Source of the DNA: Rhizomicrobium sp.
Lineage (GTDB): Bacteria > Pseudomonadota > Alphaproteobacteria > Micropepsales > Micropepsaceae
Direction of reading: 5' to 3'
DNA: 64,000 bases
NCBI GenBank assembly: GCA_037200385.1
Contig: JBBCGL010000001.1
Coordinates: forward strand, 4,789,418-4,853,417
Part shown: positions 1-64,000 of the stretch, one piece after another
Position numbering within the stretch: the stretch's first letter is position 1
Layout: the number at the start of each line of letters is the position of its first letter
Translations under genes and position numbers: made by a program
Notes under the pieces: model-generated
What the model was told of the DNA's origin: nothing
The model's input: the letters and a program-made list of their open reading frames with translations, nothing else
Databases searched by the model: none

Positions 1-102
1 AACGCCTTCGATGCACGCGCGATCCTGCGGAACGACACGTTCGGAAACTTTTATGAGAACCGGCCGCGCACGATCGGGATCACGTTACGGTACAATCACT
101 GA
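1..102 (+). CDS. TonB-dependent receptor, C-terminal end only
   Basis: An open frame enters from the left edge and stops with TGA at 100-102, giving 33 residues that end in GITLRYNH. Alternating hydrophobic and polar residues with a terminal strand of the form RPRTIGITLRYxx are typical of the last beta-strand of outer-membrane TonB-dependent receptors. The stop lies 61 bases before the symporter gene, so the receptor probably belongs to the same uptake locus. Only the tail is visible, so the substrate cannot be guessed. It could be another outer-membrane barrel. Confidence 0.6.
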   Translation, partial: NAFDARAILRNDTFGNFYENRPRTIGITLRYNH

Positions 103-163
103 CGCGGTTCGCCGGAAAGGCGGCTGACGACGCTCGGCAAGGATACTATAAGAGACGGAACCG

Positions 164-1600
164 GTGTCTTTGACCTTGGCGAATGTAGAACAGCCTGCCG
201 TTCCTTCGAAGACGTCCGCTGCCTCCGAAAAGAGGAACAGCGGGCGGCTTTCGCTGCTCTCTCTGATCGTGTTCGCCCTTCCCACAATCCCGACCGTTTT
301 GCTCTCCGGTCCGCTGAACGGCATCCTGCCGACCTACTATTCGTCGCACACCGCGATCACCGTGACGGCGATGGCGTCGGTCCTTCTCTTCGCACGCGTG
401 TTCGATGCGGTGACCGACCCGCTGATCGGCTATCTCTCCGATCGCACCCGTTCGCGCCTCGGCCGGCGCAAGCCATGGATGATCGGAGGCGCGTTGATCG
501 CCATGGCTTGCGCGCACAACCTTTTCGTGCCGCCGGCATCGGCGGGGACGGGCTATTTCCTGGTCTGGTCGCTGATCGGCTATCTCGCGTGGTCGATGAT
601 CTTCATCCCCTACAACGCCTGGACAAGCGAGCTGAGCGGCGCTTACCACGAGCGATCGCGGATCTTCGCCATACGGAATCTCATCGGCGGCGTGGGCGCC
701 ATCGGCTTCGCACTGGGACCGTTTCTGCTATCGCCTCTCACCGGCACCACGGCGATCAACGGAAAGACTCTCGATCTTTTCGCCTGGGCGATCGTGATCT
801 CGATGCCCGTGGCCATGGCCTTCGCCATCTGGATGGCGCCCGCCGGCAAGCCCGTGGAGACGCAGGAAGGTTCGCTGAAAGGGCTCGTCCATGCCCTTCG
901 CACCAACGGCCCGCTCTGGAACGTCATCGTCACGATGACGCTGAACGGGCTCGCGAACGGTGCGACCGGCGCGCTGTCGCTGATGGTGGTCGACAACTAT
1001 CTGCATCTGGGCGCCAGCATCTCGATCTTCCTCGCGGCCGGCGTGCTCGCCCAGATCGCTTCGGTGCCGGTCTGGCTGAAGCTGACCTATCGGTTCGGCA
1101 AGCACCGGCCGTGGGCGGTCTCGATGGCGATCACGGCGGTCGCGCTGTTCCTTATCTTCGCGATCAGGCCCGGCGCGGCGGCTTTCGTGCCGTTCATGGT
1201 CCTGACGGTGGTGAACGGCTTCATGTCCGGTTCGGCGCTGGTCGTGCCGGCTGCGATGCTGTCCGACGTCATCGACTACGATCTCCTGAAATCGGGCGTG
1301 AACCGGGCCGGCAATTATTTCTCGTTCCTCATCCTGCTGTCGAAGATCGAGTCCGCGATCGGCGCCAGCCTCGCCTTTTTCGTGCTGGGGCTCTTTCACT
1401 ACGATCCCAAGGGCGCCAACGGGCATTGGGAGGCCATGGGCTTGATGCTCGCCTTCGGCGGCGTGCCCGGCGTTCTGTCGGCGATCGCGGCTGCCTTTGC
1501 GTGGGTTTATCCGCTCGACGCGCGCCGCCAGGCGAGCATCAGACGGCGGATCGAGCAACGCGCCGCGCGCGAGGGCAGGGCCTGGCCGGCCGCGGACTAA
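164..1600 (+). CDS. MFS transporter, GPH (MelB-like) cation symporter family
   Basis: A 478-residue polytopic inner-membrane protein with about 12 hydrophobic segments. Near residues 80-105 it carries the family signature DAVTDPLIGYLSDRT followed by SRLGRRKPWM, typical of glycoside-pentoside-hexuronide:cation symporters. These move sugars or related small solutes with Na+ or H+. The start is GTG at 164; no in-frame ATG precedes the conserved N-terminal helix. It follows a TonB-receptor tail and converges with the HPPD-like gene, overlapping it by 4 bases. The substrate is unknown; the amino-acid catabolic context suggests a peptide or amino-acid derivative rather than a sugar, but that is inference. 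Confidence 0.85.
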   Translation: MSLTLANVEQPAVPSKTSAASEKRNSGRLSLLSLIVFALPTIPTVLLSGPLNGILPTYYSSHTAITVTAMASVLLFARVFDAVTDPLIGYLSDRTRSRLGRRKPWMIGGALIAMACAHNLFVPPASAGTGYFLVWSLIGYLAWSMIFIPYNAWTSELSGAYHERSRIFAIRNLIGGVGAIGFALGPFLLSPLTGTTAINGKTLDLFAWAIVISMPVAMAFAIWMAPAGKPVETQEGSLKGLVHALRTNGPLWNVIVTMTLNGLANGATGALSLMVVDNYLHLGASISIFLAAGVLAQIASVPVWLKLTYRFGKHRPWAVSMAITAVALFLIFAIRPGAAAFVPFMVLTVVNGFMSGSALVVPAAMLSDVIDYDLLKSGVNRAGNYFSFLILLSKIESAIGASLAFFVLGLFHYDPKGANGHWEAMGLMLAFGGVPGVLSAIAAAFAWVYPLDARRQASIRRRIEQRAAREGRAWPAAD

Positions 1601-2700
1601 GCGGCGGATACGACGCCGCGCTCGATCTGGTCGCGCTCGATGGCTTCGAACAGCGCACGCGCATTGCCTTCGCCGAAGCCCCGATTGCCCTTGCGCTGGA
1701 TGAACTCGAGGAAGATGGGCCCGATCAGGTTCTTGGAGAATATCTGGAGCAGAAGGTCCCAGTCGCCCGTCTTCGCATTGCGTTCGCCGTCGATCAGGAT
1801 GCTGTTGCGCTTCAGGCGTTCCAGATCCTCGCCATGCGACGGCAACCGGTCCTCCACGGCGTCGTAATAGCTCTTCGGTACGCCCATGAAGGAGATGCCG
1901 CTGTTCGCGACGCGTTCCACGCTGGCGCAAATGTCCGTGGCGGCCAGCGCGATGTGCTGCACGCCTTCGCCCTTGTAGAGGTCGATGAATTCCTGAATCT
2001 GCGATTTCGGGTCGGAGGGTTCGTTGATCGGAATGCAGATCTTGTCGCAGGGGCTCATTAGCGCATAGGTGCGGAAGCCCGTACTCGCGCCGCGCGCGTC
2101 GAGATAGAAGATCTCGCGGAAGCCGAACAGGCGCTTGTAGAAGCTCATCCACGTCTCGAGGCCGCCAGCGCGCACATTGTGCGTCAGGTGATCCACGGCG
2201 GAGAACAGCGCCCCCGGACGCGGAGCAGCGATGCCGGTGCTGCGGAACGCGTGCGCCTGCAGCGTTTCTTCGATCTTCGGATCGATCAGGTACAGAAGAC
2301 TTCCGCCGATCCCCTCCAGTGCCGGCGCGTCGACCGTCTTCGGCGCGTCGCCGGCATAGGCGGATGCATCCATAGCGAGTGCTCGCGCGAGTGCGCTTCC
2401 GGCATCGCTCACCTTGAACGCGATGGCCGATACGCACGGGCCGTGCACCGCGGCAAAGCGACCGCCATGAGTCTGGGGATCGCCGTTCAAGATGAACGAG
2501 ATGTCACGTTGCCTCCACAGCGAGACCGGGCGCGACACATGATCGGCGATCTTGACGAAGCCGAGTTCGGCAAACAACACCGCGAGCGCGGTGGGATCGG
2601 TGGCGCTGAACTCCATGAAAGCGAGGCCGTCCGTGCCCATCGGGTTCTCCCGCACCGGGAAGATGCCGTCTTCCGATTCACGATCTACGGGCGCACCCAT
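1597..2700 (-). CDS. hppD: 4-hydroxyphenylpyruvate dioxygenase family protein
   Basis: 367 residues, close to the usual bacterial HPPD length. HPPD converts 4-hydroxyphenylpyruvate to homogentisate in tyrosine catabolism using Fe(II). The three expected iron ligands are visible in the C-terminal vicinal-oxygen-chelate domain: His in VDHLTHNV, His in EGVQHIAL and Glu in IFLEFIQRKG, the last followed by the conserved GFGEGN. The N-terminal ENPMGTDGLAFMEF also fits the family. Start ATG at 2700 is chosen because GGAGAA lies just upstream; 2640 has a similar ribosome site but would cut the conserved N-terminus. An FAH-family hydrolase at 8520 could serve the same pathway. A 4-hydroxymandelate synthase-type activity is a less likely alternative. 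Confidence 0.88.
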   Translation of the reverse strand: MGAPVDRESEDGIFPVRENPMGTDGLAFMEFSATDPTALAVLFAELGFVKIADHVSRPVSLWRQRDISFILNGDPQTHGGRFAAVHGPCVSAIAFKVSDAGSALARALAMDASAYAGDAPKTVDAPALEGIGGSLLYLIDPKIEETLQAHAFRSTGIAAPRPGALFSAVDHLTHNVRAGGLETWMSFYKRLFGFREIFYLDARGASTGFRTYALMSPCDKICIPINEPSDPKSQIQEFIDLYKGEGVQHIALAATDICASVERVANSGISFMGVPKSYYDAVEDRLPSHGEDLERLKRNSILIDGERNAKTGDWDLLLQIFSKNLIGPIFLEFIQRKGNRGFGEGNARALFEAIERDQIERGVVSAA

Positions 2701-2724
2701 CGAGTTCTCCAGATCAAAACGCAA

Positions 2725-2857
2725 CCCACGCCGAAGAAATTACTATCCGAATGAAAATATATCAACGAGAAACGAAAAATCCGTGAAAACATGGGTGCCG
2801 GTAATACCGCGTGGTAACACCGAACGCTCCGCCGGTCGCGGACTGCGACCGCGCGTC
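2725..2857. promoter_or_regulatory. AT-rich divergent promoter region
   Basis: This gap between the divergent HPPD-like and YCII genes is clearly more AT-rich than its surroundings (around 2740-2790), as expected for promoters facing both ways. No operator or clean -35/-10 pair stands out. Confidence 0.35.
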
Positions 2858-2870
2858 GAAGGAGATGGCT

Positions 2871-3197
2871 ATGCTGTTCGCGATCATCTGCACCTACAAG
2901 CCGGACGGCGATCTCCTGCGCTTTCCCTTCCGGCCGAAGCATCTGCAATACATGATCGATGCGCTGCCGTTCACGTTTTTCGGCGGGCCGTTGCTGCTCG
3001 AAGACGACAGGCGCTCCACGGGACTTGTCGTGATCGTCGATCTTCCCGACCGGGACGCGGCGGTGAAATTCATCACCGAGGAACCTTACGCGCAAGCCGG
3101 CTTGTTCGAGACCATCGCGGTCCGCCGTTGGCGCCATATGACGGAGGACGTTCTTCATGGCGAGCTGCGGGGCACGCAGATCGCCAAGAGCCTCTAG
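2871..3197 (+). CDS. YCII-like domain protein
   Basis: 108 residues, the size of single-domain YCII proteins (dimeric alpha+beta barrel). It begins MLFAIICTYKPD and has the family-style pattern of an initial strand, RPKHLQYM, a central FFGGPLL and a late strand LVVIVDLPD followed by an AVKFITEEPYAQAGL-like helix, which matches the usual 'DPFVxAGL' region of YCII. Start ATG at 2871 is preferred because GAAGGAG ends 6 bases upstream; ATG at 2865 is possible. YCII proteins often accompany oxidoreductases or lyases, but their reactions are poorly known. It is the first gene of a short + strand run with the SDR and DgcA-like genes. Confidence 0.75.
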   Translation: MLFAIICTYKPDGDLLRFPFRPKHLQYMIDALPFTFFGGPLLLEDDRRSTGLVVIVDLPDRDAAVKFITEEPYAQAGLFETIAVRRWRHMTEDVLHGELRGTQIAKSL

Positions 3198-3274
3198 CAG
3201 CATAGCGGAGAACGGCGCCGCGTTCGTCTTCCATGATGTCGGCGACGGGCCTGCCGCAATGAGGATACGCGTTC

Positions 3275-4048
3275 ATGGATCTCGGATTGGCAGGCAAGAG
3301 CGCTCTGGTCCTGGGCGGTAGCCGCGGTCTGGGCCGTGCGATCGCGCAAGCGCTCGCCGAAGAAGGCGCGCGCTTGCGCATTGTCGGGCGCGATCGCGCC
3401 GCGCTGGCGCAGGCGGCCAATGACATAGGCCGCTGCGGTGTGACTGTGGATCACCAGGTCGTCGACCTGTCGCGCGGCGAAGACGTCGATGCCCTGAGCG
3501 CGTCGGTGAACGAGGTGGACGTACTCGTGCTGAACGGCGGCGGCCCGGCGCCTGGCACCGCGGCGGCTGTCGAAAACGCTGCCTGGCGCTCGGCTTTCGA
3601 GAGCATGGTTCTGGCTCCGATGCGGCTCGCCAGAGCCGCTCTTCCTGGTATGCGGCGGCGCAAGTTCGGACGGATATTGATCGTCCTTTCCTCCGGCGTG
3701 GTGCAGCCCATTCCCAATCTTGCGGTGTCGAACGCGTTGCGGTTGTCGCTTGTGGGATGGGCAAAAACGCTTGCCGCGGAGGTCGCGCTGGACGGCGTGA
3801 CGATCAACGGCCTGGCGCCGGGCCGTATCCATACAAGCCGGGTGGACGCTTTGGACAACGCCGAAGCGGCGCGCTCGGGCAGGGCCGTCGAGGATGTCCG
3901 TGCGCAGTCGCGCGCGAATATTCCGGTTGGCCGCTACGGCACACCTGAAGAATTTGCAGCCGTCGGGGCATTCCTCGCCAGCGAGAAGGCGTCCTATGTC
4001 ACCGGAGCGGTCTTACGTATCGACGGCGGCATGATCCGCTCGATCTGA
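3275..4048 (+). CDS. SDR-family oxidoreductase lacking the usual Tyr/Lys pair
   Basis: 257 residues. The N-terminal Rossmann motif GGSRGLGRA is intact and the NAG-like motif is LNGGGPA. The active-site region reads SSGV followed about 13 residues later by VSNALR where a classical short-chain dehydrogenase has YxxxK, so the catalytic Tyr and Lys appear replaced by Ser and Arg. The C-terminal part, with APGRIHTSR and VTGAVLRIDGGM, is normal. This matches a known divergent subgroup annotated as 3-oxoacyl-ACP-reductase-like. The real reaction is unknown. It sits 25 bases upstream of the DgcA-like gene and is likely co-transcribed with it. Confidence 0.85.
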   Translation: MDLGLAGKSALVLGGSRGLGRAIAQALAEEGARLRIVGRDRAALAQAANDIGRCGVTVDHQVVDLSRGEDVDALSASVNEVDVLVLNGGGPAPGTAAAVENAAWRSAFESMVLAPMRLARAALPGMRRRKFGRILIVLSSGVVQPIPNLAVSNALRLSLVGWAKTLAAEVALDGVTINGLAPGRIHTSRVDALDNAEAARSGRAVEDVRAQSRANIPVGRYGTPEEFAAVGAFLASEKASYVTGAVLRIDGGMIRSI

Positions 4049-4072
4049 GACCGCAGGTCGGAGAGCGATGCC

Positions 4073-5050
4073 TTGCAGTTGACCGTTCAAAAGCAATCCT
4101 TCCCGCTGATGCGACCGTTCGTGATTTCACGCGGCGCGATCGATATCCAGGACGTAGTGGTCGTTGAATTGCGGCAGGGCGCGATTTGCGGCCGCGGCGA
4201 AGCGTCGCCCTCAGCACGGTTCGGCGAGACGGCGGATGGGGTGCTCGCGTCGATCCATGCCGCGCGTCGCCCTATCGAAGCGGCGGTCAGCCGGGACGAG
4301 ATTGCCACGATCCTGCCAAAGGGTGCCGCGCGCAGCGTGGTCGACAGCGCGTTCTGGGATCTCGAGGCCAAGCGTTCGGGCCGCACGGTATGGGAGACGA
4401 TCGGTATCGCGGAGCCGCGGCCGCGCGAAAGTGCTTTCACCCTCAGTCTCGGCGATCCGGCGGCGATGGCCGATGCGGCGCATGCGGCCGCCGGATTTCA
4501 TGTCCTCAAGCTCAAGCTCGGCGCGCCGGGCGATCTGGAGCGTGTCCGCGCCGTTCGCGCCGCGGCGCCCGGCAAGCGTCTGATCGTCGATGCCAACGAA
4601 GCCTGGTCGTTCGATGTCCTAAAGGCGATAGTGGCGCCGTTTGCCGCGCTGGGCGTGGAGCTGATCGAGCAGCCCTTGCCTGTCGGCGCCGACGATGCCC
4701 TGCTTGATTTTCGTTCGCCCGTCCCGCTCTGCGCCGACGAGAGCTGCACCGATCGCGCGTCGCTTGCCCGGATCGCCGGCCGCTACGCGTTCATCAATGT
4801 GAAGCTCGAGAAATGCGGCGGCCTGAGCGAAGCCCTCGCACTGATCAGTGATGCCAAGCAGCGCGGCTTTCGGATCATGGTCGGTTGCCGGGTTGGTTCG
4901 TCGCTGGGCCTGGCGCCCGTGGTCGTCGCGGCCCAGCTCGCCGAGTTCGCGGATCTGGACGGCCCGTTCCTGCTCAAGAGCGACCGTCCCAACGGTCTGT
5001 CGCTGCAAGATGGCTGCGTCTCGCTTCCGCAATCTTCGCTGTGGGGCTAA
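4073..5050 (+). CDS. dgcA: Enolase-superfamily racemase/epimerase, DgcA or dipeptide-epimerase-like
   Basis: 325 residues. Enolase-superfamily catalytic elements are present: KLKLG (KxK-type base) near residue 145, metal ligands in VDANEAW, IEQPLP and CADES, and the opposite-face lysine in VKLEKCGGL. The C-terminal GCRVGSSLGLAP is the usual substrate-loop region. The family includes L-Ala-D/L-Glu epimerases and the N-acetyl-D-glutamate racemase DgcA. The DgcN-like gene at 6684 favours the DgcA assignment, though the two genes are on opposite strands. The apparent start is TTG at 4073 (MQLTVQ) with GGAG upstream; the ATG at 4068 is in another frame and stops at once. It converges with the amidotransferase gene. 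Confidence 0.8.
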   Translation: MQLTVQKQSFPLMRPFVISRGAIDIQDVVVVELRQGAICGRGEASPSARFGETADGVLASIHAARRPIEAAVSRDEIATILPKGAARSVVDSAFWDLEAKRSGRTVWETIGIAEPRPRESAFTLSLGDPAAMADAAHAAAGFHVLKLKLGAPGDLERVRAVRAAAPGKRLIVDANEAWSFDVLKAIVAPFAALGVELIEQPLPVGADDALLDFRSPVPLCADESCTDRASLARIAGRYAFINVKLEKCGGLSEALALISDAKQRGFRIMVGCRVGSSLGLAPVVVAAQLAEFADLDGPFLLKSDRPNGLSLQDGCVSLPQSSLWG

Positions 5051-5056
5051 GCGCAG

Positions 5057-5764
5057 CTATCGGTGTCCCGATACGAAGGCTGCGAAGTTTGCGAACATCT
5101 TCATCGCATCGGCGGTTTGCGGAAAGCCGGCTGCATGCATTCGCGATAGCGGCGCGCCGCTGCGCACGAGATCCGCATTGTTCGCGGCGAACCATTCGCG
5201 CGCATGCGGCCCGCCCGCTTCCGGATGACCCTGAACGCCCCAAGCGGAATGTCCGACATGTTTCCAGATATGGTTCGCACAAGATGGACTGGCGCCGAGA
5301 ATGCGCATGTCCGGATGAGAGGCGCGCACCTCGTCGTGGTGCCACGAGAACAACGGAAATTCCGCCGGCATGCCGCGTGCCAGGGGATCGTTCGCCCATG
5401 CCGGCGTGGTCCGGATCGGAACATAGCCGGTCTCGAAGTCTGCGCGCCGGAACACGGCATCCGGTCCGCAAAGCGCAAAGGCCAATATCTGGCTGCCGAA
5501 GCAAATGCCCAGCATCGGAATGTCGCGCGCGGCGGCATTCCGGATGAGCGCGATCTCGCGGCCGACCCAGTCGAGCCTTTCCCAAGGCGCGGTGGGGCTG
5601 GGCGACAGGAACAGCGCGTCGTAGCCGTCGATCGCGTCCGGAAAGCGATCTCCGGCCGCCCAGAACACATCGGTCTGCAGGCCCAGCGACCGGAAATGCT
5701 CGTCGAGCTTTTCGGGAACCCCGTCCGTCAGGGCATTGTTTAGGTACAGAAGCCTTGGCGACAT
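5057..5764 (-). CDS. Class I glutamine amidotransferase-like protein (GMP synthase-type)
   Basis: 235 residues, a stand-alone class I glutamine amidotransferase domain. The nucleophile elbow is MLGICFGSQI with Cys near residue 88, and the His/Glu pair is in VQGHPEAG. Such proteins either hydrolyse gamma-glutamyl amides or donate ammonia to a partner. No synthetase partner lies next to it, so it may act as a hydrolase (for example of gamma-glutamyl compounds) in the glutamate/D-amino acid catabolic setting; this is inference. It is the last gene of the - strand run DgcN-like, DHDPS-like, amidotransferase, with 21 bases between it and the DHDPS-like gene. Confidence 0.82.
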   Translation of the reverse strand: MSPRLLYLNNALTDGVPEKLDEHFRSLGLQTDVFWAAGDRFPDAIDGYDALFLSPSPTAPWERLDWVGREIALIRNAAARDIPMLGICFGSQILAFALCGPDAVFRRADFETGYVPIRTTPAWANDPLARGMPAEFPLFSWHHDEVRASHPDMRILGASPSCANHIWKHVGHSAWGVQGHPEAGGPHAREWFAANNADLVRSGAPLSRMHAAGFPQTADAMKMFANFAAFVSGHR

Positions 5765-5785
5765 TGCGTAAGGTCTTTCGTGAAG

Positions 5786-6691
5786 TCAGCGGGTGACGCG
5801 TTCGATGAGCCGCTCGATCTCCGCGATGTCGGTCGCGTCAAGGCGATAGCCCGGCACCCGGACATGCGCACCCGCAATCGCGCCGCGCCGCTGGAGAATG
5901 TATTTTCGCACGGCGAGACCGAAGCGCGGCTGATGCTCGTAGCGAATGAGCGGAAGATGGCGGTCGAAGCGATCTTCGGCGGCATCGATCCGGCCTTCGG
6001 CGGCGAGCGCGCAGGTTTGTGCGATCACTTCCGGGAAGGAATATCCGGTCATCGCGCCGTCGGCGCCGCGTGCCAACTCCTGCGGCAGGAGGATAGCGCC
6101 GTTCCCAGCGAATATCGGAAATTCCCGGACGCGCCGCGAATGCTCGTCGCCGCGCAGAGACGACAGTTTCGCGAGGCCCGGGCATTCCTCATGCTTGAGA
6201 GCGCATAGGGAGGGAAATGTATCGATCAGCCCGGCGATGTCCGTGGCCGACAGCCATGTGTCCGTTTCCTGCGGATAGTCCTGCAGGACGACCGGCACGT
6301 CGTCGCCCATCATCCCGATGACCGTTTCAAGATAGTTGCGGACTTGGGCTGCGCTTCTTTGTCCGACCAGCGGCGCAAGCATGACACCGGCCGCGCCGTC
6401 GGCCATAAGCGATTTTGCAAGCAGGGCGCTGGCGTGCGGCGCGGGGTTCGACACGCCGAAATACGTCGGCACGCCTCTCGCGGCCTTGAGAAACGCCCGT
6501 CCGACCCGCAGCGCTTCGTCGGTGGTCAGGCGATGCGCCTCGCCCATGATGCCGAGGCCGATGATCGCTGTCGCGCCATGGCCGACGTAGAAATCGTAAA
6601 GCCTTGGAATGCTTTCGCAGTCGATCGCGCCGCCCGCATCGAATGGCGTGACCGCGATGGCGAAGAGACCTCTCTTGATTCCGTCAGTCAT
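5786..6691 (-). CDS. Dihydrodipicolinate synthase / N-acetylneuraminate lyase family protein
   Basis: 301 residues, a (beta/alpha)8 class I aldolase. The GTTGE-type motif is changed to GLGIMGEAHRLT, the conserved Tyr is in VLQDYPQET and the Schiff-base Lys is in LCALKHEECPG. The start is ATG at 6691 (MTDGIKRGLFAIAVTPF), overlapping the end of the DgcN-like gene by 8 bases, which suggests translational coupling. Real lysine-pathway DapA is usually elsewhere and keeps GTTGE, so this is more likely a catabolic aldolase or dehydratase for an amino acid or sugar acid. The substrate cannot be told from the sequence. Confidence 0.85.
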   Translation of the reverse strand: MTDGIKRGLFAIAVTPFDAGGAIDCESIPRLYDFYVGHGATAIIGLGIMGEAHRLTTDEALRVGRAFLKAARGVPTYFGVSNPAPHASALLAKSLMADGAAGVMLAPLVGQRSAAQVRNYLETVIGMMGDDVPVVLQDYPQETDTWLSATDIAGLIDTFPSLCALKHEECPGLAKLSSLRGDEHSRRVREFPIFAGNGAILLPQELARGADGAMTGYSFPEVIAQTCALAAEGRIDAAEDRFDRHLPLIRYEHQPRFGLAVRKYILQRRGAIAGAHVRVPGYRLDATDIAEIERLIERVTR

Positions 6692-7721
6692 CGAGGAGCG
6701 CGTCGACCAGACGGGCGACGCCCGTGCGCATCGGATCGGCTGCCGGCAAGCCGTATTGGTGTTCCAGCGCCGCGAGCAGCGCATGCATGTCGCGCTCCGG
6801 CAGATCCTGCGTGTTCAACGACAGCCCCACGACCTTAGCCCCTGGATTTGTCAGCCGCGCCGCCGCTTCATGCGCGGCCATGCAATCGCCCAGGTCCGGC
6901 AGCGGCCTCTGCCCCAGGCCGCGCATGTGTTGCCGCGTCGCCGGATGGCACAGGACCATCTTGTCCGGCTGGCTGCCGTGGACGAGGCCCAGCGTCACGC
7001 CGCCATAGCTCGGATGCAGCACCGATGCCTGGCCCTCGATGACGTCCCAATGATCGGGGTTGTTCGCCGGCGACAGCGCCTCCGCCGCGCCGGCGACGAA
7101 ATCGCTGATCACGCCATCGAGACAGATGCCGCTTCCCGCGATGAGGATTCCGGTTTGACCGGTGGCGCGGAAATCCACGTCGAGCCCGCGCTTGCGCATC
7201 TCCCGTTCCACCGCCAGCGCCGTGAACATCTTTCCGGCCGAACAATCGGTCCCGACCGTGAGCATGCGTTTGCCGCTGCGGGGTTTGCCGCTGGCGATCT
7301 CGAACGGGCCTTCGGGATGGCGCACATCGGTCAGGCGCAGGCCTGCCGCGTGCGCGGCTCGTTCCAAGCCGTCGACGTCCACAAGCCGCTCGTGCAGACC
7401 CGACGCGATATCGAACTTCAACTCCAGCGCGCGCAATAGGGTCGGCGCCCATGACGGCGGGATACGGCCGCCCCTTGCCGCCACGCCGATGACGAGTGTT
7501 TTCGCGCCTTGCTCGGCTGCTTGTTCGAGGCCGACATCTGCAAGGCCGACATCTGCCGCGCAGCCGGCGAGTCGCAATTGTCCCAGGCAGTCGTCCGGCC
7601 GCCATACCGCAATGCCCCTTGCCGTCTTCACCGACAGGGCGTCGGGCGCATCACCCAGAAACAACAGATAGGGCCGCCGCAGCTGCACGAGTTCTACTTT
7701 GCGTTCGATTGCCGCATTCAT
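6684..7721 (-). CDS. dgcN: DUF1611 family protein, DgcN-like D-glutamate N-acetyltransferase
   Basis: 345 residues, the full length of DUF1611 proteins. The N-terminal Rossmann-like half has the typical ARGIAVWRPDDCLGQLRL and GLADVGLEQAAEQGAKTLVIG runs, and the C-terminal half carries a P-loop (VGTDCSAGKM, residues about 175-184) and a conserved EGQASVLHPSYGGVTLGLVHG stretch. Members beside DgcA have been described as DgcN, which N-acetylates D-glutamate before DgcA racemises the product. The DgcA-like gene here lies 1.6 kb away on the opposite strand. First gene of a three-gene - strand operon; start ATG at 7721. Confidence 0.82.
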   Translation of the reverse strand: MNAAIERKVELVQLRRPYLLFLGDAPDALSVKTARGIAVWRPDDCLGQLRLAGCAADVGLADVGLEQAAEQGAKTLVIGVAARGGRIPPSWAPTLLRALELKFDIASGLHERLVDVDGLERAAHAAGLRLTDVRHPEGPFEIASGKPRSGKRMLTVGTDCSAGKMFTALAVEREMRKRGLDVDFRATGQTGILIAGSGICLDGVISDFVAGAAEALSPANNPDHWDVIEGQASVLHPSYGGVTLGLVHGSQPDKMVLCHPATRQHMRGLGQRPLPDLGDCMAAHEAAARLTNPGAKVVGLSLNTQDLPERDMHALLAALEHQYGLPAADPMRTGVARLVDALLDD

Positions 7722-7803
7722 CCCGCTGCCCGATAGTTTCTACAACTTACAAAATGAAAATATTTCATATTGCAAACATGCTGTCCAGCGCTATAGTTTT
7801 GTG
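7722..7803. promoter_or_regulatory. AT-rich divergent promoter region (dgcN-like / ECF sigma)
   Basis: An 82-base gap between divergent genes with a strongly AT-rich centre (about 7738-7775). It probably holds the promoters of the DgcN-like operon and of the sigma-factor operon. I see no clear ECF -35 AAC motif or operator. Confidence 0.35.
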
Positions 7804-8514
7804 ATGGGCATCGAAGTGGGGATTGCAAATACGGCGTCGAGCACCTGCGCAAGCGGTGCGGCGACGGTATCGCACGCACCCGGCCGCAACCGGCTGATCG
7901 AAGTCGTCTATCGCCAAACGGCGCCCAGGCTGCTCCGATTTCTCAAGTCCCTGGTGCGGTCGCAAAGCGATGCGGAAGACCTGCTTCACGAAACCTATGC
8001 GCGGTTTTGCGCGGTCGAGGACGTGACGGGTATCGAGCGTCCGGACTCTTTCCTCATGTCGGTCGCGCGCAATCTTGCGATCGATCATCTCCGCCGCTCC
8101 AAGAAATCGCCGATCGACGGGCGCTACGATCTGGTGGACGTCAATGCGTGCGATGAGATGTCTTCGGCGGAGCAGGCGATGATCGCCAAGCAAGAGCTTG
8201 TCTGTGTGGCTGCCGCGATCGAGGGATTGTCGCGCCGGCGGCGCCAAGTCTTTACGCTCCGCCGGTTGGAGCATCTCTCCTTCAAGGAAATTGCGTCGGA
8301 GTTGGATATCTCCGTCAGCACCGCCGAGAAGCACATGGCTTGCGCCGTGTCGGTATGCACGGCGCACATGGCCATGGCGGATGCGAGCGCGCGAGACGGC
8401 GGGGACGTGCCGGTCGCGCGGCGTGTGCGCCGCACCGCCGGGGCGCGGCCCGACGGGGACCGGTTCGGTCCGGCGCGCCGAAGATCGCCGTTGCCGGTCG
8501 CCACCGCGCTGTAG
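7804..8514 (+). CDS. ECF RNA polymerase sigma factor, FecI-like
   Basis: 236 residues. Region 2 is recognisable (LLRFLKSLVRSQSDAEDLL, then RPDSFLMSVARNLAIDHLRR), and region 4 follows (IEGLSRRRRQVFTLRRLE, LSFKEIASELDISVSTAEKH). This arrangement is FecI-like; such factors usually switch on TonB-receptor genes on a signal passed by FecR. No FecR-type anti-sigma gene is adjacent; an FAH-family hydrolase starts 5 bases after the stop. About 50 C-terminal residues after region 4 are rich in Arg, Ala and Pro and do not belong to the sigma fold; they may be a real tail or the result of a frameshift. Start ATG at 7804; GTG at 7801 is possible. Confidence 0.85.
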   Translation: MGIEVGIANTASSTCASGAATVSHAPGRNRLIEVVYRQTAPRLLRFLKSLVRSQSDAEDLLHETYARFCAVEDVTGIERPDSFLMSVARNLAIDHLRRSKKSPIDGRYDLVDVNACDEMSSAEQAMIAKQELVCVAAAIEGLSRRRRQVFTLRRLEHLSFKEIASELDISVSTAEKHMACAVSVCTAHMAMADASARDGGDVPVARRVRRTAGARPDGDRFGPARRRSPLPVATAL

Positions 8515-8519
8515 GATCC

Positions 8520-9506
8520 ATGAAGCTCGGAACGCTGAAAAGGGGCGGGCGCGACGGTACGCTGGTGGTCGTCAGCCGGGACCTTTCGCGCGCTGTTGCC
8601 GTGCCGGATGTCGCGCGCACGCTGCAGGAAGCGCTCGATTCCTGGAGCACGGTGTCGACGGATCTCGCGGCGATTTACGACGCGTTGAACGACGGCGAAG
8701 CTGCGCATGCATTCGGAGTCGTGCCTGAGGACTTCGCGGCGCCGCTGCCACGTGCCTATCAATGGCTCGACGGCAGCGCCTATGTGCGGCACATCGAATT
8801 GGTGCGCAAGGCGCGCGGCGTTCCGATGCCGCCGTCGTTCTGGACGCAGCCGATCATGTATCAGGGCGGCTCCGACACGCTCCTCGGTCCTCGCGATCCC
8901 ATTCCCGTCGCGAAAGACGGAAGTTGGGGCGCCGATTTCGAAGCGGAGATCGCGGTCATGGTCGACGACGTGCCCATGGGCGCGACGCGCGAAGCGGCGG
9001 CCGCGTGCATCCGCCTGATCACGCTGGTCAACGACGTTTCGCTGCGGGGCCTGATTCCCGACGAGATCGCGAAAGGCTTCGGCTTTCTGCACGGCAAGCC
9101 GTCCAGCGCCTTCGCGCCGGTGGCGCTGACGCCCGACGAGATGGCGGATGCCTGGAACGGATATAAGGTGAGCCTGCCGGTCATGGTCTGGCGCAATGGC
9201 GAAATCTTCGGCAGCCCCAACGCAGGCGTCGACATGACTTTCGACTTTCCCACTCTGATCGCATATGCGGCAAAGACGCGCGCGCTGTGCGCCGGTACGA
9301 TCATCGGCGCAGGGACCGTCTCGAACAACGACCGCTCGGCCGGCTCCTGCTGCATCGCGGAACGGCGCGTGCTGGAACAACTCGACGGCGGCATCGCGAG
9401 AACGCCATTCCTTGGCGCCGGCGATCGTGTGAGAATAGAGATGAGGGACGAACGCGGCGCGTCGCTCTTTGGCGCCATCGACCAAATGGTTGTGCTGCTG
9501 CCGTAA
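8520..9506 (+). CDS. Fumarylacetoacetate hydrolase (FAH) family protein
   Basis: 328 residues. FAH-fold hydrolases cleave C-C bonds of acylpyruvates, for example fumarylacetoacetate in tyrosine breakdown. The Mg2+-binding face is visible in FEAEIAVMVDDVP (the E-x-E / D set), with LITLVNDVSLRGL and a KPSSAFAPVALTPDE run typical of the family, then SVNNDRSAG-like AGTVSNNDRSAGSCCIAERR. The length fits the two-domain bacterial fumarylacetoacetase-like form. Together with the HPPD-like gene it supports an aromatic or tyrosine branch, but no homogentisate dioxygenase is in the window. Start ATG at 8520, 5 bases after the sigma-factor stop. Confidence 0.87.
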   Translation: MKLGTLKRGGRDGTLVVVSRDLSRAVAVPDVARTLQEALDSWSTVSTDLAAIYDALNDGEAAHAFGVVPEDFAAPLPRAYQWLDGSAYVRHIELVRKARGVPMPPSFWTQPIMYQGGSDTLLGPRDPIPVAKDGSWGADFEAEIAVMVDDVPMGATREAAAACIRLITLVNDVSLRGLIPDEIAKGFGFLHGKPSSAFAPVALTPDEMADAWNGYKVSLPVMVWRNGEIFGSPNAGVDMTFDFPTLIAYAAKTRALCAGTIIGAGTVSNNDRSAGSCCIAERRVLEQLDGGIARTPFLGAGDRVRIEMRDERGASLFGAIDQMVVLLP

Positions 9507-9519
9507 CCACGAGATCGAT

Positions 9520-10587
9520 ATGCAAATTGATTCGGCCGTACACAAACATCTGGCGAAGTTTGCGCTTCCGCCGTTGCTGAGCTTCGGCGAGACGAAGGTG
9601 CCGGCGATGTACACCGCCGAATTCCGCGACGGACGCTGGCAAAGCGGCCATCTGGGCCCCTACCGCGCGCTGGAGATCGATCCCGCGTCGCGGGTCCTGC
9701 ATTACGGCGTCGAGGCCTTCGAAGGGTTGAAAGCCTATCGCCGCTCGCAAAAGCGACCGCATCTCTTCCGGCCCGAACGGAACTGGGAGCGGTTGAACCG
9801 CTCCTTGGCGCGATTGACCGCGCCGGCCTTGCCGCGCGAGGTTTTCTTCGAAGGCGTCGGCGCCCTGGCCGGCATCGTTGCGCCGTTCATTCCCGGTGCG
9901 CCGGGAGAGTCGCTATATCTGCGGCCACTTGTCATCGATACCGATTCCAGCCTCGGCATAGCGTCGCCGTCGAAGAGGTATCTCTTCGTGGTCCTCGCGA
10001 GCCCTGCGGGTGCCTATCAGGCGGCGCCGATGCGGGTGCTGATCGAGCGCCGGTCGGCGCGTGCCATGCCCGGCGGGACCGGCGCGGTCAAGATCGGCGG
10101 CAACTACGCGGCGGCGCTGCTTTCGAACGCCCGCGCGGCCGAACGGAACCTGTCGACGAGCCTGTGGCTCGATGCGGGCACGCACAGCTTCGTCGAGGAG
10201 CTGTCCGGCATGAACATATTCTTCGTGATCGACGGCGCGCTCCACACGCCGGCCTTGACCGATACCATTCTTCCCGGCGTCACGCGGGAGAGCATCGTCC
10301 AGCTGGCGGGCGATATGGGCCTCGAGGTTTTCGAACGGCAGATCGCGTTGGACGATGTGCTGCAGGACATTCGGCAAGGCTCGGCGTCTGAAGCTTTCGC
10401 CTGCGGCACGGCCGTCACCGTTCTGGGGATCGAGCGGTTCGTAGAAGACGACGGGGCGGCTTACGATCTCGCCGGCGGCCCAGGCCCCGTCGCAAGCCGG
10501 CTGAAAACGGCGCTGCTCGATATTCAGGAAGGTCGCGCGCCGGACCCGTATGGCTGGACCTATGAAGTGCCCGCGCTTTCGACGTGA
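9520..10587 (+). CDS. ilvE: Branched-chain amino acid aminotransferase (class IV PLP)
   Basis: 355 residues, the size of class II (ilvE-2 / BCAT-type) enzymes. The PLP lysine is in GGTGAVKIGGNYAA (Lys near residue 193), with downstream EELSGMNIFFV and TLPGVTR-like TILPGVTRESI motifs and the C-terminal EAFACGTAVTV. It exchanges amino groups between branched-chain amino acids and 2-oxoglutarate. The start ATG at 9520 is 13 bases after the FAH gene stop, so the sigma factor, FAH and aminotransferase genes likely form one operon. The 3' end overlaps the convergent hydrolase gene by 28 bases. Confidence 0.88.
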   Translation: MQIDSAVHKHLAKFALPPLLSFGETKVPAMYTAEFRDGRWQSGHLGPYRALEIDPASRVLHYGVEAFEGLKAYRRSQKRPHLFRPERNWERLNRSLARLTAPALPREVFFEGVGALAGIVAPFIPGAPGESLYLRPLVIDTDSSLGIASPSKRYLFVVLASPAGAYQAAPMRVLIERRSARAMPGGTGAVKIGGNYAAALLSNARAAERNLSTSLWLDAGTHSFVEELSGMNIFFVIDGALHTPALTDTILPGVTRESIVQLAGDMGLEVFERQIALDDVLQDIRQGSASEAFACGTAVTVLGIERFVEDDGAAYDLAGGPGPVASRLKTALLDIQEGRAPDPYGWTYEVPALST

Positions 10588-11750
10588 GCTTTTTCGCGTC
10601 TTTTCTCCGCCTCGCTGCGGACCAGCGCGACCATGTCCGCCATCTGCTTCATGATGAAGTCTGGCGCCTCATACGGCACCGCATGCGTCGAGTTGGGCGG
10701 TGCCCAGCGGATTTCGCCGCGTCGCGACAGCAGCGCCACGCTTTCCTGCGCCGTTCGGTAATTGCGGATATAGCCGCGCGCGACGTATTCCGAGACATGC
10801 GGCACCAGTGCCCGCACCGACTCGACGGTGGGAAAGGGCAGGTCGGGCGGAATGATCGCGAATATCGGAATGTCGCTCAGCACATGCTGTCCCCGTGCCG
10901 TCCCGAGCGGCTCGCGCCAGAGCGCCTGAAGCGCGGAGCGGAACGCGACGGGCGATCTCGGCTGCGCGGCGTTGCTCAAGAGCGGCCCTGCGACATCCGC
11001 CAGGCTGTCGTAAGACGCCTTGTCGTTCTCGAACCCTTGCTTCAGCGCCGTCCAGTGCAGGCCGAAGGCGGCGCCCAATATCGTCTTCATGCCGAGCCCG
11101 GGCACTTTCGGCGGGCCGCGTTGAAGCGAGTTGCCATAGACCGTGGCGTCGGCGGTCGTGATGTCGATCAGGACCAGCCCTGCAACCTGCTCCGGAAAAA
11201 GCTCCGCGAAGGTCGTCGCCAAGGCGCCGCCGAAGGAATGTGCGCCGACGACGAAGGGAGGCCTCTCGCCAGCCCTCCGGAGGAGCGTCTCCAGCTCCCT
11301 GGCCTCGCTCAGTACCGTTCGCGGGAACGGACCGATATCGCTCCAGCCGCTCGACGGACGATCGAAGATGAGGGAGCGTGTGAATTCGGCGGTCCGCTTG
11401 TGGAGATGGTTGAGAGCCAGTCCTTGCGAATGGCTGCCCGGAATCCAGATGACGGTCGGCGTACCTTCGCCAGCGGCGACGTAATGCATCCGGTAACCGC
11501 CCACATCGATCAAGCGCCCAGGCGGCGGGAATTTGCGCGCGTAATGGGACACCAGCATCAAGTGCCGGAGCGATGCACCCAATAAGATAACCGCCAAAAC
11601 GACGGCGACCGCTCCGAGCAATTGGTCGGCCAGGCGCACGATATCGCTGGGGATAAGCGCGGCCGCCAGGATCAACCCGACGCCGACGAGCAGAACGGCT
11701 GCGGATATGGCGAGGCCTAGCCAATTGCGGCTCATCAACGTGTCGAACAC
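10560..11750 (-). CDS. Membrane-anchored alpha/beta hydrolase
   Basis: 396 residues. The first 70 contain two hydrophobic helices (about 12-32 and 40-62), then an alpha/beta hydrolase domain begins with IDVGGYRMHYVAAGEG. The oxyanion region is IWIPGSHSQG, the nucleophile elbow is GAHSFGG, and the late His is in PPNSTHAVPYEAPDFI, which resembles epoxide-hydrolase/lipase-like serine hydrolases. The membrane anchor suggests it faces the periplasm or inner-membrane surface. The substrate is unknown. An internal ATG at 11735 could also serve as start. It overlaps the aminotransferase gene tail to tail. Confidence 0.82.
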   Translation of the reverse strand: MFDTLMSRNWLGLAISAAVLLVGVGLILAAALIPSDIVRLADQLLGAVAVVLAVILLGASLRHLMLVSHYARKFPPPGRLIDVGGYRMHYVAAGEGTPTVIWIPGSHSQGLALNHLHKRTAEFTRSLIFDRPSSGWSDIGPFPRTVLSEARELETLLRRAGERPPFVVGAHSFGGALATTFAELFPEQVAGLVLIDITTADATVYGNSLQRGPPKVPGLGMKTILGAAFGLHWTALKQGFENDKASYDSLADVAGPLLSNAAQPRSPVAFRSALQALWREPLGTARGQHVLSDIPIFAIIPPDLPFPTVESVRALVPHVSEYVARGYIRNYRTAQESVALLSRRGEIRWAPPNSTHAVPYEAPDFIMKQMADMVALVRSEAEKRREKAHVESAGTS

Positions 11751-11924
11751 TCAAGCTCCGGGCGGGGCAGCGAACATAGGACGAACCATTGCGAACAATC
11801 CTCCATCATGTGTTATTCGTCTGCGCAAATACAGGCTGGATGTTGAAGTGCTTTTTGCTCCGTGTGTCGCGAACGGCAGGAAGCATCGTTTTCCCGCGCC
11901 GCGTCCTTGAGGCACGACGGTGTG

Positions 11925-12918
11925 TCACGCCTCGCCCACTTGCCCTTTTCGCATGGGGTTCGCGCGCGCCAGAAACAGGGCAGCGATGCCCGCTCCGACC
12001 GCGAACACCGCCATCGCTGCGAACAGCACCGGCAACGGCCAATGCCAGCCGATTAGCGTGCCGCCGATCAACGGTCCGACGATCGAGCCGATACGGCCGA
12101 TCGCGACGGCCCAGCTCGTGCCCGTCGCGCGCATCGCGGTCGGATAGAGTGTCGCCGCCAGCACGGTCATCAGGTGATGCGCGCCGATCATGCAGAACCC
12201 GGCCTGCAGGACGGTCGCGATCAGCACACCGGCCGCTGCGCCCGACAGACCGATCAGCGCCATGAACACCACGCCGAATACGAGCAGTCCGCTCAGCACG
12301 CGCCATGGGCCGACGCGGTCCGATGCGCTGCCCACCACGAAGGTCGCCGCGATGCCGCCCAACAGCGCGCTCGCCACACCGCCCGCATAGAACACCGAGC
12401 GCCAGCCGAAGCCATGGACCCGATGCGATCAGCGGGCTCAAAACCGAGCCCAGCGAGTACCCGCCGCACATCGTGAGCACCATCGCAGCGCGGTGGCATT
12501 GCGGCGACCATTCGCTCGCCAGCACCACCATCACCGGCACCAGCGTGCCGAGCGGAAGCCCGGCCGCGAAGCGCAGGGCCATCAGCGCCGTGATGGAATG
12601 CACGAAAGCGGTCGCGGCCATCAGCACCGCGGCCATCAGGAGCGCTCCGACCGTCAGCAGCTTGCGACCCATCCGGTCGGCCAGCGGGCCCGCGGCAAGA
12701 GTCGCCAGCAGGACACCGGTCGCCGCCGCGCTGAACACCGGTCCGAACGCCTCGCGCGGGATGTGCCAATGTTTCACCAGCGCCGGTGCCACCAGCGACA
12801 TCGCCCGCATGTCGAAACCGTCGACGAACTGCACCAGGAGGCAGATCACCAGGATCCGCAGATGGAAGCCGCCGAACCGCCTGGTGTCGACGAACTGATC
12901 GATGGTGAGCGCCGTCAT
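11925..12918 (-). pseudogene. MFS transporter (AAHS type), internally deleted and frameshifted
   Basis: The N-terminal part (about 168 residues from ATG 12918) has AAHS hallmarks: VDGFDMRAMSLVAPAL, LADRMGRKLL and FAAGLPLGTLVPV. Near 12,415 the frame shifts by one base, and the C-terminal part (to the stop at 11925) resumes at FGWRSVFYAGG and runs through SDRVGPWRVL and GRIGSIVGPLIGGTLIG. Compared by eye with the intact paralogue at 26030, about 107 residues are missing: the end of TM6, the central loop and TM7. The joint lies between the FEAGA-like and FQVGG-like points, a short similarity that could have driven the deletion. The frameshift alone could be a sequencing error; the deletion could not. 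Confidence 0.8.
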
Positions 12919-13571
12919 GGTCCGCTTTTATCCGGTGCCGGGTGCGGGGAACGCAACCGGGTTTCGAGGTCTGTCAGTGCGGCAAGAACGGCATCGGCGC
13001 CGACGCCGTGCAGGATGTCGCGGCCGCTACCCGGGATCGGCGTCACGGCGAGGTCACGGCAGAATTCGCTCCAGCCCAGATCGGGCGCGTAGCGCGACTC
13101 GCTGGTCTCTCCCGTGGTCGTGAACACGGTGACCAGCAGAGCCAAGGGACCGGAGGGCAGGGTCTTGAACGCCGCTTCGGCTGCCACCTTGCGCGCCATC
13201 AGGATCGTATCGACGGCCGCATCGCCGAGCCCGGCGCGGGCGAGCGCGGTGGCGACGAACCGCACCAAGCCTCGCGCGCGCGAATGTGCCAGGCGCACGG
13301 TCACGCGCCCGACGAGCAAATCCTTGAGCGCGTCAAAGCTTGCGATGCGTCGACGCAGCGCCTGCCGCGGAGGCCGTCCGGCAAGACGTTGCGGGCATGG
13401 TCGATGTGTATGCGGGTCGCGCGCAGGCTGTCGCGTTGACGTCTCCGGCACGTCCCGGCAGAGTGATTGCGCTCGCGGGTGGCGTAAGTTCGAGCGTGAT
13501 CTTGTCAGATCCCGGGGGGCTGCCTTGCTTCGTTGCTCAGAACGTCGCGTTCGTTCAGTTTTGACGATCAA
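12915..13571 (-). pseudogene. Remnant of a thioesterase domain from an NRPS-like enzyme
   Basis: The open frame ends 4 bases into the MFS pseudogene (ATGA overlap). From about 13340 down, it matches the C-terminal thioesterase region of the NRPS-like protein at 29498: AFKTLPSGPLALLVTVF here against AFKDVLSGPLPMPLTLF there, then YAPDLGWSEFCRDL against YIPDLGWTKWCSAL. The catalytic His of the intact protein (LPGNHIEI) is replaced by IPGSGRDI, and the adenylation, carrier and nucleophile parts are absent. Residues before about 78 look non-native. It is the tail of a second, largely lost biosynthetic gene upstream of its own transporter. Confidence 0.7.
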
Positions 13572-13656
13572 GACACTCTTCTACGCTCTTGTTCGAACAA
13601 CACCCTTGAGTGGCGCCGAAGCGCGACCGTCGCTTTGGCGCGATCGCTTCCTCGCG

Positions 13657-16600
13657 ATGTTTACACTTCTTTTGTGCTTGGTTGCCTGGACCGACCGTGC
13701 AATGGCGACCGATGTGCCGCCGCTGATGACCGTGCCGGGCACGTTCAGCGTCGATCCGATGGGCGCGGCAACATATTCGCTCCCCTTGATGGTGACGCCC
13801 GGCACTGCCGGCATGATGCCGGCCCTCTCGCTCAATTATTCCAGTCAGGCGGGCGACGGCATCGTCGGGAAGGGATGGGCGCTCAGCGGACTATCCGCGA
13901 TCGGCCGCTGTCCGCGCACGGTCGCCCAGGACGGTATCCATGGCGGCGTCAACTACGACTCCAACGACCGCTTCTGCATGAACGGCCAGCATCTGGTGCT
14001 GATCAGCGGAACCTACGGGGCTGATGGCAGCGAATATCGCACCGAGATCGAGAGCTTTTCGCGCGTCATCGCGCATGGCACCGCCGGCAACGGGCCGGCG
14101 TGGTTCGAAGTCCATACCAAAGCCGGACAGGTCCTGGAATTCGGCAATACCGCCGACTCGCGCGTCCTGGCCGTCGGCAAAGCGACGGCGCGCGTCTGGG
14201 CGGTCGACAAGGTGCTCGATGCCAAAGGCAACTACTACAGCGTCACCTACACGAACGATGCCACGAACGGCCAAGCCTATCCGACGCGGATCGACTACAC
14301 GGGCAATGCGGCGGCCGGCCTGAGCCCCTACAATTCGGTGCAGTTCACCTACAACACTAGCCGTGCCGACGTCGTGCCGACCTACCAGGCGGGATCGCTG
14401 ATCCAGACGACGGTGCTGCTGACGAACGTCAAGGCCTATGCCGGCGCGAATCTCGTCGTCGATTATCGCCTCGGTTATCGCGCCGGCACGTCTCTGACGC
14501 ACAGCCGATTGACGTCGCTGACGCAATGCGACGCGAGCGGCGCTTGCCTGGCGCCAACGAGCTTCACCTGGCAGGGCGGCACGGGCACGCTCACGGTGTC
14601 GTCGGCCTCCGCCGGGGCGAACAGCATGGGCCTGGCGATCGTGCCGGGCGATTTCAACGGCGACGGCCTGACCGACGCGGTCTTCAGCCTGGCCTATGAT
14701 GGAACGTCGTTCGTGCCGCTATGCCCGACCGGCGGCACGGTGAATTTCGGCTCGCAGGCAGGGACCTTCGCCACCGGCATGACGATGGCGACGCCGCTGG
14801 GCGGCGGCCCGGGCTATAGCGGTCCCGCCTGTCTCGACATCACGGCGGCCATCGACATCGATGGCGACGGTTTCGCCGACGCCGCTCTTCCGCTTTATAG
14901 CGCGGGCCACTGGCTCCCCAAAAATCCTCATGCGCTGCTTCTGAACGACCGGGCCGGACATCTCGGAAGCATCGGTATCATCGGCGGTGTGCGGCACCCG
15001 CTTTTCGGGTTCGGCGATTTCAATGGTGACGGCCGCGCGGATTACATAAGCGAGACGCCGAGCACCGTGATTTTCACGCCGAATTTCGGCGACGGCGTAG
15101 GCGGGTTCACCGCCGGCCCACCCTTTCCCAGTCTCAATGACGTCGATCCGATTTTCGTTCACGATTTCGACGGCGACGGCTGTGACGACGTGAACCAGGA
15201 CTGGATTATCAGCTATTCCTGCGCGCCCGCCGTTGCACAGGCGGCCGGGGGCGGCAGTAGCATCAACCCTACCTACGGAGATTTCAACGGCGACGGGAAG
15301 ACCGATGCCTTGATACTCTCACCGTCCGGCCCCGGCACGATGACCCTGTCGACCGGCACCGGCATGGTCACGACAGCCTTTCCGACGCCGGCGGCGTGGG
15401 GCGGCCTGGTTACCATTGTCCCGGGCGATTTCGATGGCGATGGCAAGACCGATCTCGCCGTCGTTCCGGTCACTGCCACATCGGCATCGATCTATCTCTC
15501 GACCGGCACCGGCTTCACGCTGGCCGCGACGATCCCGCTGGCCTGGGCGTCATCCGGCGGTTACGGCGCCGACTGGAACAATGACGGCGCGACGGATCTG
15601 TGGATCAACACGAACAGCGGCTTCGACACGATTTACACCTTCGGCTACGTGCCGGAGCTGATCACGGCGATCTCCAACGGCGTCGGCGCCACGACGACGA
15701 TCACTTACGACCGCCTCAATCATGGAACGATCTACACCAAAGGGAGCGGCGCGGCCTATCCGGCGCAGGATGTGGTCGACGCGCGCTATGTCGTCTCGCG
15801 GGTGGATGCCGCCAACGGCATGGGCGGGACCTATGCCCACACCTATGCCTATTCGGGTCTGAAGAGCGATCTGTCGGGCCGCGGCATTCTCGGCTTCTCG
15901 CAGATGGTCGAGACCAACCTGCAGGACGGCACGGTCAAGACCCTCAATTTCCGCACCGACTTCCCCTATACCGGAGAGGTGTCCTCGTCGACGCTGGTGC
16001 ATGGCGCGACGACGCTGAGCACGGTGTCCAACACCTTCGGCGCGACGAATCTGGGCGGCACGCGCAATTTCGTCTTCCTGAGCCAGAGCGTGGTGTCCGG
16101 CCACGATCTCGACGGCTCGACCCTGCCGACCACGACCACGAACTACACGTACGACACGTATGGCAATGCCCTGACGGTCGCAGTCGCCGTGTCGGACGGC
16201 TCATCCAAGACCACCACCAACACCTACAGCAACGATGCGGTCCACTGGTTCCTCGGACGGCTGACGAATATCAGCGTCACCAGCGTCGTGGGCGCGTCGA
16301 CCATCACGCGGACCTCCGGATTCACCTACGATGCGGCGACCGGCCTGCTGACCGAGGAGGTGATCGAGCCGGGCAACGCGGCCTACCGGCTCTACACCGA
16401 CTACACCTATGACGCCTATGGCAACCGCATCCAGTCGACGGTGAGCGGTTCGGGCATCGCCACCCGCGTCTCCCATGTGGGCTATGACGCACGGGGCGAA
16501 TTCGCCACTTCGACCACCAATGCGCTGTCGCAATCCGACAGCACGGCTTACGACCCCGGCTTCGCCCAGCCGACGAGCCACACCGACCCGAACGGCATCA

Positions 16601-19600
16601 CGACCGGCTGGAGCTACGACAGTTTCGGCCGCCGCACGCTGGAGACGCGCCCCGACGGCACCAAGACGGCGCTCTCCTATGCCTATTGCGCGGGCGTCAA
16701 TGGCGGCGCCTTCGCCTGCCCGGCGAACGGCGCCTATGTCGCGCAGGCGACGCCGCAGAATTCCGGCGGCACCCAGAACGGCCCGGCCGGCATCGTCTAT
16801 TACGACAGCCTGGGCCGCGTGATCGCCACCGATGCGCAAGGCTTCAGCGGCGCCTGGATCCGCACCGCCAGGACCTACGACGCCAACGGCTTCGTGCATC
16901 AGACCAGCCGGCCCTATTTCGTCTCCGGCGGCACGCCGAAATGGACCGTCAACGTCTATGACGATCTGGGCCGCGTGACGCAGACCACCTTTCCGGACGG
17001 CAGCCATGCGAGTTTCGCCTTCCACGGCCTGACCGTGTCCGCCACCAACAATCTCAGCCAGACCACGTCGATCACCCGCAACGCGCAAGGCCTCAACGCC
17101 AGCGTCACCGACGCCGCGGGCCATGCCACCGGCTATGTCTACGACGCCTATGGCAGCCTGCTGACGGTCACGGACTCGGTGGGCAACGTCACCAGCAACA
17201 CCTACGACCTGCGCGGCAACAAGACCGCGTCGTCCGATCCCGACATGGGATCGTGGAGCTATGTCTACGACGTGCTGGGCGAGCTCACGAGCCAGACCGA
17301 CGCCAAGTCGCAGACCACCACGCTGACCTACGACGTCCTGGGGCGGCCGCTCAGCCGCACGGAGGCGGGCCTCTACAGCGCCTGGGCCTATGGCAGCTCG
17401 GCGGCGAGCCACAATATCGGGCGGCCGGTCGACGCCCAGACCTGCACCGCCGCGGGCTGTGCCAGTGTGGCCTCCGACCGCAGCTTCGCCTACGACGCTT
17501 TGGGCCGGCCGACGACCATGACCCTGGTCATCGGCAGCAATACTTACGTCTACACCACCGCCTACGATTCCGACGGCCGCCCCGCGACGGTGGCCTATCC
17601 CTCCGGGTTCGTGCGCCGCAACGCCTACACCGCGCTGGGCTATCTCTCGCAGGTCAAGGACGATGCATCGGGCGCGGTGCTGTGGACCGTCAACAGCCGC
17701 GACGCCGAACTGAACGCGACGCTGCAGACCGCGGGCAACGGGGTCGCCACGACGCAGACCTTCGATCCCAACACCGGGGCGCTGACCGCGGTGCGCGCGG
17801 GCACGGGCGGCGCGGTTGCGGCGTTCGACTACGCTTACGACACGCTGGGCAACCTGACCTCCCGCTCGGACACCGGCCAGGCCGTGTTCGAGAAGTTCTG
17901 CTACGACGCGCTGAACCGGCTCACCGCCTCGGCCACGGCGGCGAGCACGCCGGCCGCCTGCACCGCCGCGGGCGCCGGCATCGTGAGCAAGTCGGTGTCC
18001 TATGACGCGGTGGGCAACATCACCGCCAAGTCGGATGTCGGGACCTATGCCTACCCCACCCCCGGCCCGAGCTCGGTGCGGCCGCATGCGGTGTCGGCGA
18101 TCGCCGGCACGGTCAACGGCGTGGCCAATCCGAGCTATAGCTACGATGCCAACGGCAACCTGACCGGCGGCGCGGGGCGCAGCATCGCCTACAGCAGCTT
18201 CAACCGGACCCGTTCCATCGCGCAGGGCGGCACGGCGGACTGCCTCGCCTATGACACTGAGCACAACCGGCTGCGGATGGACAGCTACGCGGCCGCGGCC
18301 TGCAGCGGGACGCCGAGCGCCAGCACGACTTACCTGAACGACCCGGTCTCCGGCATGGGGAGCGAGAAGGTCGTCGCCGGCGCCGTCACCACCTGGCACG
18401 ACTATCTGACCGTCGACGGCGCGCTGGTGGGCGAGCGCTCCTGCTCCGGTGCCGCGCCGTGCAGCAGCGGGGCGAGCTGGCTCTACTTCGTGAGCGACCA
18501 CCTGGGCTCCATCGCGGTGATCACCGATGGTTCCGGCGCGGTGGCCCAGCGGCTGAGCTACGACGCCTGGGGCCGGCGGCGCAACGCCGACGGCAGCGAC
18601 AATCCGGGCTGCACGATCACCGCGGTCACCAGCCGCGGCTATACCGGGCACGAGATGTTGGACAGCGTCTGCCAGGTCAACGCCAATGCGCGGCTCTACG
18701 ACCCCACCATCGCCCGCTTCCTGAGCCCCGACGGGATCGTGCCGAACCCGTTCGGCAGCCAGTCGCTCAACCGCTACGCCTATGTCGAGAACGGCCCCCT
18801 CAGCGCCACCGATCCTTCGGGGAACGAGCTCGTCATCGTCCCGGGCACGCATCCGCCGGTCGACAATGGCGGCGACGGCCCCAAGGGTGGGGGCGGCGGC
18901 AGCGCGGCCGGCGGCGGCGGCGGGATGGCCATGCTGGCGGGGCTCTACAACCACTACCGCCAGCTCGAGATGGCGGCGGTCAACGCCCAATGGCTACATG
19001 CCAGCCTGATCAACGCCGCCGACGCGGACGCCGCGCACCAGGCCGCCAACCAGGTCAAATCCGCCATGCAATCGCTCGGCGGCATGGACGCGCAGATGTA
19101 CGACACCTCCGCCGGCGCGGGGATCGGAGGAAACGCGCAGGGCGAGAACACCGAGGCCGCGGCGAGCGTGGCGATCACGGGCCCAGCCGATCAGGGCGGG
19201 CCGAGCAGGCTGGATAGCAACGGCGTGGAGACCGTCGTTGTTACGCCTGAAGGAGATGACACAAATGGTGGGCTCAACAACGGCGTCTATTACGGCGGTG
19301 TTGGGCCTGAGGACATTGCGTCGAAATCTGGATTCGGTGCTCATGTAGTGGGAATACCATTACCGAATGGCGTCACTGATCCGCTCGATCCGAAGGGATT
19401 GAACAAGCCAATGCTGACGCCGATAGAAGCGGCAGCGCTGCAAAGGACAGTGAGCATCGTTAAAAATGGGACTGCACAAGACCTCGCAGCATTGAATCCA
19501 CATCCGTATATGAACTTCCCATCAAAGCAGACCGGCGCTGTGTTACCGCCGGGCGCTTATGTGTCTCTCGATGTGCAGATGGGAAGCTTTAGAGGCGACA

Positions 19601-19680
19601 CGCGATTGATCGTCGATAGCAGTTCGCTCCAGATGTACTATACGAACACGCACTACAACAGCTTCTACCCAGTTCACTGA
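13657..19680 (+). CDS. Secreted Rhs/SpvB polymorphic toxin with barnase-like tip
   Basis: 2007 residues. A short hydrophobic N-terminus ending in RAMA looks like a Sec signal. An SpvB-type domain follows (PPLMTVPGTFSVDP, GKGWALSGLSAIGRC). Between residues about 330 and 640 there are seven FG-GAP/VCBS calcium motifs such as GDFNGDGLTD and GDFDGDGKTD. Many YD repeats lead to the Rhs core end at about 1670-1720 (ARLYDPTIARFLSPDG, NRYAYVENGPL, DPSGN). A Gly-rich linker ends in GENTEAAA near 1830. The last 60 residues resemble microbial RNases of the barnase/RNase Sa group: LPPGAYVSLDV, RGDTRLIV, YYTNTHYNSF. Arg and the last His are present; the usual Glu seems to be Ser. TTG 13561 is an alternative start. 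Confidence 0.85.
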   Translation: MFTLLLCLVAWTDRAMATDVPPLMTVPGTFSVDPMGAATYSLPLMVTPGTAGMMPALSLNYSSQAGDGIVGKGWALSGLSAIGRCPRTVAQDGIHGGVNYDSNDRFCMNGQHLVLISGTYGADGSEYRTEIESFSRVIAHGTAGNGPAWFEVHTKAGQVLEFGNTADSRVLAVGKATARVWAVDKVLDAKGNYYSVTYTNDATNGQAYPTRIDYTGNAAAGLSPYNSVQFTYNTSRADVVPTYQAGSLIQTTVLLTNVKAYAGANLVVDYRLGYRAGTSLTHSRLTSLTQCDASGACLAPTSFTWQGGTGTLTVSSASAGANSMGLAIVPGDFNGDGLTDAVFSLAYDGTSFVPLCPTGGTVNFGSQAGTFATGMTMATPLGGGPGYSGPACLDITAAIDIDGDGFADAALPLYSAGHWLPKNPHALLLNDRAGHLGSIGIIGGVRHPLFGFGDFNGDGRADYISETPSTVIFTPNFGDGVGGFTAGPPFPSLNDVDPIFVHDFDGDGCDDVNQDWIISYSCAPAVAQAAGGGSSINPTYGDFNGDGKTDALILSPSGPGTMTLSTGTGMVTTAFPTPAAWGGLVTIVPGDFDGDGKTDLAVVPVTATSASIYLSTGTGFTLAATIPLAWASSGGYGADWNNDGATDLWINTNSGFDTIYTFGYVPELITAISNGVGATTTITYDRLNHGTIYTKGSGAAYPAQDVVDARYVVSRVDAANGMGGTYAHTYAYSGLKSDLSGRGILGFSQMVETNLQDGTVKTLNFRTDFPYTGEVSSSTLVHGATTLSTVSNTFGATNLGGTRNFVFLSQSVVSGHDLDGSTLPTTTTNYTYDTYGNALTVAVAVSDGSSKTTTNTYSNDAVHWFLGRLTNISVTSVVGASTITRTSGFTYDAATGLLTEEVIEPGNAAYRLYTDYTYDAYGNRIQSTVSGSGIATRVSHVGYDARGEFATSTTNALSQSDSTAYDPGFAQPTSHTDPNGITTGWSYDSFGRRTLETRPDGTKTALSYAYCAGVNGGAFACPANGAYVAQATPQNSGGTQNGPAGIVYYDSLGRVIATDAQGFSGAWIRTARTYDANGFVHQTSRPYFVSGGTPKWTVNVYDDLGRVTQTTFPDGSHASFAFHGLTVSATNNLSQTTSITRNAQGLNASVTDAAGHATGYVYDAYGSLLTVTDSVGNVTSNTYDLRGNKTASSDPDMGSWSYVYDVLGELTSQTDAKSQTTTLTYDVLGRPLSRTEAGLYSAWAYGSSAASHNIGRPVDAQTCTAAGCASVASDRSFAYDALGRPTTMTLVIGSNTYVYTTAYDSDGRPATVAYPSGFVRRNAYTALGYLSQVKDDASGAVLWTVNSRDAELNATLQTAGNGVATTQTFDPNTGALTAVRAGTGGAVAAFDYAYDTLGNLTSRSDTGQAVFEKFCYDALNRLTASATAASTPAACTAAGAGIVSKSVSYDAVGNITAKSDVGTYAYPTPGPSSVRPHAVSAIAGTVNGVANPSYSYDANGNLTGGAGRSIAYSSFNRTRSIAQGGTADCLAYDTEHNRLRMDSYAAAACSGTPSASTTYLNDPVSGMGSEKVVAGAVTTWHDYLTVDGALVGERSCSGAAPCSSGASWLYFVSDHLGSIAVITDGSGAVAQRLSYDAWGRRRNADGSDNPGCTITAVTSRGYTGHEMLDSVCQVNANARLYDPTIARFLSPDGIVPNPFGSQSLNRYAYVENGPLSATDPSGNELVIVPGTHPPVDNGGDGPKGGGGGSAAGGGGGMAMLAGLYNHYRQLEMAAVNAQWLHASLINAADADAAHQAANQVKSAMQSLGGMDAQMYDTSAGAGIGGNAQGENTEAAASVAITGPADQGGPSRLDSNGVETVVVTPEGDDTNGGLNNGVYYGGVGPEDIASKSGFGAHVVGIPLPNGVTDPLDPKGLNKPMLTPIEAAALQRTVSIVKNGTAQDLAALNPHPYMNFPSKQTGAVLPPGAYVSLDVQMGSFRGDTRLIVDSSSLQMYYTNTHYNSFYPVH
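17818..18826 (+). repeat. Rhs core repeat, copy 1 (inside the full-length gene)
   Basis: This 1009-base stretch encodes the last YD repeats and the Rhs core up to DPSGN. It reappears nearly unchanged at 22451-23459 with a constant offset of 4633 bases; only a handful of differences were seen. Part of it recurs again at 25384. Long identity between gene-internal and downstream copies is the substrate for tip exchange by recombination. Confidence 0.9.
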
Positions 19681-19718
19681 CGGGTTGGCTGGATGTCGAT
19701 GTCGTTAAAGAGAAATCT

Positions 19719-20027
19719 ATGCAGGTAATTGAACTGGACGGGGCAAATTGGGCGGCAGCGACGGACTTTTACGATGCGCTTCTTGCTGCGCTCGGTGCAC
19801 CGAGATGGCACGGCCAGAGCGTTGATGCGCTGATCGACTCCATGATTTACGGTGGAGTTAATGCAATAGAGCCGCCCTACATTGTTAGGGTGAAGGGTAT
19901 CGGCAAGGTGCCTACTGAGGTGCAGACGGAAGTCGAATTGGCGAGTAAATACCTCGCGCAAGCACGCCAGGATTATCGCGCTTCACGCGGCCAGGATATC
20001 GAAGTGCAGCTTGAAATCGATGGGTGA
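19719..20027 (+). CDS. Barstar-like immunity protein
   Basis: 102 residues. Barstar binds and blocks barnase-type RNases. The start VIELDGANW, a first helix ATDFYDALLAALG and then RWHGQSVDALIDSMI correspond to barstar's INGEQI, helix 1 and YYGENLDALWDCL. The two aspartates that plug the RNase active site in barstar (Asp35, Asp39) are matched by the D of VDAL and the D of LIDS. The central EPPYIVRV strand also fits. The gene starts 38 bases after the toxin stop with no signal peptide, as expected for cytoplasmic immunity. This pairing supports the RNase call for the toxin tip. Confidence 0.82.
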   Translation: MQVIELDGANWAAATDFYDALLAALGAPRWHGQSVDALIDSMIYGGVNAIEPPYIVRVKGIGKVPTEVQTEVELASKYLAQARQDYRASRGQDIEVQLEIDG

Positions 20028-20505
20028 TTGTATCGCGAGACACGCCGCAACGCTGTTCAGAAAGGCTCCGATCTTCGCGGCGATAGCGCTGATTTTTATC
20101 GCCGCTGCACGCGCTGGAGCTACAAGTGCATCGGCTCAGCCCGACTTCGCACCAGGGCAAGAGTGGTCGATCAAATCGGCATCTCCGACGAAGGCGAAGG
20201 TCGTGATCGGGCGCATTGAATCGTGGAAGGACAAGGTCGTTGTCCATGTATCGATCATTGATATACCGATTCCACAGGGCATACCTGGAGCAGGCGGGAT
20301 AACGAGCATAGATCACGTACCGCTCGAAAGATCAGCACTCGCGGCATCGGTGGATCAGCTTCTGAATACGGACACAGAGCCTGCTAGTGGCTTTGAGGGC
20401 GGCTACGAACAATGGCGATCTGACGTTAAAGCGGACGTCTTCACGATCAGTGTCGCGCAGGTGATCGAGCTTATGTTCGAAGCCGTCAACCGACGCCGTG
20501 CATAG
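20020..20505 (+). CDS. Exported protein of unknown function, paralogue A
   Basis: 161 residues from ATG 20020, which overlaps the end of the barstar-like gene by 8 bases. A hydrophobic segment (FAAIALIFIAAARAGATSASA) forms a likely Sec signal. The mature part begins QPDFAPGQEWSIKSASPT and has IVxxIDIPIPQGIPGAGG-type and ALAASVDQLL segments. A close paralogue lies at 21356; the two share most of these motifs. I do not recognise the family. Placement in an Rhs tip array and export suggest an immunity protein against a periplasm-acting toxin, but this is inference. Confidence 0.6.
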   Translation: MGDCIARHAATLFRKAPIFAAIALIFIAAARAGATSASAQPDFAPGQEWSIKSASPTKAKVVIGRIESWKDKVVVHVSIIDIPIPQGIPGAGGITSIDHVPLERSALAASVDQLLNTDTEPASGFEGGYEQWRSDVKADVFTISVAQVIELMFEAVNRRRA

Positions 20506-20569
20506 CTGTTCGGTGTGTTTGTCGATACGAATCCAACCTCTAAATCGCATTGAGTTCAACGCGGCATCG

Positions 20570-20815
20570 ATGCTTCGAGCGTATCGCTTTTATGCGGTCG
20601 GCAGGTTGATTGCGGCGCAAGATCGACGCGTCCGCGCGCGAGATTTTTGGGCGTTCGCCTACATATCGCAGGCTCCGGGAGCTGGAACCGATATGTTCGC
20701 CGGTGCGACCAACCGATATGTCGTCTATTCTACGAGCACGACCATCAATCTTGGCGTGCTCACGGTCGATGTTCGAACGGTGACCAACATGTTCCCGCGC
20801 GCTGGTGGATTTTGA
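20570..20815 (+). CDS. Orphan small open frame, possible displaced toxin tip
   Basis: About 82 residues (MLRAYRFYAVGRL to FPRAGGF). The frame is open further upstream to 20498. Its second half (TNRYVVYSTSTTINLG and VLTVDVRTVTNM) looks like beta-strands of a globular domain. The stop at 20813-20815 overlaps the next start (20817, or GTG 20805) almost exactly, the usual arrangement of a toxin tip followed by its immunity gene. No ribosome site or known domain is seen, so it may be a remnant without expression. Weakly supported. Confidence 0.35.
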   Translation: MLRAYRFYAVGRLIAAQDRRVRARDFWAFAYISQAPGAGTDMFAGATNRYVVYSTSTTINLGVLTVDVRTVTNMFPRAGGF

Positions 20816-20816
20816 T

Positions 20817-21344
20817 ATGAGCAGCGGCAGCTTCCAAATCTCTTACAAAATATCGAGCTTGGGTGCGCTCGACGGCAAGGACGCTCGCCAGTTGCCCATG
20901 ATGGACATCACGAACTACTCGCTTCAAGGAGAGATGGAGATCGCAGCCGATGACGGCAAAATCGTGCTCGTTGAAGTGCCTTTGTTGGAGGTCTTTCATG
21001 CGATCAGACAGACTTTGAAAATTGTGCCGATCTTCACGCGGTCAGCACCCTATCAGCAGATGTTCCGCGAGGCGCGGACGGTCTTCACGGTCGAAAGCGA
21101 TCTAATTTTGATCGAGCACAAAGAGATTCCTCAGTTGCGGCAGCGCAGCGGATCGGCGCGCGTGAGCGGGAGCTATGTCGGTTTTTGCACGTCATTCGGA
21201 GCGTCGGCGAAGAACTTTGTGCGTGAGCTGGAGAAGGTTGCACCGAGTCTGTTCAGTGACGAAAAGACCACGGCGCAGTTCGGCGATCTCTTCGTCGGGG
21301 CGAAGATCAAAGACATCGATCCCAGTGTCTACTCCGTGATCTAA
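20817..21344 (+). CDS. Unknown cytoplasmic protein in tip array, candidate immunity protein
   Basis: 175 residues from ATG 20817 (GTG 20805 also possible). No signal peptide. Motifs: MSSGSFQISYKISSLGAL at the start, a central VEVPLLEVFHAIRQTL and a C-terminal region ending PSVYSVI. I do not recognise it. It directly follows an orphan frame that may be a toxin tip and precedes an exported paralogue gene, and its base composition is lower in GC than the Rhs cores, as is typical of swapped tip cassettes. Confidence 0.5.
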   Translation: MSSGSFQISYKISSLGALDGKDARQLPMMDITNYSLQGEMEIAADDGKIVLVEVPLLEVFHAIRQTLKIVPIFTRSAPYQQMFREARTVFTVESDLILIEHKEIPQLRQRSGSARVSGSYVGFCTSFGASAKNFVRELEKVAPSLFSDEKTTAQFGDLFVGAKIKDIDPSVYSVI

Positions 21345-21355
21345 GAGGAGTGACG

Positions 21356-21814
21356 ATGGTGGTTGTCCAACGAATTGCGTTCTCATTTTTGGCGGTCACG
21401 GCGTTGATTGTCGCCCTCACCGTGCGTGCTGAGACCGCCAGCGCACCGATTCCAGACTTCGCGCCAGGCCAAGAGTGGTCGATAAAATCGGCTTCGCCGA
21501 CGACGGCGAAGGTCATCATCGGCCGCGTGGAGCCGTGGCGAGACAGAGTCTCCGTCAACGTCTCGATAGTGGATATACCGATCCCGCAAGGTAATCCCGG
21601 TGCGGGCGGCGTGACACAGATCGCGCACATTCCGTTCGACAAAACTGCGCTCGCGGCGTCGGTGGACCGGCTTATTGCAACGGGTGTGTCGCCAGCTCCG
21701 AGCTTCGAGAGCGGCTACAAACAATGGCAGGATGCGAAGGGTGGCATCTTCACGATCAGCGTCGAGAAGGCCATCGAACTCATGTTCCAGACGATCAATC
21801 GACGGCAGGGCTGA
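21356..21814 (+). CDS. Exported protein of unknown function, paralogue B
   Basis: 152 residues, clear paralogue of the protein at 20020: both have DFAPGQEWSIKSASPT, a VDIPIPQG/IDIPIPQG segment followed by PGAGG, and ALAASVDxL. A Sec signal is visible (FSFLAVTALIVALTVRAETASA). Start ATG 21356 has AGAGGAG 5 bases upstream, a good ribosome site. The two copies bracket the orphan frame and candidate immunity gene at 20570-21344, as if a cassette had been duplicated or inserted between them. Immunity role is inference. Confidence 0.62.
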   Translation: MVVVQRIAFSFLAVTALIVALTVRAETASAPIPDFAPGQEWSIKSASPTTAKVIIGRVEPWRDRVSVNVSIVDIPIPQGNPGAGGVTQIAHIPFDKTALAASVDRLIATGVSPAPSFESGYKQWQDAKGGIFTISVEKAIELMFQTINRRQG

Positions 21815-21881
21815 CAGGTATCGACGCTGCTTTTGCACGTCGGCCGACACGAATCCCGCTCTGAATCTGCGCATCGGTCGC

Positions 21882-22124
21882 GTGATTTTTGCTCCATCAA
21901 CGCATCTGAAACATCGTCACCGCTGTGTTCTGACGGCTGATTTGGATCAAATGCAAGGACGTGGCGTAACGCCTTCTGTTGTCGAGGATGCCATTTTAAA
22001 TGGGGATGAGGCTGATACTTATAACAATCGATTGATGTATACTAGGTCAGAAAACGGGATTACGGTGATTACAGAGCAAGACGGTACGGTGGTGACCGTC
22101 ATAACTACGCCGCGAAAGCCGTAG
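21882..22124 (+). CDS. Displaced Rhs toxin tip, DUF4258-like
   Basis: The readable part is about 80 residues, from near GTG 21882 to TAG/stop at 22124; no proper start or upstream Rhs core is attached. The pattern of basic residues (HLKHRHRC), then GRGVTPSVVEDAILNG, then a strand pair ending VITEQDGTVVTVITTP, resembles DUF4258-type domains found at the C-terminus of polymorphic toxins ('H..RM.eRGi....ve.ai..G ... G.vvTv'). It ends 3 bases before its probable immunity gene. By itself it looks silent and would need recombination with an Rhs core to be delivered. Confidence 0.5.
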   Translation: MIFAPSTHLKHRHRCVLTADLDQMQGRGVTPSVVEDAILNGDEADTYNNRLMYTRSENGITVITEQDGTVVTVITTPRKP

Positions 22125-22127
22125 AGC

Positions 22128-22436
22128 ATGACAAGCGGAAAGAACAAATATCAATCCCGCGAGATTCGCTCGGCCTTGAACAACCTTCTTCTGCGCTACT
22201 GGGACCCCATCGGAGTGCGTGACATAGTGGGAGCCGAGGACGAGTATCGGGCCTATGCTGCCAAGGTTTATGTCATGATGGGCGAGCCGAATTTTTCCAG
22301 AGATGACTTGGTCAAATACCTTTATCAGACCGCCACCGGACATATGGGCCTAGCTGCAACGCCCGATCTTATGCAGCGGAGCATTGAAGCCGCCGACCGA
22401 ATTTTTGAAACCAAAGGTCAGTTGCTTCTTCATTGA
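22128..22436 (+). CDS. Small immunity-like protein with WDPIGV motif
   Basis: 102 residues, no signal peptide. It has IRSALNNLLLRYWDPIGV, then AEDEYRAYAAKVY and a C-terminal LGAATPDL-like GLAATPDLMQRSI. The pattern 'WDPIGV...DEYxxY' marks a widespread family of small proteins that often lie beside toxins or alone; the biochemical role is not established to my knowledge. It directly follows the DUF4258-like tip, so it is the likely immunity partner. Fifteen bases after its stop the second Rhs core copy begins. Confidence 0.62.
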   Translation: MTSGKNKYQSREIRSALNNLLLRYWDPIGVRDIVGAEDEYRAYAAKVYVMMGEPNFSRDDLVKYLYQTATGHMGLAATPDLMQRSIEAADRIFETKGQLLLH

Positions 22437-22450
22437 CGCACGCTTGAGGA

Positions 22451-23459
22451 GCGGCGTTCGACTACGCTTACGACACGCTGGGCAACCTGACCTCCCGCTC
22501 GGACACCGGCCAGGCCGTGTTCGAGAAGTTCTGCTACGACGCGCTGAACCGGCTCACCGCCTCGGCCACGGCGGCGAGCACGCCGGCCGCCTGCACCGCC
22601 GCGGGCGCCGGCATCGTGAGCAAATCGGTGTCCTATGACGCGGTGGGCAACATCACCGCCAAGTCGGATGTCGGGACCTATGCCTACCCCACGCCCGGCC
22701 CCGGCTCGGTGCGGCCGCATGCGGTGTCGGCGATCGCCGGCACGGTCAACGGCGTGGCCAATCCGAGCTATAGCTACGATGCCAACGGCAACCTGACCGG
22801 CGGCGCGGGGCGCAGCATCGCCTACAGCAGCTTCAACCGGACCCGTTCCATCGCGCAGGGCGGCACGGCGGACTGCCTCGCCTATGACACTGAGCACAAC
22901 CGGCTGCGGATGGACAGCTACGCGGCCGCGGCCTGCAGCGGGACGCCGAGCGCCAGCACGACTTACCTGAACGACCCGGTCTCCGGCATGGGGAGCGAGA
23001 AGGTCGTCGCCGGCGCCGTCACCACCTGGCACGACTATCTGACCGTCGACGGCGCGCTGGTGGGCGAGCGCTCCTGCTCCGGTGCCGCGCCGTGCAGCAG
23101 CGGGGCGAGCTGGCTCTACTTCGTGAGCGACCACCTGGGCTCCATCGCGGTGATCACCGATGGTTCCGGCGCGGTGGCCCAGCGGCTGAGCTACGACGCC
23201 TGGGGCCGGCGGCGCAACGCCGACGGCAGCGACAATCCGGGCTGCACGATCACCGCGGTCACCAGCCGCGGCTATACCGGGCACGAGATGTTGGACAGCG
23301 TCTGCCAGGTCAACGCCAATGCGCGGCTCTACGACCCCACCATCGCCCGCTTCCTGAGCCCCGACGGGATCGTGCCGAACCCGTTCGGCAGCCAGTCGCT
23401 CAACCGCTACGCCTATGTCGAGAACGGCCCCCTCAGCGCCACCGATCCTTCGGGGAACG
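22451..23459 (+). repeat. Rhs core repeat, copy 2
   Basis: Nearly identical to 17818-18826 with constant spacing, differing for example by one base near 22625 and a few near 22692-22702. The repeat starts abruptly at GCGGCGTTCG just after an in-frame TGA (22445-22447), so it lacks any upstream Rhs gene of its own. It ends at the DPSGN codons, after which the sequences diverge. Confidence 0.9.
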
Positions 23460-24307
23460 GCGAGATCGTCATCGTCAGGCCACCGCCGATCGTCAGCGAT
23501 GACGACGGGGGACCCCTCCAACACGGGCCGCCCATACCTGACAGCGGCCACGGCAGCATGGCCAGTGGTGGAATGATCGGAACGCTCGCATATCTTTACG
23601 ATCGCTATCGTCAGCGCGAGCTCGCGGCTCAAACCGCCCAATGGCTGCATGCCAGCATGATCAACGCCAGCGACGAAGACGCGGCGCACCAGGCCGCCAA
23701 TCAGGTCAAGGCCCTCATCCAGGCCCTCAACGGCATGGATGCACAGGTCTACGACACATCCCCAGGCGCAGGGATCGGAGGAAACTCGCAGGGCGAGAAC
23801 ACCGAGGCGGCGGCATACACCAATAGTAGCGACATGGAAGAAACATACCAGCAGTACAATGCCCACATCAGAGCTGCTGGAATCGATCCAAATTCGACTT
23901 CCGTGCCCCCCTCACAAAAGCAGGCAATCGACGCGATAACCGCTAGCGAAGGTTTCACCAATGCCGCGAACTCAATCTATAGTCAGAGCGTTGCTGTTGG
24001 CCGTGAGACGGGTGGTATACAGGTTTACCGGGAATCGGATGGATCGATACAAATCGAGCCATATGAGGGGACGCCTGCTGTTTGCAGCGCAGCAGCGGTG
24101 TCTTGCATGAATGCACCCAATCCAGACCCGTCCAAGGGCACTCTGTTGTTCGAGTGGCATCCCCATCCAATTGGACAACCCGGCTCCGATTTGCCTTCCG
24201 AAGCCAATCTCAACCGGTCACTGAGATACAATGTGCCCGGTGTCATATGGTCGATGGATGGGTCAACCCACAATCAGATTGATTACCTGGCGCACCCACT
24301 GCAATAG
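22517..24307 (+). CDS. Displaced Rhs core plus alternative toxin tip, JAB-like
   Basis: 596 residues from a possible GTG start; the homology begins earlier (22451) but an in-frame TGA at 22445 blocks it. The first 315 residues copy the Rhs core. The linker matches that of the full-length protein (WLHASxIN, AAHQAANQVK, GENTEAAA) and then a new tip starts. The tip contains LLFEWHPHPIGQ followed by LPSEAN, reminiscent of the H-x-H...S-x-x-D metal site of JAB/JAMM or DUF4329-like domains, with Asn in place of the last Asp. No signal peptide and no good ribosome site: a silent tip cassette unless recombined onto the full gene. Confidence 0.7.
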   Translation: MFEKFCYDALNRLTASATAASTPAACTAAGAGIVSKSVSYDAVGNITAKSDVGTYAYPTPGPGSVRPHAVSAIAGTVNGVANPSYSYDANGNLTGGAGRSIAYSSFNRTRSIAQGGTADCLAYDTEHNRLRMDSYAAAACSGTPSASTTYLNDPVSGMGSEKVVAGAVTTWHDYLTVDGALVGERSCSGAAPCSSGASWLYFVSDHLGSIAVITDGSGAVAQRLSYDAWGRRRNADGSDNPGCTITAVTSRGYTGHEMLDSVCQVNANARLYDPTIARFLSPDGIVPNPFGSQSLNRYAYVENGPLSATDPSGNGEIVIVRPPPIVSDDDGGPLQHGPPIPDSGHGSMASGGMIGTLAYLYDRYRQRELAAQTAQWLHASMINASDEDAAHQAANQVKALIQALNGMDAQVYDTSPGAGIGGNSQGENTEAAAYTNSSDMEETYQQYNAHIRAAGIDPNSTSVPPSQKQAIDAITASEGFTNAANSIYSQSVAVGRETGGIQVYRESDGSIQIEPYEGTPAVCSAAAVSCMNAPNPDPSKGTLLFEWHPHPIGQPGSDLPSEANLNRSLRYNVPGVIWSMDGSTHNQIDYLAHPLQ

Positions 24308-24332
24308 TACATCCAATTTGGTGGATCGAATT

Positions 24333-24689
24333 ATGTATTTGGCTCCGCGACTATTATTTTTGGCATTGAGTTTATGTTTGTGTAGTTGCGTCTCTACAGT
24401 CCAGACAAGCGGAAGATTTTGTTCGTTCAGTTACGATCAAGGCGTAATCGACAAGCTCGTGGTCCCCGAGCTAAAGAAAGCCTATGGCGAGCGCTACACA
24501 ATGTATGAAGTAGGAAAGCCAGGAATTTTGGAGAAAGCGGATACCGTTCAGCTAATCTTTGGGCAAGGCCGTATCGATGTATTAGACACCCCATTGTTTA
24601 TTATTGTAGTTGATCGTTGTGCGTCGAAGGTTTTGAAGGCTTATGAAACTTCTCCTTTCCCGAGCGATGCTCCTAGGCGCACTCCTTAA
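24333..24689 (+). CDS. Small lipoprotein, candidate immunity protein
   Basis: 118 residues. The N-terminus MYLAPRLLFLALSLCLCSC is a signal peptide ending in a lipobox-like LCSC (Cys near residue 19). The rest (SYDQGVIDKLVVPELKK, YEVGKPGILEKADTV, PLFIIVVDRCA) is not recognised. It begins 25 bases after the JAB-like tip, the position of an immunity gene. Membrane anchoring points to protection in the periplasm. The start at 24333 is chosen because only it gives the lipobox; AT content is higher than in the Rhs core. Confidence 0.55.
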   Translation: MYLAPRLLFLALSLCLCSCVSTVQTSGRFCSFSYDQGVIDKLVVPELKKAYGERYTMYEVGKPGILEKADTVQLIFGQGRIDVLDTPLFIIVVDRCASKVLKAYETSPFPSDAPRRTP

Positions 24690-24861
24690 ACTTGTCGGCG
24701 AATTTAATCTGCCGGCAGCGGGGCCGGTGCAGGCTGCCCGGCTTCAGCAACCGCCTTGGATTTTGTCACCCAGTTCTTTGACCACTGGCAGAAACTGCAT
24801 TGCGCAGGGAAATGTCAGCTATCGAAGCCGCGCATCACATCTCGTCCGAAATTGGATATTG
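24690..24861 (+). other. Gap with no gene seen
   Basis: 172 bases between two exported candidate immunity genes. Frames are open on the + strand, but none shows a motif or ribosome site. It may be the tail of another lost tip. Confidence 0.3.
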
Positions 24862-25371
24862 ATGGTAGGCGCCTATCGGCTTTCTTGGGTCCTCACCGTG
24901 CTGATATTGGGTGCAGCACAAACGTTTGCGGACGCGCAGTTCGGTACACTTTTGCCAGGAACTCCGCCGGGCCCAGAAGTAGCGCATTGGGTGCGCCTCC
25001 GGGTTATCGGAAACACTATCCAACCCGCTAGGCCGATTATCTGGATATCGCCACGGGCGTTCAGCAGAAGAGGACCGGATCAACTGACGGTTCTGACGCC
25101 GAAGGAGTACAACGTATTTCTTGGATTTGCCCATTCCTACCGTTGCTCGCAGAATGTTCCTAACAGCATCAAACCAGAGACACTTCTCGTCACGGGATAT
25201 GAAGCCGGGGTGAGGCGCGTCATGTGCGTATTGCCGCGCGACGGGGCGTGTGCATTTCTCTCCGGCATGCAGACCGAGCCCCATATCTATTGGTCGAATC
25301 CAAAGCGTAAGCCGATACACAATTTAGCCGTCAGCATCGGGTGCGAACGTTCCATTGACGAATACAAGTGA
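24862..25371 (+). CDS. Exported protein of unknown function in tip array
   Basis: 169 residues from ATG 24862. The start gives a clean Sec signal (YRLSWVLTVLILGAAQTFADA); the frame is open upstream to 24643 but that extension has no motif. The mature part contains VRLRVIGNTIQPARPIIW, LTVLTPKEYNVFLG and four Cys (RCSQN, MCVLP, ACAFL, IGCER), which could form disulfides in the periplasm. I do not recognise the family. It is followed within 12 bases by the third Rhs core fragment. Confidence 0.5.
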   Translation: MVGAYRLSWVLTVLILGAAQTFADAQFGTLLPGTPPGPEVAHWVRLRVIGNTIQPARPIIWISPRAFSRRGPDQLTVLTPKEYNVFLGFAHSYRCSQNVPNSIKPETLLVTGYEAGVRRVMCVLPRDGACAFLSGMQTEPHIYWSNPKRKPIHNLAVSIGCERSIDEYK

Positions 25372-25380
25372 CTGTAGGGG

Positions 25381-25997
25381 TACGCCAACGGCAACCTGAC
25401 CGGCGGCGCGGGGCGCAGCATCGCCTACAGCAGCTTCAACCGGACGCGCTCCATCGCGCAGGGCGGCACGGCGGACTGTCTCGCCTATGATTCCGAGCAC
25501 AACCGGCTGCGGATGGACAGCTACGCCGCCGCGGCCTGCAGCGGGACGCCGAGCGCCAGCACGACTTACCTGAACGACCCGGTCTCCGGCATGGGGAGCG
25601 AGAAGGTCGTCGCGGGCGCCGTCACCACCTGGCACGACTACCTGAGCGTCGACGGCGCGCCGGTGGGCGAGCGCTCCTCCAGCGGTGCCGCGCCGTGCAG
25701 CAGCGGGGCGAGCTGGATCTACTTCGTGAGTGATCACCTGGGCTCCGTGCCAATGCGCGGCTCTACGACCCGACCATCGCCCGCTTCCTCAGCCCCGACG
25801 GCATCGTGCCGAACCCGTTCGGCAGCCAGTCGCTCAACCGCTATGCCTATGTCGAGAACGGCCCCCTCAGCGCCACCGATCCTTCGGGGACGGGCGGCCC
25901 GGACGTCACGGCGCAGATGTCCGGTGTCCGAAGCGCAGGTGGAGCCGTGCCGTTGCCGCGATCGCTAGACATTTCATCGCCGAATGCAACATGTTAG
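25381..25997 (+). pseudogene. Third, broken Rhs core fragment with truncated tip
   Basis: Begins at the codons for ANGNLTGGAGRS, matching position 18148 of the full gene. It runs to SDHLGS (25746) and then skips to the codons for NARLYDP: 171 bases of the intact core are replaced by 2, a net loss of 169 that shifts the frame. The second frame continues MPNPFGSQSLNRYAYVENG to DPSGTGGPD and ends after about 30 more residues at 25997. No known tip domain remains. Its end touches a possible upstream start of the MFS gene. Confidence 0.8.
25384..25890 (+). repeat. Rhs core repeat, copy 3 (internally deleted)
   Basis: Matches 18148-18818 of the full-length gene apart from a 169-base net deletion at 25747-25748 and scattered substitutions, more than between copies 1 and 2. 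The drift and deletion suggest it is the oldest or least used copy. Confidence 0.85.
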
Positions 25998-26029
25998 CCG
26001 GCGGCAACAGGCGGATGGGACGGCGGACG

Positions 26030-27355
26030 ATGGCAGACACCCCGATGATCGCGGACCCGGCCGCCCCCTCCGTCGCCGCGATTATCGACGCCAAGCCGTT
26101 CGGCGCGTTTCAGCTCGGGATCGTCGTCCTATGCTTCCTGGCGCTGATGGTCGACGGCTTCGACAACCAGGCCTCCGCCTTCGCCGCGCCCGCGCTCACG
26201 GGCCTGTGGCACGTCGCGCGCGCCTCGCTCGGCCCGGTGTTCGCGGCGAGCGCGTTCGGCACCCTGGTCGGAAGCCTGCTCATCGGGCCGCTGGGCGACC
26301 TTGTCGGTCGCAAGACCCTCGTCGTCCTTTGCCTGCTCATGGCCGCTTCCCTCATGCTGCTGACGGCCTGGGTGCACAATATCGGCGAGCTCGTCGCCGT
26401 TCGCTTCGCCACGGGTCTTCCGCTGGGCGCGCTCATGCCGACGACGCTGGTGATCGCCAACGAATGGTCGCCGGTGCGCAACCGCGCCGCGATGGTCACC
26501 ATCATGGCCAGCGGATTTGCCCTCGGCGCGGTGCTCGGCGGCCTTTTGTCGTCGCTGGTTCTGGCGCGCTGGGGGTGGGCGTCGATCTTCGAGGCCGGCG
26601 CCGCCGCGACCCTGCTGATCGCGGGTGCGATCGCGCTGTGGCTGCCGGAGTCGCTGCGCTACCTGGCCTCGCGGCCGCAGAGCGCGGTCCGGCGCGACGC
26701 GATCCTGCGCAAATTCGATCCTTCGGCGGTGCGGATCGGCGAGGCCGACAAGGCGAGCGGCACCAATCTCGTCCTCGGGCTCTTCACGGAACGGCGCGCG
26801 GTCCTGACGCTGCTGCTGTGGCTGGCGTTCTTCTTCAATCTGCTGGTGCTCAACTTCATGACGTTCTGGCTGCCCAGCCTGCTGGCCGGCACCGGCCTCA
26901 GCCAGGCGGCCGCGATCCGCGCCAGCACGCTGTTCCAGGTCGGCGGAATCATCGGGACGGTGACGATGGGAAGCGTCGCCGATCGCGTCGGCCCGTGGCG
27001 TGTGGTGCTCGGCGGCCTGGCGCTTTCAGCGGCCACGCTGCTTCTGGTGGGCGGGCTCGCCGCGAACGCGCGGAGTGCGGCCGTTCTTGCGGCGGGGTTC
27101 GGCATCCTCGGCGTACAGCAGAGCCTCGGCGCCTTGTCGGCGACCCTTTATCCTACGCAGATTCGCGCCTCCGGCGCGAGTTGGGCGCAAGGTATCGGGC
27201 GGATCGGCTCGACCGTGGGGCCGCTGCTGGGCGGGTTCCTGATCGGCAGGCATTTGCCGACCGCGATGCTCTTCGGTGCGATGGCCGTATTTCCAGTCCT
27301 GGGATTCACTTCTGCGTGGTTGCTGACACGCCAACTGCGCAAACACGCTGCATGA
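26030..27355 (+). CDS. MFS transporter, aromatic acid:H+ symporter (AAHS) type
   Basis: 441 residues, 12 predicted helices. AAHS hallmarks: MVDGFDNQASAFAAPAL in TM1, GPLGDLVGRKTL between TM2 and TM3, FATGLPLGALMPTTLVIANEW and the C-half ADRVGPWRVV and GRIGSTVGPLLGG. These transporters usually move aromatic acids with protons; here it may export or import the product or precursor of the adjacent biosynthetic genes. It is the intact paralogue of the pseudogene at 11925. Start 26030 (MADTP) has GGCGGA upstream; 26015 and 25991 are alternatives. The stop overlaps the next start (ATGA). Confidence 0.85.
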   Translation: MADTPMIADPAAPSVAAIIDAKPFGAFQLGIVVLCFLALMVDGFDNQASAFAAPALTGLWHVARASLGPVFAASAFGTLVGSLLIGPLGDLVGRKTLVVLCLLMAASLMLLTAWVHNIGELVAVRFATGLPLGALMPTTLVIANEWSPVRNRAAMVTIMASGFALGAVLGGLLSSLVLARWGWASIFEAGAAATLLIAGAIALWLPESLRYLASRPQSAVRRDAILRKFDPSAVRIGEADKASGTNLVLGLFTERRAVLTLLLWLAFFFNLLVLNFMTFWLPSLLAGTGLSQAAAIRASTLFQVGGIIGTVTMGSVADRVGPWRVVLGGLALSAATLLLVGGLAANARSAAVLAAGFGILGVQQSLGALSATLYPTQIRASGASWAQGIGRIGSTVGPLLGGFLIGRHLPTAMLFGAMAVFPVLGFTSAWLLTRQLRKHAA

Positions 27356-29295
27356 GCGCGATTTGCCTGTTGTGGCGCTGGGGCGGCGCGCGCGACGCAA
27401 GGCCCGACGCCGAGCGGATGCTGTCCTCGCTCCGGATCTACGGCACGCACCGCCAGTCGGCGTGGTCGGGCGGTCTGGTCGCGCTCGGCCATGCGCTCCA
27501 TCGCGCCGTGCCGGAAGACGCGTTCGACCGCCAGCCGACGCTTGTCGCGGAGGGCACCGCGGTCGTCGCGGCCGATGCGCGGCTCGACAATCGCGACGAT
27601 CTCGTCTCCAGCCTCGGCCTGTCGGCGTCGGATGCGGCCGTCCTGTCCGACGGCGGGCTGCTGGCGCGCGCCTGGGAACGCTGGGGCGACGCCTGCGTGT
27701 CGCGGCTGGCCGGCGAATTCGCCTTCGTCGTTTGGGACGCCCGCGCGCAACGCGTCTTCTGCGCCCGCGATCCGCTCGGCCGCCGGCCGCTCTTCTATCA
27801 TCGCGGGCACGATTTCATCGCCGTCGCATCGATGCCGAAGGGCCTGTTCGCCCTGCCGGACATTCCGCGCGCGCTGAACGAGCGGCTGCTCGGCGCCTAT
27901 CTCGCCTTCCTGCCGTCGGCGGGCGCCGACAACCCGTTCGGCGGCCTCAGCTTCTACGAAGGGATCGAGCGCCTGGCGCCAGGCACCGCCCTGACGCTGG
28001 GCCGCACCACCGCCAAGACGGCGCGCTATTGGGCACCCGAGCATGTGGCACCGGTGCGCTACGCCAAGGATGCCGATTATCTCGAGCATGCCGCCGCGCT
28101 GTTCGACCGTGCGGTCGCGTCCTGCCTGCGCACGACGGGACCGGTGGGCAGCCATCTCAGCGCCGGTCTCGACAGCTCCGCGGTCACGGTGACGGCGGCG
28201 CGCTTGCTGGCCGCGCGCGGCCAGCGCCTGACGGCATTCACGGCGGTGCCCCAGCCCGACGCACCCGCGCCCCTGGGCAAGGACCGGATCTCGGATGAAG
28301 GTCCGCTCGCCGCGCAAACCGCCGCGATGTTCGGCAATATCGATCATGTCCGCGTCGCTTATCCGCATGTCTCGTCGCTCGATCCGATCGCGCGCAATCT
28401 GATGGCGATGGACGAGCCGGTGCGCAATCCGTGCAACCAGGCCTGGGCCGACGAGATTTCGCAGCAGGCGCAGGCGCGCGGCATCCGCGTCATGCTCACG
28501 GGCGAAGCCGGCAACATCACGCTCAGCTATGACGGTCTCGAGCGGTTCGGCGCGCTGCTGATGGCGGGACGATTGCCGAGTTGGGGCGCGGAAGTGATCC
28601 GCTTCATGGCCGGCGCGCCCTGGCCGCGGCTGCGGTTGGCGCTGGCCTATTCGCTGCCGTCCGCGCTCAGGACGGATGTGATGCAGCGCTTCGGGCGGCG
28701 CACGCTCGCGCTCGAAGACCGCTCGCCGATGTCGCCGCGCTATATAGAAGAGCAGGGCCTCGACGAGAAGACCGCGCCCGCGCTCAGTGCCTGGCACCGG
28801 GCGCGCAATGGGCGCGGGCCGCGGGCGCGGATGATCGCCTATGGCGACCCGGGCACCATCAATCTCGCCACCCTTGCGCGCTTCGGGTTCGAGCTGCGCG
28901 ATCCGACCGCCGACTTACGCTTCACCGAGTTCTGCCTCGGGATTCCACTGGACCAGTTCTTCCGACGCGGCGAGACCCGCCGCCTCGCCCGCCGCCTGAT
29001 GCGCGGCGCCTTGCCGGACGCGGTGCTGGCGGCGCAGTTCAGAGGACTTCAAGGCGTGGGTTGGCTGCAGAACCTGCGGGACAGCCGGGCCGAAGCGCTG
29101 GGCGAGCTCGACCGGATGCGCAGCAGCAGCTTGGGCGCGCGCCTTCTCGACCTCGACGAATTGCAGCGCTTGGCCGAAACGATCCCCGAAGATGGGCCGC
29201 GAGGCATGGCGGACGTCGCGGCCTACCGGCACAAGCTCCTGCGCGGCCTCGCCGTCTCGCGCTTCATCCGTCATGTCGAAGGCGGGAATAACTAG
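27352..29295 (+). CDS. Asparagine synthetase-related protein (possible lasso-type cyclase)
   Basis: 647 residues. The N-terminal class II glutaminase-like domain (about 1-190; RLDNRDDL, GEFAFVVWD, CARDPLGRRPLFY) lacks the Cys2 nucleophile: the protein starts MSAIC. The synthetase domain carries a pyrophosphate loop HLSAGLDSSAV near residue 265 and later DEPVRNPCNQ and LTGEAGN. Loss of the glutaminase Cys means it cannot use glutamine and probably adenylates a carboxylate for amide or isopeptide formation, as lasso-peptide cyclases do. No lasso precursor, RRE or B2 protease was found nearby. Translation is coupled to the MFS gene. Confidence 0.78.
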   Translation: MSAICLLWRWGGARDARPDAERMLSSLRIYGTHRQSAWSGGLVALGHALHRAVPEDAFDRQPTLVAEGTAVVAADARLDNRDDLVSSLGLSASDAAVLSDGGLLARAWERWGDACVSRLAGEFAFVVWDARAQRVFCARDPLGRRPLFYHRGHDFIAVASMPKGLFALPDIPRALNERLLGAYLAFLPSAGADNPFGGLSFYEGIERLAPGTALTLGRTTAKTARYWAPEHVAPVRYAKDADYLEHAAALFDRAVASCLRTTGPVGSHLSAGLDSSAVTVTAARLLAARGQRLTAFTAVPQPDAPAPLGKDRISDEGPLAAQTAAMFGNIDHVRVAYPHVSSLDPIARNLMAMDEPVRNPCNQAWADEISQQAQARGIRVMLTGEAGNITLSYDGLERFGALLMAGRLPSWGAEVIRFMAGAPWPRLRLALAYSLPSALRTDVMQRFGRRTLALEDRSPMSPRYIEEQGLDEKTAPALSAWHRARNGRGPRARMIAYGDPGTINLATLARFGFELRDPTADLRFTEFCLGIPLDQFFRRGETRRLARRLMRGALPDAVLAAQFRGLQGVGWLQNLRDSRAEALGELDRMRSSSLGARLLDLDELQRLAETIPEDGPRGMADVAAYRHKLLRGLAVSRFIRHVEGGNN

Positions 29296-29316
29296 AGTCC
29301 GTACTCGATAAACCAT

Positions 29317-29435
29317 GTCATCCCGGCCAAGCGATGCGTCAGCATCGCGCCGGTCCGTAGCGGCAGCGTGCGGACGGACCCATCGTGTATCGCGCTCGAT
29401 GGGTCCCGGCTCTCGCTACGCTCGGCCGGGATGAC
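29317..29435. repeat. Intergenic inverted repeat, about 119 bases
   Basis: The ends are perfect 12-base inverted copies (GTCATCCCGGCC at 29317-29328 and GGCCGGGATGAC at 29424-29435), with an inner pair around GGACCCATCG / CGATGGGTCC. This is a style of intergenic palindrome often scattered in alphaproteobacterial genomes. It sits between two genes that end towards each other, so it may also serve as a bidirectional terminator. Confidence 0.65.
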
Positions 29436-29497
29436 AAGTGTGTTTTGTTCCAGCCAAATCGACAACCGCTCGCCGACAGCTACCGACCGTCGCATCC

Positions 29498-32275
29498 CTA
29501 CGCCGCGCGGTCGCTCAGTGCCCGGTCCGCGTCGACCAGCGCATCGACGATCCGCGTCGATGCCGGCTCCGATACGATTTCGATGTGGTTTCCCGGCAGC
29601 GCGATGATGCGAAGCGCCGAACACCACTTCGTCCAGCCCAGGTCCGGAATGTATTGCGACAGGCTGTAGGGCGCCGTGCTGACGAACAGCGTCAGCGGCA
29701 TCGGCAGCGGCCCCGACAGGACATCCTTGAACGCGCGGCTGCGCGCCCGCGCGATCGCCACCCGCCGCGCGTCGAGCGAAGCGTCCTCCAATCCCACGCG
29801 CGACAGGAACGCGGAGAGCGTGTGGATCCGCGCATGCATCCCGTATGTGACCAGCCTGTTCGCAATGAACCGCGCGATGTGGTTGACCACGAAGGCGCGC
29901 CGCCCGCCGATGAGCGCGAGGCGGTCGTCAAACGGCAGACGGAGTCCGCCGGTTGCCGCCCTCCGGCTGTTGCGGGTCGCGATGGCGTCCTCCGTCGGAC
30001 CGTCGATCACGGCCACGAACTCGACCGGGATTCCGCGCGCCACGAATCGCCGCGCGGCCTCGACCGCGATGCGGCAACCGAAGGAGTTGCCCATCACCCA
30101 AAGCCGCGCCGGGCGCCCGGCTGCTTCGAAGGCGCTCTCGAATTCCGCAAAAGTATGTTCGCTGTCCGCCGGGCCCAGCAGGTCCGCTCCGGCGTGGCGA
30201 TAATCCATCAGCACGACGTTGAAATGCTCCCCGAGCCGGCGGGCAAAACGGGTCATCGTGAAATCCGCGCCGAAAAGCCCCGGAAACAGGATCAGCGTCG
30301 GCCGCCCGGCCGCCGTGCCGCCCACCATCGCCGCATCGCCGAGCGCGGTCAGCCGTGCCGCGAGCTCGCTCGGCCGCGTCGCCGCGTCGAGCAGGGTGTT
30401 GGGCAGATGGCGGTCGAGGCGCCGCTCGATCGCCAGCAGCAGCCGCATGCCTTGCAGGGAATTGCCGCCCGCCGCCTCGAATGGCAAATCGCGAAGATAT
30501 GTGTCCGCGCCGAAGAGCTCGCTCCACGCCTGTCCGACGATGTCGGCCTTCAGGCCGGCCCGTGCGGCAGCTGCGGCCGCCGTGGCGCTGCGGACGCGCT
30601 CGCCGTCCAGGCGTTCCAGCGCGACCAAGTCGACCTTTTCCGAGGCCAGTTTGGGCAACACCTCCACCGGAACGATCTCGGCGGGGCGAAAGGCAGGCGG
30701 AAGATGTGCGGCGCACCAGGCACGGACCTCTTCGGTAGGATCGGGCCCCGCCGCGTAGACGCAATAGGCGATGGGCGCCGTCTCGGCGCCGGTTGTGCGC
30801 GCGATCACGGCCGTCTCGGCGATCGTTGGAAGTGCGCCGATGACAGCCTCGATCTCACCCAGGTTCACGGTGTTGCCGCTGACCTTTATCTGCCGGTCGC
30901 GGCGACCGATGAATTCGAGCATTCCGTCCGGCAGCCAGCGGCCGAAATCGCCCGTACGATATTCGGTCATGCCGGGGTGGCTCGCCGACGGGGCGAAGCG
31001 CGCTTTCGTCAGCGCCTCGTTGCGCCAATAGCCCGGCGAGAGTCCCGGGCTTGCGACGACGACTTCGCCCACCTCTCCGGGCGCCACGGCCGCGCCGCTT
31101 TCGGCGACCAGCATGAGATGCTGGCCCGGCAGAGCAAAGCCGACGGGCACGAGAGGGCGTTCGAGCGGCGTGTCGTGATCGATGAACCAACCCGTGTAAG
31201 GGCGCGTCTCCGTCGTTCCGACCCCGGTGGTGAAGCGGCAGGTACGGGGAAACACCTTGCGATAAATCTCCACATCGCGGGGCAGCACGCGGTCTCCACT
31301 CACCCGCAAGACCCGGATTTTGCCGGCCGCGCCGGCATTCGCTTCCGCACCGCCGAACAGCGCGCGGAACACGCTCGGGACCGCATGGAAGAAGGTGACG
31401 TTCCGGCGGTGAAGACAGCGCAGCCCCGCCGAAAGCCCGAGGCGCTTCAGATCGGCGATGGCGAGACCGGCGCCAGTCAGCAGCGGACCGAAGATGTCGC
31501 GGTTCGAACTGCTCATGGCAGGAGAGATCAGCAGCGAATGGCAATCGCCGGGGCCAAGACCGGTGAACGCGATATAATACTCCACGTCGAAGGCAAGACC
31601 GGATTCGCCGTGGCAGACGCCCTTCGGCTCGCCCGTGCTGCCCGAGGTGTAGAAAATGGCCACGATCCTGTCAGCTGCCACGGCGGCGGGCTCATACGGC
31701 GCTTGTCCCGGCGCCGGCGGCGGGATGGTGATCGGCCGGACCGACGGATCGAGCGCCTGCGCAATCCCGGCCGTCGCAGCATTGACGACCACGCCCGTCA
31801 TGCCCGAGTGACTCACGATGCGCAGGTTGCGCGTCTGCGGAAAGCTGCTGTCCATCGGGACATAGGTCTTGCCCGCCAGCAGCATCGCGACGATGGCGAC
31901 GATGTATTGGGTCGAGGGCGGCAGCAGGATTCCGATCGGCTCCGCGAGCCCGGCCAGGCTCTCGGCCAGCGCGCTCGCCTGTGCGATCAGCTGGTCGAAG
32001 GTAACTGCCGTCTCGCCGTCATCGACCGCAACGGCATGTGGCTGTGCCGCAGCGCGCGCCAGAATCCGCGATGCGAGCGAGTTCTTGTTCTCTGTCGGCG
32101 GGATGTCACCCAAGATCGATGTCTCGCGGCATTTCGTCTCGGAGTAGGGGCGACGGGAGGGCGTGTCAACACGCTGCGGTTTGTGAAAAGCCTCATCGCG
32201 GAGTGGTAAAGCGAGTTCCGGCCATTCGGCCTGTGGCGCGCATCCCACGGACCGCGCCGAAATCCCCGCCGGCAT
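29498..32275 (-). CDS. NRPS-like protein: adenylation, carrier and thioesterase domains
   Basis: 925 residues from ATG 32275; a TTG start at 32113 would trim 54 residues that look non-native. Adenylation domain about 65-560: FYTSGSTGEPKGV (208-220), YRTGDFGRWLPDG, IKVSGNTVNLGEIEA and the Lys of ASEKVDL. Carrier domain near 605: FEAAGGNSLQGM with the phosphopantetheine Ser. Thioesterase about 690-925: ILFPGLFGADF, nucleophile GNSFG (near 728) and late His in LPGNHIEI. No condensation domain: it likely activates a single amino or aryl acid and releases it as an ester, dimer or amide. It converges on the AsnB-like gene across the repeat at 29317. The TE tail has a decayed paralogue at 12915. Confidence 0.85.
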   Translation of the reverse strand: MPAGISARSVGCAPQAEWPELALPLRDEAFHKPQRVDTPSRRPYSETKCRETSILGDIPPTENKNSLASRILARAAAQPHAVAVDDGETAVTFDQLIAQASALAESLAGLAEPIGILLPPSTQYIVAIVAMLLAGKTYVPMDSSFPQTRNLRIVSHSGMTGVVVNAATAGIAQALDPSVRPITIPPPAPGQAPYEPAAVAADRIVAIFYTSGSTGEPKGVCHGESGLAFDVEYYIAFTGLGPGDCHSLLISPAMSSSNRDIFGPLLTGAGLAIADLKRLGLSAGLRCLHRRNVTFFHAVPSVFRALFGGAEANAGAAGKIRVLRVSGDRVLPRDVEIYRKVFPRTCRFTTGVGTTETRPYTGWFIDHDTPLERPLVPVGFALPGQHLMLVAESGAAVAPGEVGEVVVASPGLSPGYWRNEALTKARFAPSASHPGMTEYRTGDFGRWLPDGMLEFIGRRDRQIKVSGNTVNLGEIEAVIGALPTIAETAVIARTTGAETAPIAYCVYAAGPDPTEEVRAWCAAHLPPAFRPAEIVPVEVLPKLASEKVDLVALERLDGERVRSATAAAAAARAGLKADIVGQAWSELFGADTYLRDLPFEAAGGNSLQGMRLLLAIERRLDRHLPNTLLDAATRPSELAARLTALGDAAMVGGTAAGRPTLILFPGLFGADFTMTRFARRLGEHFNVVLMDYRHAGADLLGPADSEHTFAEFESAFEAAGRPARLWVMGNSFGCRIAVEAARRFVARGIPVEFVAVIDGPTEDAIATRNSRRAATGGLRLPFDDRLALIGGRRAFVVNHIARFIANRLVTYGMHARIHTLSAFLSRVGLEDASLDARRVAIARARSRAFKDVLSGPLPMPLTLFVSTAPYSLSQYIPDLGWTKWCSALRIIALPGNHIEIVSEPASTRIVDALVDADRALSDRAA

Positions 32276-32390
32276 GATCTTTTGCGTCGCCGTGTTTGCG
32301 TGCGCCTAACGCGTCAGCGTATCGTGTCAACATAGATGGCGCGAGGGGGTCGTTCTTCGTGAATCTCTCGTAAGGAACTATTTGGGGGCC

Positions 32391-34445
32391 ATGGCTAATT
32401 TCATCGCGGCAGCGTGCGCCGCCGCCGTCCTTACCGCGGCGGCCGCGAGCGCCGCGCATGCGGACACCGCTGCCTCGAATGGGACCGAAACCGTCGTCGT
32501 CTCGGCGACGCGCGCCCCCATACGCGCTACGGACGTTCCGGAGAGCGTCAGCGTCCTGAGTGTGGCGGACGTCCTGGCGACGCCGGTCAAATCGCTCGAC
32601 GGCCTGCTCCGCCAGACGCCGTCGGTCAACCTGCCGGCGATGGCCTCCTACGAAATCTTCCCGACCTCCGACACGGTTTCGATGCGCGGCCTGGGCGGCA
32701 GCCGGGCGCTGGTGCTGCTCGACGGCGTGCCGCTCAACGATCCGTTCTTCGGCTATGTCCAGTGGAACCAGATTCCGGTGGCGGATGTGAGCCGCGTCGA
32801 GGTCGTGCGCGGCGGCGGCGCGACGCTCTGGGGCAATTACGCGATGGGCGGCGTCATCGACGTCGTCACGCGCGTCCCCGACCGCGACACGTTCAGCCTC
32901 GACGCTGCGGGCGGCGGCTACGGCACGCTGCGCGCCAATGGCTACGCGGCGCTGGCGGTGTCCGACGATCTGAGGATCGGCCTCGACGCGGGCACGCTGC
33001 GGACCGACGGCTACAACGCGACGGCGCCGGCCTCCCGCGTGCCGTTGACCGTGAACAACCGGTTCCAGGCCGGCAACGTCCAGGCGACCGCCGATTTCAC
33101 CGCCGATCCGACGCTGTCGGGCCATGTCCGCGCCGCCTATCACGAGACGAGCGAGATGCTGCACCAGACGGCGAACACGGCGGGCCAGGAGAACTGGACC
33201 CTGTCCGGCGATCTGGTGAAGGATTTCGGCGCCTCGAACCTCACCGGCACGTTCTTCCATGTCTATAGCTTCCTGCGCATCGACAATGCCGGCACGCCGG
33301 CCGGCGGCGTGACCGGCGTCGACCAGTTCGTCCAGAACCGCCACTTCACGCCCGCGACGACCGATGGCGGCTCGCTCGTCTGGGCGATGCCGGGCACCGA
33401 CTGGCTGAAGCTCGTATCGCTGGGCGTCGATTACCAGGGACTGCACGGCAAGGACACCGGCCTGATATTCGCCACCTCCGGCTCGGGCGCGGTGACCCGC
33501 ACCGACCGCGCCCTGGGCAGCCAGCGTTTCGCCGGCGTCTTCGCGCAGGCCGAGGTCGTGCCGCTGAGCGGCCTCGATGTCCTCGGCAGCGCGCGGTACC
33601 AGTATTTCGAGAACTATGGCGGCTTCGACGGCTCGCCGGGAGGCGCGGGCGTCGTCCCGTCCACCAGCGCGTCGAGCTTCGATCCGCGCCTCTCGGTCCG
33701 CTACGACCTCACGCCGGTTCTCTCGTTGCGCGCCGCGGGATATCAGGCGTTCCACGCACCGCCGATCAACAGCCTCTACCGCTCGTTCTCGAACGGCTTC
33801 ACCAGCGTCAAGAGCAACCCCAACCTCAAGCCGGAGACCCTGTCGGGCGGCGAGGCGGGCTTCGACATCAACCTGCCGGAGCTGCACGGACAGGTGACCT
33901 ATTACTACAACGTGGTGAACGACCTGCTGGCCACGCGGCCGCTGACGCATGCCGAGTTGCCGCCCGGCTACACCTTCGGAACCTTCGCCATCAACGCCGG
34001 CACCGCGCATGCCCAAGGCGTGGAAGCGCAGCTCGACTGGACTCCGCTGGACGGCCTCGACGCAAGGCTCGGCTACGCCTATGCCAAGTCCATCGTCATC
34101 AAGAATCCGGCTGACCCGGCCAGCATCGGCAAGCAGCTCGGCGGCGTGCCGCGGCATGTCGGCTCGCTGGCGCTCATCTATACGGGCAGCAGCGGCTGGA
34201 CCCTGGCCGGCAACATGTTCTGGCGTTCCGATTCCTGGTCCGACAACGACCACAAGCTGCCCGTCGGATCGCAGTTCGTCTTCGGCCTGAGCGCGTCCTA
34301 CCCGATCAGCGAGAACGCCGAGCCTTACCTGCAGATCGAGAATCTGTTCGACGAACGGCACATCGCGAACAACGCGGGGACCTCGGCGCCGGAGCTGGAA
34401 ACGCCGTTCACCGTGCTGGCCGGCATCCGTTTGAAGATGAATTGA
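32391..34445 (+). CDS. TonB-dependent outer-membrane receptor
   Basis: 684 residues, siderophore/cobalamin-receptor size. A signal peptide (IAAACAAAVLTAAAASAAHA) is followed by a TonB-box-like ETVVVSATR, then a plug domain with PSVNLPAMASYEIF, SMRGLGGSRALVLLDGVPLND and VEVVRGGGATLWGNYAMGG. The barrel ends with LQIENLFDERHIANN and GIRLKMN. Start ATG 32391 has GGGGG just upstream; TTG 32382 is possible. It is divergent from the NRPS-like gene, so it may take up that product or a metal complex of it, but the link is only positional. Confidence 0.9.
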   Translation: MANFIAAACAAAVLTAAAASAAHADTAASNGTETVVVSATRAPIRATDVPESVSVLSVADVLATPVKSLDGLLRQTPSVNLPAMASYEIFPTSDTVSMRGLGGSRALVLLDGVPLNDPFFGYVQWNQIPVADVSRVEVVRGGGATLWGNYAMGGVIDVVTRVPDRDTFSLDAAGGGYGTLRANGYAALAVSDDLRIGLDAGTLRTDGYNATAPASRVPLTVNNRFQAGNVQATADFTADPTLSGHVRAAYHETSEMLHQTANTAGQENWTLSGDLVKDFGASNLTGTFFHVYSFLRIDNAGTPAGGVTGVDQFVQNRHFTPATTDGGSLVWAMPGTDWLKLVSLGVDYQGLHGKDTGLIFATSGSGAVTRTDRALGSQRFAGVFAQAEVVPLSGLDVLGSARYQYFENYGGFDGSPGGAGVVPSTSASSFDPRLSVRYDLTPVLSLRAAGYQAFHAPPINSLYRSFSNGFTSVKSNPNLKPETLSGGEAGFDINLPELHGQVTYYYNVVNDLLATRPLTHAELPPGYTFGTFAINAGTAHAQGVEAQLDWTPLDGLDARLGYAYAKSIVIKNPADPASIGKQLGGVPRHVGSLALIYTGSSGWTLAGNMFWRSDSWSDNDHKLPVGSQFVFGLSASYPISENAEPYLQIENLFDERHIANNAGTSAPELETPFTVLAGIRLKMN

Positions 34446-34456
34446 GGCACGGCACG

Positions 34457-34631
34457 GTTCAGGCGCGTGTGACGACGCCTTTTGCGATGAGGTCGTCGAG
34501 AAACTTGTGCCGCTGGATATCCCAAGCCGTTTCGCGATGACCTGGTTCTCAAACCCGTTCACCGCCATCAGTACAATCCGCGTACGCCGCGCAAGACCCT
34601 CGCCAGCGCCATTCGACTGCCTACGCTGCAT
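34457..34631 (-). pseudogene. IS630-type transposase N-terminal scrap
   Basis: Reading - strand from 34631, the frame gives [19 protein letters not shown] followed by VIAKRLGIS, like the helix-turn-helix start of IS630-family transposases ('ARRARIVLLAADGLSNREIAxxLGVS'). After that the match moves to another frame (WDIQRHKFLDDLIAKG) and stops. No terminal repeats or catalytic DDE part are left. It indicates past insertion activity downstream of the receptor gene. Confidence 0.45.
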
Positions 34632-34845
34632 CGTCGCTCACGCGCTTGCCCAACCACGCGGAAGAGGCGCGACTCGGCTTTGAGCGGCTCGACAAAGTCG
34701 AGCCGGGCTCGGCGATTGTCACGGCGACGGGCACGAGCCTCAGCCCCCACATATTGCCGCAGTCGATCGGTGGAAAGCGGCTCCACGGGACACGGATGCC
34801 GGTCACCTGTCCGGCGTTCGCCCCCTCGGCGCAAGGTTGCCGCCT
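34632..34845. other. Gap with no gene seen
   Basis: Together with the transposase scrap this makes a 400-base stretch (34446-34845) with no intact gene. Open frames exist but none has a motif, coupling or ribosome site. Confidence 0.4.
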
Positions 34846-36189
34846 TCAGAGGAGCAAGCTGAACTGGGCTCCGCCCTCGGGTGTTTCGCGCAGATCGAAG
34901 GAACCGCCATGCGCTGCCGCCACCTGGCGTATCAAAGTCAGACCGATGCCGCTTCCCTCCGGCTTGGTCGTAAAAAACGGAACGAAGATCTTCTCGCGCA
35001 GACCAGGTGGAACACCCGGCCCATTGTCGGAAACGTCGATTCGAACGCGGCCGTCGGCTCCGCGGCTGGCATGAAGATCGATCCGGCCCGTCGGTCGGCA
35101 GGACACGGCATCGATCGCATTGCGGATCATGTTGATCAGCGCTTGATCGAGAAGCTCGGCGTCTGCGCGCATTTCCAGCATCTCGGGCTCCACCCGCGCC
35201 GTGAAGTCGATCCGGCGGGCGGCAAGGTCCGCGGCGAGAAGCCGTTGCAACCGTGCGAAGGTGCGCCGTACCAGCAACAGATCGGTGCGAGCCACGAGCT
35301 TTTGAGTCAGACGGCGATGACCCTGGACGAAGTGCAGCAATCCCGCGCTGCGCCTGGAGACGGTCTCCAAGGCCTCCGCCGCGTCGTGGAGAGCCGGAAG
35401 CGCCGGATGCTCTTGCGAGAGCGTTCCCCGCGCGATGTCCACCGATTCGCGCGCGGTGGCTGAAAGCGAAGAGATCGGAGTCAGCGAGTTCATGACCTCG
35501 TGTGCCATGGTTCGCATGACGGTCTGCCAGGCCGTCATTTCCTGCGCGCTCAATTCTTCGGAAATGTTCTGCAGCGAGTATATCGTCTGCTTGCTGCCCA
35601 GGATGACCAGATCCGTCATCGCTACCTTGAGATGCTGGGTCAAAGGCCCGCATTCCATGCGCAGCAGTGCGCCGCCCGAGGCATTGACGGCCGACATCCC
35701 AGCGGCAAATTCGTCGCCATGACTCGCGAAATCCGCGACGGTCGCGATCGGGCCGCCGAATAGTCTCCTTGCGGCGGGGTTGAGCAGTTGGACGCGGCCC
35801 TGCGAATTCACCGCGATCAGAGCGACCGGCGCATGCGCGAGTACCGCTTGCAGATAGCGGACGCGGCCGTCCAATTCACTGCGGCTCGACCTCAGCTGGC
35901 CGATGACCCGATTCAGCGCACGTGCCAGTTCTCCCCGCGTGCTCACGTCGTCGGAAAAGCTTTGTGTGCCGTCATCGAAGGCAACCGCGTCCAGCAGACG
36001 CACGACCTCGTCGTTGGCGCGCGTCACAAAGCGGACGAGCGCCGCCACTTCGAAGATCGCAAGCCCGAGGATGACGCCGATCGTGACGTACATGCGCGTG
36101 TTCGCGAATACCCAGAGCAGCACGGCGATCGTCAACGCGAGCGCGACGATGCGGACGCTGACCTGTACGGCAAAACGGCTATAGGCCAT
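34846..36189 (-). CDS. NtrY-like membrane sensor histidine kinase
   Basis: 447 residues. Two N-terminal transmembrane helices (about 10-30 and 33-53) with almost no periplasmic loop, a HAMP-like linker, a PAS domain (about 105-215; [18 protein letters not shown]), a phospho-acceptor helix with H in [13 protein letters not shown] and an ATP-binding domain ([30 protein letters not shown]). It would phosphorylate the sigma-54 activator encoded just upstream, which it overlaps by 11 bases. The short loop suggests that it senses a membrane or cytoplasmic signal, as expected for a detector of stress handled by the neighbouring exporter. Confidence 0.88.
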
Positions 36190-37561
36190 ATTTCTCCATG
36201 CGCCTGTATAGCGAGGCCCGGGTCAGGCCGAGCGCCTGGGCCGCGCGGCTGACATTGCCGCCGCAGCCGGCCAGGGTCCGCGAAATCGCCGTGCGTTCCA
36301 TGGCGTCGAGGCTCAGCGGTTCGCTGCGGCGATCGTCGCCCGCGATGCGGGAATTGCCGAGCGCGAAGTCTTCGACGGCGATCTGCTCGCGGTCGCTCAG
36401 GATAACGGCACGTTCCATGGCGTGACGCAGGGCCCGCACGTTGCCGGGCCAGTCATAGCCCGTGAGCTCGTCCAGCGTCGCGGCATCGACCCGTTTGCGC
36501 GCCACATTGTACTTCGTGCAGTAGAGATCCAGGAAATGCTCCACCAGCAGGGGAATGTCTTGTCTTCGTTGGCGCAGAGGAGGGAGCTCGATCTCGACCG
36601 TATTGATCCGATAATAGAGGTCCTGCCGGAACTTGGCCTCGTCCGCCAAGAGCGCGCGCGTTTGGTTGGTGGCGAACACAAGCCTTACGTCGATGTGCTC
36701 GGCGCGTTCGCCCCCGACGGGCACGATTTCCCGGCGCTCGAGCGCCGTCAGCAGCTTGCCTTGCAAATCCAGCGGCACATTGCCGATCTCATCCAGAAAG
36801 AGCGTGCCCCCGGTCGCCGCACGGAAGCGGCCGATGCGGTCTTCCCTGGCGCCGGTGAAGGCACCGCGCCGATGACCAAAGAGTTCGGATTCGAACAGCG
36901 CTGCCGGGATTGCGCCGAGGTCGATACGCACGAACGCCTCGGCACGGCGCTTCGATCGGCGGTGGATCTCTCTCGCGACCAGCTCTTTTCCCGTGCCGTT
37001 CTCCCCCAATATCAGCACGTTGGCCTCGGACGGCGCGGCCCGCTCTATTATGTCCATGACATGGCGTATCCCGGGCGACGTACCGAGCAGTGTGCTGTCG
37101 GTGCTGAAAGCGGATATCAGTCCCTTGTGCCAGTCGCGGATTTCCGCCGCCTCGACTCTGGTGCCGTGCAGGTTTGCCGCCGCCGTCAAGGTGGCGACCA
37201 GACGGCCGTTTTCCCACGGCTTCAGTACGAAATCCGCGGCGCCGCGCTTCATGGCGCGCACCGCAAGATCGACATCCCCATGCGCGGTTATGAGTACGAC
37301 CACAGCCTGAGGATCGACGGCCAGGACTTTGGAAAGCCAATCGAGGCCTTCGGCGCCAGTATCAGCGCTGCGCGCGAAGTTCATGTCGAGCAGAAGGACG
37401 TCGAATTCGGCGCGACGGGCGGCATCGACGATTCTTGACGTGTCGCATGAGACTTCGACGGTTGCAAAGTGCCGTTTGAGCAGAAGTCGCGCGGCGACCA
37501 GCACATCCTGCTCGTCGTCGACAACCAGGATGCGCGCGGGGTTGAGGGGTGTTGGGCTCAC
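36179..37561 (-). CDS. Sigma-54-dependent response regulator (NtrC family)
   Basis: About 460 residues. Receiver domain with acidic pocket (ILVVDDEQD) and phospho-acceptor Asp in FDVLLLDMNF, near residue 58. AAA+ domain with Walker A GENGTGKE, the sigma-54 contact loop GAFTGA and Walker B GTLFLDEIG. Fis-type helix-turn-helix at the end (GNVSRAAQALGLTRASLYRRM). Start GTG 37561 (or 37564) places the receiver at the N-terminus. It reads away from the exporter operon, which has a -24/-12 promoter at 37666; autoregulation and exporter control through the shared 130-base gap are likely. Confidence 0.9.
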   Translation of the reverse strand: MSPTPLNPARILVVDDEQDVLVAARLLLKRHFATVEVSCDTSRIVDAARRAEFDVLLLDMNFARSADTGAEGLDWLSKVLAVDPQAVVVLITAHGDVDLAVRAMKRGAADFVLKPWENGRLVATLTAAANLHGTRVEAAEIRDWHKGLISAFSTDSTLLGTSPGIRHVMDIIERAAPSEANVLILGENGTGKELVAREIHRRSKRRAEAFVRIDLGAIPAALFESELFGHRRGAFTGAREDRIGRFRAATGGTLFLDEIGNVPLDLQGKLLTALERREIVPVGGERAEHIDVRLVFATNQTRALLADEAKFRQDLYYRINTVEIELPPLRQRRQDIPLLVEHFLDLYCTKYNVARKRVDAATLDELTGYDWPGNVRALRHAMERAVILSDREQIAVEDFALGNSRIAGDDRRSEPLSLDAMERTAISRTLAGCGGNVSRAAQALGLTRASLYRRMEKYGL

Positions 37562-37576
37562 CACGGCGTTCGAACC

Positions 37577-37612
37577 CGGACAGCGTTCGGACAAACTGTA
37601 CGCTGGCGGACA
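37577..37612. promoter_or_regulatory. Candidate enhancer sites for the sigma-54 activator
   Basis: Three CGGACA elements (37577-37582, 37588-37593, 37607-37612) lie 55-90 bases upstream of the -24/-12 promoter; the middle one forms an imperfect dyad ACA-AAC-TGT (37591-37599). Repeated dyads at this distance are where NtrC-type activators bind. The exact consensus of this regulator is unknown. Confidence 0.45.
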
Positions 37613-37665
37613 GTCGTGACCAAGTATATTGTCAGTATCCAGCGCGAATATTGGATATCTTATGC

Positions 37666-37680
37666 TGGCACAAGACTTGC
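37666..37680 (+). promoter_or_regulatory. Sigma-54 (-24/-12) promoter of the exporter operon
   Basis: TGGCAC-N5-TTGC with GG and GC separated by exactly 10 bases, a full match to the RpoN consensus. It reads towards the adaptor gene, with transcription expected near 37691, and next door is a GAFTGA-containing activator. Confidence 0.85.
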
Positions 37681-37803
37681 CAAACGTCCGACATGGCAAT
37701 CATAGATGAACTGAACGCGCGGGGAAAGAAACTTGCTCTCGAATGGGGCGATCGTCTTGGTCTGCGCCATGTCGAAGCCGATGCCCGACCGCCGGAATCC
37801 GGC

Positions 37804-39087
37804 ATGGACCGCCGCCTCAGCCGTCCGCCGGCCTGGCGAAAACTCATGCCGTATGCCGCCGTGCCCGCAGTGGTCGTGGGCATGGCCGCATGGCTGTTGA
37901 TGGGGGCCGGCGGCAATGTCTATCGCGTGTCGGCCGACCAGATCACCGTGGGACGCGTGACCCGGGGGCCGTTCGAGGATTTCATTGCATTGCGCGCCGT
38001 CGTCGCGCCATACGCCACGTCCTACTTGACCGCCGACCAGGGTGGCACGGTCAAAGCGGTATTGATTGAAGACGGTGCCGTCGTGAAAGCGGGCCAGCCG
38101 CTGATCGTGCTGTCCAATTCCGCGCTGGAGCAGATGGTTGCGTCGCGCGAGGCCGAAACGGCACGGCAGATCAGCGATCTGCGGAACACCGAACTGCAGC
38201 TCGAGCAGACGCGCTTCAGATACGAAGCGGACATCCTCGACATCGAGTACCAGCTCCAGACATTGAAGGGGACTCTCGCGCGCGACAGGATCCTCAACGA
38301 CGCGCATGCGATCGCGCTGGCCACCTATCTGCAGGACCAGGACAAGTATGCCTACGAGGTCAAGGTGCATGCCGCGACGACCGCCTCCCACGCCGTTCAG
38401 CAAAAGCTGCGCGAAGCGCAACGCGCTCAGCTGAAACGAACGCTGTCCGACCTCGACGCCGACATCGTCGCTTCCCGCGCGAGCCTGGCGGCGCTGACCA
38501 TCCGCGCGCCCGTAGACGGACAGTTGACCGCGCTCGACGCGCAGATCGGCCAGTCGAAGCCCCAGGGTACGGTCTTGGGCCAAGTCGACTCCCTGGCGCG
38601 CTTCAAGCTCACCGCTCAGGTGGACGAATTCTATCTGGGCCAGATCGCGCGCGGCCAGGAGGCGGTGTTCGCCGTCGACGGCCGCGACTATCGGGCGAGG
38701 GTCGACAAAATCTACCCGAAGGTCGCCAACGGCACATTCAAAGCCGACCTGCTGTTCGTCGCCGGCGCGCCGGTCGGCATCCACAATGGCCAGACCATCG
38801 ACCTCAAGCTGGAGCTCGGCGGCAAGACCGTGGCGACGATGCTGCCGAACGGCCCATTCTATCAGGACACGGGCGGTAATTGGGCTTTCGTCGTCGATCC
38901 CGACGGTGGATCGGCCGGACGGCGCAGCCTGCGGCTTGGCCGTCGAAATCTGGAAAATGTCGAGGTGCTCGACGGCTTGAAGCCGGGCGATCGCGTGATT
39001 GTTTCGAGCTATCAGGGATTTCAGACTGTAGATCGCGTCGAGCTTGCCGGAGCGCCTCGCGACGGTTCGGACCAGGAGGGGCGATGA
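37804..39087 (+). CDS. HlyD/MacA-like periplasmic adaptor of an ABC exporter
   Basis: 427 residues from ATG 37804 (MDRRLSRPPAWRK). One N-terminal membrane helix (AAVPAVVVGMAAWLLMGAG), a first biotinyl-lipoyl half (GGTVKAVLIEDGAVVKAGQPL), a long coiled-coil hairpin (about 120-230), a second half (LTIRAPVDGQLTALDAQIGQ), then a beta-barrel domain and a C-terminal GLKPGDRVIVSSY. The frame is open to ATG 37693, but transcription from the sigma-54 promoter would start about there, so the downstream start is preferred. Its stop overlaps the ATPase start (ATGA). Confidence 0.85.
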   Translation: MDRRLSRPPAWRKLMPYAAVPAVVVGMAAWLLMGAGGNVYRVSADQITVGRVTRGPFEDFIALRAVVAPYATSYLTADQGGTVKAVLIEDGAVVKAGQPLIVLSNSALEQMVASREAETARQISDLRNTELQLEQTRFRYEADILDIEYQLQTLKGTLARDRILNDAHAIALATYLQDQDKYAYEVKVHAATTASHAVQQKLREAQRAQLKRTLSDLDADIVASRASLAALTIRAPVDGQLTALDAQIGQSKPQGTVLGQVDSLARFKLTAQVDEFYLGQIARGQEAVFAVDGRDYRARVDKIYPKVANGTFKADLLFVAGAPVGIHNGQTIDLKLELGGKTVATMLPNGPFYQDTGGNWAFVVDPDGGSAGRRSLRLGRRNLENVEVLDGLKPGDRVIVSSYQGFQTVDRVELAGAPRDGSDQEGR

Positions 39088-39770
39088 TCACGCTTAGGAA
39101 CCTCAACAAGGTTTACCGCACGACTGAGGTGGAGACGACGGCTCTGCGCGATGTCGATCTGCATGTGCGGGCGCAGGAATTCCTCGCCGTCATGGGGCCG
39201 TCCGGATGCGGAAAGTCCACATTTCTGAATATCGTCGGCATGTTGGATACGCCGACGAGCGGCGAGTACGTGTTCGACGGCGAGCAGATCGCGCAGCGCA
39301 GCGAGTCGCAGCTCACCCAAATCAGGAAGACCGCGATAGGCTTCATATTCCAAAGCTTCAATCTGATCGACGAGCTGAACGTCTTCGAGAACGTGGAGCT
39401 CGCGCTGCTCTATCACCGCAACGTTTCTTCGGCGGAACGAAAAGCCCGCGTGAACGCGGCGCTGGAACGCGTGAAGATCGGCCATCGCGCGCGCCATATG
39501 CCCAAGCAGCTTTCCGGCGGCCAGCAGCAGCGCGTCGCCGTTGCGCGCGCCGTGGTCGCGCGACCGAAGCTGATTCTCGCCGACGAGCCGACCGGCAATC
39601 TCGACACCGCGAACGGCGAGGACGTGATGCAGCTCCTCGGCGAACTGAACGAGGCGGGCACGACCATCATCATGGTCACGCACTCGCATTCCCATGCCGA
39701 ATGCGCGCATCGCATCGTCGACCTGCTGGACGGTGCAATCGTGGCGGAACGAGTCATACGAGCCGCCTGA
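39084..39770 (+). CDS. ABC transporter ATP-binding protein, MacB/LolD-type
   Basis: 228 residues. Walker A GPSGCGKST, Q-loop FQSFNLI, signature LSGGQQQRVAVARA, Walker B LILADEPTGNLD and H-loop His in VTHSHSH. The 'TGNLD' form and length are typical of MacB/LolD/FtsE ATPases that power mechanotransmission rather than substrate passage through the permease. Middle gene of the adaptor-ATPase-permease operon under sigma-54 control. Confidence 0.92.
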   Translation: MITLRNLNKVYRTTEVETTALRDVDLHVRAQEFLAVMGPSGCGKSTFLNIVGMLDTPTSGEYVFDGEQIAQRSESQLTQIRKTAIGFIFQSFNLIDELNVFENVELALLYHRNVSSAERKARVNAALERVKIGHRARHMPKQLSGGQQQRVAVARAVVARPKLILADEPTGNLDTANGEDVMQLLGELNEAGTTIIMVTHSHSHAECAHRIVDLLDGAIVAERVIRAA

Positions 39771-39781
39771 AGGATCGCGCG

Positions 39782-42205
39782 ATGTATCGCAACTACCTTC
39801 TCACGACGCTTCGTCACGTACTTCGAAACAAGTATTACAGCTTCATCAATTTGGCTGGACTGACCATCGGTCTTAGCTGTGCGATTTTCATTCTCCTGTT
39901 CCTGCGCGATGAACTTTCCTACGATGCCTGGCTGCCTGGGACCGACAATCTCTACCGGGTCGAGGCGTCCTTCTACTTCCCCGGCCGAGGGCTGGAGCGG
40001 GGGGCGACCGTGCCGTTTCCGATCACGCCGGCGATGCTCGCGCATATTCCAGAAGTCAGGGCGCAAACGCATCTCATTGTCGAACGCATGACGATAAAGG
40101 TCGGCGACCGCTTGTTCGCCGAATATGTCGATGTCGTCGATCCGTCGTTCTTCGGTGTGATTCGCCTGCCGCTCATTGCCTCCGACCCGTCGACGGTGTT
40201 GGCCAGGCCGGACTCGATCGTCCTCTCGCAGGCGCTTGCCGAAAAATATTTCGGCCATTCCGACGCGATCGGAAAGACGGTCGTGCTGGACGGCGCCCAT
40301 CCCATGACCGTGACCGGCGTAATGCGGGATCTTCCGCACAACACGCAATTGGTCGCGGATGCCATCATTCCGAACAACTCCCATGCCGACAAATTGCCGC
40401 TCTCGGAGAAGGATGCGTGGCTGAACGTCGACGGCGAAGCCTTTGTCGATCTGCAGCCGCAGGCCGACCCGGCGATCGTGCTGCGGAAGCTCAAGCCGAT
40501 CCTGGATCGCAGCATCGACACCCGCAAGGAGATGAACTTGAACTTGCCGGGCAGCGAGGCGCTGCAGATACATCTCACGCGGTTCGAAGACGCGCACCTC
40601 ACCACCGACAATTACGGCGGCATGAAGGCCGCGGGAAGCTGGACGCGGATATATGGCTTTGCGACGATCGCCGCGCTGATCTTGCTGATTGCGTGCTTCA
40701 ACTTCACGAATCTCGCGACCGCGCGGGCGACGACGCGGGCGCGCGAAGTGTCGCTGCGAAAGGTATTGGGCGCGGATCGACGTCAGCTGATCGTGCAGTT
40801 CCTCGGCGAATCCGTCCTGACCGCATTTGTGGCACTTATACTGGCCTTCGTCGTCGTCGAGGTTCTCACGCCTCTCTATGACGAATTCGTCGGCTTGCCG
40901 CTGGCGCTTCACTATCTGTCGGATTGGCCGCTTACGCTGCTGATCGTTGCCGTGGCCACGGCGGCGGGGCTCTTGGGGGGCATCTATCCCGCGCTCGTGC
41001 TGTCGGCCATCCGGCCTGCGGCTTCGCTGCGGATGTCCAGCGCTCTTCAGTCGGGCACCGGTTCGCTGCGCATGACGCTCGTCATTTTCCAGTTCGCGAT
41101 CTCCATCGGGCTGGGAATCGCCGCTCTCGTCATCTTCACCCAACTTCGCTATGCGCGGCAGATCGACCTCGGCTTCGACCGCGACAATCTCGTTGTCGTG
41201 ACGGGAGCGAACAATTTGAGTCCGTCGGCGCGAGACGACTTTGCCCGCACATTGCTGCAGAATCCGGCGATACTCGGCGTGACCCAGTCCGGACCCGTGC
41301 CGTTCGAGCATGACGTGACGATCAGCAACTTCACCGTCGCCGGATCGGAACAGAATCATTTGGCGCGAACGATCGACGCCGCACCCGATTTCCCCGAGGT
41401 TTACGGCATGAAATTGCTGGCGGGCCGAACGCTGTCCCGGAAGCGCGGTCAGGACGCGAGCACCGACGAGCAGCATCTCTTCGGATCGAACGTGGTGATA
41501 ACCGCAGCCGCCGCGCGGCTCTTCGGGTTTTCTCCCCAGCAGGCGCTCGGTCGTACCATTATCCAGGACGGCGACCGCATGACGATCGTCGGCGTGTTGG
41601 ACGATCTTAAGATGGACGGCGCGCGCAGCCGTCCCGGTCCGATCGTATTTTATTTCAACCCAACTCATATCCAGGCGATGTCGGTGCGCGTCAGGGGCGG
41701 CGCGGTCCCTGCGGCTTTGGCGGCGATCGACGAGGGCTGGCGCGGATTTGCGCCCGGTACCGCCATCCGGCGCCATTTTCTCGGCAGCATGTTCGATCGC
41801 CTGTTCCAGACGGATGAAAAGGAGGGCGAGATGTTCGCGCTCTTCGTCGTTGTCGCGATATTGATAGCGTGCCTGGGGCTCCTGGGTTTGGCGGCATTCA
41901 CCGCCGAGCGCCGCACGAAGGAGATCGGCGTGCGCAAAGTGTTCGGAGCACGCACCGGCGACATCGTCTGGTTGCTGCTTTCGCAGTTCTCGATGCCCGT
42001 GCTCGCCGCCAATCTGCTCGCATGGCCGGTCGCCTGGTATTTCTTGACGGGTTGGCTCGAGAGCTTCGCCTATCGCATCGCGCTGACGCCGGCATACTTC
42101 CTGGCGTCAGGCGCCGTCGCGCTGGCGATCGCCTGGCTGACGGTCGCGGTCCAGGCGGTGCAGGTGGCTCGTGCCGACCCGATCCTGGCCTTGCGCCACG
42201 AATAG
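39782..42205 (+). CDS. FtsX/MacB-type ABC permease
   Basis: 807 residues, a tandem form with two FtsX modules: TM1 near 20-42 (INLAGLTIGLSCAIFILLF), a periplasmic MacB-PCD-like domain, three helices at 295-400, then a second TM/periplasmic/TM set with a closing FtsX domain (IACLGLLGLAAFTAERRTKEIGVRKVFGA). The size and layout match permeases that form 'ABC transporter permease, two FtsX domains' systems, often exporting peptides or lipids. Start ATG 39782, 11 bases after the ATPase. Substrate unknown; the membrane sensor kinase suggests response to envelope-active compounds. Confidence 0.88.
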   Translation: MYRNYLLTTLRHVLRNKYYSFINLAGLTIGLSCAIFILLFLRDELSYDAWLPGTDNLYRVEASFYFPGRGLERGATVPFPITPAMLAHIPEVRAQTHLIVERMTIKVGDRLFAEYVDVVDPSFFGVIRLPLIASDPSTVLARPDSIVLSQALAEKYFGHSDAIGKTVVLDGAHPMTVTGVMRDLPHNTQLVADAIIPNNSHADKLPLSEKDAWLNVDGEAFVDLQPQADPAIVLRKLKPILDRSIDTRKEMNLNLPGSEALQIHLTRFEDAHLTTDNYGGMKAAGSWTRIYGFATIAALILLIACFNFTNLATARATTRAREVSLRKVLGADRRQLIVQFLGESVLTAFVALILAFVVVEVLTPLYDEFVGLPLALHYLSDWPLTLLIVAVATAAGLLGGIYPALVLSAIRPAASLRMSSALQSGTGSLRMTLVIFQFAISIGLGIAALVIFTQLRYARQIDLGFDRDNLVVVTGANNLSPSARDDFARTLLQNPAILGVTQSGPVPFEHDVTISNFTVAGSEQNHLARTIDAAPDFPEVYGMKLLAGRTLSRKRGQDASTDEQHLFGSNVVITAAAARLFGFSPQQALGRTIIQDGDRMTIVGVLDDLKMDGARSRPGPIVFYFNPTHIQAMSVRVRGGAVPAALAAIDEGWRGFAPGTAIRRHFLGSMFDRLFQTDEKEGEMFALFVVVAILIACLGLLGLAAFTAERRTKEIGVRKVFGARTGDIVWLLLSQFSMPVLAANLLAWPVAWYFLTGWLESFAYRIALTPAYFLASGAVALAIAWLTVAVQAVQVARADPILALRHE

Positions 42206-42288
42206 CATCTCGCTCGCGTGTCGGCGCAGTGTCATCCGGTGGCGGCTACTGCCGTCGGGCAGTTCTTCTCGAACGCTCCGGCGGCGCG

Positions 42289-43614
42289 TCAGCGAATAGA
42301 GATGCGCGCCGTATCGCCCGATACCGTCACGGTCGTTCCGAAGGGCTCCGACAGGGCCTTGAGCGATTCCAGGATTTCACGCGCGAGCGCGCCGTGCGCC
42401 AGCCGCGGCAGCCCCTTTGCCGTGGCTTGACCGTCGACGTTTAGGTCTATGGGATGAATGTCGATTTCGTCGACGCCGTCGCGTCCAAACCGGCTCAGCG
42501 CGAGAATCGATTTGTAGTCGTCCGGATTGCGGAAATAGGTCTCGTCATGCTTGCGCGATATGGCGTCGGGAGGCGTATCGAGCGGAAGACCGAAGGTCTC
42601 GTAGAGGTCGGCCGGAAATTCGCTCATCATGTGGCCTTCGAAGACGAAGTCGCCGAGCGAGTAGAATATGGGCCTGCCGCGATGGATCTCTATGGGACCG
42701 ACTTCATGCGATCCATGAACGACCACCGCATCGGCACCGGCTTCGACGGCCTGCCTTGATATATCGGTCAGGAACGCCGGCGGTTGCCGGTTGCTGAAGC
42801 CGGGCTGGTGGTTGTGAAGCGAGAACACGACGAAGTCGCTGTTCTGCCTGGCTTGGCGCAGCGCGGCAAGAATCGCCTGCTTGTCCTGTTCGTTGGTGCG
42901 GAACGTAAAGGCGACGCCGTCGCCGACCGCGTCGCTGGGCAGGTATTCGTTGCCGAGAAACGATAGTCCGTTCTCATAGTCGGCGCGGTCTTCGGGGCGC
43001 CGCTGCGAGTTCCTGATTCTCGCCAGCACCGCCAAGTTCTCGGGCGAAAGGACGACCATGCGCATCGCGCGATACGGATTGATGCCCGGCCGGCCCGGAA
43101 CGCGGCCGACCGGATCTGCTGCGCGCGCGCTGCGCGGAAAACTCGACGATGCGCAGACCAGTCCGATCCGGCCGTTCGCCGAGTCGCAATACCGTGGCTG
43201 CCGCGCCGCCGACAGCGTCTCGCCGGACCCTGCCACGGTCAGTCCGGCGCGTCTCAAATGTTCGGCGGTCGCGAGAAGCGCTTCGGCCCCCCAGTCCATG
43301 GCGTGATTGTTTGCATGGCTGAGCAGATCGAAGCCGAAATGTTTCAAATCTGCTGCGACATCGGGATCGGAGAATAACCAGGACCCGCCGGACTCTGCCT
43401 GCGGTGTGCCGACAAAACGATCTCTGTCGATGATCGTCGTCTCAAAGTTTCCAAAAGAAACATCGGCGCCGTCAACCAGTGCCATGACATCCGCAAGTTG
43501 TCGGGAGGGGTTACGGCAAATAGAGCGCGTGTATATCAGGTCTCCGACAGCAGCAAAAGACAGTATTGCCGGATCGGTGACTTCGCCCACTGCGAGACAT
43601 CTCCCAAGGTTCAC
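42289..43614 (-). CDS. CapA family metallophosphatase-like protein
   Basis: 441 residues. CapA/PgsA-like proteins carry a calcineurin-type fold and are linked to poly-gamma-glutamate capsule or to peptide processing. Visible metal-site motifs: AAVGDLIYTR, FGNFETTI, SHANNHAMDWG, FSLHNHQPGF and VVHGSHEVGP. The usual HPHV is changed to GSHEV, keeping His. Start is GTG 43614 or the GTG at 43590; there is no signal peptide, unlike many CapA proteins. It is divergent from the LuxR-type gene and lies next to the RiPP genes; no other capsule gene is present. Confidence 0.82.
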   Translation of the reverse strand: MNLGRCLAVGEVTDPAILSFAAVGDLIYTRSICRNPSRQLADVMALVDGADVSFGNFETTIIDRDRFVGTPQAESGGSWLFSDPDVAADLKHFGFDLLSHANNHAMDWGAEALLATAEHLRRAGLTVAGSGETLSAARQPRYCDSANGRIGLVCASSSFPRSARAADPVGRVPGRPGINPYRAMRMVVLSPENLAVLARIRNSQRRPEDRADYENGLSFLGNEYLPSDAVGDGVAFTFRTNEQDKQAILAALRQARQNSDFVVFSLHNHQPGFSNRQPPAFLTDISRQAVEAGADAVVVHGSHEVGPIEIHRGRPIFYSLGDFVFEGHMMSEFPADLYETFGLPLDTPPDAISRKHDETYFRNPDDYKSILALSRFGRDGVDEIDIHPIDLNVDGQATAKGLPRLAHGALAREILESLKALSEPFGTTVTVSGDTARISIR

Positions 43615-43787
43615 AAAGTGGAGTCTACATGTTACAAAGAGAATAACGATGAAAATGTAAGAGTTCGTTCGAAGTTAATTACACAACACCAAAATGTCGC
43701 GTAAGCGTATTGTGGAACGTTTGCGTATGTCGTCGGCGGATGCCGGTGATTGAACATCGGGCTATAGCGAAACTCGGTCGTCGCGAC

Positions 43788-44423
43788 ATGGAAAATATCG
43801 TCATCTGCGATCTGGATAGTTTTTTCGTCGATGCTCTGGTCGTACTGATCCGGGGCATCCTGAACTGTCCGATTCAACCGCTGCGCCTCGTCGATCTTCG
43901 GGATTTCGATGCACAGCCGGTGTTCTCGGGCGGCTGCATCTTCTTTCTCGAAGCGTCCAACCTATCGATGCGAAGAATAAAGAAATTGCGGGACCGGCTC
44001 GGAATGCAGTCGCAGCTGATTGCGCTGGAGAATCCAGCGATCGCACTTGCGGACGATCTGAAGCCGCATTTCAGCGCACGCCTCGACAAAGTCGCATCAT
44101 TGCCGGCGCTCTATTCGATACTGCATCAGGCATTGGCGGGTTGCATCGATGAGATTCCGCAGGAGCGGCATGCGCCGGCCGCGATGCCGATGTCCCGTGG
44201 TCGTCCAAAGCGGCGCGCGGCTCTCACGTCCCGTCAGCTGCAGGTCCTTAATCTCATCGAGTCCGGAAGCACCAATGCCGAAATTGCGCACACCCTGCAC
44301 ATTTCCGCCAATACGGTTCGGCTGCATGTTTCGGCCATTCTGCGCTCGCTGAATGTCCCGAACCGGACCGCGGCCGTACATGTTCGAAACCGGATCGCTA
44401 CGGGCTCCGCCAACCTGTCATGA
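43788..44423 (+). CDS. LuxR/NarL-type regulator with degenerate receiver domain
   Basis: 211 residues from ATG 43788 (43740 and 43710 are alternatives). The N-terminal half begins MENIVICDLDSFFVDAL like a receiver domain, but at the phospho-acceptor position it has GCIFFLEASN, Glu for Asp, so it may not be phosphorylated. A basic linker (GRPKRRAA) leads to a GerE/LuxR helix-turn-helix (LTSRQLQVLNLIESG, TNAEIAHTLHISANTVRLHVSAIL). Its 3' end overlaps the C39 transporter gene by 6 bases. It is the only regulator in the RiPP locus and probably controls it. Confidence 0.82.
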   Translation: MENIVICDLDSFFVDALVVLIRGILNCPIQPLRLVDLRDFDAQPVFSGGCIFFLEASNLSMRRIKKLRDRLGMQSQLIALENPAIALADDLKPHFSARLDKVASLPALYSILHQALAGCIDEIPQERHAPAAMPMSRGRPKRRAALTSRQLQVLNLIESGSTNAEIAHTLHISANTVRLHVSAILRSLNVPNRTAAVHVRNRIATGSANLS

Positions 44424-46571
44424 GGCATCGGCAAGCTGGCCGGAGTGGCGTCCTTCGTTCGTTCCTGTCCTGGCGCCCAACCGCCGAAGCTCGCCGTCGC
44501 GCAATTCATAAACGACATGCGCGCGGCGCACGAGTTCGGGGCGGTGCGCGATGACCACGCGCGTAATGCTCAGGGACTCGATGAAGTCCGCGATCTTGGT
44601 TTCATTCTCGGAGTCCAAATTCGCCGTTCCCTCGTCCAGAACGAGCAGATCCGGGTTTCGATAGAGCGCCCGGGCGAGAAGGACTCTCTGCTTCTGGCCG
44701 ACCGACAATATGTTGCCGACGTCGCCCACGACGCTGTCGTATTTCATCGGCATTTCCACGATTTCGTCGTGAATGTTGGCGTACCGCGCGCATTGCTGCA
44801 CCCTGTCCTGGTCGGTCGTCGGATCGAAGAAGCTGATGTTCTCCGCCAGCGAGCCGGAGAACAGCTTCGCTTCCTGCGCGACGATTCCGACGCGGCTGCG
44901 ATATCTGTCGAGGCCGAACCCGAGGATCGGCTCGCCGTTGATCAACACGTCGCCGGCCTTGGGCTGGTGCAGGCCGAGGAGAACTTTGGCCAACGTGCTC
45001 TTGCCCGCTCCGGATGGCCCCACGATCGCCACGAACTCGCCCGCCGCTATCTCGAGATTGATGTTGCGCAACACGTCCTTGTCGGTATTGGAATAGGCGA
45101 ACGTCATGTCCCTGATTTCGATGGAACCGATCGGCACAGGCGCGGCACGGACCGAATGCAGCTGCTCCGGCGCCGTCAGAGCTATGTCGGCGATGCGATC
45201 GACGTGAAGCGACAGCGTTCCAAGCTGCGAAACCCGGTCGACGATCTCGAACGACCGGTCGCGGAAGTATTGGTGATAGAGCAGGAACGAGAACACCATG
45301 CCCAGCGTCATCGTCTGGTGCATGGCGGCCAGCGCGCAGAGGAAGATGATGGCGATGTTTTCGCTCGCCACGAGCGCCTTGCTCAGCGATCGGATTGCGA
45401 TTTTCGCCGACTCGAGCCGATGGGTGGCGTTCATCAGTTTCGCATTGTCGTTTTGCCAGACGGCCCTGCGCATATCCTGGGCCGAGAACAGTTTGATCGC
45501 GTCGATGTTCACGATGCTTTCCAGGAATTGCGTCGTTTCGCGCGATTCCGCGACGACCACCTCCTCGGAGAGACCTTTGAGCGTCTGGAAGCTCAGCGCC
45601 CGCACCGCGGCATAGAACGCCACGGCACCGAGTGCGATCGCCGCGAACCATATGTTGTAGGCGACCAGGACCGCGAGCGCGATGGCGATGACGAACATGT
45701 CGACTGCCGACGACATGAGATCGTCTGTCACCGTCTGGCGGATCTGAAACGTGGAACTGACGCGGGAGATGATCTGGCCCGCGTCCCGCTCGTGGAAATA
45801 CGACACCGGCAGCTTGAGCAGATGGGTGACCAGATTCAAGCCCATCTGGCTGTTGAGTCTCTGTCCCAGTTCGAGGAGGTAATGCGACCGCAGCGTTTCC
45901 ACCAGCACCGAGCCGAGGCCGATCGCCGCGAAACAACAGACCGTAAGCCAGAGCAGCGAGAAGTCGCGCCAGGGCACGATGGTGTCGACGATGATCTGCA
46001 TGATCAATGGGGTGAGGAGAAGACAGGCCTGCAGGAGGATCGACAGCGCGAGCGTGGTGGTCATGGCCGACGCCAAGCCCCGGGAACGCTGCCACATGTC
46101 GAACAAGCCGAAGCGGGCGGTCTTCTTCCTGGTGGCGAAGACGGCGGTGGGGATGAACTCGATCCCGACTCCGGTGAATTTTTCCGAGATGTCGCGCCTG
46201 GTCATCCAGCGCGCGCCGCTGGCGGGATCCAGTATATAGCCGCCCCGCCGTCCGACCCGGGAAATCACGACAAAGTGGTTCAGCTCCCAATGCAGCATGG
46301 CCGGCAGCCGCAAATGCTCCAGCGACTCGGGCTCCAGTCGGACTGCGCGGGCGCCGAAATTCAGCCGGGACGCCATGGTGATGAGTTGGCGCAGATTCAT
46401 GCCCCTTCGCGAAACCGCGAAGTCGAGACGCAGTTCATGGAGATCCACCGGCGCGCCATGATGCGCCAAGATCATGGCAAGGCAGGCAAGGCCGCACTCC
46501 GACGCCGTGCTTTGCCGTATCAAAGGCGTCCGCTTTGGGCGCCACGCGCCGATCCATTTGGCGTCAATCAT
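44418..46571 (-). CDS. Peptidase-containing ABC transporter (C39 protease, PCAT type)
   Basis: 717 residues. An N-terminal C39 protease domain has the catalytic Cys in SECGLACLAMI (Cys26), His in ELNHFVVI and Asp in ILDPASG; it cuts leader peptides after double-Gly-like sites. Then six membrane helices (about 165-440) and a nucleotide-binding domain with GPSGAGKST, LSVGQKQRV (signature G changed to V) and VLDEGTANLD. It would cleave and export the peptide made from 47286. The start at 46571 overlaps the preceding HlyD-like gene by 8 bases. Confidence 0.92.
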   Translation of the reverse strand: MIDAKWIGAWRPKRTPLIRQSTASECGLACLAMILAHHGAPVDLHELRLDFAVSRRGMNLRQLITMASRLNFGARAVRLEPESLEHLRLPAMLHWELNHFVVISRVGRRGGYILDPASGARWMTRRDISEKFTGVGIEFIPTAVFATRKKTARFGLFDMWQRSRGLASAMTTTLALSILLQACLLLTPLIMQIIVDTIVPWRDFSLLWLTVCCFAAIGLGSVLVETLRSHYLLELGQRLNSQMGLNLVTHLLKLPVSYFHERDAGQIISRVSSTFQIRQTVTDDLMSSAVDMFVIAIALAVLVAYNIWFAAIALGAVAFYAAVRALSFQTLKGLSEEVVVAESRETTQFLESIVNIDAIKLFSAQDMRRAVWQNDNAKLMNATHRLESAKIAIRSLSKALVASENIAIIFLCALAAMHQTMTLGMVFSFLLYHQYFRDRSFEIVDRVSQLGTLSLHVDRIADIALTAPEQLHSVRAAPVPIGSIEIRDMTFAYSNTDKDVLRNINLEIAAGEFVAIVGPSGAGKSTLAKVLLGLHQPKAGDVLINGEPILGFGLDRYRSRVGIVAQEAKLFSGSLAENISFFDPTTDQDRVQQCARYANIHDEIVEMPMKYDSVVGDVGNILSVGQKQRVLLARALYRNPDLLVLDEGTANLDSENETKIADFIESLSITRVVIAHRPELVRRAHVVYELRDGELRRLGARTGTNEGRHSGQLADAS

Positions 46572-47115
46572 CTGCGCGCCGCTGCAGCGAACTGACGAGC
46601 AGATGCGCGAAGGAGAGCCGTCCGATGTCGAGGGCGAAACGTTGCGGTTGACACGCCCGAATGCGCTGCACAATGGAGGGGTCGTCGGCCGCCATGTCCA
46701 GTGCGAGCGCCGTGGAGGTTTGCGGCGCCCGAGGCAGCGTACGATAGCCCACAATCGTCAGCGTGTGCGGGCCGGGACATCGTCCGCCCCAAGCTTCGAT
46801 GGCAAACCGCCGTCCCCGATCGATCTGTTGCCGCAACTTTTGCGGAGCCGCGGCGACGACGACGGTCAGAACGGCGGTTCCCGAAAGAGTCCGGATCGTC
46901 GCGGGCCCGGTGGTATGGAGCTCTATTCGCCTCTCCCAACCGACGGCCGTGGACGCCGTGATCGCGGCGACGGCCAACACAGCGACCGTCAGGAGCAAAA
47001 GTCGCTGCCATGGCGGGTGAACGATGATCACCTCGCCGGCCAGGCGCCTCTGTCGCCGCTCCACGGCCTGTTCCCGGAAAAGGCTGTAGGGTCGCTTTTG
47101 CGGAGATCCACTCAA
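46564..47115 (-). CDS. Short HlyD-like protein, partner of the C39 transporter
   Basis: 183 residues from an apparent TTG start at 47115 (no ATG in frame). The N-terminus LFREQAVERRQRRLAGEVIIV followed by one membrane helix (LLLLTVAVLAVAAITAST) is typical of HlyD-family adaptors that pair with peptidase ABC transporters. The rest is only about 120 residues, without a recognisable coiled-coil hairpin or lipoyl halves, so it is a truncated or minimal adaptor compared with the usual 380-430 residues. It may anchor or gate the exporter, or be decaying. Coupled to the transporter gene. Confidence 0.65.
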   Translation of the reverse strand: MSGSPQKRPYSLFREQAVERRQRRLAGEVIIVHPPWQRLLLLTVAVLAVAAITASTAVGWERRIELHTTGPATIRTLSGTAVLTVVVAAAPQKLRQQIDRGRRFAIEAWGGRCPGPHTLTIVGYRTLPRAPQTSTALALDMAADDPSIVQRIRACQPQRFALDIGRLSFAHLLVSSLQRRADD

Positions 47116-47285
47116 AGACAGAGGCCCTTTTCGGAGCCGTCACGAAAGACGAACTAAAATATGCAGGCAATAATGATTTAAGGCTATGATATTCGTTCTA
47201 GTATGAATGTGGCTGTATCTTGGTCGTATTGATCTGTTCCGTTCGGCGTGTCGAAATCCTGCCTCCACGAAGAAGGAAGAGTCAG
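47116..47285. promoter_or_regulatory. Divergent promoter region of the RiPP locus
   Basis: 170 AT-rich bases between the export operon and the precursor gene. A possible + strand promoter is TTTAAG (47177-47182) and TAGTAT (47199-47204) with a 16-base spacer. No LuxR-box dyad is evident. GAAGGAAGAG just before 47286 is a strong ribosome site for the precursor. Confidence 0.45.
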
Positions 47286-47423
47286 ATGACGAATATGCCA
47301 ACTCCAGAGAAAGTGGAAAAGGTCGACGAAAAGAAAGTCGACGTGATCGCGGAACTGATCGATGCCGATCTCGACGAGGTCGCTGCGGGTCATCAGTCGC
47401 ATCATCATTCGCTTCCGCAGTAG
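47286..47423 (+). CDS. RiPP precursor peptide with double-Gly-like leader and His-rich core
   Basis: 45 residues. A charged N-terminal part (EKVEKVDEKKVDV) is followed by IAELIDADLDEVAAG, which has the form of a double-glycine leader end (ELxDxxLDxVAxG) cut by C39 peptidases. Cutting after Gly35 would release HQSHHHSLPQ, ten residues with four His. The ribosome site is strong. The gene is immediately upstream of a radical SAM maturase and two predicted hydroxylases, and divergent from a C39 exporter. The exact core and modifications are inference, but the context is that of a RiPP precursor. I do not recognise the family. Confidence 0.78.
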   Translation: MTNMPTPEKVEKVDEKKVDVIAELIDADLDEVAAGHQSHHHSLPQ

Positions 47424-47435
47424 TCGGAGGTCTCC

Positions 47436-47463
47436 GGCTGACCGGCCTCACGGCCGGTCAGCC
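47436..47463 (+). terminator. Hairpin between precursor and maturase genes
   Basis: A perfect 12-base-pair stem (GGCTGACCGGCC / GGCCGGTCAGCC) with a 4-base loop TCAC. There is no T-run after it, so it is more likely a leaky terminator or an mRNA-stabilising stem that gives more precursor than enzyme message. Confidence 0.75.
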
Positions 47464-47480
47464 CTTGCGGCGAGCGCGAC

Positions 47481-48695
47481 ATGGATCAATATATCCGCGA
47501 GAACCTCGGCGTCATTCTGAAAGTCTCCGAGCGCTGCAATCTCGTCTGCGACTATTGTTATTTCTTCTTTCACGGCGACGAGACGCATCGAGATCACCCG
47601 CCGATCATACGTCCGGCGCTGGTCGACGACCTTTGCGCCTTCATCCGGTCCGCCGCAAGCGAGCATGGCGTGCGCACGGTGCGCATCGGGCTGCACGGCG
47701 GGGAGCCGTTGCTGCTCAAGAAAGCGCGCTTCCGCGAGGTGTGTTCGAAGCTGAAGGGCCTCGAAGACGAGGGGTTGCGGATCGAGCTGGTCGTGCAGAC
47801 GAATGGGACGCTCATCGACGCGGACTGGATCGATATTTTCGCGCAATTCGACATCCATCTCGGCGTCAGCTTCGATGGGCCGCAAGCCGAGAACGATCGG
47901 CATCGTTTCAAGAAAAACGGCAAGGGCTCCTACGCCGACGCGCGACGGGGCTGGGAACTGCTGCAGGCGGCGCATGCCGATCGCCGCATCGCCCTGCCGG
48001 GCCTTCTGTGCGTGATCGATCCGGAGCAGGATGGTCGCGCGGTCTATCGGCATTTTGTCGATGAGCTGAAGTCGCGCAGCATGGGATTCATATTCCCCGA
48101 CTACACCTGGGATACGGTGCCGGCCGGCAACCATGTCGAAAAGCTCGAACGCTACCTCGCTGCGGTCTTCGAGGAATGGACGCGGGACGGCGACTTCAAG
48201 ATTCGCGTCCGCCACATCCGATCCATGCTGGGTGCGCTTCTCCTCGACAGCGCCGCTTCGTTTCAGCACAGGTTCGCTGACGACGTCCGCAACTTGATCA
48301 CGGTCTCGTCCAACGGCGCCTTGGGTCCCGAAGATGTCATACGCACGATTTCGCCGCGATTCCGCGAGGCGGGATACCGGCTGCCTCAGCATTCGCTGAC
48401 GGACCTGACGTCCGGACCGATTTGGACGGAACTCGAAAAAGCGCGGACGGATCCGGCGGAGAAATGCCGCCAGTGCGAATGGTGGGGCATGTGTGGCGGC
48501 GGGCGCCCGTGGAACAGGTTCAGCGAGGCCAACGGCTTCCGCAACCCCTCCGTCTACTGTTCCGCCCTCAGGCGTCTCTATTCGGACGCCGCCGAATATC
48601 TGGTCGCGAACGGACTGCCGAGGAGCGAGATGCTCCGCAGACGCGACCAAGGCAGATTTGTCGACCAGGAAAAGACGGGAGCCGACGCATGTTGA
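47481..48695 (+). CDS. Radical SAM/SPASM peptide maturase (FxsB-like)
   Basis: 404 residues. The radical SAM cluster motif CNLVCDYCYFF gives Cys19, Cys23 and Cys26; HGGEPLLL near residue 75 is the SAM-binding GGE motif. The C-terminal SPASM region has CRQCEWWGMCGGG and a later VYCSAL cysteine for an auxiliary cluster. The overall look (ILKVSERCNLVCDYCY, LHGGEPLL) is that of cyclophane-forming FxsB/XyeB/GrrM-type maturases. The likely substrate is the His-rich peptide encoded 58 bases upstream. Its stop overlaps the HExxH gene by 7 bases. Confidence 0.88.
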   Translation: MDQYIRENLGVILKVSERCNLVCDYCYFFFHGDETHRDHPPIIRPALVDDLCAFIRSAASEHGVRTVRIGLHGGEPLLLKKARFREVCSKLKGLEDEGLRIELVVQTNGTLIDADWIDIFAQFDIHLGVSFDGPQAENDRHRFKKNGKGSYADARRGWELLQAAHADRRIALPGLLCVIDPEQDGRAVYRHFVDELKSRSMGFIFPDYTWDTVPAGNHVEKLERYLAAVFEEWTRDGDFKIRVRHIRSMLGALLLDSAASFQHRFADDVRNLITVSSNGALGPEDVIRTISPRFREAGYRLPQHSLTDLTSGPIWTELEKARTDPAEKCRQCEWWGMCGGGRPWNRFSEANGFRNPSVYCSALRRLYSDAAEYLVANGLPRSEMLRRRDQGRFVDQEKTGADAC

Positions 48696-49924
48696 ACAGG
48701 GCCGCGGGTACGGAAGAGTTCGGAATGTCGTTCTCTTGCCCCTCTCTGCTGGGAACGCAAGATTGCACCGTGATGCGCCAGGCGCTGTTGCGCACGATTT
48801 TCGGCAGGGTCCGCAAGGCGCGAAACGCGCGCTGGCCGAATCACGACGCGTTTCTTTCATCGGTGCTGGAGCCGCTGCTGGCTCGGCTTGAAGATGCCGA
48901 TGTCTGGATGCCGGAACTCGGATTTGTCCTGCATCTGCACCGCGAGGGAAAGATCGAGGCGGCGAGCGCGCAGCTTGCGCTGGCCTTGTCCGCGGCGCAG
49001 ATCGACGACGTCACATGGTCTTACGAGATCGGCGAGGATGCCGAGATGCTGTTCGGTGGGACGTTGTTCGTCGGCGGCGGTTCCATGCGCGCGCGGATTT
49101 CGCGCGACGTCGCGGAGATCGACCTGTTCGGCGGCAGCGCACCGCTCTCGCTCCGTTTCGTCAGGACGGGTGCGTTGTGGCAGCGGATGGGCACGGAGTC
49201 GCCGCGGATATGCGATCCCTATTTGCTCGCATCGGATGAGATCGGCATCTATGTGAACGGCTTCAAGACGGGCGAGGAGATGACATCGCAGGTGCCGCTG
49301 CTCAGCCACGGGCGCGCCGTGGGACCGGCCGGCATCGCGCGGCACGCCGAAATTCTCTCCAGCGCCCTGGCGACGATCGAACAGATGGGTCCGGACTATG
49401 TTCGCTGGGTCGGCCACGCCATAAAGATGGTGCAAATGCTCGATTGCTGGCGCGAAGAAGGCGACCCGGTCTATACGTCGAGCAGCTGGCCCAGCCGCCC
49501 CGGCATGGTTTCAATGGGGTTTTCGGTGGCGCCAACGCTCTTTGAGCACAAATTCCGCGTCGCCGATTCGTTCATCCACGAGGCGTCCCACCAGTATCTG
49601 AACCTGCTGAGCTTGGCGTTCCCGTTGGCCAACGGCAACGACAGTTCACTCTACTATTCGGTTCTCGCGCGAAGAGAGCGGCCGATCGATCGCGTTCTTC
49701 TGGCGTTCCACGCGGCGGCAAACATGGCGTTGTTCTATGCCGAAGCGTTCCGGCGGGGCCGCTACGAGTGCAGGCACAACTTCAAATGGGCGATGGACTG
49801 TTCGAAGTCCCTTCGCGAGCCGCTCGACCATACCACGGGGCTGACCGACGTGGGCTTGGGCATTTTCAGGCCCCTGGCGAGCGCTCTGGACGAGATCGAC
49901 ACAAGCATGCTCGCGCATGCCTAG
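48689..49924 (+). CDS. HExxH-motif protein, putative 2OG-dependent peptide beta-hydroxylase
   Basis: 411 residues. The motif HEASH (about 295-299, in DSFIHEASHQYLNLL) is the metal-binding HExxH found in a RiPP-associated family described as alpha-ketoglutarate HExxH-type peptide beta-hydroxylases. Around it are the family-typical upstream stretch YTSSSWPSRPGMVSMGF, a later SVLARRERPIDRVLLAFHAA and the C-terminal AFRRGRYECRHN region. It would add a hydroxyl group to a side-chain beta carbon in the core peptide, with His or Ser the obvious candidates here; this is inference. ATG 48689 is coupled to the radical SAM gene; ATG 48725 is possible. Confidence 0.78.
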   Translation: MLNRAAGTEEFGMSFSCPSLLGTQDCTVMRQALLRTIFGRVRKARNARWPNHDAFLSSVLEPLLARLEDADVWMPELGFVLHLHREGKIEAASAQLALALSAAQIDDVTWSYEIGEDAEMLFGGTLFVGGGSMRARISRDVAEIDLFGGSAPLSLRFVRTGALWQRMGTESPRICDPYLLASDEIGIYVNGFKTGEEMTSQVPLLSHGRAVGPAGIARHAEILSSALATIEQMGPDYVRWVGHAIKMVQMLDCWREEGDPVYTSSSWPSRPGMVSMGFSVAPTLFEHKFRVADSFIHEASHQYLNLLSLAFPLANGNDSSLYYSVLARRERPIDRVLLAFHAAANMALFYAEAFRRGRYECRHNFKWAMDCSKSLREPLDHTTGLTDVGLGIFRPLASALDEIDTSMLAHA

Positions 49925-49971
49925 CGGACGCTGCTCGAGCATTGCCGCGAAGCCGTCGCCGGCGTGTGCGA

Positions 49972-50643
49972 ATGCTTGATCTGGCGGCTCGTACCGAAGC
50001 CGAGCTGAACCTGCTCTGCGATGCGTTTCGCCGGCGGGGCCGGGTCATCATTCGCGATTTTCTGGAACCTGCGGCCGCCGAATTGCTGGTCGGCTGGCTT
50101 GTGCGCCAGCCGCGCTGGACGACCGTCGGATGCCCGGCGGCCTTGGTGCCGCCGGAGGGCGTTGATCGCCAATGTCAGGCGCCGCCCCGACTGAGCTTCC
50201 ATTATGATAGTATATTGCTGTTCGACGAAGGCCCGTCCCGCCGCGACGATTGCGGCCTTGTGGATTTCCTGACCTCCGGCGAGTTCGTCGACCTCATTTC
50301 GCGCGTGACCGGGCGCACCGATCTCTCCGGTGCCGACGGCCACGCGACGCGATTTGGCGCGGGACACCACCTCAATCTGCATATGGATGGAACGAAGCCG
50401 GGGGAGCCGCGCGGTGTTCGCAGGGTTGCGTTCGTGCTGGGAATGACGCGGGCCTGGAATCCGGACTGGGGCGGCTTCACGCTCTTTCCGCAGTCCGATG
50501 AGCCGTTCGCTGCCGGCGCATTTCCAAGCTACAACCAGCTGCTTCTGTTCGCAGTGCCCACGCCGCACCTGGTCACGCGAATTGCTCCCGATTGTCCCCG
50601 CTACCGCTACGCGATTTCGGGCTGGGCGCGAAGCAGCGCCTGA
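49972..50643 (+). CDS. 2OG-Fe(II) oxygenase, prolyl-hydroxylase-like
   Basis: 223 residues, a jelly-roll dioxygenase. The Fe-binding H-x-D is HMD in HHLNLHMDGTK (about residue 137), the distal His in PTPHLVTRI and the 2-oxoglutarate Arg in RYRYAISGW. DWGGFTLFP between them is characteristic of the prolyl-4-hydroxylase-like group that also includes RiPP hydroxylases. It ends the + strand run precursor, rSAM, HExxH, 2OG oxygenase. The core contains one Pro (LPQ) and could be its target; His or Leu hydroxylation is equally possible. The start follows the HExxH stop by 47 bases and has no clear ribosome site. Confidence 0.8.
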   Translation: MLDLAARTEAELNLLCDAFRRRGRVIIRDFLEPAAAELLVGWLVRQPRWTTVGCPAALVPPEGVDRQCQAPPRLSFHYDSILLFDEGPSRRDDCGLVDFLTSGEFVDLISRVTGRTDLSGADGHATRFGAGHHLNLHMDGTKPGEPRGVRRVAFVLGMTRAWNPDWGGFTLFPQSDEPFAAGAFPSYNQLLLFAVPTPHLVTRIAPDCPRYRYAISGWARSSA

Positions 50644-50808
50644 CTGGCATCGCAATCGCGCTTCCGGCACCGACCGGTATCGCCGTCTTTGATCGCTCGC
50701 GGCCAGCAAGATCCGCAGGCGCCTTCGGTCCCACCTTGACTTATCGGCGTCATGGATGCCTGTCGATGCTCTGACAACGCGGCGCCGAGGCCGGGAAGAG
50801 CCGCAATA
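50644..50808. other. Gap with no gene seen
   Basis: 165 bases at the end of the RiPP operon, between it and a convergent TetR gene. No strong terminator hairpin or motif was seen. Confidence 0.4.
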
Positions 50809-51420
50809 TCATCGCTTCGCGCGCGCGTGGGCAAGCTGTTTCAGCAGGGATATCACGTCGTCCTCGTGGCCCATCGGCTTTGAGCCAGGCGCAACCGAGC
50901 GGCCAAGCGCCATCCCGATCATCGCTTCGAGGACCAGGCGATAGAACGCGACATCCTCCGCGCCGCGTCCCACCTTGGCCGCCAAAGCGGCATTGAATTG
51001 TGGCGTGGCGGCGCGGCGGAAGCGCTCGATGACCGGATCGAGTTCCTTGCGGAGCGATGGATCGTTGCGCGCAGCTAGCCACACCTCGATGACGATCTTG
51101 AAATCGGGATGGCCGAAACCTGCCCAGGCCGTCTCGATATAGGCCACTGTTGCATGGCGCGGATCGCTATGCTCCGCGGCCTCGCGCGAGCGCTTGCCGA
51201 TGTCGGTGCAGACCTCCTCCAGCGTCGCCGCGAAGAGCGCGGATAGCCCGGAGAACTGATGGAACAGCGCCCCGCGCGTGACACCGGCGCGGGCGCATAC
51301 TTCAACCGCCGTGGTTCGGCCGTAGCCGCATTCCATGAGCGACGCCTTGGTCGCTGCGATCAGGCGCGCCCGCATGGCGGTGCTCCGCTCGACCTGAGTG
51401 TGCTTTTCTTTTGCGGACAT
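50809..51420 (-). CDS. TetR-family repressor
   Basis: 203 residues. The N-terminal helix-turn-helix (LIAATKASLMECGYG, TTAVEVCARAGVTRGALFHQF) is typical. It is divergent from a desaturase/FAD oxidoreductase operon, and a 24-base inverted repeat lies between them over a -10-like TATGAT. The natural signal is probably a fatty acid or similar ligand, as with many TetR repressors beside desaturases. Confidence 0.9.
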   Translation of the reverse strand: MSAKEKHTQVERSTAMRARLIAATKASLMECGYGRTTAVEVCARAGVTRGALFHQFSGLSALFAATLEEVCTDIGKRSREAAEHSDPRHATVAYIETAWAGFGHPDFKIVIEVWLAARNDPSLRKELDPVIERFRRAATPQFNAALAAKVGRGAEDVAFYRLVLEAMIGMALGRSVAPGSKPMGHEDDVISLLKQLAHARAKR

Positions 51421-51455
51421 TCAGTTGCGGACCTCCGGCGGCTTGGCTATTATGA

Positions 51456-51479
51456 TACATACGTACATGAATGTATGTA
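51456..51479. promoter_or_regulatory. Operator for the TetR repressor
   Basis: TACATAC-N10-GTATGTA, a perfect 7+7 inverted repeat in the 82-base gap between the TetR gene and the desaturase gene. A -10-like TATGAT at 51451-51456 abuts it, so bound repressor would block both promoters. Confidence 0.75.
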
Positions 51480-51502
51480 AATCACAAGCAGAGTTTGCCC
51501 AC

Positions 51503-52510
51503 ATGGATGCGGTTGTCGAAGGCAGATTGGAGAGCGCGGGGCGGGTCGGCATGGCCGTGCTTGACGCGAAGGCGGCACGAGCGGCCTGCGGGATTTCGCA
51601 TGCGCAGGAAAAGCAGATTGCGCGCGATCTTGCGCCCGCAATCGCATGGCCCACCTTGGCGCTGGCTGTCGCGCTGCCGTCGACGTTTCTGGCTGTCGTC
51701 TGGCTGGGCCTGACCGATGTGTTGCCCCTATGGATCTGCACGCCGATCCTGGCGCTGGTGTCCTACGCCCACTACACGCTGGTGCACGAATCCATCCACG
51801 GCAATGTGGTGAGCAGCCCGCGCAGCCTCGCCTGGATCAACATGGTGGTGGGTTGGATCGGTTCGTTGGGCATGGGCGCCGGCTGGCCCGCGCTTCAGCG
51901 CACGCACATCCTGCATCATTCCTTCACCAACACCGAGCGCGATCCCGACATCGCGGTGAAGGGCTCTTTTGCACAGTTGCTGGCAAAGTGGGCCGTCATG
52001 GTGGCCATGTCGCTATGGCCAATGTTCTTCCTGCGCTTCATCGGCACGGAGCGCTACAAGCGGATCGGCAGTATCCTCAGCTCTGCCGAGATCGCACAGG
52101 TGTCCGCCGTTACGCTGTTTACGATCGCGCTCCTGTTCGCCGCGGTCGCCACCGGCCATTTCGTCGACTGGCTGTGCTTGTGGTTCCTGCCGACACGGCT
52201 GGGCATCCTGATCCTCAATATCTTCTTCCAGTGGTTGCCGCATCATCCATTCGACCGGACGGAGCGCTATCACAACACGCGCATCAGCCTGTGGTTCGGC
52301 GGCACCTTCATGCTGCTCCAGCAGAACCTGCATCTGATGCATCACCTGTGGCCGAGCGTGCCGTTCTACAACTACGCGCGGCTCTATCGCGCGCTGAAGC
52401 CGGTGCTGCTCGCGGAAGGTTCGCGGATCGAAGGACTGATGGTAGGCGCGCACGCGCAGGCCGTCGCGGATTGGTCGCTGATGGATTTCCACAAGGAGTT
52501 GGGGCAATGA
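51503..52510 (+). CDS. Membrane fatty acid desaturase/hydroxylase
   Basis: 335 residues with four to five membrane helices. The three histidine boxes for a di-iron site are present: HESIHG, THILHHSFTN and HLMHHLWP. Members include acyl-lipid desaturases and carotene hydroxylases, which act in the inner membrane with electron input from ferredoxin. Start ATG 51503 is chosen because earlier ATGs lie inside the operator. The stop overlaps the next gene (ATGA), so it works with the FAD oxidoreductase. Confidence 0.85.
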   Translation: MDAVVEGRLESAGRVGMAVLDAKAARAACGISHAQEKQIARDLAPAIAWPTLALAVALPSTFLAVVWLGLTDVLPLWICTPILALVSYAHYTLVHESIHGNVVSSPRSLAWINMVVGWIGSLGMGAGWPALQRTHILHHSFTNTERDPDIAVKGSFAQLLAKWAVMVAMSLWPMFFLRFIGTERYKRIGSILSSAEIAQVSAVTLFTIALLFAAVATGHFVDWLCLWFLPTRLGILILNIFFQWLPHHPFDRTERYHNTRISLWFGGTFMLLQQNLHLMHHLWPSVPFYNYARLYRALKPVLLAEGSRIEGLMVGAHAQAVADWSLMDFHKELGQ

Positions 52511-54360
52511 GCGAAGCACGCAGCACCATCCCTTCGGGCATCCTGGTCGAGGCGGAGGACTTCGAGAACTACGGCGGCTGGGTGCTCGACTCGCAGTTCG
52601 AGACGCAGATGGGATCGCCGTACCTGCTGGCGCACGGACTTGGCCGGCCGGTTGCGGACGCGACGACCGTGATCTCTGTCGCCCATGCCGGCGAATATGA
52701 GGTGTGGGCGCGTGCGAAGGACTGGGTACCGTCGCATCATCCGGGGCGCTTTACGCTCTCGATCGACGGCATGACGCTCGCAACGGAGTTCGGCACGAAC
52801 GGTCGGGACTGGTCATGGCAGTCGGCCGGCAAGATCTCGCTGCCTCGGGGCGATCTGCGGCTGGCGCTGCACGACCTCACCGGTTTCGACGGCCGCTGCG
52901 ATGCGATCTATTTCAGCGCCGACGGGAGCGTGCCGCCCAACGACGTCAATGACGCCAGCCGCGCGTGGCGCAGGGCGCTCCGCGGATTGCCGGATGAGCC
53001 GATCGACGCTGGCGACTACGACGTCGTGGTGGTCGGCGGCGGGATATCGGGCTGCGCCGCGGCGCTGGCCTCCGCGCGCCTCGGCCAGCGTGTGGCGCTG
53101 ATCCATGACCGCCCGGTGCTGGGCGGAAACGCGAGCAGGGAAATCGGCCTGATGCCGCGCGGCACACAGGGAGCGCTGCTGCGCGAGCTGTCGCAACGGG
53201 CTGAAGACGGCGACATCGCCGCGTTGTCGCTGCTGGAAGCCGAGCCGACCGCCACGGTGTTCCTGGAGCATCGGATCGTGGGAGCCGCCACCGACGGGAG
53301 CCGGATCGTCTCGGTCGATGCGGTCCAGGCGCGGGGCGGCATCGAGCGGCGCTTCACGGGCGCGATGTTCATCGATACCACCGGCACCGCGATGCTCGGC
53401 GTGCTGGCGGGCGCGGAGACGCTGTTCGGCCGCGAGGCGCGCTCGGAGTTCAACGAGGGCTATGCGCCCGAGGTCGCCGACTACATGCATCACGGCAACA
53501 CCGTGTTCTTCCGTACACGGATGGCGGATCACCCGGTGGCGTTTCCCGACGTGCCATGGGCGACCGCGGTGTCGAAGGACTACGCCAACCTGAGCGGCCA
53601 ACTGATGAAACCCGGTCTGGAAAACGGCCCCGGTCCGAAAGCCGGCGACAATCCGGCTACGCCGGCGTTCCGCTTCGGCAACGCCAACGACACCTTTCCG
53701 GCGACCCATTTCTGGGAATACGGCCAGTGGCTCGACCCCTACAAGGAAGGCGAGCGCATCCGCGATCACCTGATCACGGCGCTCTACGGCACGTTCTCGA
53801 ACGTGAAGCGGCTGGAGCCGGAGGCCTATGCCGGGCTCGAACTGGAATGGGTAGCGTTTGTCGCGGCGCAGGGTGAGTTCAGGCGCTACAAGGGCGACTA
53901 CATCCTCAACGAGAACGATATCCGGGAGCACAGGCGGTTCGACGACACGCTGATCGCCAATGATGGATCGTTCTGCATCCACTGCGCGTGGGCGCCGGGG
54001 GAAGGCAAATACGATTTCCGTCTCAAGGACTGGATCTTCGACATGCGGGATTCCGAGTCGTACGAGATTCCATTCCGCTGCCTGTATTCCGCCAACGTCG
54101 ACAACCTGATGATGGCGGGCAAACATATCAGCGTCACCCATGTCGCCGGCTCGTCGACGAAGCTGATGGGCAACGGTGCGCAGCACGGCATCGCCGTCGC
54201 GGTGGCGGCGTTCCTGTGCCGAAAGCACGATACGACGCCGCGCGGGCTCTACAATAGCCATCTCGATGAGCTGAAGGAGCGCGTGCACGAACTCGCGATG
54301 CACGACCACGACATGGCGAGCAATCCGCCCGCCCGGAAGTTTGTGCCGGTGCCGGGCTAG
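52507..54360 (+). CDS. FAD-dependent oxidoreductase with extra N-terminal beta domain
   Basis: 617 residues. Residues 1-150 form an added domain (ILVEAEDFENYGGWVLDSQF, then several beta-rich stretches, ending IYFSADGSVPP) that resembles carbohydrate-binding modules of the CBM35/DUF type. The FAD domain begins YDVVVVGGGISGCAAALASARLG (GxGxxG) near 172, with GGNASREIG and C-terminal ANVDNLMMAGKHISVTH and QHGIAVAVAAFLC of the FAD-dependent oxidoreductase family that includes glucoside/inositol oxidases. Coupled to the desaturase; no signal peptide. The substrate is unknown. Confidence 0.8.
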   Translation: MSEARSTIPSGILVEAEDFENYGGWVLDSQFETQMGSPYLLAHGLGRPVADATTVISVAHAGEYEVWARAKDWVPSHHPGRFTLSIDGMTLATEFGTNGRDWSWQSAGKISLPRGDLRLALHDLTGFDGRCDAIYFSADGSVPPNDVNDASRAWRRALRGLPDEPIDAGDYDVVVVGGGISGCAAALASARLGQRVALIHDRPVLGGNASREIGLMPRGTQGALLRELSQRAEDGDIAALSLLEAEPTATVFLEHRIVGAATDGSRIVSVDAVQARGGIERRFTGAMFIDTTGTAMLGVLAGAETLFGREARSEFNEGYAPEVADYMHHGNTVFFRTRMADHPVAFPDVPWATAVSKDYANLSGQLMKPGLENGPGPKAGDNPATPAFRFGNANDTFPATHFWEYGQWLDPYKEGERIRDHLITALYGTFSNVKRLEPEAYAGLELEWVAFVAAQGEFRRYKGDYILNENDIREHRRFDDTLIANDGSFCIHCAWAPGEGKYDFRLKDWIFDMRDSESYEIPFRCLYSANVDNLMMAGKHISVTHVAGSSTKLMGNGAQHGIAVAVAAFLCRKHDTTPRGLYNSHLDELKERVHELAMHDHDMASNPPARKFVPVPG

Positions 54361-54510
54361 AGAACCGCCGAGGAAGGCATGAAGCTCAATTCCTGCGCGG
54401 CTCCGGGGTATTTGGCCATGCATGAAACTCGAAATCCGGCAATTCCTGAAGCAGCAGACGAGCGGCGCGATCGTCGATACGAGTTCGGTGCAGGGCCATG
54501 TCGCATTCGG

Positions 54511-55110
54511 CTATAGTCCGCCATATTTGAGAGAGGGAAGGACGAAGGTGCGCAGGAGCACGGCTTGTTCGTCCTCGTTGAGATCCTCTCGCCATTCGAG
54601 CATCTGATGGATGTTCATCAGCCAATCGGCCAGCTCGTGGTTGCTTAGCCCCTTTCGGATTTTTCCTTCCTTCCGCCCCCGATCGAACACGACGGACCAG
54701 GTGCTGAGAAACAGCGGCTCGACCTGGGTGCCCGTGCGGTAGGCCGGATTGTTCAGGATCAGGGTGCGATCCTCCTCGAAGATCGAATGATAGACATCGT
54801 CCTTGTTGGCGATCTTGATGGTCTCGATGGAGCCGGCGACGACGCAATCCTCGAACGTGGCGCAGTTGCGCATCCGCTCCTGGATGGCGGCGGCGATCTT
54901 CTCCAGCCTGTGAAAAATGACGGCCCGCATGATGGCCCGCCGATTCGGATAGAGCCGATAAAGCGTGCGGCGGCTGACGCCGGCTTCCGACGCAATGTCC
55001 TCGACGGAGGTCTTGCCGGCACCGAGGCGGCGAATGCAGCGGACCGCCGCCTCGACGATCTCGGCGTTGCGGCCCGAAGGCTCTGCGCTCGGCTTTTTCC
55101 TTTTTTTCAT
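54511..55110 (-). CDS. TetR-family repressor
   Basis: 199 residues. The first 60 hold a basic N-terminus (KKRKKPSAEPSGRN) and the helix-turn-helix (TSVEDIASEAGVSRRTLYRLYPNRRAI). Divergent from the D-aminoacylase-like operon with a palindromic operator in between (55246). The ligand domain is not recognisable beyond family. Confidence 0.88.
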   Translation of the reverse strand: MKKRKKPSAEPSGRNAEIVEAAVRCIRRLGAGKTSVEDIASEAGVSRRTLYRLYPNRRAIMRAVIFHRLEKIAAAIQERMRNCATFEDCVVAGSIETIKIANKDDVYHSIFEEDRTLILNNPAYRTGTQVEPLFLSTWSVVFDRGRKEGKIRKGLSNHELADWLMNIHQMLEWREDLNEDEQAVLLRTFVLPSLKYGGL

Positions 55111-55245
55111 GCGTCGTTCCGGTGCGGAGAGACCAATCGTTCACCGCCCGATGAATGCCGGGCGCACCTGAAAGCACTGCCACATTCCGGCGTTGCGGGC
55201 GATGCGGCACAGCTGTTTGACAAGCGCGAGAATTTCCGTCAAGTT

Positions 55246-55273
55246 TTGGCACAAGGCACAATAACTGTGCCAA
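55246..55273. promoter_or_regulatory. Operator upstream of the D-aminoacylase-like operon
   Basis: TTGGCACA (55246-55253) and TGTGCCAA (55266-55273) are perfect inverted copies; inside them GGCACA-ATAAC-TGTGCC (55255-55271) is an even tighter 6+6 palindrome. Its position between the TetR gene and the operon start at 55306 makes it the likely TetR site. Confidence 0.75.
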
Positions 55274-55305
55274 GTGCCATCAGAGCACATATCGGGATGA
55301 GACAC

Positions 55306-57054
55306 ATGGATCGCTTCGATTTGATCCTCGCCAACGGCACCGTCATCGACGGCACCGGATTTCCGCGCTTCAAAGGCGATATCGGAATCCGGGGTGGCAG
55401 GATCGCGCAGATCGGTCGCCTCTCCGGCGCCGCCGCGGACCGCAGGATCGATGCCGCCGGCCTTATCGTGGCGCCGGGATTCATCGACACCCACACCCAT
55501 TACGACGGCCAGATCTTCTGGGATCCGGCATGCTCCAATGCCGGTGAGAACGGCATCACCACCGTGGCGATGGGCAATTGCGGCTTCGGTTTCGCGCCCT
55601 GCCATGCGAGAGACCGCGAGCGCACCATGCTGATGATGCAGACGACCGAGCAGATTCCGGCGGCGCAGCTGAAATCGGGACTGCCCTGGGACTGGCAGAC
55701 CTTCCCCGAACTGATCGCCTCGCTGAAGCGCACGCCCAAAGCGGTCAACGCCATGATGTTCATGCCGCTCAACCCGCTGATGATCTATGTGATGGGCGTC
55801 GAGGCCGCCAAGACGCGCCGGCCGACGCCTGGCGAAATCGCCGCAATGCAGGATCTCATTGCGGAAGCGATGGATGCCGGCGCTTGCGGCCTTTCGGTGT
55901 CGTCCATGGGGACGGTGAACAACCATGTCGATATCGACGGCACGCCGATGCCGACGGACGTGATGCATATCGACGATCTGTGCGCGCTCGTCGGCATCTT
56001 CCGCCGCCGGGGTGACGGCATCATCCAGGTGATCTCGCAAATCGGGCCGGTCGGCGACAGCGAGGTCAGCATCCGGCTCGGCGAGGCCTCGGATCGCCCG
56101 ATCCTCCACAATGTCTTTTCGACCAGCGACTACACGCCGGATCTGCATCGCAAGAGCATGGCCTGGCTGACCAAAGTCAACCGCCAGGGCGTGCTGATGT
56201 ATGCCGCCACCGTCGTCAACCGCAGCTGGAATGAAGTCGATTTCTGGAATTCGCCGGGTTGCGCCATGGATGCGCTGGCGGCGCACCGCGAGCTCACGGC
56301 GACGGCGACGATCGAAGCCAAGCGCGCGCTGTTGCGCTCGCCGGCCTATCGCGATCGCTTTCGCCAGACCTACGACCCCGTGATGTTCGAAGCGACCGCC
56401 GGCGGGTTGGAGCGTTACATCGTCGTGACCATGGGCGACAGCCCGCCGGATAGCGAAAAATATATCGGCCGCTCGTTGGGCGACATCGCCGCCGGCGAGA
56501 ACAAGCCGGTCAGCGACATCTATCTCGACCTCGCCTTGGCATCCGATTTTGCCCTGGTCCTCAAGACGCCGCAGATCGCGGCGCAGGATCCCGCGAAGAT
56601 CGCGGAACTGATCTCCCATCCGCATGTCCTGGCGGGCTCCTCGGACGGCGGTGCCCATACCAAGATCTGGAGCGGTGGCTGCTGGACGACCGACCTGCTG
56701 ATCTGGCTGGTGCGCGAGAGCGGGCTCATCGACCTCGAGCGGATGCATTACGGCTATTCCTACCAGCCGGCCCGTGTCCTGGGGATCAAGGATCGCGGCG
56801 CGCTGCTGGAGGGCATGGCGGCGGATATCGTCGTCTACGACCTCGACGAACTCTTTTTCGATCGGTCTGTCTATGAGGTGGTGAACGACATGCCGAACGG
56901 CGATTGGCGCAGGCGCGCCAGGGCCGGCGGCTATCGCTGGGTCATCGTCAACGGCGAAGTGACGTTCGAGCGGGATGTGCGATCGGGCGCTACGCCCGGC
57001 CGTTATCTGTCTGTCTGCGATCGCAATCCCGAAAATCGGCTGGCCGCCGAATAA
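55306..57054 (+). CDS. Amidohydrolase, N-acyl-D-amino-acid deacylase family
   Basis: 582 residues. The amidohydrolase metal site is visible: APGFIDTHTHYDGQ near residue 65, then a characteristic Cys in GNCGFGFAP, late SDGGAHT and ILGIKDRG-like VLGIKDRGALLEGMAADIVVYD. This family releases D-amino acids from N-acyl-D-amino acids, but many members act on other amides or hydantoin-like substrates. Start ATG 55306 has GGATGAG close upstream; ATG 55297 is possible. It opens a + strand run that contains a TonB receptor and APH-like kinase, so uptake and first attack on an amide compound are plausible. Confidence 0.85.
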   Translation: MDRFDLILANGTVIDGTGFPRFKGDIGIRGGRIAQIGRLSGAAADRRIDAAGLIVAPGFIDTHTHYDGQIFWDPACSNAGENGITTVAMGNCGFGFAPCHARDRERTMLMMQTTEQIPAAQLKSGLPWDWQTFPELIASLKRTPKAVNAMMFMPLNPLMIYVMGVEAAKTRRPTPGEIAAMQDLIAEAMDAGACGLSVSSMGTVNNHVDIDGTPMPTDVMHIDDLCALVGIFRRRGDGIIQVISQIGPVGDSEVSIRLGEASDRPILHNVFSTSDYTPDLHRKSMAWLTKVNRQGVLMYAATVVNRSWNEVDFWNSPGCAMDALAAHRELTATATIEAKRALLRSPAYRDRFRQTYDPVMFEATAGGLERYIVVTMGDSPPDSEKYIGRSLGDIAAGENKPVSDIYLDLALASDFALVLKTPQIAAQDPAKIAELISHPHVLAGSSDGGAHTKIWSGGCWTTDLLIWLVRESGLIDLERMHYGYSYQPARVLGIKDRGALLEGMAADIVVYDLDELFFDRSVYEVVNDMPNGDWRRRARAGGYRWVIVNGEVTFERDVRSGATPGRYLSVCDRNPENRLAAE

Positions 57055-57110
57055 AGCGTCGCGTGAACAAAAATAGGACTCGCACAAGCGTGGTCCAACA
57101 GGGGGAAAAA

Positions 57111-59438
57111 ATGAAAAATGCACAGCTGCTCGCCGGTTCTGCCTTGGCGGCGATCTTCGCATCCTGCAGCCATCCCGCATGGGCGCAGGATGCCGGAGGC
57201 GCCACGACCATCGAGACCGTCACCGTGACTGCCGAACGGCGCGCCGAAAACCTGCAACAGACGCCGGTCGCGGTGCAGGTGCTGTCGCCGAAGAACCTCA
57301 GCGATTCGCATATCGAAAACCTTGTGGATCTTCAGAAGATCACGCCGTCGCTCGTGGTCCAGGATGCGGGCAGCAACGTGAACCCCTATATCCGCGGCGT
57401 CGGCGCGACGACGCAAGGGTCGGGCTACTATGCCAGCGTCGCCACCTATGTGGATGGCGTTTATGTCACCCGGTTGTCGAGCGGCGTGTTCGACCTCGAC
57501 GATATCGACAGCATCCAGGTCCTGAAGGGCCCGCAAGGGACCTTGTATGGTCGCAACGCCACGGGCGGCGCCATCGTCATCACCAGCCACACGGCGCAGC
57601 CCGGCGACCCGATCGAGGCGCATCTGTCGGCGGGCTATGGCAGCTACGACGAACATGGCGTGACAGGACGGATTTCCGGCGGCATCGACGAGAACTTCGC
57701 GTTCACGCTCGGCGCTTCGGAACGTTACCGCGCCGGCTTCGTCGAAAATCTCAATCCACCCGGCTTCGGCACCAATGGACAGGATCTCAACAGCCGCAAT
57801 TATTATTCGATGGATGGCGAACTGACCTTCGCGCCCAATGGCCGGTTGAGCGTCGTGCTGCGCGGCTCCTATTATTTCCAGAATGATCGCACGGCGATGG
57901 GCATCCAGCCGGTCGGCCTGAAGGACTATGTGAACAACGCCACGCTGGCCTCGCTTGGACTGCCCGCCGATCCGGCGACGCCGCTCAACGGCACACAGGC
58001 CTACTATGCCGGCTTGCTGGGCGCTTTCGGCGTGCCGGGCGCCGCGGCCGAAGCCATGGCCGGTGGACTGCAATTCTCGAACCGCTTCGGCACCGTCTAC
58101 GACAACGAAGCGAACGGCTTCGCCGCGAACGCGCTTCGGGTCACGGGCCGGCAAGGCGATTTCGACGCGACGCAGATCGCTACCGGGGTCCTGCGCGTCG
58201 ACTACAATCTCGGATTCGCCGATCTCGTTTCCAACGCATCCTTCACCTCGAACACCAGCAAGTCCGCGACCGAAGTGATCGGCGCCAATCCGGCCAGCTA
58301 TCCCGCCGGCTTCAATGCCGGCAGCGTCGGTTTCTCCGGCGACTTCCCGGCCCAGAATTTTCAGGAGGATCTGCAGCTGTCCTCGACCGGCGGGCCCATT
58401 CAATGGCTGCTCGGCGCAAATTATCTCGACGAAAAGGGCCTGACGGACCTGACCGGCGACCTGTTCGGCTTCAACGTCCAGAGCGCGCTCAATCGCTTCA
58501 CGTCGCGGTCGTTCGCGGTGTTCGCACAGGCCACCGCACCGCTCGACTTCATTGCCGACGGCCTCAGCTTCACCGGCGGCGCGCGCTATACGACCGACAC
58601 CTTCACGCTGCGGGACGAGCCCGGCTTCGGCACGTTCCAGAATCACATCAGCAGCAATGCCTGGACCTATACGGCCCGGGCGAACTATCAGCGCGAAGAT
58701 ATTCTGCTCTATGCCGGCGTCTCGACGGGCTTCAAGGCCGGAACGTTGAACGCGACCAACGAGACCAGCCCCGGTGTCCAGCCGGAGAAGATTACATCCT
58801 ACGAGATCGGCGCCAAATGGGATATCGACGACCGGCTCCGGCTGAATGTCGCGGCGTTCCATTACCTCTACACCAACATCCATCTGCAGGTGACGTCTTC
58901 GCCGCTGGCCGCGAGCTTTCTCGTCAACGGCACGGGCGCCCATGTCGACGGCGTCGATTTCGAAGGCTCGGCGGTGTTGACCGATTGGGCGACGCTCAAT
59001 CTCAACGGACTGCTTCTCGATTCCCGCTACAAGGACAATGTCGCGGTACCGGGCTTCGTGACCCTCGCCACGGCGGGCAAGCGGCTGGCCGGCGCGCCCG
59101 ACTGGTCGCTCAGCATCGGGCCGCAGATCAAGCTTCCTTTCGTCACCGACGGCTCCCTCGATCTTGCGGTGACCGCCGGCCTGAACAGCGGATATTATTT
59201 CGACGCGGAAAACATCGTCGGCACCGGTGGTGCTTTCAGCGCCAAGTCCTTTGCTACGGTCGACTTCAACCTCGGATACACGACCGCCGATGGGCATTGG
59301 CGTGGCTCCGTCTGGGGCAGCAATATCCTCAACGACCAGTATTTCAACGGCGGTCTGGTTGCCGGCCAGATCGACAAGCTGGCGCTTGCCGCGCCGCCGG
59401 CGCAGTTCGGCGCGACCATCGATTACTTCTTCAACTGA
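57111..59438 (+). CDS. TonB-dependent receptor
   Basis: 775 residues. Signal peptide (LLAGSALAAIFASCSHPAWA), TonB-box-like TIETVTVTAERR, plug with PYIRGVGATTQGSGYY, VQVLKGPQGTLYGRNATGGA (the FpvA/catabolic-type plug ending) and C-terminal SVWGSNILNDQY and ATIDYFFN. Start ATG 57111 has GGGGG 6 bases upstream. The VxVLKGPQGTLYGRNATGG form is common in sphingomonad-type receptors of catabolic loci. It likely imports the substrate of the amidohydrolase 57 bases upstream. Confidence 0.92.
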   Translation: MKNAQLLAGSALAAIFASCSHPAWAQDAGGATTIETVTVTAERRAENLQQTPVAVQVLSPKNLSDSHIENLVDLQKITPSLVVQDAGSNVNPYIRGVGATTQGSGYYASVATYVDGVYVTRLSSGVFDLDDIDSIQVLKGPQGTLYGRNATGGAIVITSHTAQPGDPIEAHLSAGYGSYDEHGVTGRISGGIDENFAFTLGASERYRAGFVENLNPPGFGTNGQDLNSRNYYSMDGELTFAPNGRLSVVLRGSYYFQNDRTAMGIQPVGLKDYVNNATLASLGLPADPATPLNGTQAYYAGLLGAFGVPGAAAEAMAGGLQFSNRFGTVYDNEANGFAANALRVTGRQGDFDATQIATGVLRVDYNLGFADLVSNASFTSNTSKSATEVIGANPASYPAGFNAGSVGFSGDFPAQNFQEDLQLSSTGGPIQWLLGANYLDEKGLTDLTGDLFGFNVQSALNRFTSRSFAVFAQATAPLDFIADGLSFTGGARYTTDTFTLRDEPGFGTFQNHISSNAWTYTARANYQREDILLYAGVSTGFKAGTLNATNETSPGVQPEKITSYEIGAKWDIDDRLRLNVAAFHYLYTNIHLQVTSSPLAASFLVNGTGAHVDGVDFEGSAVLTDWATLNLNGLLLDSRYKDNVAVPGFVTLATAGKRLAGAPDWSLSIGPQIKLPFVTDGSLDLAVTAGLNSGYYFDAENIVGTGGAFSAKSFATVDFNLGYTTADGHWRGSVWGSNILNDQYFNGGLVAGQIDKLALAAPPAQFGATIDYFFN

Positions 59439-59446
59439 CGCGAGCG

Positions 59447-60577
59447 ATGGATATGGCCAGCAGCGACGACGATGCGCTCTCGGTCATCCGGAGCATGACT
59501 GGACGGACGCAAGCATCCGTCGCCGTCTCTCCGGAGCGTGTCGCGGATTTCCTGCGCAAACAGGACGATCTGGGCGGCAAGCTCATCCGTCTGGAATTCG
59601 ACGACAAGCGCCGTCGGTCGGGCGCGTCGAGCGGCACGCAGCTCGTCGATGCTTATATAACGGCCGAGGATCACGCCGAAGTCTGCCGCAAGCTGGTGTT
59701 CCGCTATGATCTCGGCGGCACGTTCTTCTTTCAATACGATCTTGTGGCGCAATTCCGGGTGATGAAGGCGTTGCGGAAGACGCCGGTCCCCGTTCCGAAG
59801 GTCCTTTGGCTGGATGCGGCGGGCGAGATCGCCGGCCTGCCGGGGCTTTTCATGGAGCGCGTCGACGCGCCCGCGCCCGGCGGCCAGCCCTTTGCCGAAG
59901 GGCCGCTGGTCGATGCGCCGCCGGAACAGCGCCGCCAGATGATCCTGGAAAGCGTGCGCACCTTCGCCCGGCTACACCAGCTCGATCCGAAGACGCTGCC
60001 GCTGGACTTCCTCGGCCGGCGCGGTACAGGCGCGGACTTTATTGCCCGCGCGATAGACTGGGACAGCAAGGAACTCATGCACGCCATTCCCGCCGGCTTC
60101 GGCGGCGACCGGCGCGCGTTCTACGACGGCGTGCGCGGCGAATTGTTGGGCGTGCGCGATTATCTGTTCGCGCATGCGCCCAAGGACCGCGAACCCGAGA
60201 TCGCGCATGGCGATCCCAATCTCAGCAATCTGATGTTCCGCGGCAGCGAAGTCGCTGCTTTGCTGGATTGGGAGCTGTGCCATCTCGGCCTGGGCGAGGC
60301 GGATCTCGCCTATTGCCTGGCCGGCATGGCGCACTTCCTCTTGTTGATGAAGCCCATGGCGGGCGTGCCCTCCGACGACGACGTCATCGCGGCATACAAG
60401 GCTGAGCGCGGCAGCTTTCGCGACTGGGAATTTTGCCGGCTGTGGGGCGAATGGCGGCTCGGCGTCTATCAGGCGATGGGCTTCAGCCGCCTGCCGCCCG
60501 ACATGCAGCATGTCGAGGAAATGTACTGGAACAACACCAAAGACCGCCTCGGGCGGTTCATGCCGCGAGAGGGTTGA
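59447..60577 (+). CDS. APH-family phosphotransferase (ACAD10-like)
   Basis: 376 residues. Aminoglycoside phosphotransferase fold with catalytic Asp region IAHGDPNLSNLMFRG (HGDxxxxN) and the metal Asp in ALLDWELCHLG. The early VPVPKVLWLD and LFMERV are typical of the APH/ACAD10 group, which phosphorylates hydroxyacyl or choline-like substrates rather than antibiotics. It follows the receptor by 8 bases and precedes the AttH-like gene by 2, so it is in the same operon. Confidence 0.85.
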   Translation: MDMASSDDDALSVIRSMTGRTQASVAVSPERVADFLRKQDDLGGKLIRLEFDDKRRRSGASSGTQLVDAYITAEDHAEVCRKLVFRYDLGGTFFFQYDLVAQFRVMKALRKTPVPVPKVLWLDAAGEIAGLPGLFMERVDAPAPGGQPFAEGPLVDAPPEQRRQMILESVRTFARLHQLDPKTLPLDFLGRRGTGADFIARAIDWDSKELMHAIPAGFGGDRRAFYDGVRGELLGVRDYLFAHAPKDREPEIAHGDPNLSNLMFRGSEVAALLDWELCHLGLGEADLAYCLAGMAHFLLLMKPMAGVPSDDDVIAAYKAERGSFRDWEFCRLWGEWRLGVYQAMGFSRLPPDMQHVEEMYWNNTKDRLGRFMPREG

Positions 60578-60579
60578 GT

Positions 60580-61596
60580 ATGGAGATCATCGAACTTCCC
60601 GTGCAGGACGAATGGCCTCACAAGCCTGGTCCCGAGATGCTATGGCAGGAAAGCGTCGTGCTGACCTGGCAGGACGTCACCCAATCCATCGGCGGATTTT
60701 TCCGCATCGGGCACCAGCCCAATCGCGCCTTGGGCATTTGCACCTTCGGCATCGTCAGCAGCGGCGGCCGCTGTTTCAACCGGTCGCGGCCGAACATTCC
60801 CATCACGGCCTCCGACCGCTTTCAGAACGGCTTTCAGATCGACAAGTTCCTGCGGGCGGAATTCGAGCAGGGCCGCAGCCTGTGGACCGCCCATGACGAC
60901 GACTGCGATATCGCGCTGCATGTCACCGACATCCATCCCCAATACGATACCTGGGCGCTATCGGGCCTGCACAACGACTTCCGCGCCAAATTCGCTGCCA
61001 GCCATACCGAAGTCGCGGGGCTGGTCGCCGGAACGGTGCGGCTCGGCGACCGCGACTGGAAGATAAAAGGCTTTGCCTATCGCGATCATTCCTGGGGCGT
61101 GCGCGATCATAGCGATCCGGCGGCGGCGCTGGCGAACCTGTTCTGGCTGGTCGGCTCCTTCGGCAAGGATTTCGTCATCTGCGCCTGCGAAACCGTGTCC
61201 CGCAGCGCCAAGCGCTTCAATACGGGCTTCGTGATCAAGGACGGCGAGATCGACCGTCCCGTGATGCGCGATATCAGCTTTAACGTCGAGCTCGACGGCA
61301 TCTCGACGCGCGGCGCGCGCTGCCGCATCGAGACGGAAAAGTTCGGCGCCTTCGACATCGACATAGACGGCTTCGGCAACGTCTTGATGGGCATGCAGGC
61401 GGAGCCGGGTCACGAGGAGGAATATCTCGAATGCGGCATGCCCGGCCGGATGCGTTGCAACGGCATGACGGGCGGTGTTCATCTCAGCACGATGTTCAAC
61501 GCCCGGGGCGCCTCGGGACCGCCGGCATTGCTGTTCGGCGCCTCGCGCCAAAAGGGTCTGTACACCGCGCCAAAATGGTCTCCATCAAGCAGGTAA
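60580..61596 (+). CDS. Carotenoid 1,2-hydratase/AttH-like (DUF7064/7065-like) protein
   Basis: 338 residues, no membrane segment. Beta-rich, with QESVVLTWQD, TDIHPQYDTWALSG and an FAYRDHSWGVRDHSD motif, where RDHSWGxRD is typical of AttH/lipocalin-like hydratases seen in carotenoid, steroid and terpenoid loci. The function is not known; it may bind or isomerise a hydrophobic substrate. Start ATG 60580 lies 2 bases after the previous stop. Confidence 0.65.
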   Translation: MEIIELPVQDEWPHKPGPEMLWQESVVLTWQDVTQSIGGFFRIGHQPNRALGICTFGIVSSGGRCFNRSRPNIPITASDRFQNGFQIDKFLRAEFEQGRSLWTAHDDDCDIALHVTDIHPQYDTWALSGLHNDFRAKFAASHTEVAGLVAGTVRLGDRDWKIKGFAYRDHSWGVRDHSDPAAALANLFWLVGSFGKDFVICACETVSRSAKRFNTGFVIKDGEIDRPVMRDISFNVELDGISTRGARCRIETEKFGAFDIDIDGFGNVLMGMQAEPGHEEEYLECGMPGRMRCNGMTGGVHLSTMFNARGASGPPALLFGASRQKGLYTAPKWSPSSR

Positions 61597-61816
61597 GTGT
61601 CGGAATGCTCCCGAGGCCGTCAGTCTCGGAGCAAAGCCCGGCGCGGACGCTGCGCTCTATCAACCTGCACAATTCGGCCTCACCCAACGGGGCGCAGCGT
61701 TGGAGCGCGCGCCGTTTTGCCGCCATCGGCGGCGACGCGCGTGTTTCGGCGACGCCGCAAGCGTTGACAGGAATTTCCGTAACGGCTACGTGTGATCACA
61801 AATCACAGAGGAGCCG
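61597..61816. other. Gap with no gene seen
   Basis: 220 bases before the carboxylesterase gene. No operator or gene seen; AGAGGAG-like ACAGAGGAG just upstream of 61817 is the ribosome site of the esterase. Confidence 0.4.
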
Positions 61817-63328
61817 ATGGGTACCGCCAGCAGCCTGATAGTGCGCACCGCACAAGGGACGTTGCAGGGCGGCGTGGAAAACGGTGTCCGCGTTTTTCGC
61901 GGCGTGCCTTACGGGCGCGTGTCTGCGGCCTTGCGGTTTTGCGCGCCAAAGCCGCCCGCCGCGTGGTCCGGAGACCGCTTGGCCGTCGCGGCAGGTCCCA
62001 TCTGCCCGCAGAATGACGATGACGGCGTAGGTGCCTATCTGGCGTTCGCGCAGGACGAAGACTGTCTCAACCTGTCGATCTGGGCACCACAGGCTCCAGG
62101 TCCGCATCCCGTCCTCGTCTGGTTCCATGGTGGCGCCTTCGTGACCGGCACGGGCGCGCTCTCGCTTTACGACGGCAGCACGCTGGCGCGCGAGCAGAAC
62201 ATCGTGGTCGTGAGCGTGAACTATCGCCTCGGCGTCCTCGGCTGGCCACCGTTCCAGGTACGGGGCGCGAGCGTCTCCAACAATCTCGGGCTTCTCGACT
62301 GCGTCGCGGCGCTGCAATGGTTGCGGGCCAACATCGCCGCGTTCGGCGGCGATCCGGACAACGTCACGCAATCGGGCCAGTCTGCCGGCGCGATGATCTC
62401 CGCCATGCTCGGCCTTGTGCCGCAGGCCCGCGGCCTGTTCGCCAAGGCCGCACCGATGAGCCTGCAGACGTTGGTCGCACTCGAGCCAGAGCGGCAGGCG
62501 CGCTACACGCGCGCGATCCTCACGGCCCTGGATCTCGGTCCCGAAGATATGGACAAACTCGCGGCGGCGCCGGTCGCGGCGCTGCTGAAGGCGCAGTGGC
62601 AGGTTCGCCAAGCGGCGATGTCCGCGGTCGACACGGTCGAGCAATTGCGCTGGCCGTTCATGCCGAATGTCGACGGCATCCTGTTCACCGGCGATCCCGC
62701 GAACGAGATGGCGGCGCTCCGCCGGACATGGCCGCTTCTGACCGGCGCGACGGCAGAAGAGCTGGTCGTCACGCCGTTGCAGCTCGCGGCCAACCCGACG
62801 GCGGCGCAGCTTTCGACCCGGGCGGCGACGCTGGCAGGCCTCGCCAGGCTGTTTGACGCGGCGGCGGCTGAGCGGATCTGGCGCGTCTATGCAGAAGCCT
62901 ATCCCGCCGCGTCGGAAAGCGAGTTGTCGGGCCTCATCGCCACCGACAAGGATTACCGCATCCCGGCGCTACGCCTTGCAGAAGCGCCGACCGCACAGGC
63001 CGATGCCTTCACCTACACTTTCACCTATCGCGGCCGCGGGCCGTACTATCCCAATGCGCATCACGCACTCGACCTGCCGTTCTGGTTCGGGACGCTGCGA
63101 GAGCCGCGCTATGCCGGATTCTTCCTGGGCGGTGACGCGACCGAGGCCGAGCTCGCGCTTTCGCGGAAGATGCGCGACGCCCTGGGCGCCTTCATGCGCA
63201 GCGGCGATCCGGGCTGGCCAGCCTATCGCACGGGCATGCGCGAGACGATGATCTTCGGGCTTCCGGGCGGCGCCGCACGCGATCCGCAGGGCAGCACCCG
63301 CGCGGTGTGGGAGGGCCTGATACCGTGA
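61817..63328 (+). CDS. Type B carboxylesterase
   Basis: 503 residues. Type-B carboxylesterase hallmarks: N-terminal GVPYGR, EDCLNLSIW, oxyanion region WFHGGAFVTG and nucleophile GQSAGA, with Ser near residue 195. A late YPNAHHALDLPFWFG holds the probable catalytic His. It hydrolyses carboxylic esters such as lactones or acyl glycosides. No signal peptide, so it acts in the cytoplasm. Its stop overlaps the next gene (GTGA). Confidence 0.9.
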   Translation: MGTASSLIVRTAQGTLQGGVENGVRVFRGVPYGRVSAALRFCAPKPPAAWSGDRLAVAAGPICPQNDDDGVGAYLAFAQDEDCLNLSIWAPQAPGPHPVLVWFHGGAFVTGTGALSLYDGSTLAREQNIVVVSVNYRLGVLGWPPFQVRGASVSNNLGLLDCVAALQWLRANIAAFGGDPDNVTQSGQSAGAMISAMLGLVPQARGLFAKAAPMSLQTLVALEPERQARYTRAILTALDLGPEDMDKLAAAPVAALLKAQWQVRQAAMSAVDTVEQLRWPFMPNVDGILFTGDPANEMAALRRTWPLLTGATAEELVVTPLQLAANPTAAQLSTRAATLAGLARLFDAAAAERIWRVYAEAYPAASESELSGLIATDKDYRIPALRLAEAPTAQADAFTYTFTYRGRGPYYPNAHHALDLPFWFGTLREPRYAGFFLGGDATEAELALSRKMRDALGAFMRSGDPGWPAYRTGMRETMIFGLPGGAARDPQGSTRAVWEGLIP

Positions 63329-64000
63329 GCGCATCGCTTGACAGGGCGGCGTCGCGCCGGCCCGAACCGACAGGCAGCTTCGCGCAGCTCCGCCGCGACA
63401 TCGCCGAGTGCGGCTATGGCATCCTGCTCGGCGCGCTCGACGCCGATCTGTTGGCGCGGCTGAAGCAGCGGGTGGCCGAACAGGCGGCCGCCGAGCGCGA
63501 GGCCGGCGTGGCCTATTATTTCGGCGACGACCTGACGGGCATGCCGGCGACGCGCGGCGGTCCGGATCCCGCGCCCAACCAGCGGCTAAGCAACTTGCTC
63601 AACAAGGGCCGTGTCTTCCGCGAGCTCCTCCACCATCCCGCCATCGCCGAAGTGGTGCTGCCGATGATGGGTGGGCGCACGCTGCTCTCCAGCCTGAGCG
63701 CGATGATCATGAAGCGCGGCGGCGTGGCGCAGGTGCTGCACAGCGACCAGCAATTCGTGCCGTTCCGCACGCCGCTCCCGATGGTCGGCAACGTCGTGTG
63801 GATGCTGGTCGATTTCACGCGCGACAACGGCGCGACCCGCGTCGTGCCTGGCTCGCATCTGTGGGAGCCGCCGTCGATCCGGATCGAGAAGGACGCGGCA
63901 GGCGTTGCGAACCTGGTCCAGTCCGAGGTCGAGCCCGTGATCGCCGAAGCGCCGGCCGGATCGGCGCTGATCTTCGATGGACGGCTCTGGCACGGCGCTG
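63325..64000 (+). CDS. Phytanoyl-CoA dioxygenase (PhyH) family protein, partial
   Basis: The GTG at 63325 overlaps the esterase stop; the frame stays open to the window end (225 residues so far). The 2OG-Fe(II) signature shows H and D in VLHSDQQF (about residue 138-140), GATRVVPGSHLWEP, then WHGA with the second His at the very end. Only the first part of the protein is here. PhyH enzymes hydroxylate CoA esters or small molecules; in this operon it might attack the acid released by the esterase. Confidence 0.8.
   Translation, partial: MSASLDRAASRRPEPTGSFAQLRRDIAECGYGILLGALDADLLARLKQRVAEQAAAEREAGVAYYFGDDLTGMPATRGGPDPAPNQRLSNLLNKGRVFRELLHHPAIAEVVLPMMGGRTLLSSLSAMIMKRGGVAQVLHSDQQFVPFRTPLPMVGNVVWMLVDFTRDNGATRVVPGSHLWEPPSIRIEKDAAGVANLVQSEVEPVIAEAPAGSALIFDGRLWHGA

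Follow-up and report, generated by a model that had tools for sequence, protein, structure and literature searches.

Gene organization of the locus

The window, a 64,000-nucleotide stretch of Rhizomicrobium sp. DNA, contains a RiPP-type locus with the following features.

43,788–44,423, + strand: LuxR-type HTH regulator (PF00196, 61.9 bits)
44,418–46,571, − strand: C39-peptidase ABC exporter (PF03412, PF00664, PF00005)
46,564–47,115, − strand: short HlyD-like membrane protein, 183 aa (no Pfam hit; HlyD-like in its N-terminal part only)
47,286–47,423, + strand: precursor, 45 aa; leader 1–35, ending LIDADLDEVAAG; predicted core 36–45, HQSHHHSLPQ (HMM rank, leader alignment)
47,436–47,463, + strand: perfect 12-bp hairpin with a 4-nt loop, between the precursor and radical SAM (rSAM) genes (inverted repeat, folding)
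47,481–48,695, + strand: rSAM/SPASM peptide maturase (PF04055; best NCBIfam model TIGR04496, XyeB)
48,689–49,924, + strand: aKG-HExxH-type peptide β-hydroxylase family protein, HEASH motif (TIGR04267, 63.3 bits, cut-off 40; no Pfam hit)
49,972–50,643, + strand: 2OG-Fe(II) oxygenase (PF13661, 49.2 bits, cut-off 27; PF13640)

All genes named in the initial annotation are present at these positions by Pfam/NCBIfam family calls; its HlyD-like protein resembles HlyD in the N-terminal part, and the remainder does not. The precursor, rSAM/SPASM, aKG-HExxH and 2OG-Fe(II) oxygenase genes run head-to-tail on the + strand (47,286–50,643), with the C39 exporter and the short HlyD-like gene divergent on the − strand. 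The LuxR-type regulator, with no receiver domain among its Pfam hits, probably belongs to the cluster, judging from its position; a LuxR-type HTH gene also lies near the rSAM gene in L034 and L036. A promoter scan was uninformative, with one promoter-like site versus 0.4 expected and one terminator-like site versus 1.4.

Of the 18 other rSAM loci, 13 have a C39 exporter homologue close to the rSAM gene (L001–L006, L014, L031–L035, L044); none was found in L015, L016, L030 or L036, and none is annotated in L043. When aligned with a model of four full-length adaptors, the HlyD-like protein matches at residues 11–64 only; together with the absent Pfam match this rules out a full HlyD adaptor; the product of 46,564–47,115 is, by alignment, a truncated adaptor-like protein. 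Within a set of six short proteins, the model matches those of the window (E 4e-4) and of L032 (E 2e-4), with no match to those of L005, L044, L002 and L003 (E 0.06 to 0.5). The L032 counterpart is 135 aa long, and a small HlyD-like protein in L044 is recognized by position.

The precursor and the adjoining hairpin

The precursor ORF (longest form 47,220–47,423) ranks first of 593 window ORFs of 20–130 aa in a search with an HMM of relatives' precursors, with E values of 0.034 and 0.054; the runner-up ORFs reach 1.6 and 1.4. At its end the leader is similar to LIDAHIDEVTGG, found in precursors from acidobacteria and Polyangium. HMM rank, leader end and hairpin together indicate that the 45-aa precursor is very probably genuine. 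The leader similarity is modest (E 0.03–0.05), a point against the overall interpretation given below. The predicted cleavage site in the window, AAG instead of the usual GG, likewise counts against it.

Four of the ten core residues are His, and the whole precursor is devoid of Cys, Trp, Tyr and Phe, leaving His as the sole aromatic residue available. A sactipeptide or thioether product is ruled out by the absence of Cys, and Trp, Tyr or Phe cyclophanes by the absence of those residues.

The hairpin has a folding z score of −3.8, with none of 200 shuffles equally stable, and probably serves as a transcript attenuator or stabilizer. Hairpins are also predicted in the same precursor-rSAM gap of relatives, as folds without a shuffle control. 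An inverted repeat search in the gaps of seven loci found none in two (L002, L034). L014, L033 and L036 lay outside the folding comparison; in L005 the precursor sits behind the rSAM gene.

Relationship of the radical SAM enzyme to cyclophane-forming families

The rSAM enzyme, with its catalytic motifs kept, scores best against three NCBIfam models of cyclophane formers: XyeB (TIGR04496; 285 bits, cut-off 450), YhhB (NF041707; 247, cut-off 445) and FxsB (TIGR04269; 245, cut-off 370). The fourth model, a sulfatase maturase, reaches 145 bits. Among solved structures, that of the ChlB radical SAM domain is nearest (E 2e-37), followed by an anaerobic sulfatase-maturating enzyme (1e-18). The enzyme thus lies near XyeB, YhhB and FxsB, the three-residue cyclophane enzymes, and under every curated cut-off, which rules out assignment to any of these families. 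An XyeA/XyeB assignment is further rejected because the precursor gives no XyeA hit (TIGR04495, cut-off 33 bits); the positive control, L035, scores 559 bits for XyeB and 69 bits for XyeA, and the identical precursor method recovered the known XyeA (WVN, FAR, WDK) in Xenorhabdus. The locus shares His-x-Ser motifs with the His-Xaa-Ser system (HxsABCD), from which it differs in its HxsB score of 46 bits against a cut-off of 370, ruling out that assignment, and in having no second rSAM gene among the ten neighbours scanned. Since the enzyme falls under the cut-offs and its tree placement is weak, regiochemistry is not transferable from the sister families.

In triceptides an aromatic residue is joined to residue i+2. 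The window shows the arrangement that marks them, a SPASM rSAM enzyme of 3-CyFE likeness adjoining a precursor, and shares with known systems (XncB/XyeB, YhhB, HaaB, MscB) a short leader, a candidate aromatic-x-X3 core and a C39 exporter, as in Xenorhabdus locus L035. It differs in a core whose only aromatic residue is His, in its two hydroxylase genes and in scoring under all family cut-offs. Known rings include His-Ala (HaaB, ScaB), His-Arg (YhhB) and Phe-Ser (MscB), so that separate precedents exist for His rings and for Ser as X3; the cross-links listed in the accessible part of that source (PMC11002830) do not include the window's His-x-Ser pairing.

Two predicted hydroxylases

The HExxH protein is, by profile match, a member of the aKG-HExxH-type peptide β-hydroxylase family, with core hydroxylation as its predicted activity, and its gene overlaps the rSAM gene by 7 bp. 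Alignment identifies H297, E298, H301 and H341 as invariant. Against the PDB, its profile matches 22nu (5e-15; titled radical SAM core domain-containing protein) and then ChlH (8s5f, 2.8e-6). ChlB/ChlH systems likewise combine an rSAM enzyme with an aKG-HExxH hydroxylase, as a fused protein according to PMC12636437; the window instead has two overlapping ORFs, excluding a ChlB-type fusion, as well as an extra 2OG-Fe(II) oxygenase and its own precursor. The fused aKG-HExxH enzyme is described there as hydroxylating Asp and His and as requiring a preinstalled cyclophane (PMC12636437).

The 2OG-Fe(II) oxygenase contains HxD...H...R, as read by eye, and weakly matches the OGFOD1 structure 4nhx (E 0.0016). 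No counterpart was found in the 18 other rSAM loci (17 searched by tblastn, L043 by annotation), a further point against the overall interpretation. The nearest trace is one 34-aa stretch in L015 (E 0.059). In a Blastomonas sp. RAC04 plasmid locus (L040), a related 2OG-Fe(II) oxygenase (31% identity) is accompanied by a C39 exporter, HlyD and two 60-aa peptides; unlike the window, this locus has no rSAM or HExxH gene annotated in the 7.3 kb examined, and one of its peptides is Lys/Ser-rich.

Core motifs in related loci

Six relatives with 42–46% rSAM identity share the precursor leader end [LV][IV][DE]AHID.V[TS]GG, and all six cores carry an aromatic-x-polar motif. At least two such motifs, leader included, are present in 14 of 15 tabulated relative precursors, with one in L014. 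The C-terminus, whose conservation the initial annotation had made a test of its reading, is not kept in the nearest rSAM relatives L001–L006 (LHVQF, LHIQY and similar); homologues have the leader end in common, and those with HExxH also a core His-x-Ser/Gln. Richness in His is absent from most relatives' cores (HVQ, HIQ, WVN).

A core His-x-[Ser/Gln], a motif defined after seeing the data, occurs in 7/7 loci with HExxH (the window, L001, L004, L006, L031, L032, L044) versus 0/10 without (Fisher 5e-5), or 5/5 versus 0/10 (3e-4) when L004/L006 and L032/L044 are each merged. The broader H-x-polar motif gives 7/7 versus 3/10 (p 0.006, merged 0.019), the three being L002 (HVN), L003 (HFN) and L034 (HSK). 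The window core carries HQS and HHS; two H-x-S motifs arise in 10.6% of same-letter shuffles of the 10-mer, and the single one of L031 in 15%, so neither is significant alone. The sister loci L032 and L044 have in common HGSAHGSGHASGHLS, with four His-x-Ser repeats. These counts omit L016 (no precursor candidate found), L008 and L009 (28–30% rSAM matches) and the Rhodococcus locus L043 (HTS within an ORF of 65 aa that lacks a double-Gly site); L015 is counted from a His-free peptide whose assignment is uncertain, its ORF overlapping a longer one. Of 22 plasmid records in which the rSAM had a match, four were examined (H1, H2, H4, and the H5 record through H21).

The initial annotation had put this forward as a candidate undescribed RiPP locus. 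Polyangium, acidobacterial MAGs and other proteobacteria contain loci with rSAM, aKG-HExxH and C39 exporter genes, and the rSAM enzyme resembles triceptide enzymes, so the pathway kind is already known. The closest cases (L031, L032, L044, Polyangium L001 and acidobacterial L004/L006) share the window's rSAM, HExxH and C39 genes and a core H-x-[S/Q]; unlike it, they have other core sequences and no 2OG oxygenase was found in them. What stands is the pairing of this core sequence with the three tailoring enzymes, which was seen in no relative examined. No description of this enzyme set or core was found in literature titles and abstract openings, among the matches listed. Among 60 same-genus genomes, this rSAM occurs in the host alone; two other matches are 28–30% identical. 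A 16S comparison pointed to Alphaproteobacteria, at 88% to Methylosinus.

Proposed biosynthesis and alternative explanations

The earlier reading of a RiPP locus with a His-rich core, a cross-linking rSAM enzyme and two predicted hydroxylases finds support in the families, the relatives and the architecture. We consider it probable that this is a triceptide-like RiPP cluster with a His-only core, yielding a peptide with His-Ser cyclophanes, a β-hydroxylation and one further 2OG-dependent hydroxylation. Each chemical step and the cleavage site are predicted, as are the regulation, function and bioactivity of the peptide. The precursor would be made in excess over the enzymes, aided by the hairpin behind its gene. 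The rSAM/SPASM enzyme would abstract hydrogen from the β-carbon of residue i+2 and bond that carbon to the imidazole ring of the His at position i. The likeliest rings, His36-Ser38 and His40-Ser42 in the decapeptide that follows the leader's terminal Gly, are suggested by the H-x-S and H-x-Q cores of relatives and by the published His- and Ser-type rings of sister enzymes. The aKG-HExxH enzyme would then β-hydroxylate a cyclophane residue, probably His, and the 2OG-Fe(II) oxygenase would add a further hydroxyl, with Pro44 the orthodox guess for its site. Finally, the C39 ABC transporter would cut after AAG (DEVAAG) and export the decapeptide with the minimal HlyD-like partner. For the decapeptide, the calculated [M+H]+ is 1207.57 without modification and 1235.53 once two cross-links and two hydroxyls are in place.

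An unlikely alternative is a metallophore-like peptide that serves to handle metal and not to inhibit growth; hydroxylation would then be important, and the rSAM enzyme would make a single cross-link or another modification, for example a His-His bond. Hydroxylated His or Ser would be suited to metal binding, and the core is rich in His; against this, relatives' cores mostly are not, and the 20 Pfam-scanned window proteins include no recognizable metal importer and a sole TonB receptor (32,382–34,445), beyond the regulator/efflux module. We also find it rather improbable that the rSAM enzyme forms no His cyclophane and instead epimerizes, dehydrogenates or cross-links elsewhere, with the hydroxylases acting on a linear peptide. 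SPASM rSAM enzymes are chemically diverse, and this one lies under every curated cyclophane-family cut-off. The targets hydroxylated by the PflC/PosC HExxH enzymes, moreover, are consecutive Gln residues, and no rSAM gene appears in the pfl cluster listing of PMC12636437. The three top family models, the best PDB match and the recurrent aromatic-x-polar motifs of the tabulated precursors nevertheless point to cyclophane formation. A substrate other than the product of the small ORF, or a decayed or non-functional cluster, appears very improbable: the leader match is weak alone and the rSAM is confined to the host among the 60 same-genus genomes, but the reading frames are intact, the catalytic motifs are kept and the intergenic hairpin is present.

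It is doubtful, finally, that the cluster extends to the adjoining histidine kinase/sigma-54 regulator/HlyD/ABC/FtsX module (34,846–42,205) and an MslH-like gene (42,289–43,614), which would add immunity efflux and an epimerized residue; we judge this quite unlikely. In L002 and L031, MacB-type permeases directly adjoin the C39 exporter, as do HlyD and an ABC ATPase in L045 (same genome as L031) and in L044, where a permease is read by eye only; L001 has an ABC ATPase and permease upstream of rSAM, and L003 one permease upstream. The MslH-like protein matches MslH over almost its full length (4e-52). Conversely, genus stretches L060, L062, L063 and L064 carry the module with neither an rSAM gene nor a C39 exporter, and FtsX is found in 16 of 60 same-genus genomes, which weakens its role as cluster immunity (HK/RR/MacAB-like) and leaves it as a rival. 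The MslH-like gene scores 227 bits against the NF038314 cut-off of 700, and none of six homologue neighbourhoods (a further match, G236, was left out) contains homologues of the window's rSAM, HExxH, 2OG or full C39 exporter, weakening an epimerase as part of the pathway.

Implications for triceptide-like pathways

Beyond the triceptide-like cluster favoured here, a stronger proposal is tentative: a triceptide-like subclass in which all rings are His-Ser cyclophanes, two unrelated iron/2-oxoglutarate enzymes oxidize ring residues, and a doubly hydroxylated all-histidine decapeptide leaves through a minimal HlyD-like adaptor; the four-repeat sister loci might then yield tandem His-Ser cyclophanes. 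We take xenorceptides to be the products of Xye-type triceptide clusters. Xenorceptides are described as BamA-targeting antibacterials (PMC12971899), making a product from this enzyme neighbourhood worth isolating. If true, the proposed pathway would carry the cyclophane logic of radical SAM enzymes over to cores with His as the only aromatic residue, pair that logic with two different iron/2-oxoglutarate hydroxylases, and connect peptides bearing His-x-Ser motifs with a system that has a single rSAM enzyme.

Gene organization and borders of the locus

The seven genes named in the initial annotation are all found in the sequence at 43788-50643, and match their expected families apart from the HlyD-like protein, which has no family match:

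43788-44423, converging on the exporter gene: LuxR-type regulator
44418-46571, minus strand: C39-peptidase ABC exporter, with family match
46564-47115, minus strand: HlyD-like protein, 183 aa, divergent from the precursor, no family match
47286-47423, plus strand: precursor, 45 aa, first gene of the operon
47481-48695, plus strand: radical SAM/SPASM (rSAM) gene, second in the operon
48689-49924, plus strand: HExxH gene (aKG-HExxH-type peptide beta-hydroxylase), overlapping the rSAM gene by 7 bp
49972-50643, plus strand: 2OG-Fe(II) oxygenase (2OG), last of the operon

Small membrane proteins of 72-138 aa are encoded directly before the C39 exporter gene at comparison loci (L032:8515-8922, L044:5273-5689, L002:9168-9386, L003:9142-9360, and L005:3120-3362). 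Among those tested, a HlyD model matches only the small membrane proteins of L032 and the window; the others (L044, L002, L003, and L005) share, by eye, an FRPEA-like start or their position.

Left of the RiPP genes, 42289-43614 (minus strand) encodes a CapA/PGA_cap protein with near full-length similarity (4e-52) to MslH, a lasso-peptide epimerase. The MslH-like gene occurs at 1e-25 in 2 of 60 genus genomes, host counted, and the window's RiPP genes are absent from six fetched neighborhoods of its homologues. Further left, 34846-42205 holds a five-gene histidine kinase/sigma-54 regulator/HlyD/ABC ATPase/MacB-FtsX module, whose FtsX occurs in 16 of 60 genus genomes, at times as tandem copies. 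Both the MslH-like gene and the module probably lie outside the pathway. The module may serve efflux or immunity, because L002 and L031 have a MacB-type permease next to their C39 exporter, L001 and L003 have one upstream of the rSAM gene, and HlyD and ABC ATPase genes adjoin the exporter in L044 and L045. On the right flank, neither the TetR regulator nor the desaturase-like gene that follow shows any sign of a link to the cluster.

The 45-residue ORF as probable substrate

Three lines of sequence evidence, namely HMM rank, leader end, and a hairpin, favor the 45-aa ORF as the predicted substrate of the pathway. Among the 593 ORFs in the whole window that are 20-130 aa long, a precursor HMM trained on relatives' precursors alone gave it the top rank, with E 0.054 (15 relatives) or 0.034 (L001-L006 leaders only), the next-best ORFs reaching E 1.4 and 1.6, respectively. 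At the end of its leader, ELIDADLDEVAAG can be aligned to DLIDAHIDEVTGG, taken from an acidobacterial precursor and related ones. A perfect 12-bp hairpin separates the precursor stop from the rSAM gene, and the 57-nt gap folds at -35.4 kcal/mol (z -3.8). By folding alone, without shuffle control, a long stem of differing sequence is present in nine of ten relatives' gaps (L001, L003, L004, L006, L030, L031, L032, L035, and L044, with L002 the exception); no inverted repeat was found within the gap bases scanned in L002 and L034. We infer that the hairpin would raise precursor over enzyme transcript.

Predicted chemistry and family membership

SPASM rSAM enzymes of the three-residue-cyclophane-forming (3-CyFE) type form a bond between a ring carbon of an aromatic residue (i) and the C-beta of the residue two positions on (i+2). 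The entire precursor lacks Cys, Trp, Tyr, and Phe, so His would be the aromatic partner if 3-CyFE chemistry applies; the rSAM enzyme would then join His rings to Ser, with Ser38 and Ser42 the natural acceptors. Rings already described include His-Ala (HaaB, ScaB), His-Arg (YhhB), and Phe-Ser (MscB) (PMC11002830). A fused rSAM-HExxH enzyme beta-hydroxylates Asp and His and depends on a pre-existing cyclophane, and other HExxH enzymes hydroxylate consecutive Gln (PMC12636437). The window HExxH protein passes TIGR04267 (63.3 bits, cut-off 40), and its profile matches 22nu (5e-15) and ChlH 8s5f (2.8e-6) in the PDB. In its predicted chemistry, the locus would work like a triceptide system, and its rSAM enzyme falls outside the curated families compared.

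The rSAM enzyme scores below cut-off for XyeB (285 bits versus 450), YhhB (247 versus 445), FxsB (245 versus 370), and HxsB (46 versus 370); as positive control, true Xenorhabdus XyeB (559 bits) and XyeA (69 bits) both exceed theirs. In a tree taken without L006, the window enzyme separates from the Xye clade, formed by L014, L030, L033, and L035, and falls in a group of 11 rows that is drawn open (support 83/85) and does not fix its inner position. Of the tree's seven HExxH partners, six belong to this group, with L043 outside.

The initial annotation knew of no described RiPP with this enzyme set and core, and none appears among the matches listed in open-licence literature, mostly titles and abstract beginnings; novelty holds only relative to that literature.

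Core motifs and the HExxH partner

Cores were read from the precursor beside each rSAM gene, and all 16 tabulated peptides are in frame with a stop.

Core motifs at loci with and without an adjoining HExxH gene
Window; HExxH adjoining; HQS and HHS
L001 (Polyangium); HExxH adjoining; HVQ
L004, L006 (acidobacterial MAGs); HExxH adjoining; HIQ
L031; HExxH adjoining; HSS
L032, L044; HExxH adjoining; four H-x-S
L002; without HExxH; HVN
L003; without HExxH; HFN
L034; without HExxH; HSK
L035 (Xenorhabdus); without HExxH; XyeA with WVN, FAR, and WDK, no core H-x-polar
L036; without HExxH; Y-x-Q, no core H-x-polar
L015; without HExxH; FVS repeats, no core H-x-polar
L005, L014, L030, L033; without HExxH; core H-x-polar not found

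A core His-x-Ser/Gln, a motif picked post hoc, is present at 7/7 loci with HExxH versus 0/10 without (Fisher 5e-5; L016 and L043 excluded), and at 5/5 versus 0/10 with L004/L006 and L032/L044 merged (Fisher 3e-4), where L044 came via its own HExxH gene and the close kin L001-L006 fall on both sides of the contrast. The broader His-x-polar motif gives 7/7 versus 3/10 (p 0.006; merged 0.019). Because two H-x-S, as in the window core, are expected in 10.6% of shuffles, the motif argument rests on relatives, chiefly L032 and L044.

At L015:10176-10484 (minus strand), an ORF that lies upstream of a YhhB/XyeB-like rSAM gene repeats GGNFVSAPAMSG three times; the repeat motif is F-V-S, as in MscB-type Phe-Ser rings, and the ORF overlaps a longer one in another frame. 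On a Rhodococcus sp. DMU1 plasmid, L043:2853-5564 pairs rSAM and HExxH genes beside a caspase-family gene, with a 65-aa ORF containing HTS and lacking a double-Gly site.

The 2OG oxygenase

A counterpart of the 2OG oxygenase was found at none of 18 other rSAM loci (17 by tblastn, L043 by annotation); a 34-aa stretch in L015 matches at E 0.059 (tblastn). A triceptide survey by Sugiyama et al. (JACS, 2022) reportedly also describes an Fe/2OG enzyme that hydroxylates within cyclophane rings. On a Blastomonas plasmid (L040), a relative at 31% identity has a C39 exporter gene as well as two genes for 60-aa peptides beside it, a neighborhood indicating that the 2OG family does occur in putative peptide clusters; relatives in Pandoraea and Sphingomonas have no annotated exporter alongside.

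One of the Blastomonas peptides carries G-S-K-S-K repeats. The region, L040:1334-3698, also encodes HlyD and is a candidate RiPP locus of unrelated type; a 324-aa protein of L040 has no Pfam or NCBIfam match.

Distribution of the rSAM family

Across 84,980 species, one genome each, a scan relying on short exact peptide patterns yielded six rSAM loci at 42-46% identity, from Polyangium fumosum and acidobacterial MAGs. In one of these MAGs, the rSAM gene lies in two frames on a 4.2-kb contig (L006:968-1967), which may reflect sequencing error or decay. rSAM profile searches matched 4 of 385 genomes at class level (1e-70) and 5 of 398 at phylum level (1e-90), own genome counted in both, and found no match beyond the seed genome among 347 genomes around L002 and 188 around L001. 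At 1e-20, an rSAM enzyme was detected in 3 of 100 relatives, the two non-host matches being 28-30% identical; L044 was found through an HExxH profile search. By 16S the host belongs to the Alphaproteobacteria, its best full-length plasmid-borne matches (Methylosinus and Ensifer) reaching 88%. The profile searches thus added few loci, and the family is rare and patchy in its distribution, which suggests that the host acquired it by horizontal gain.
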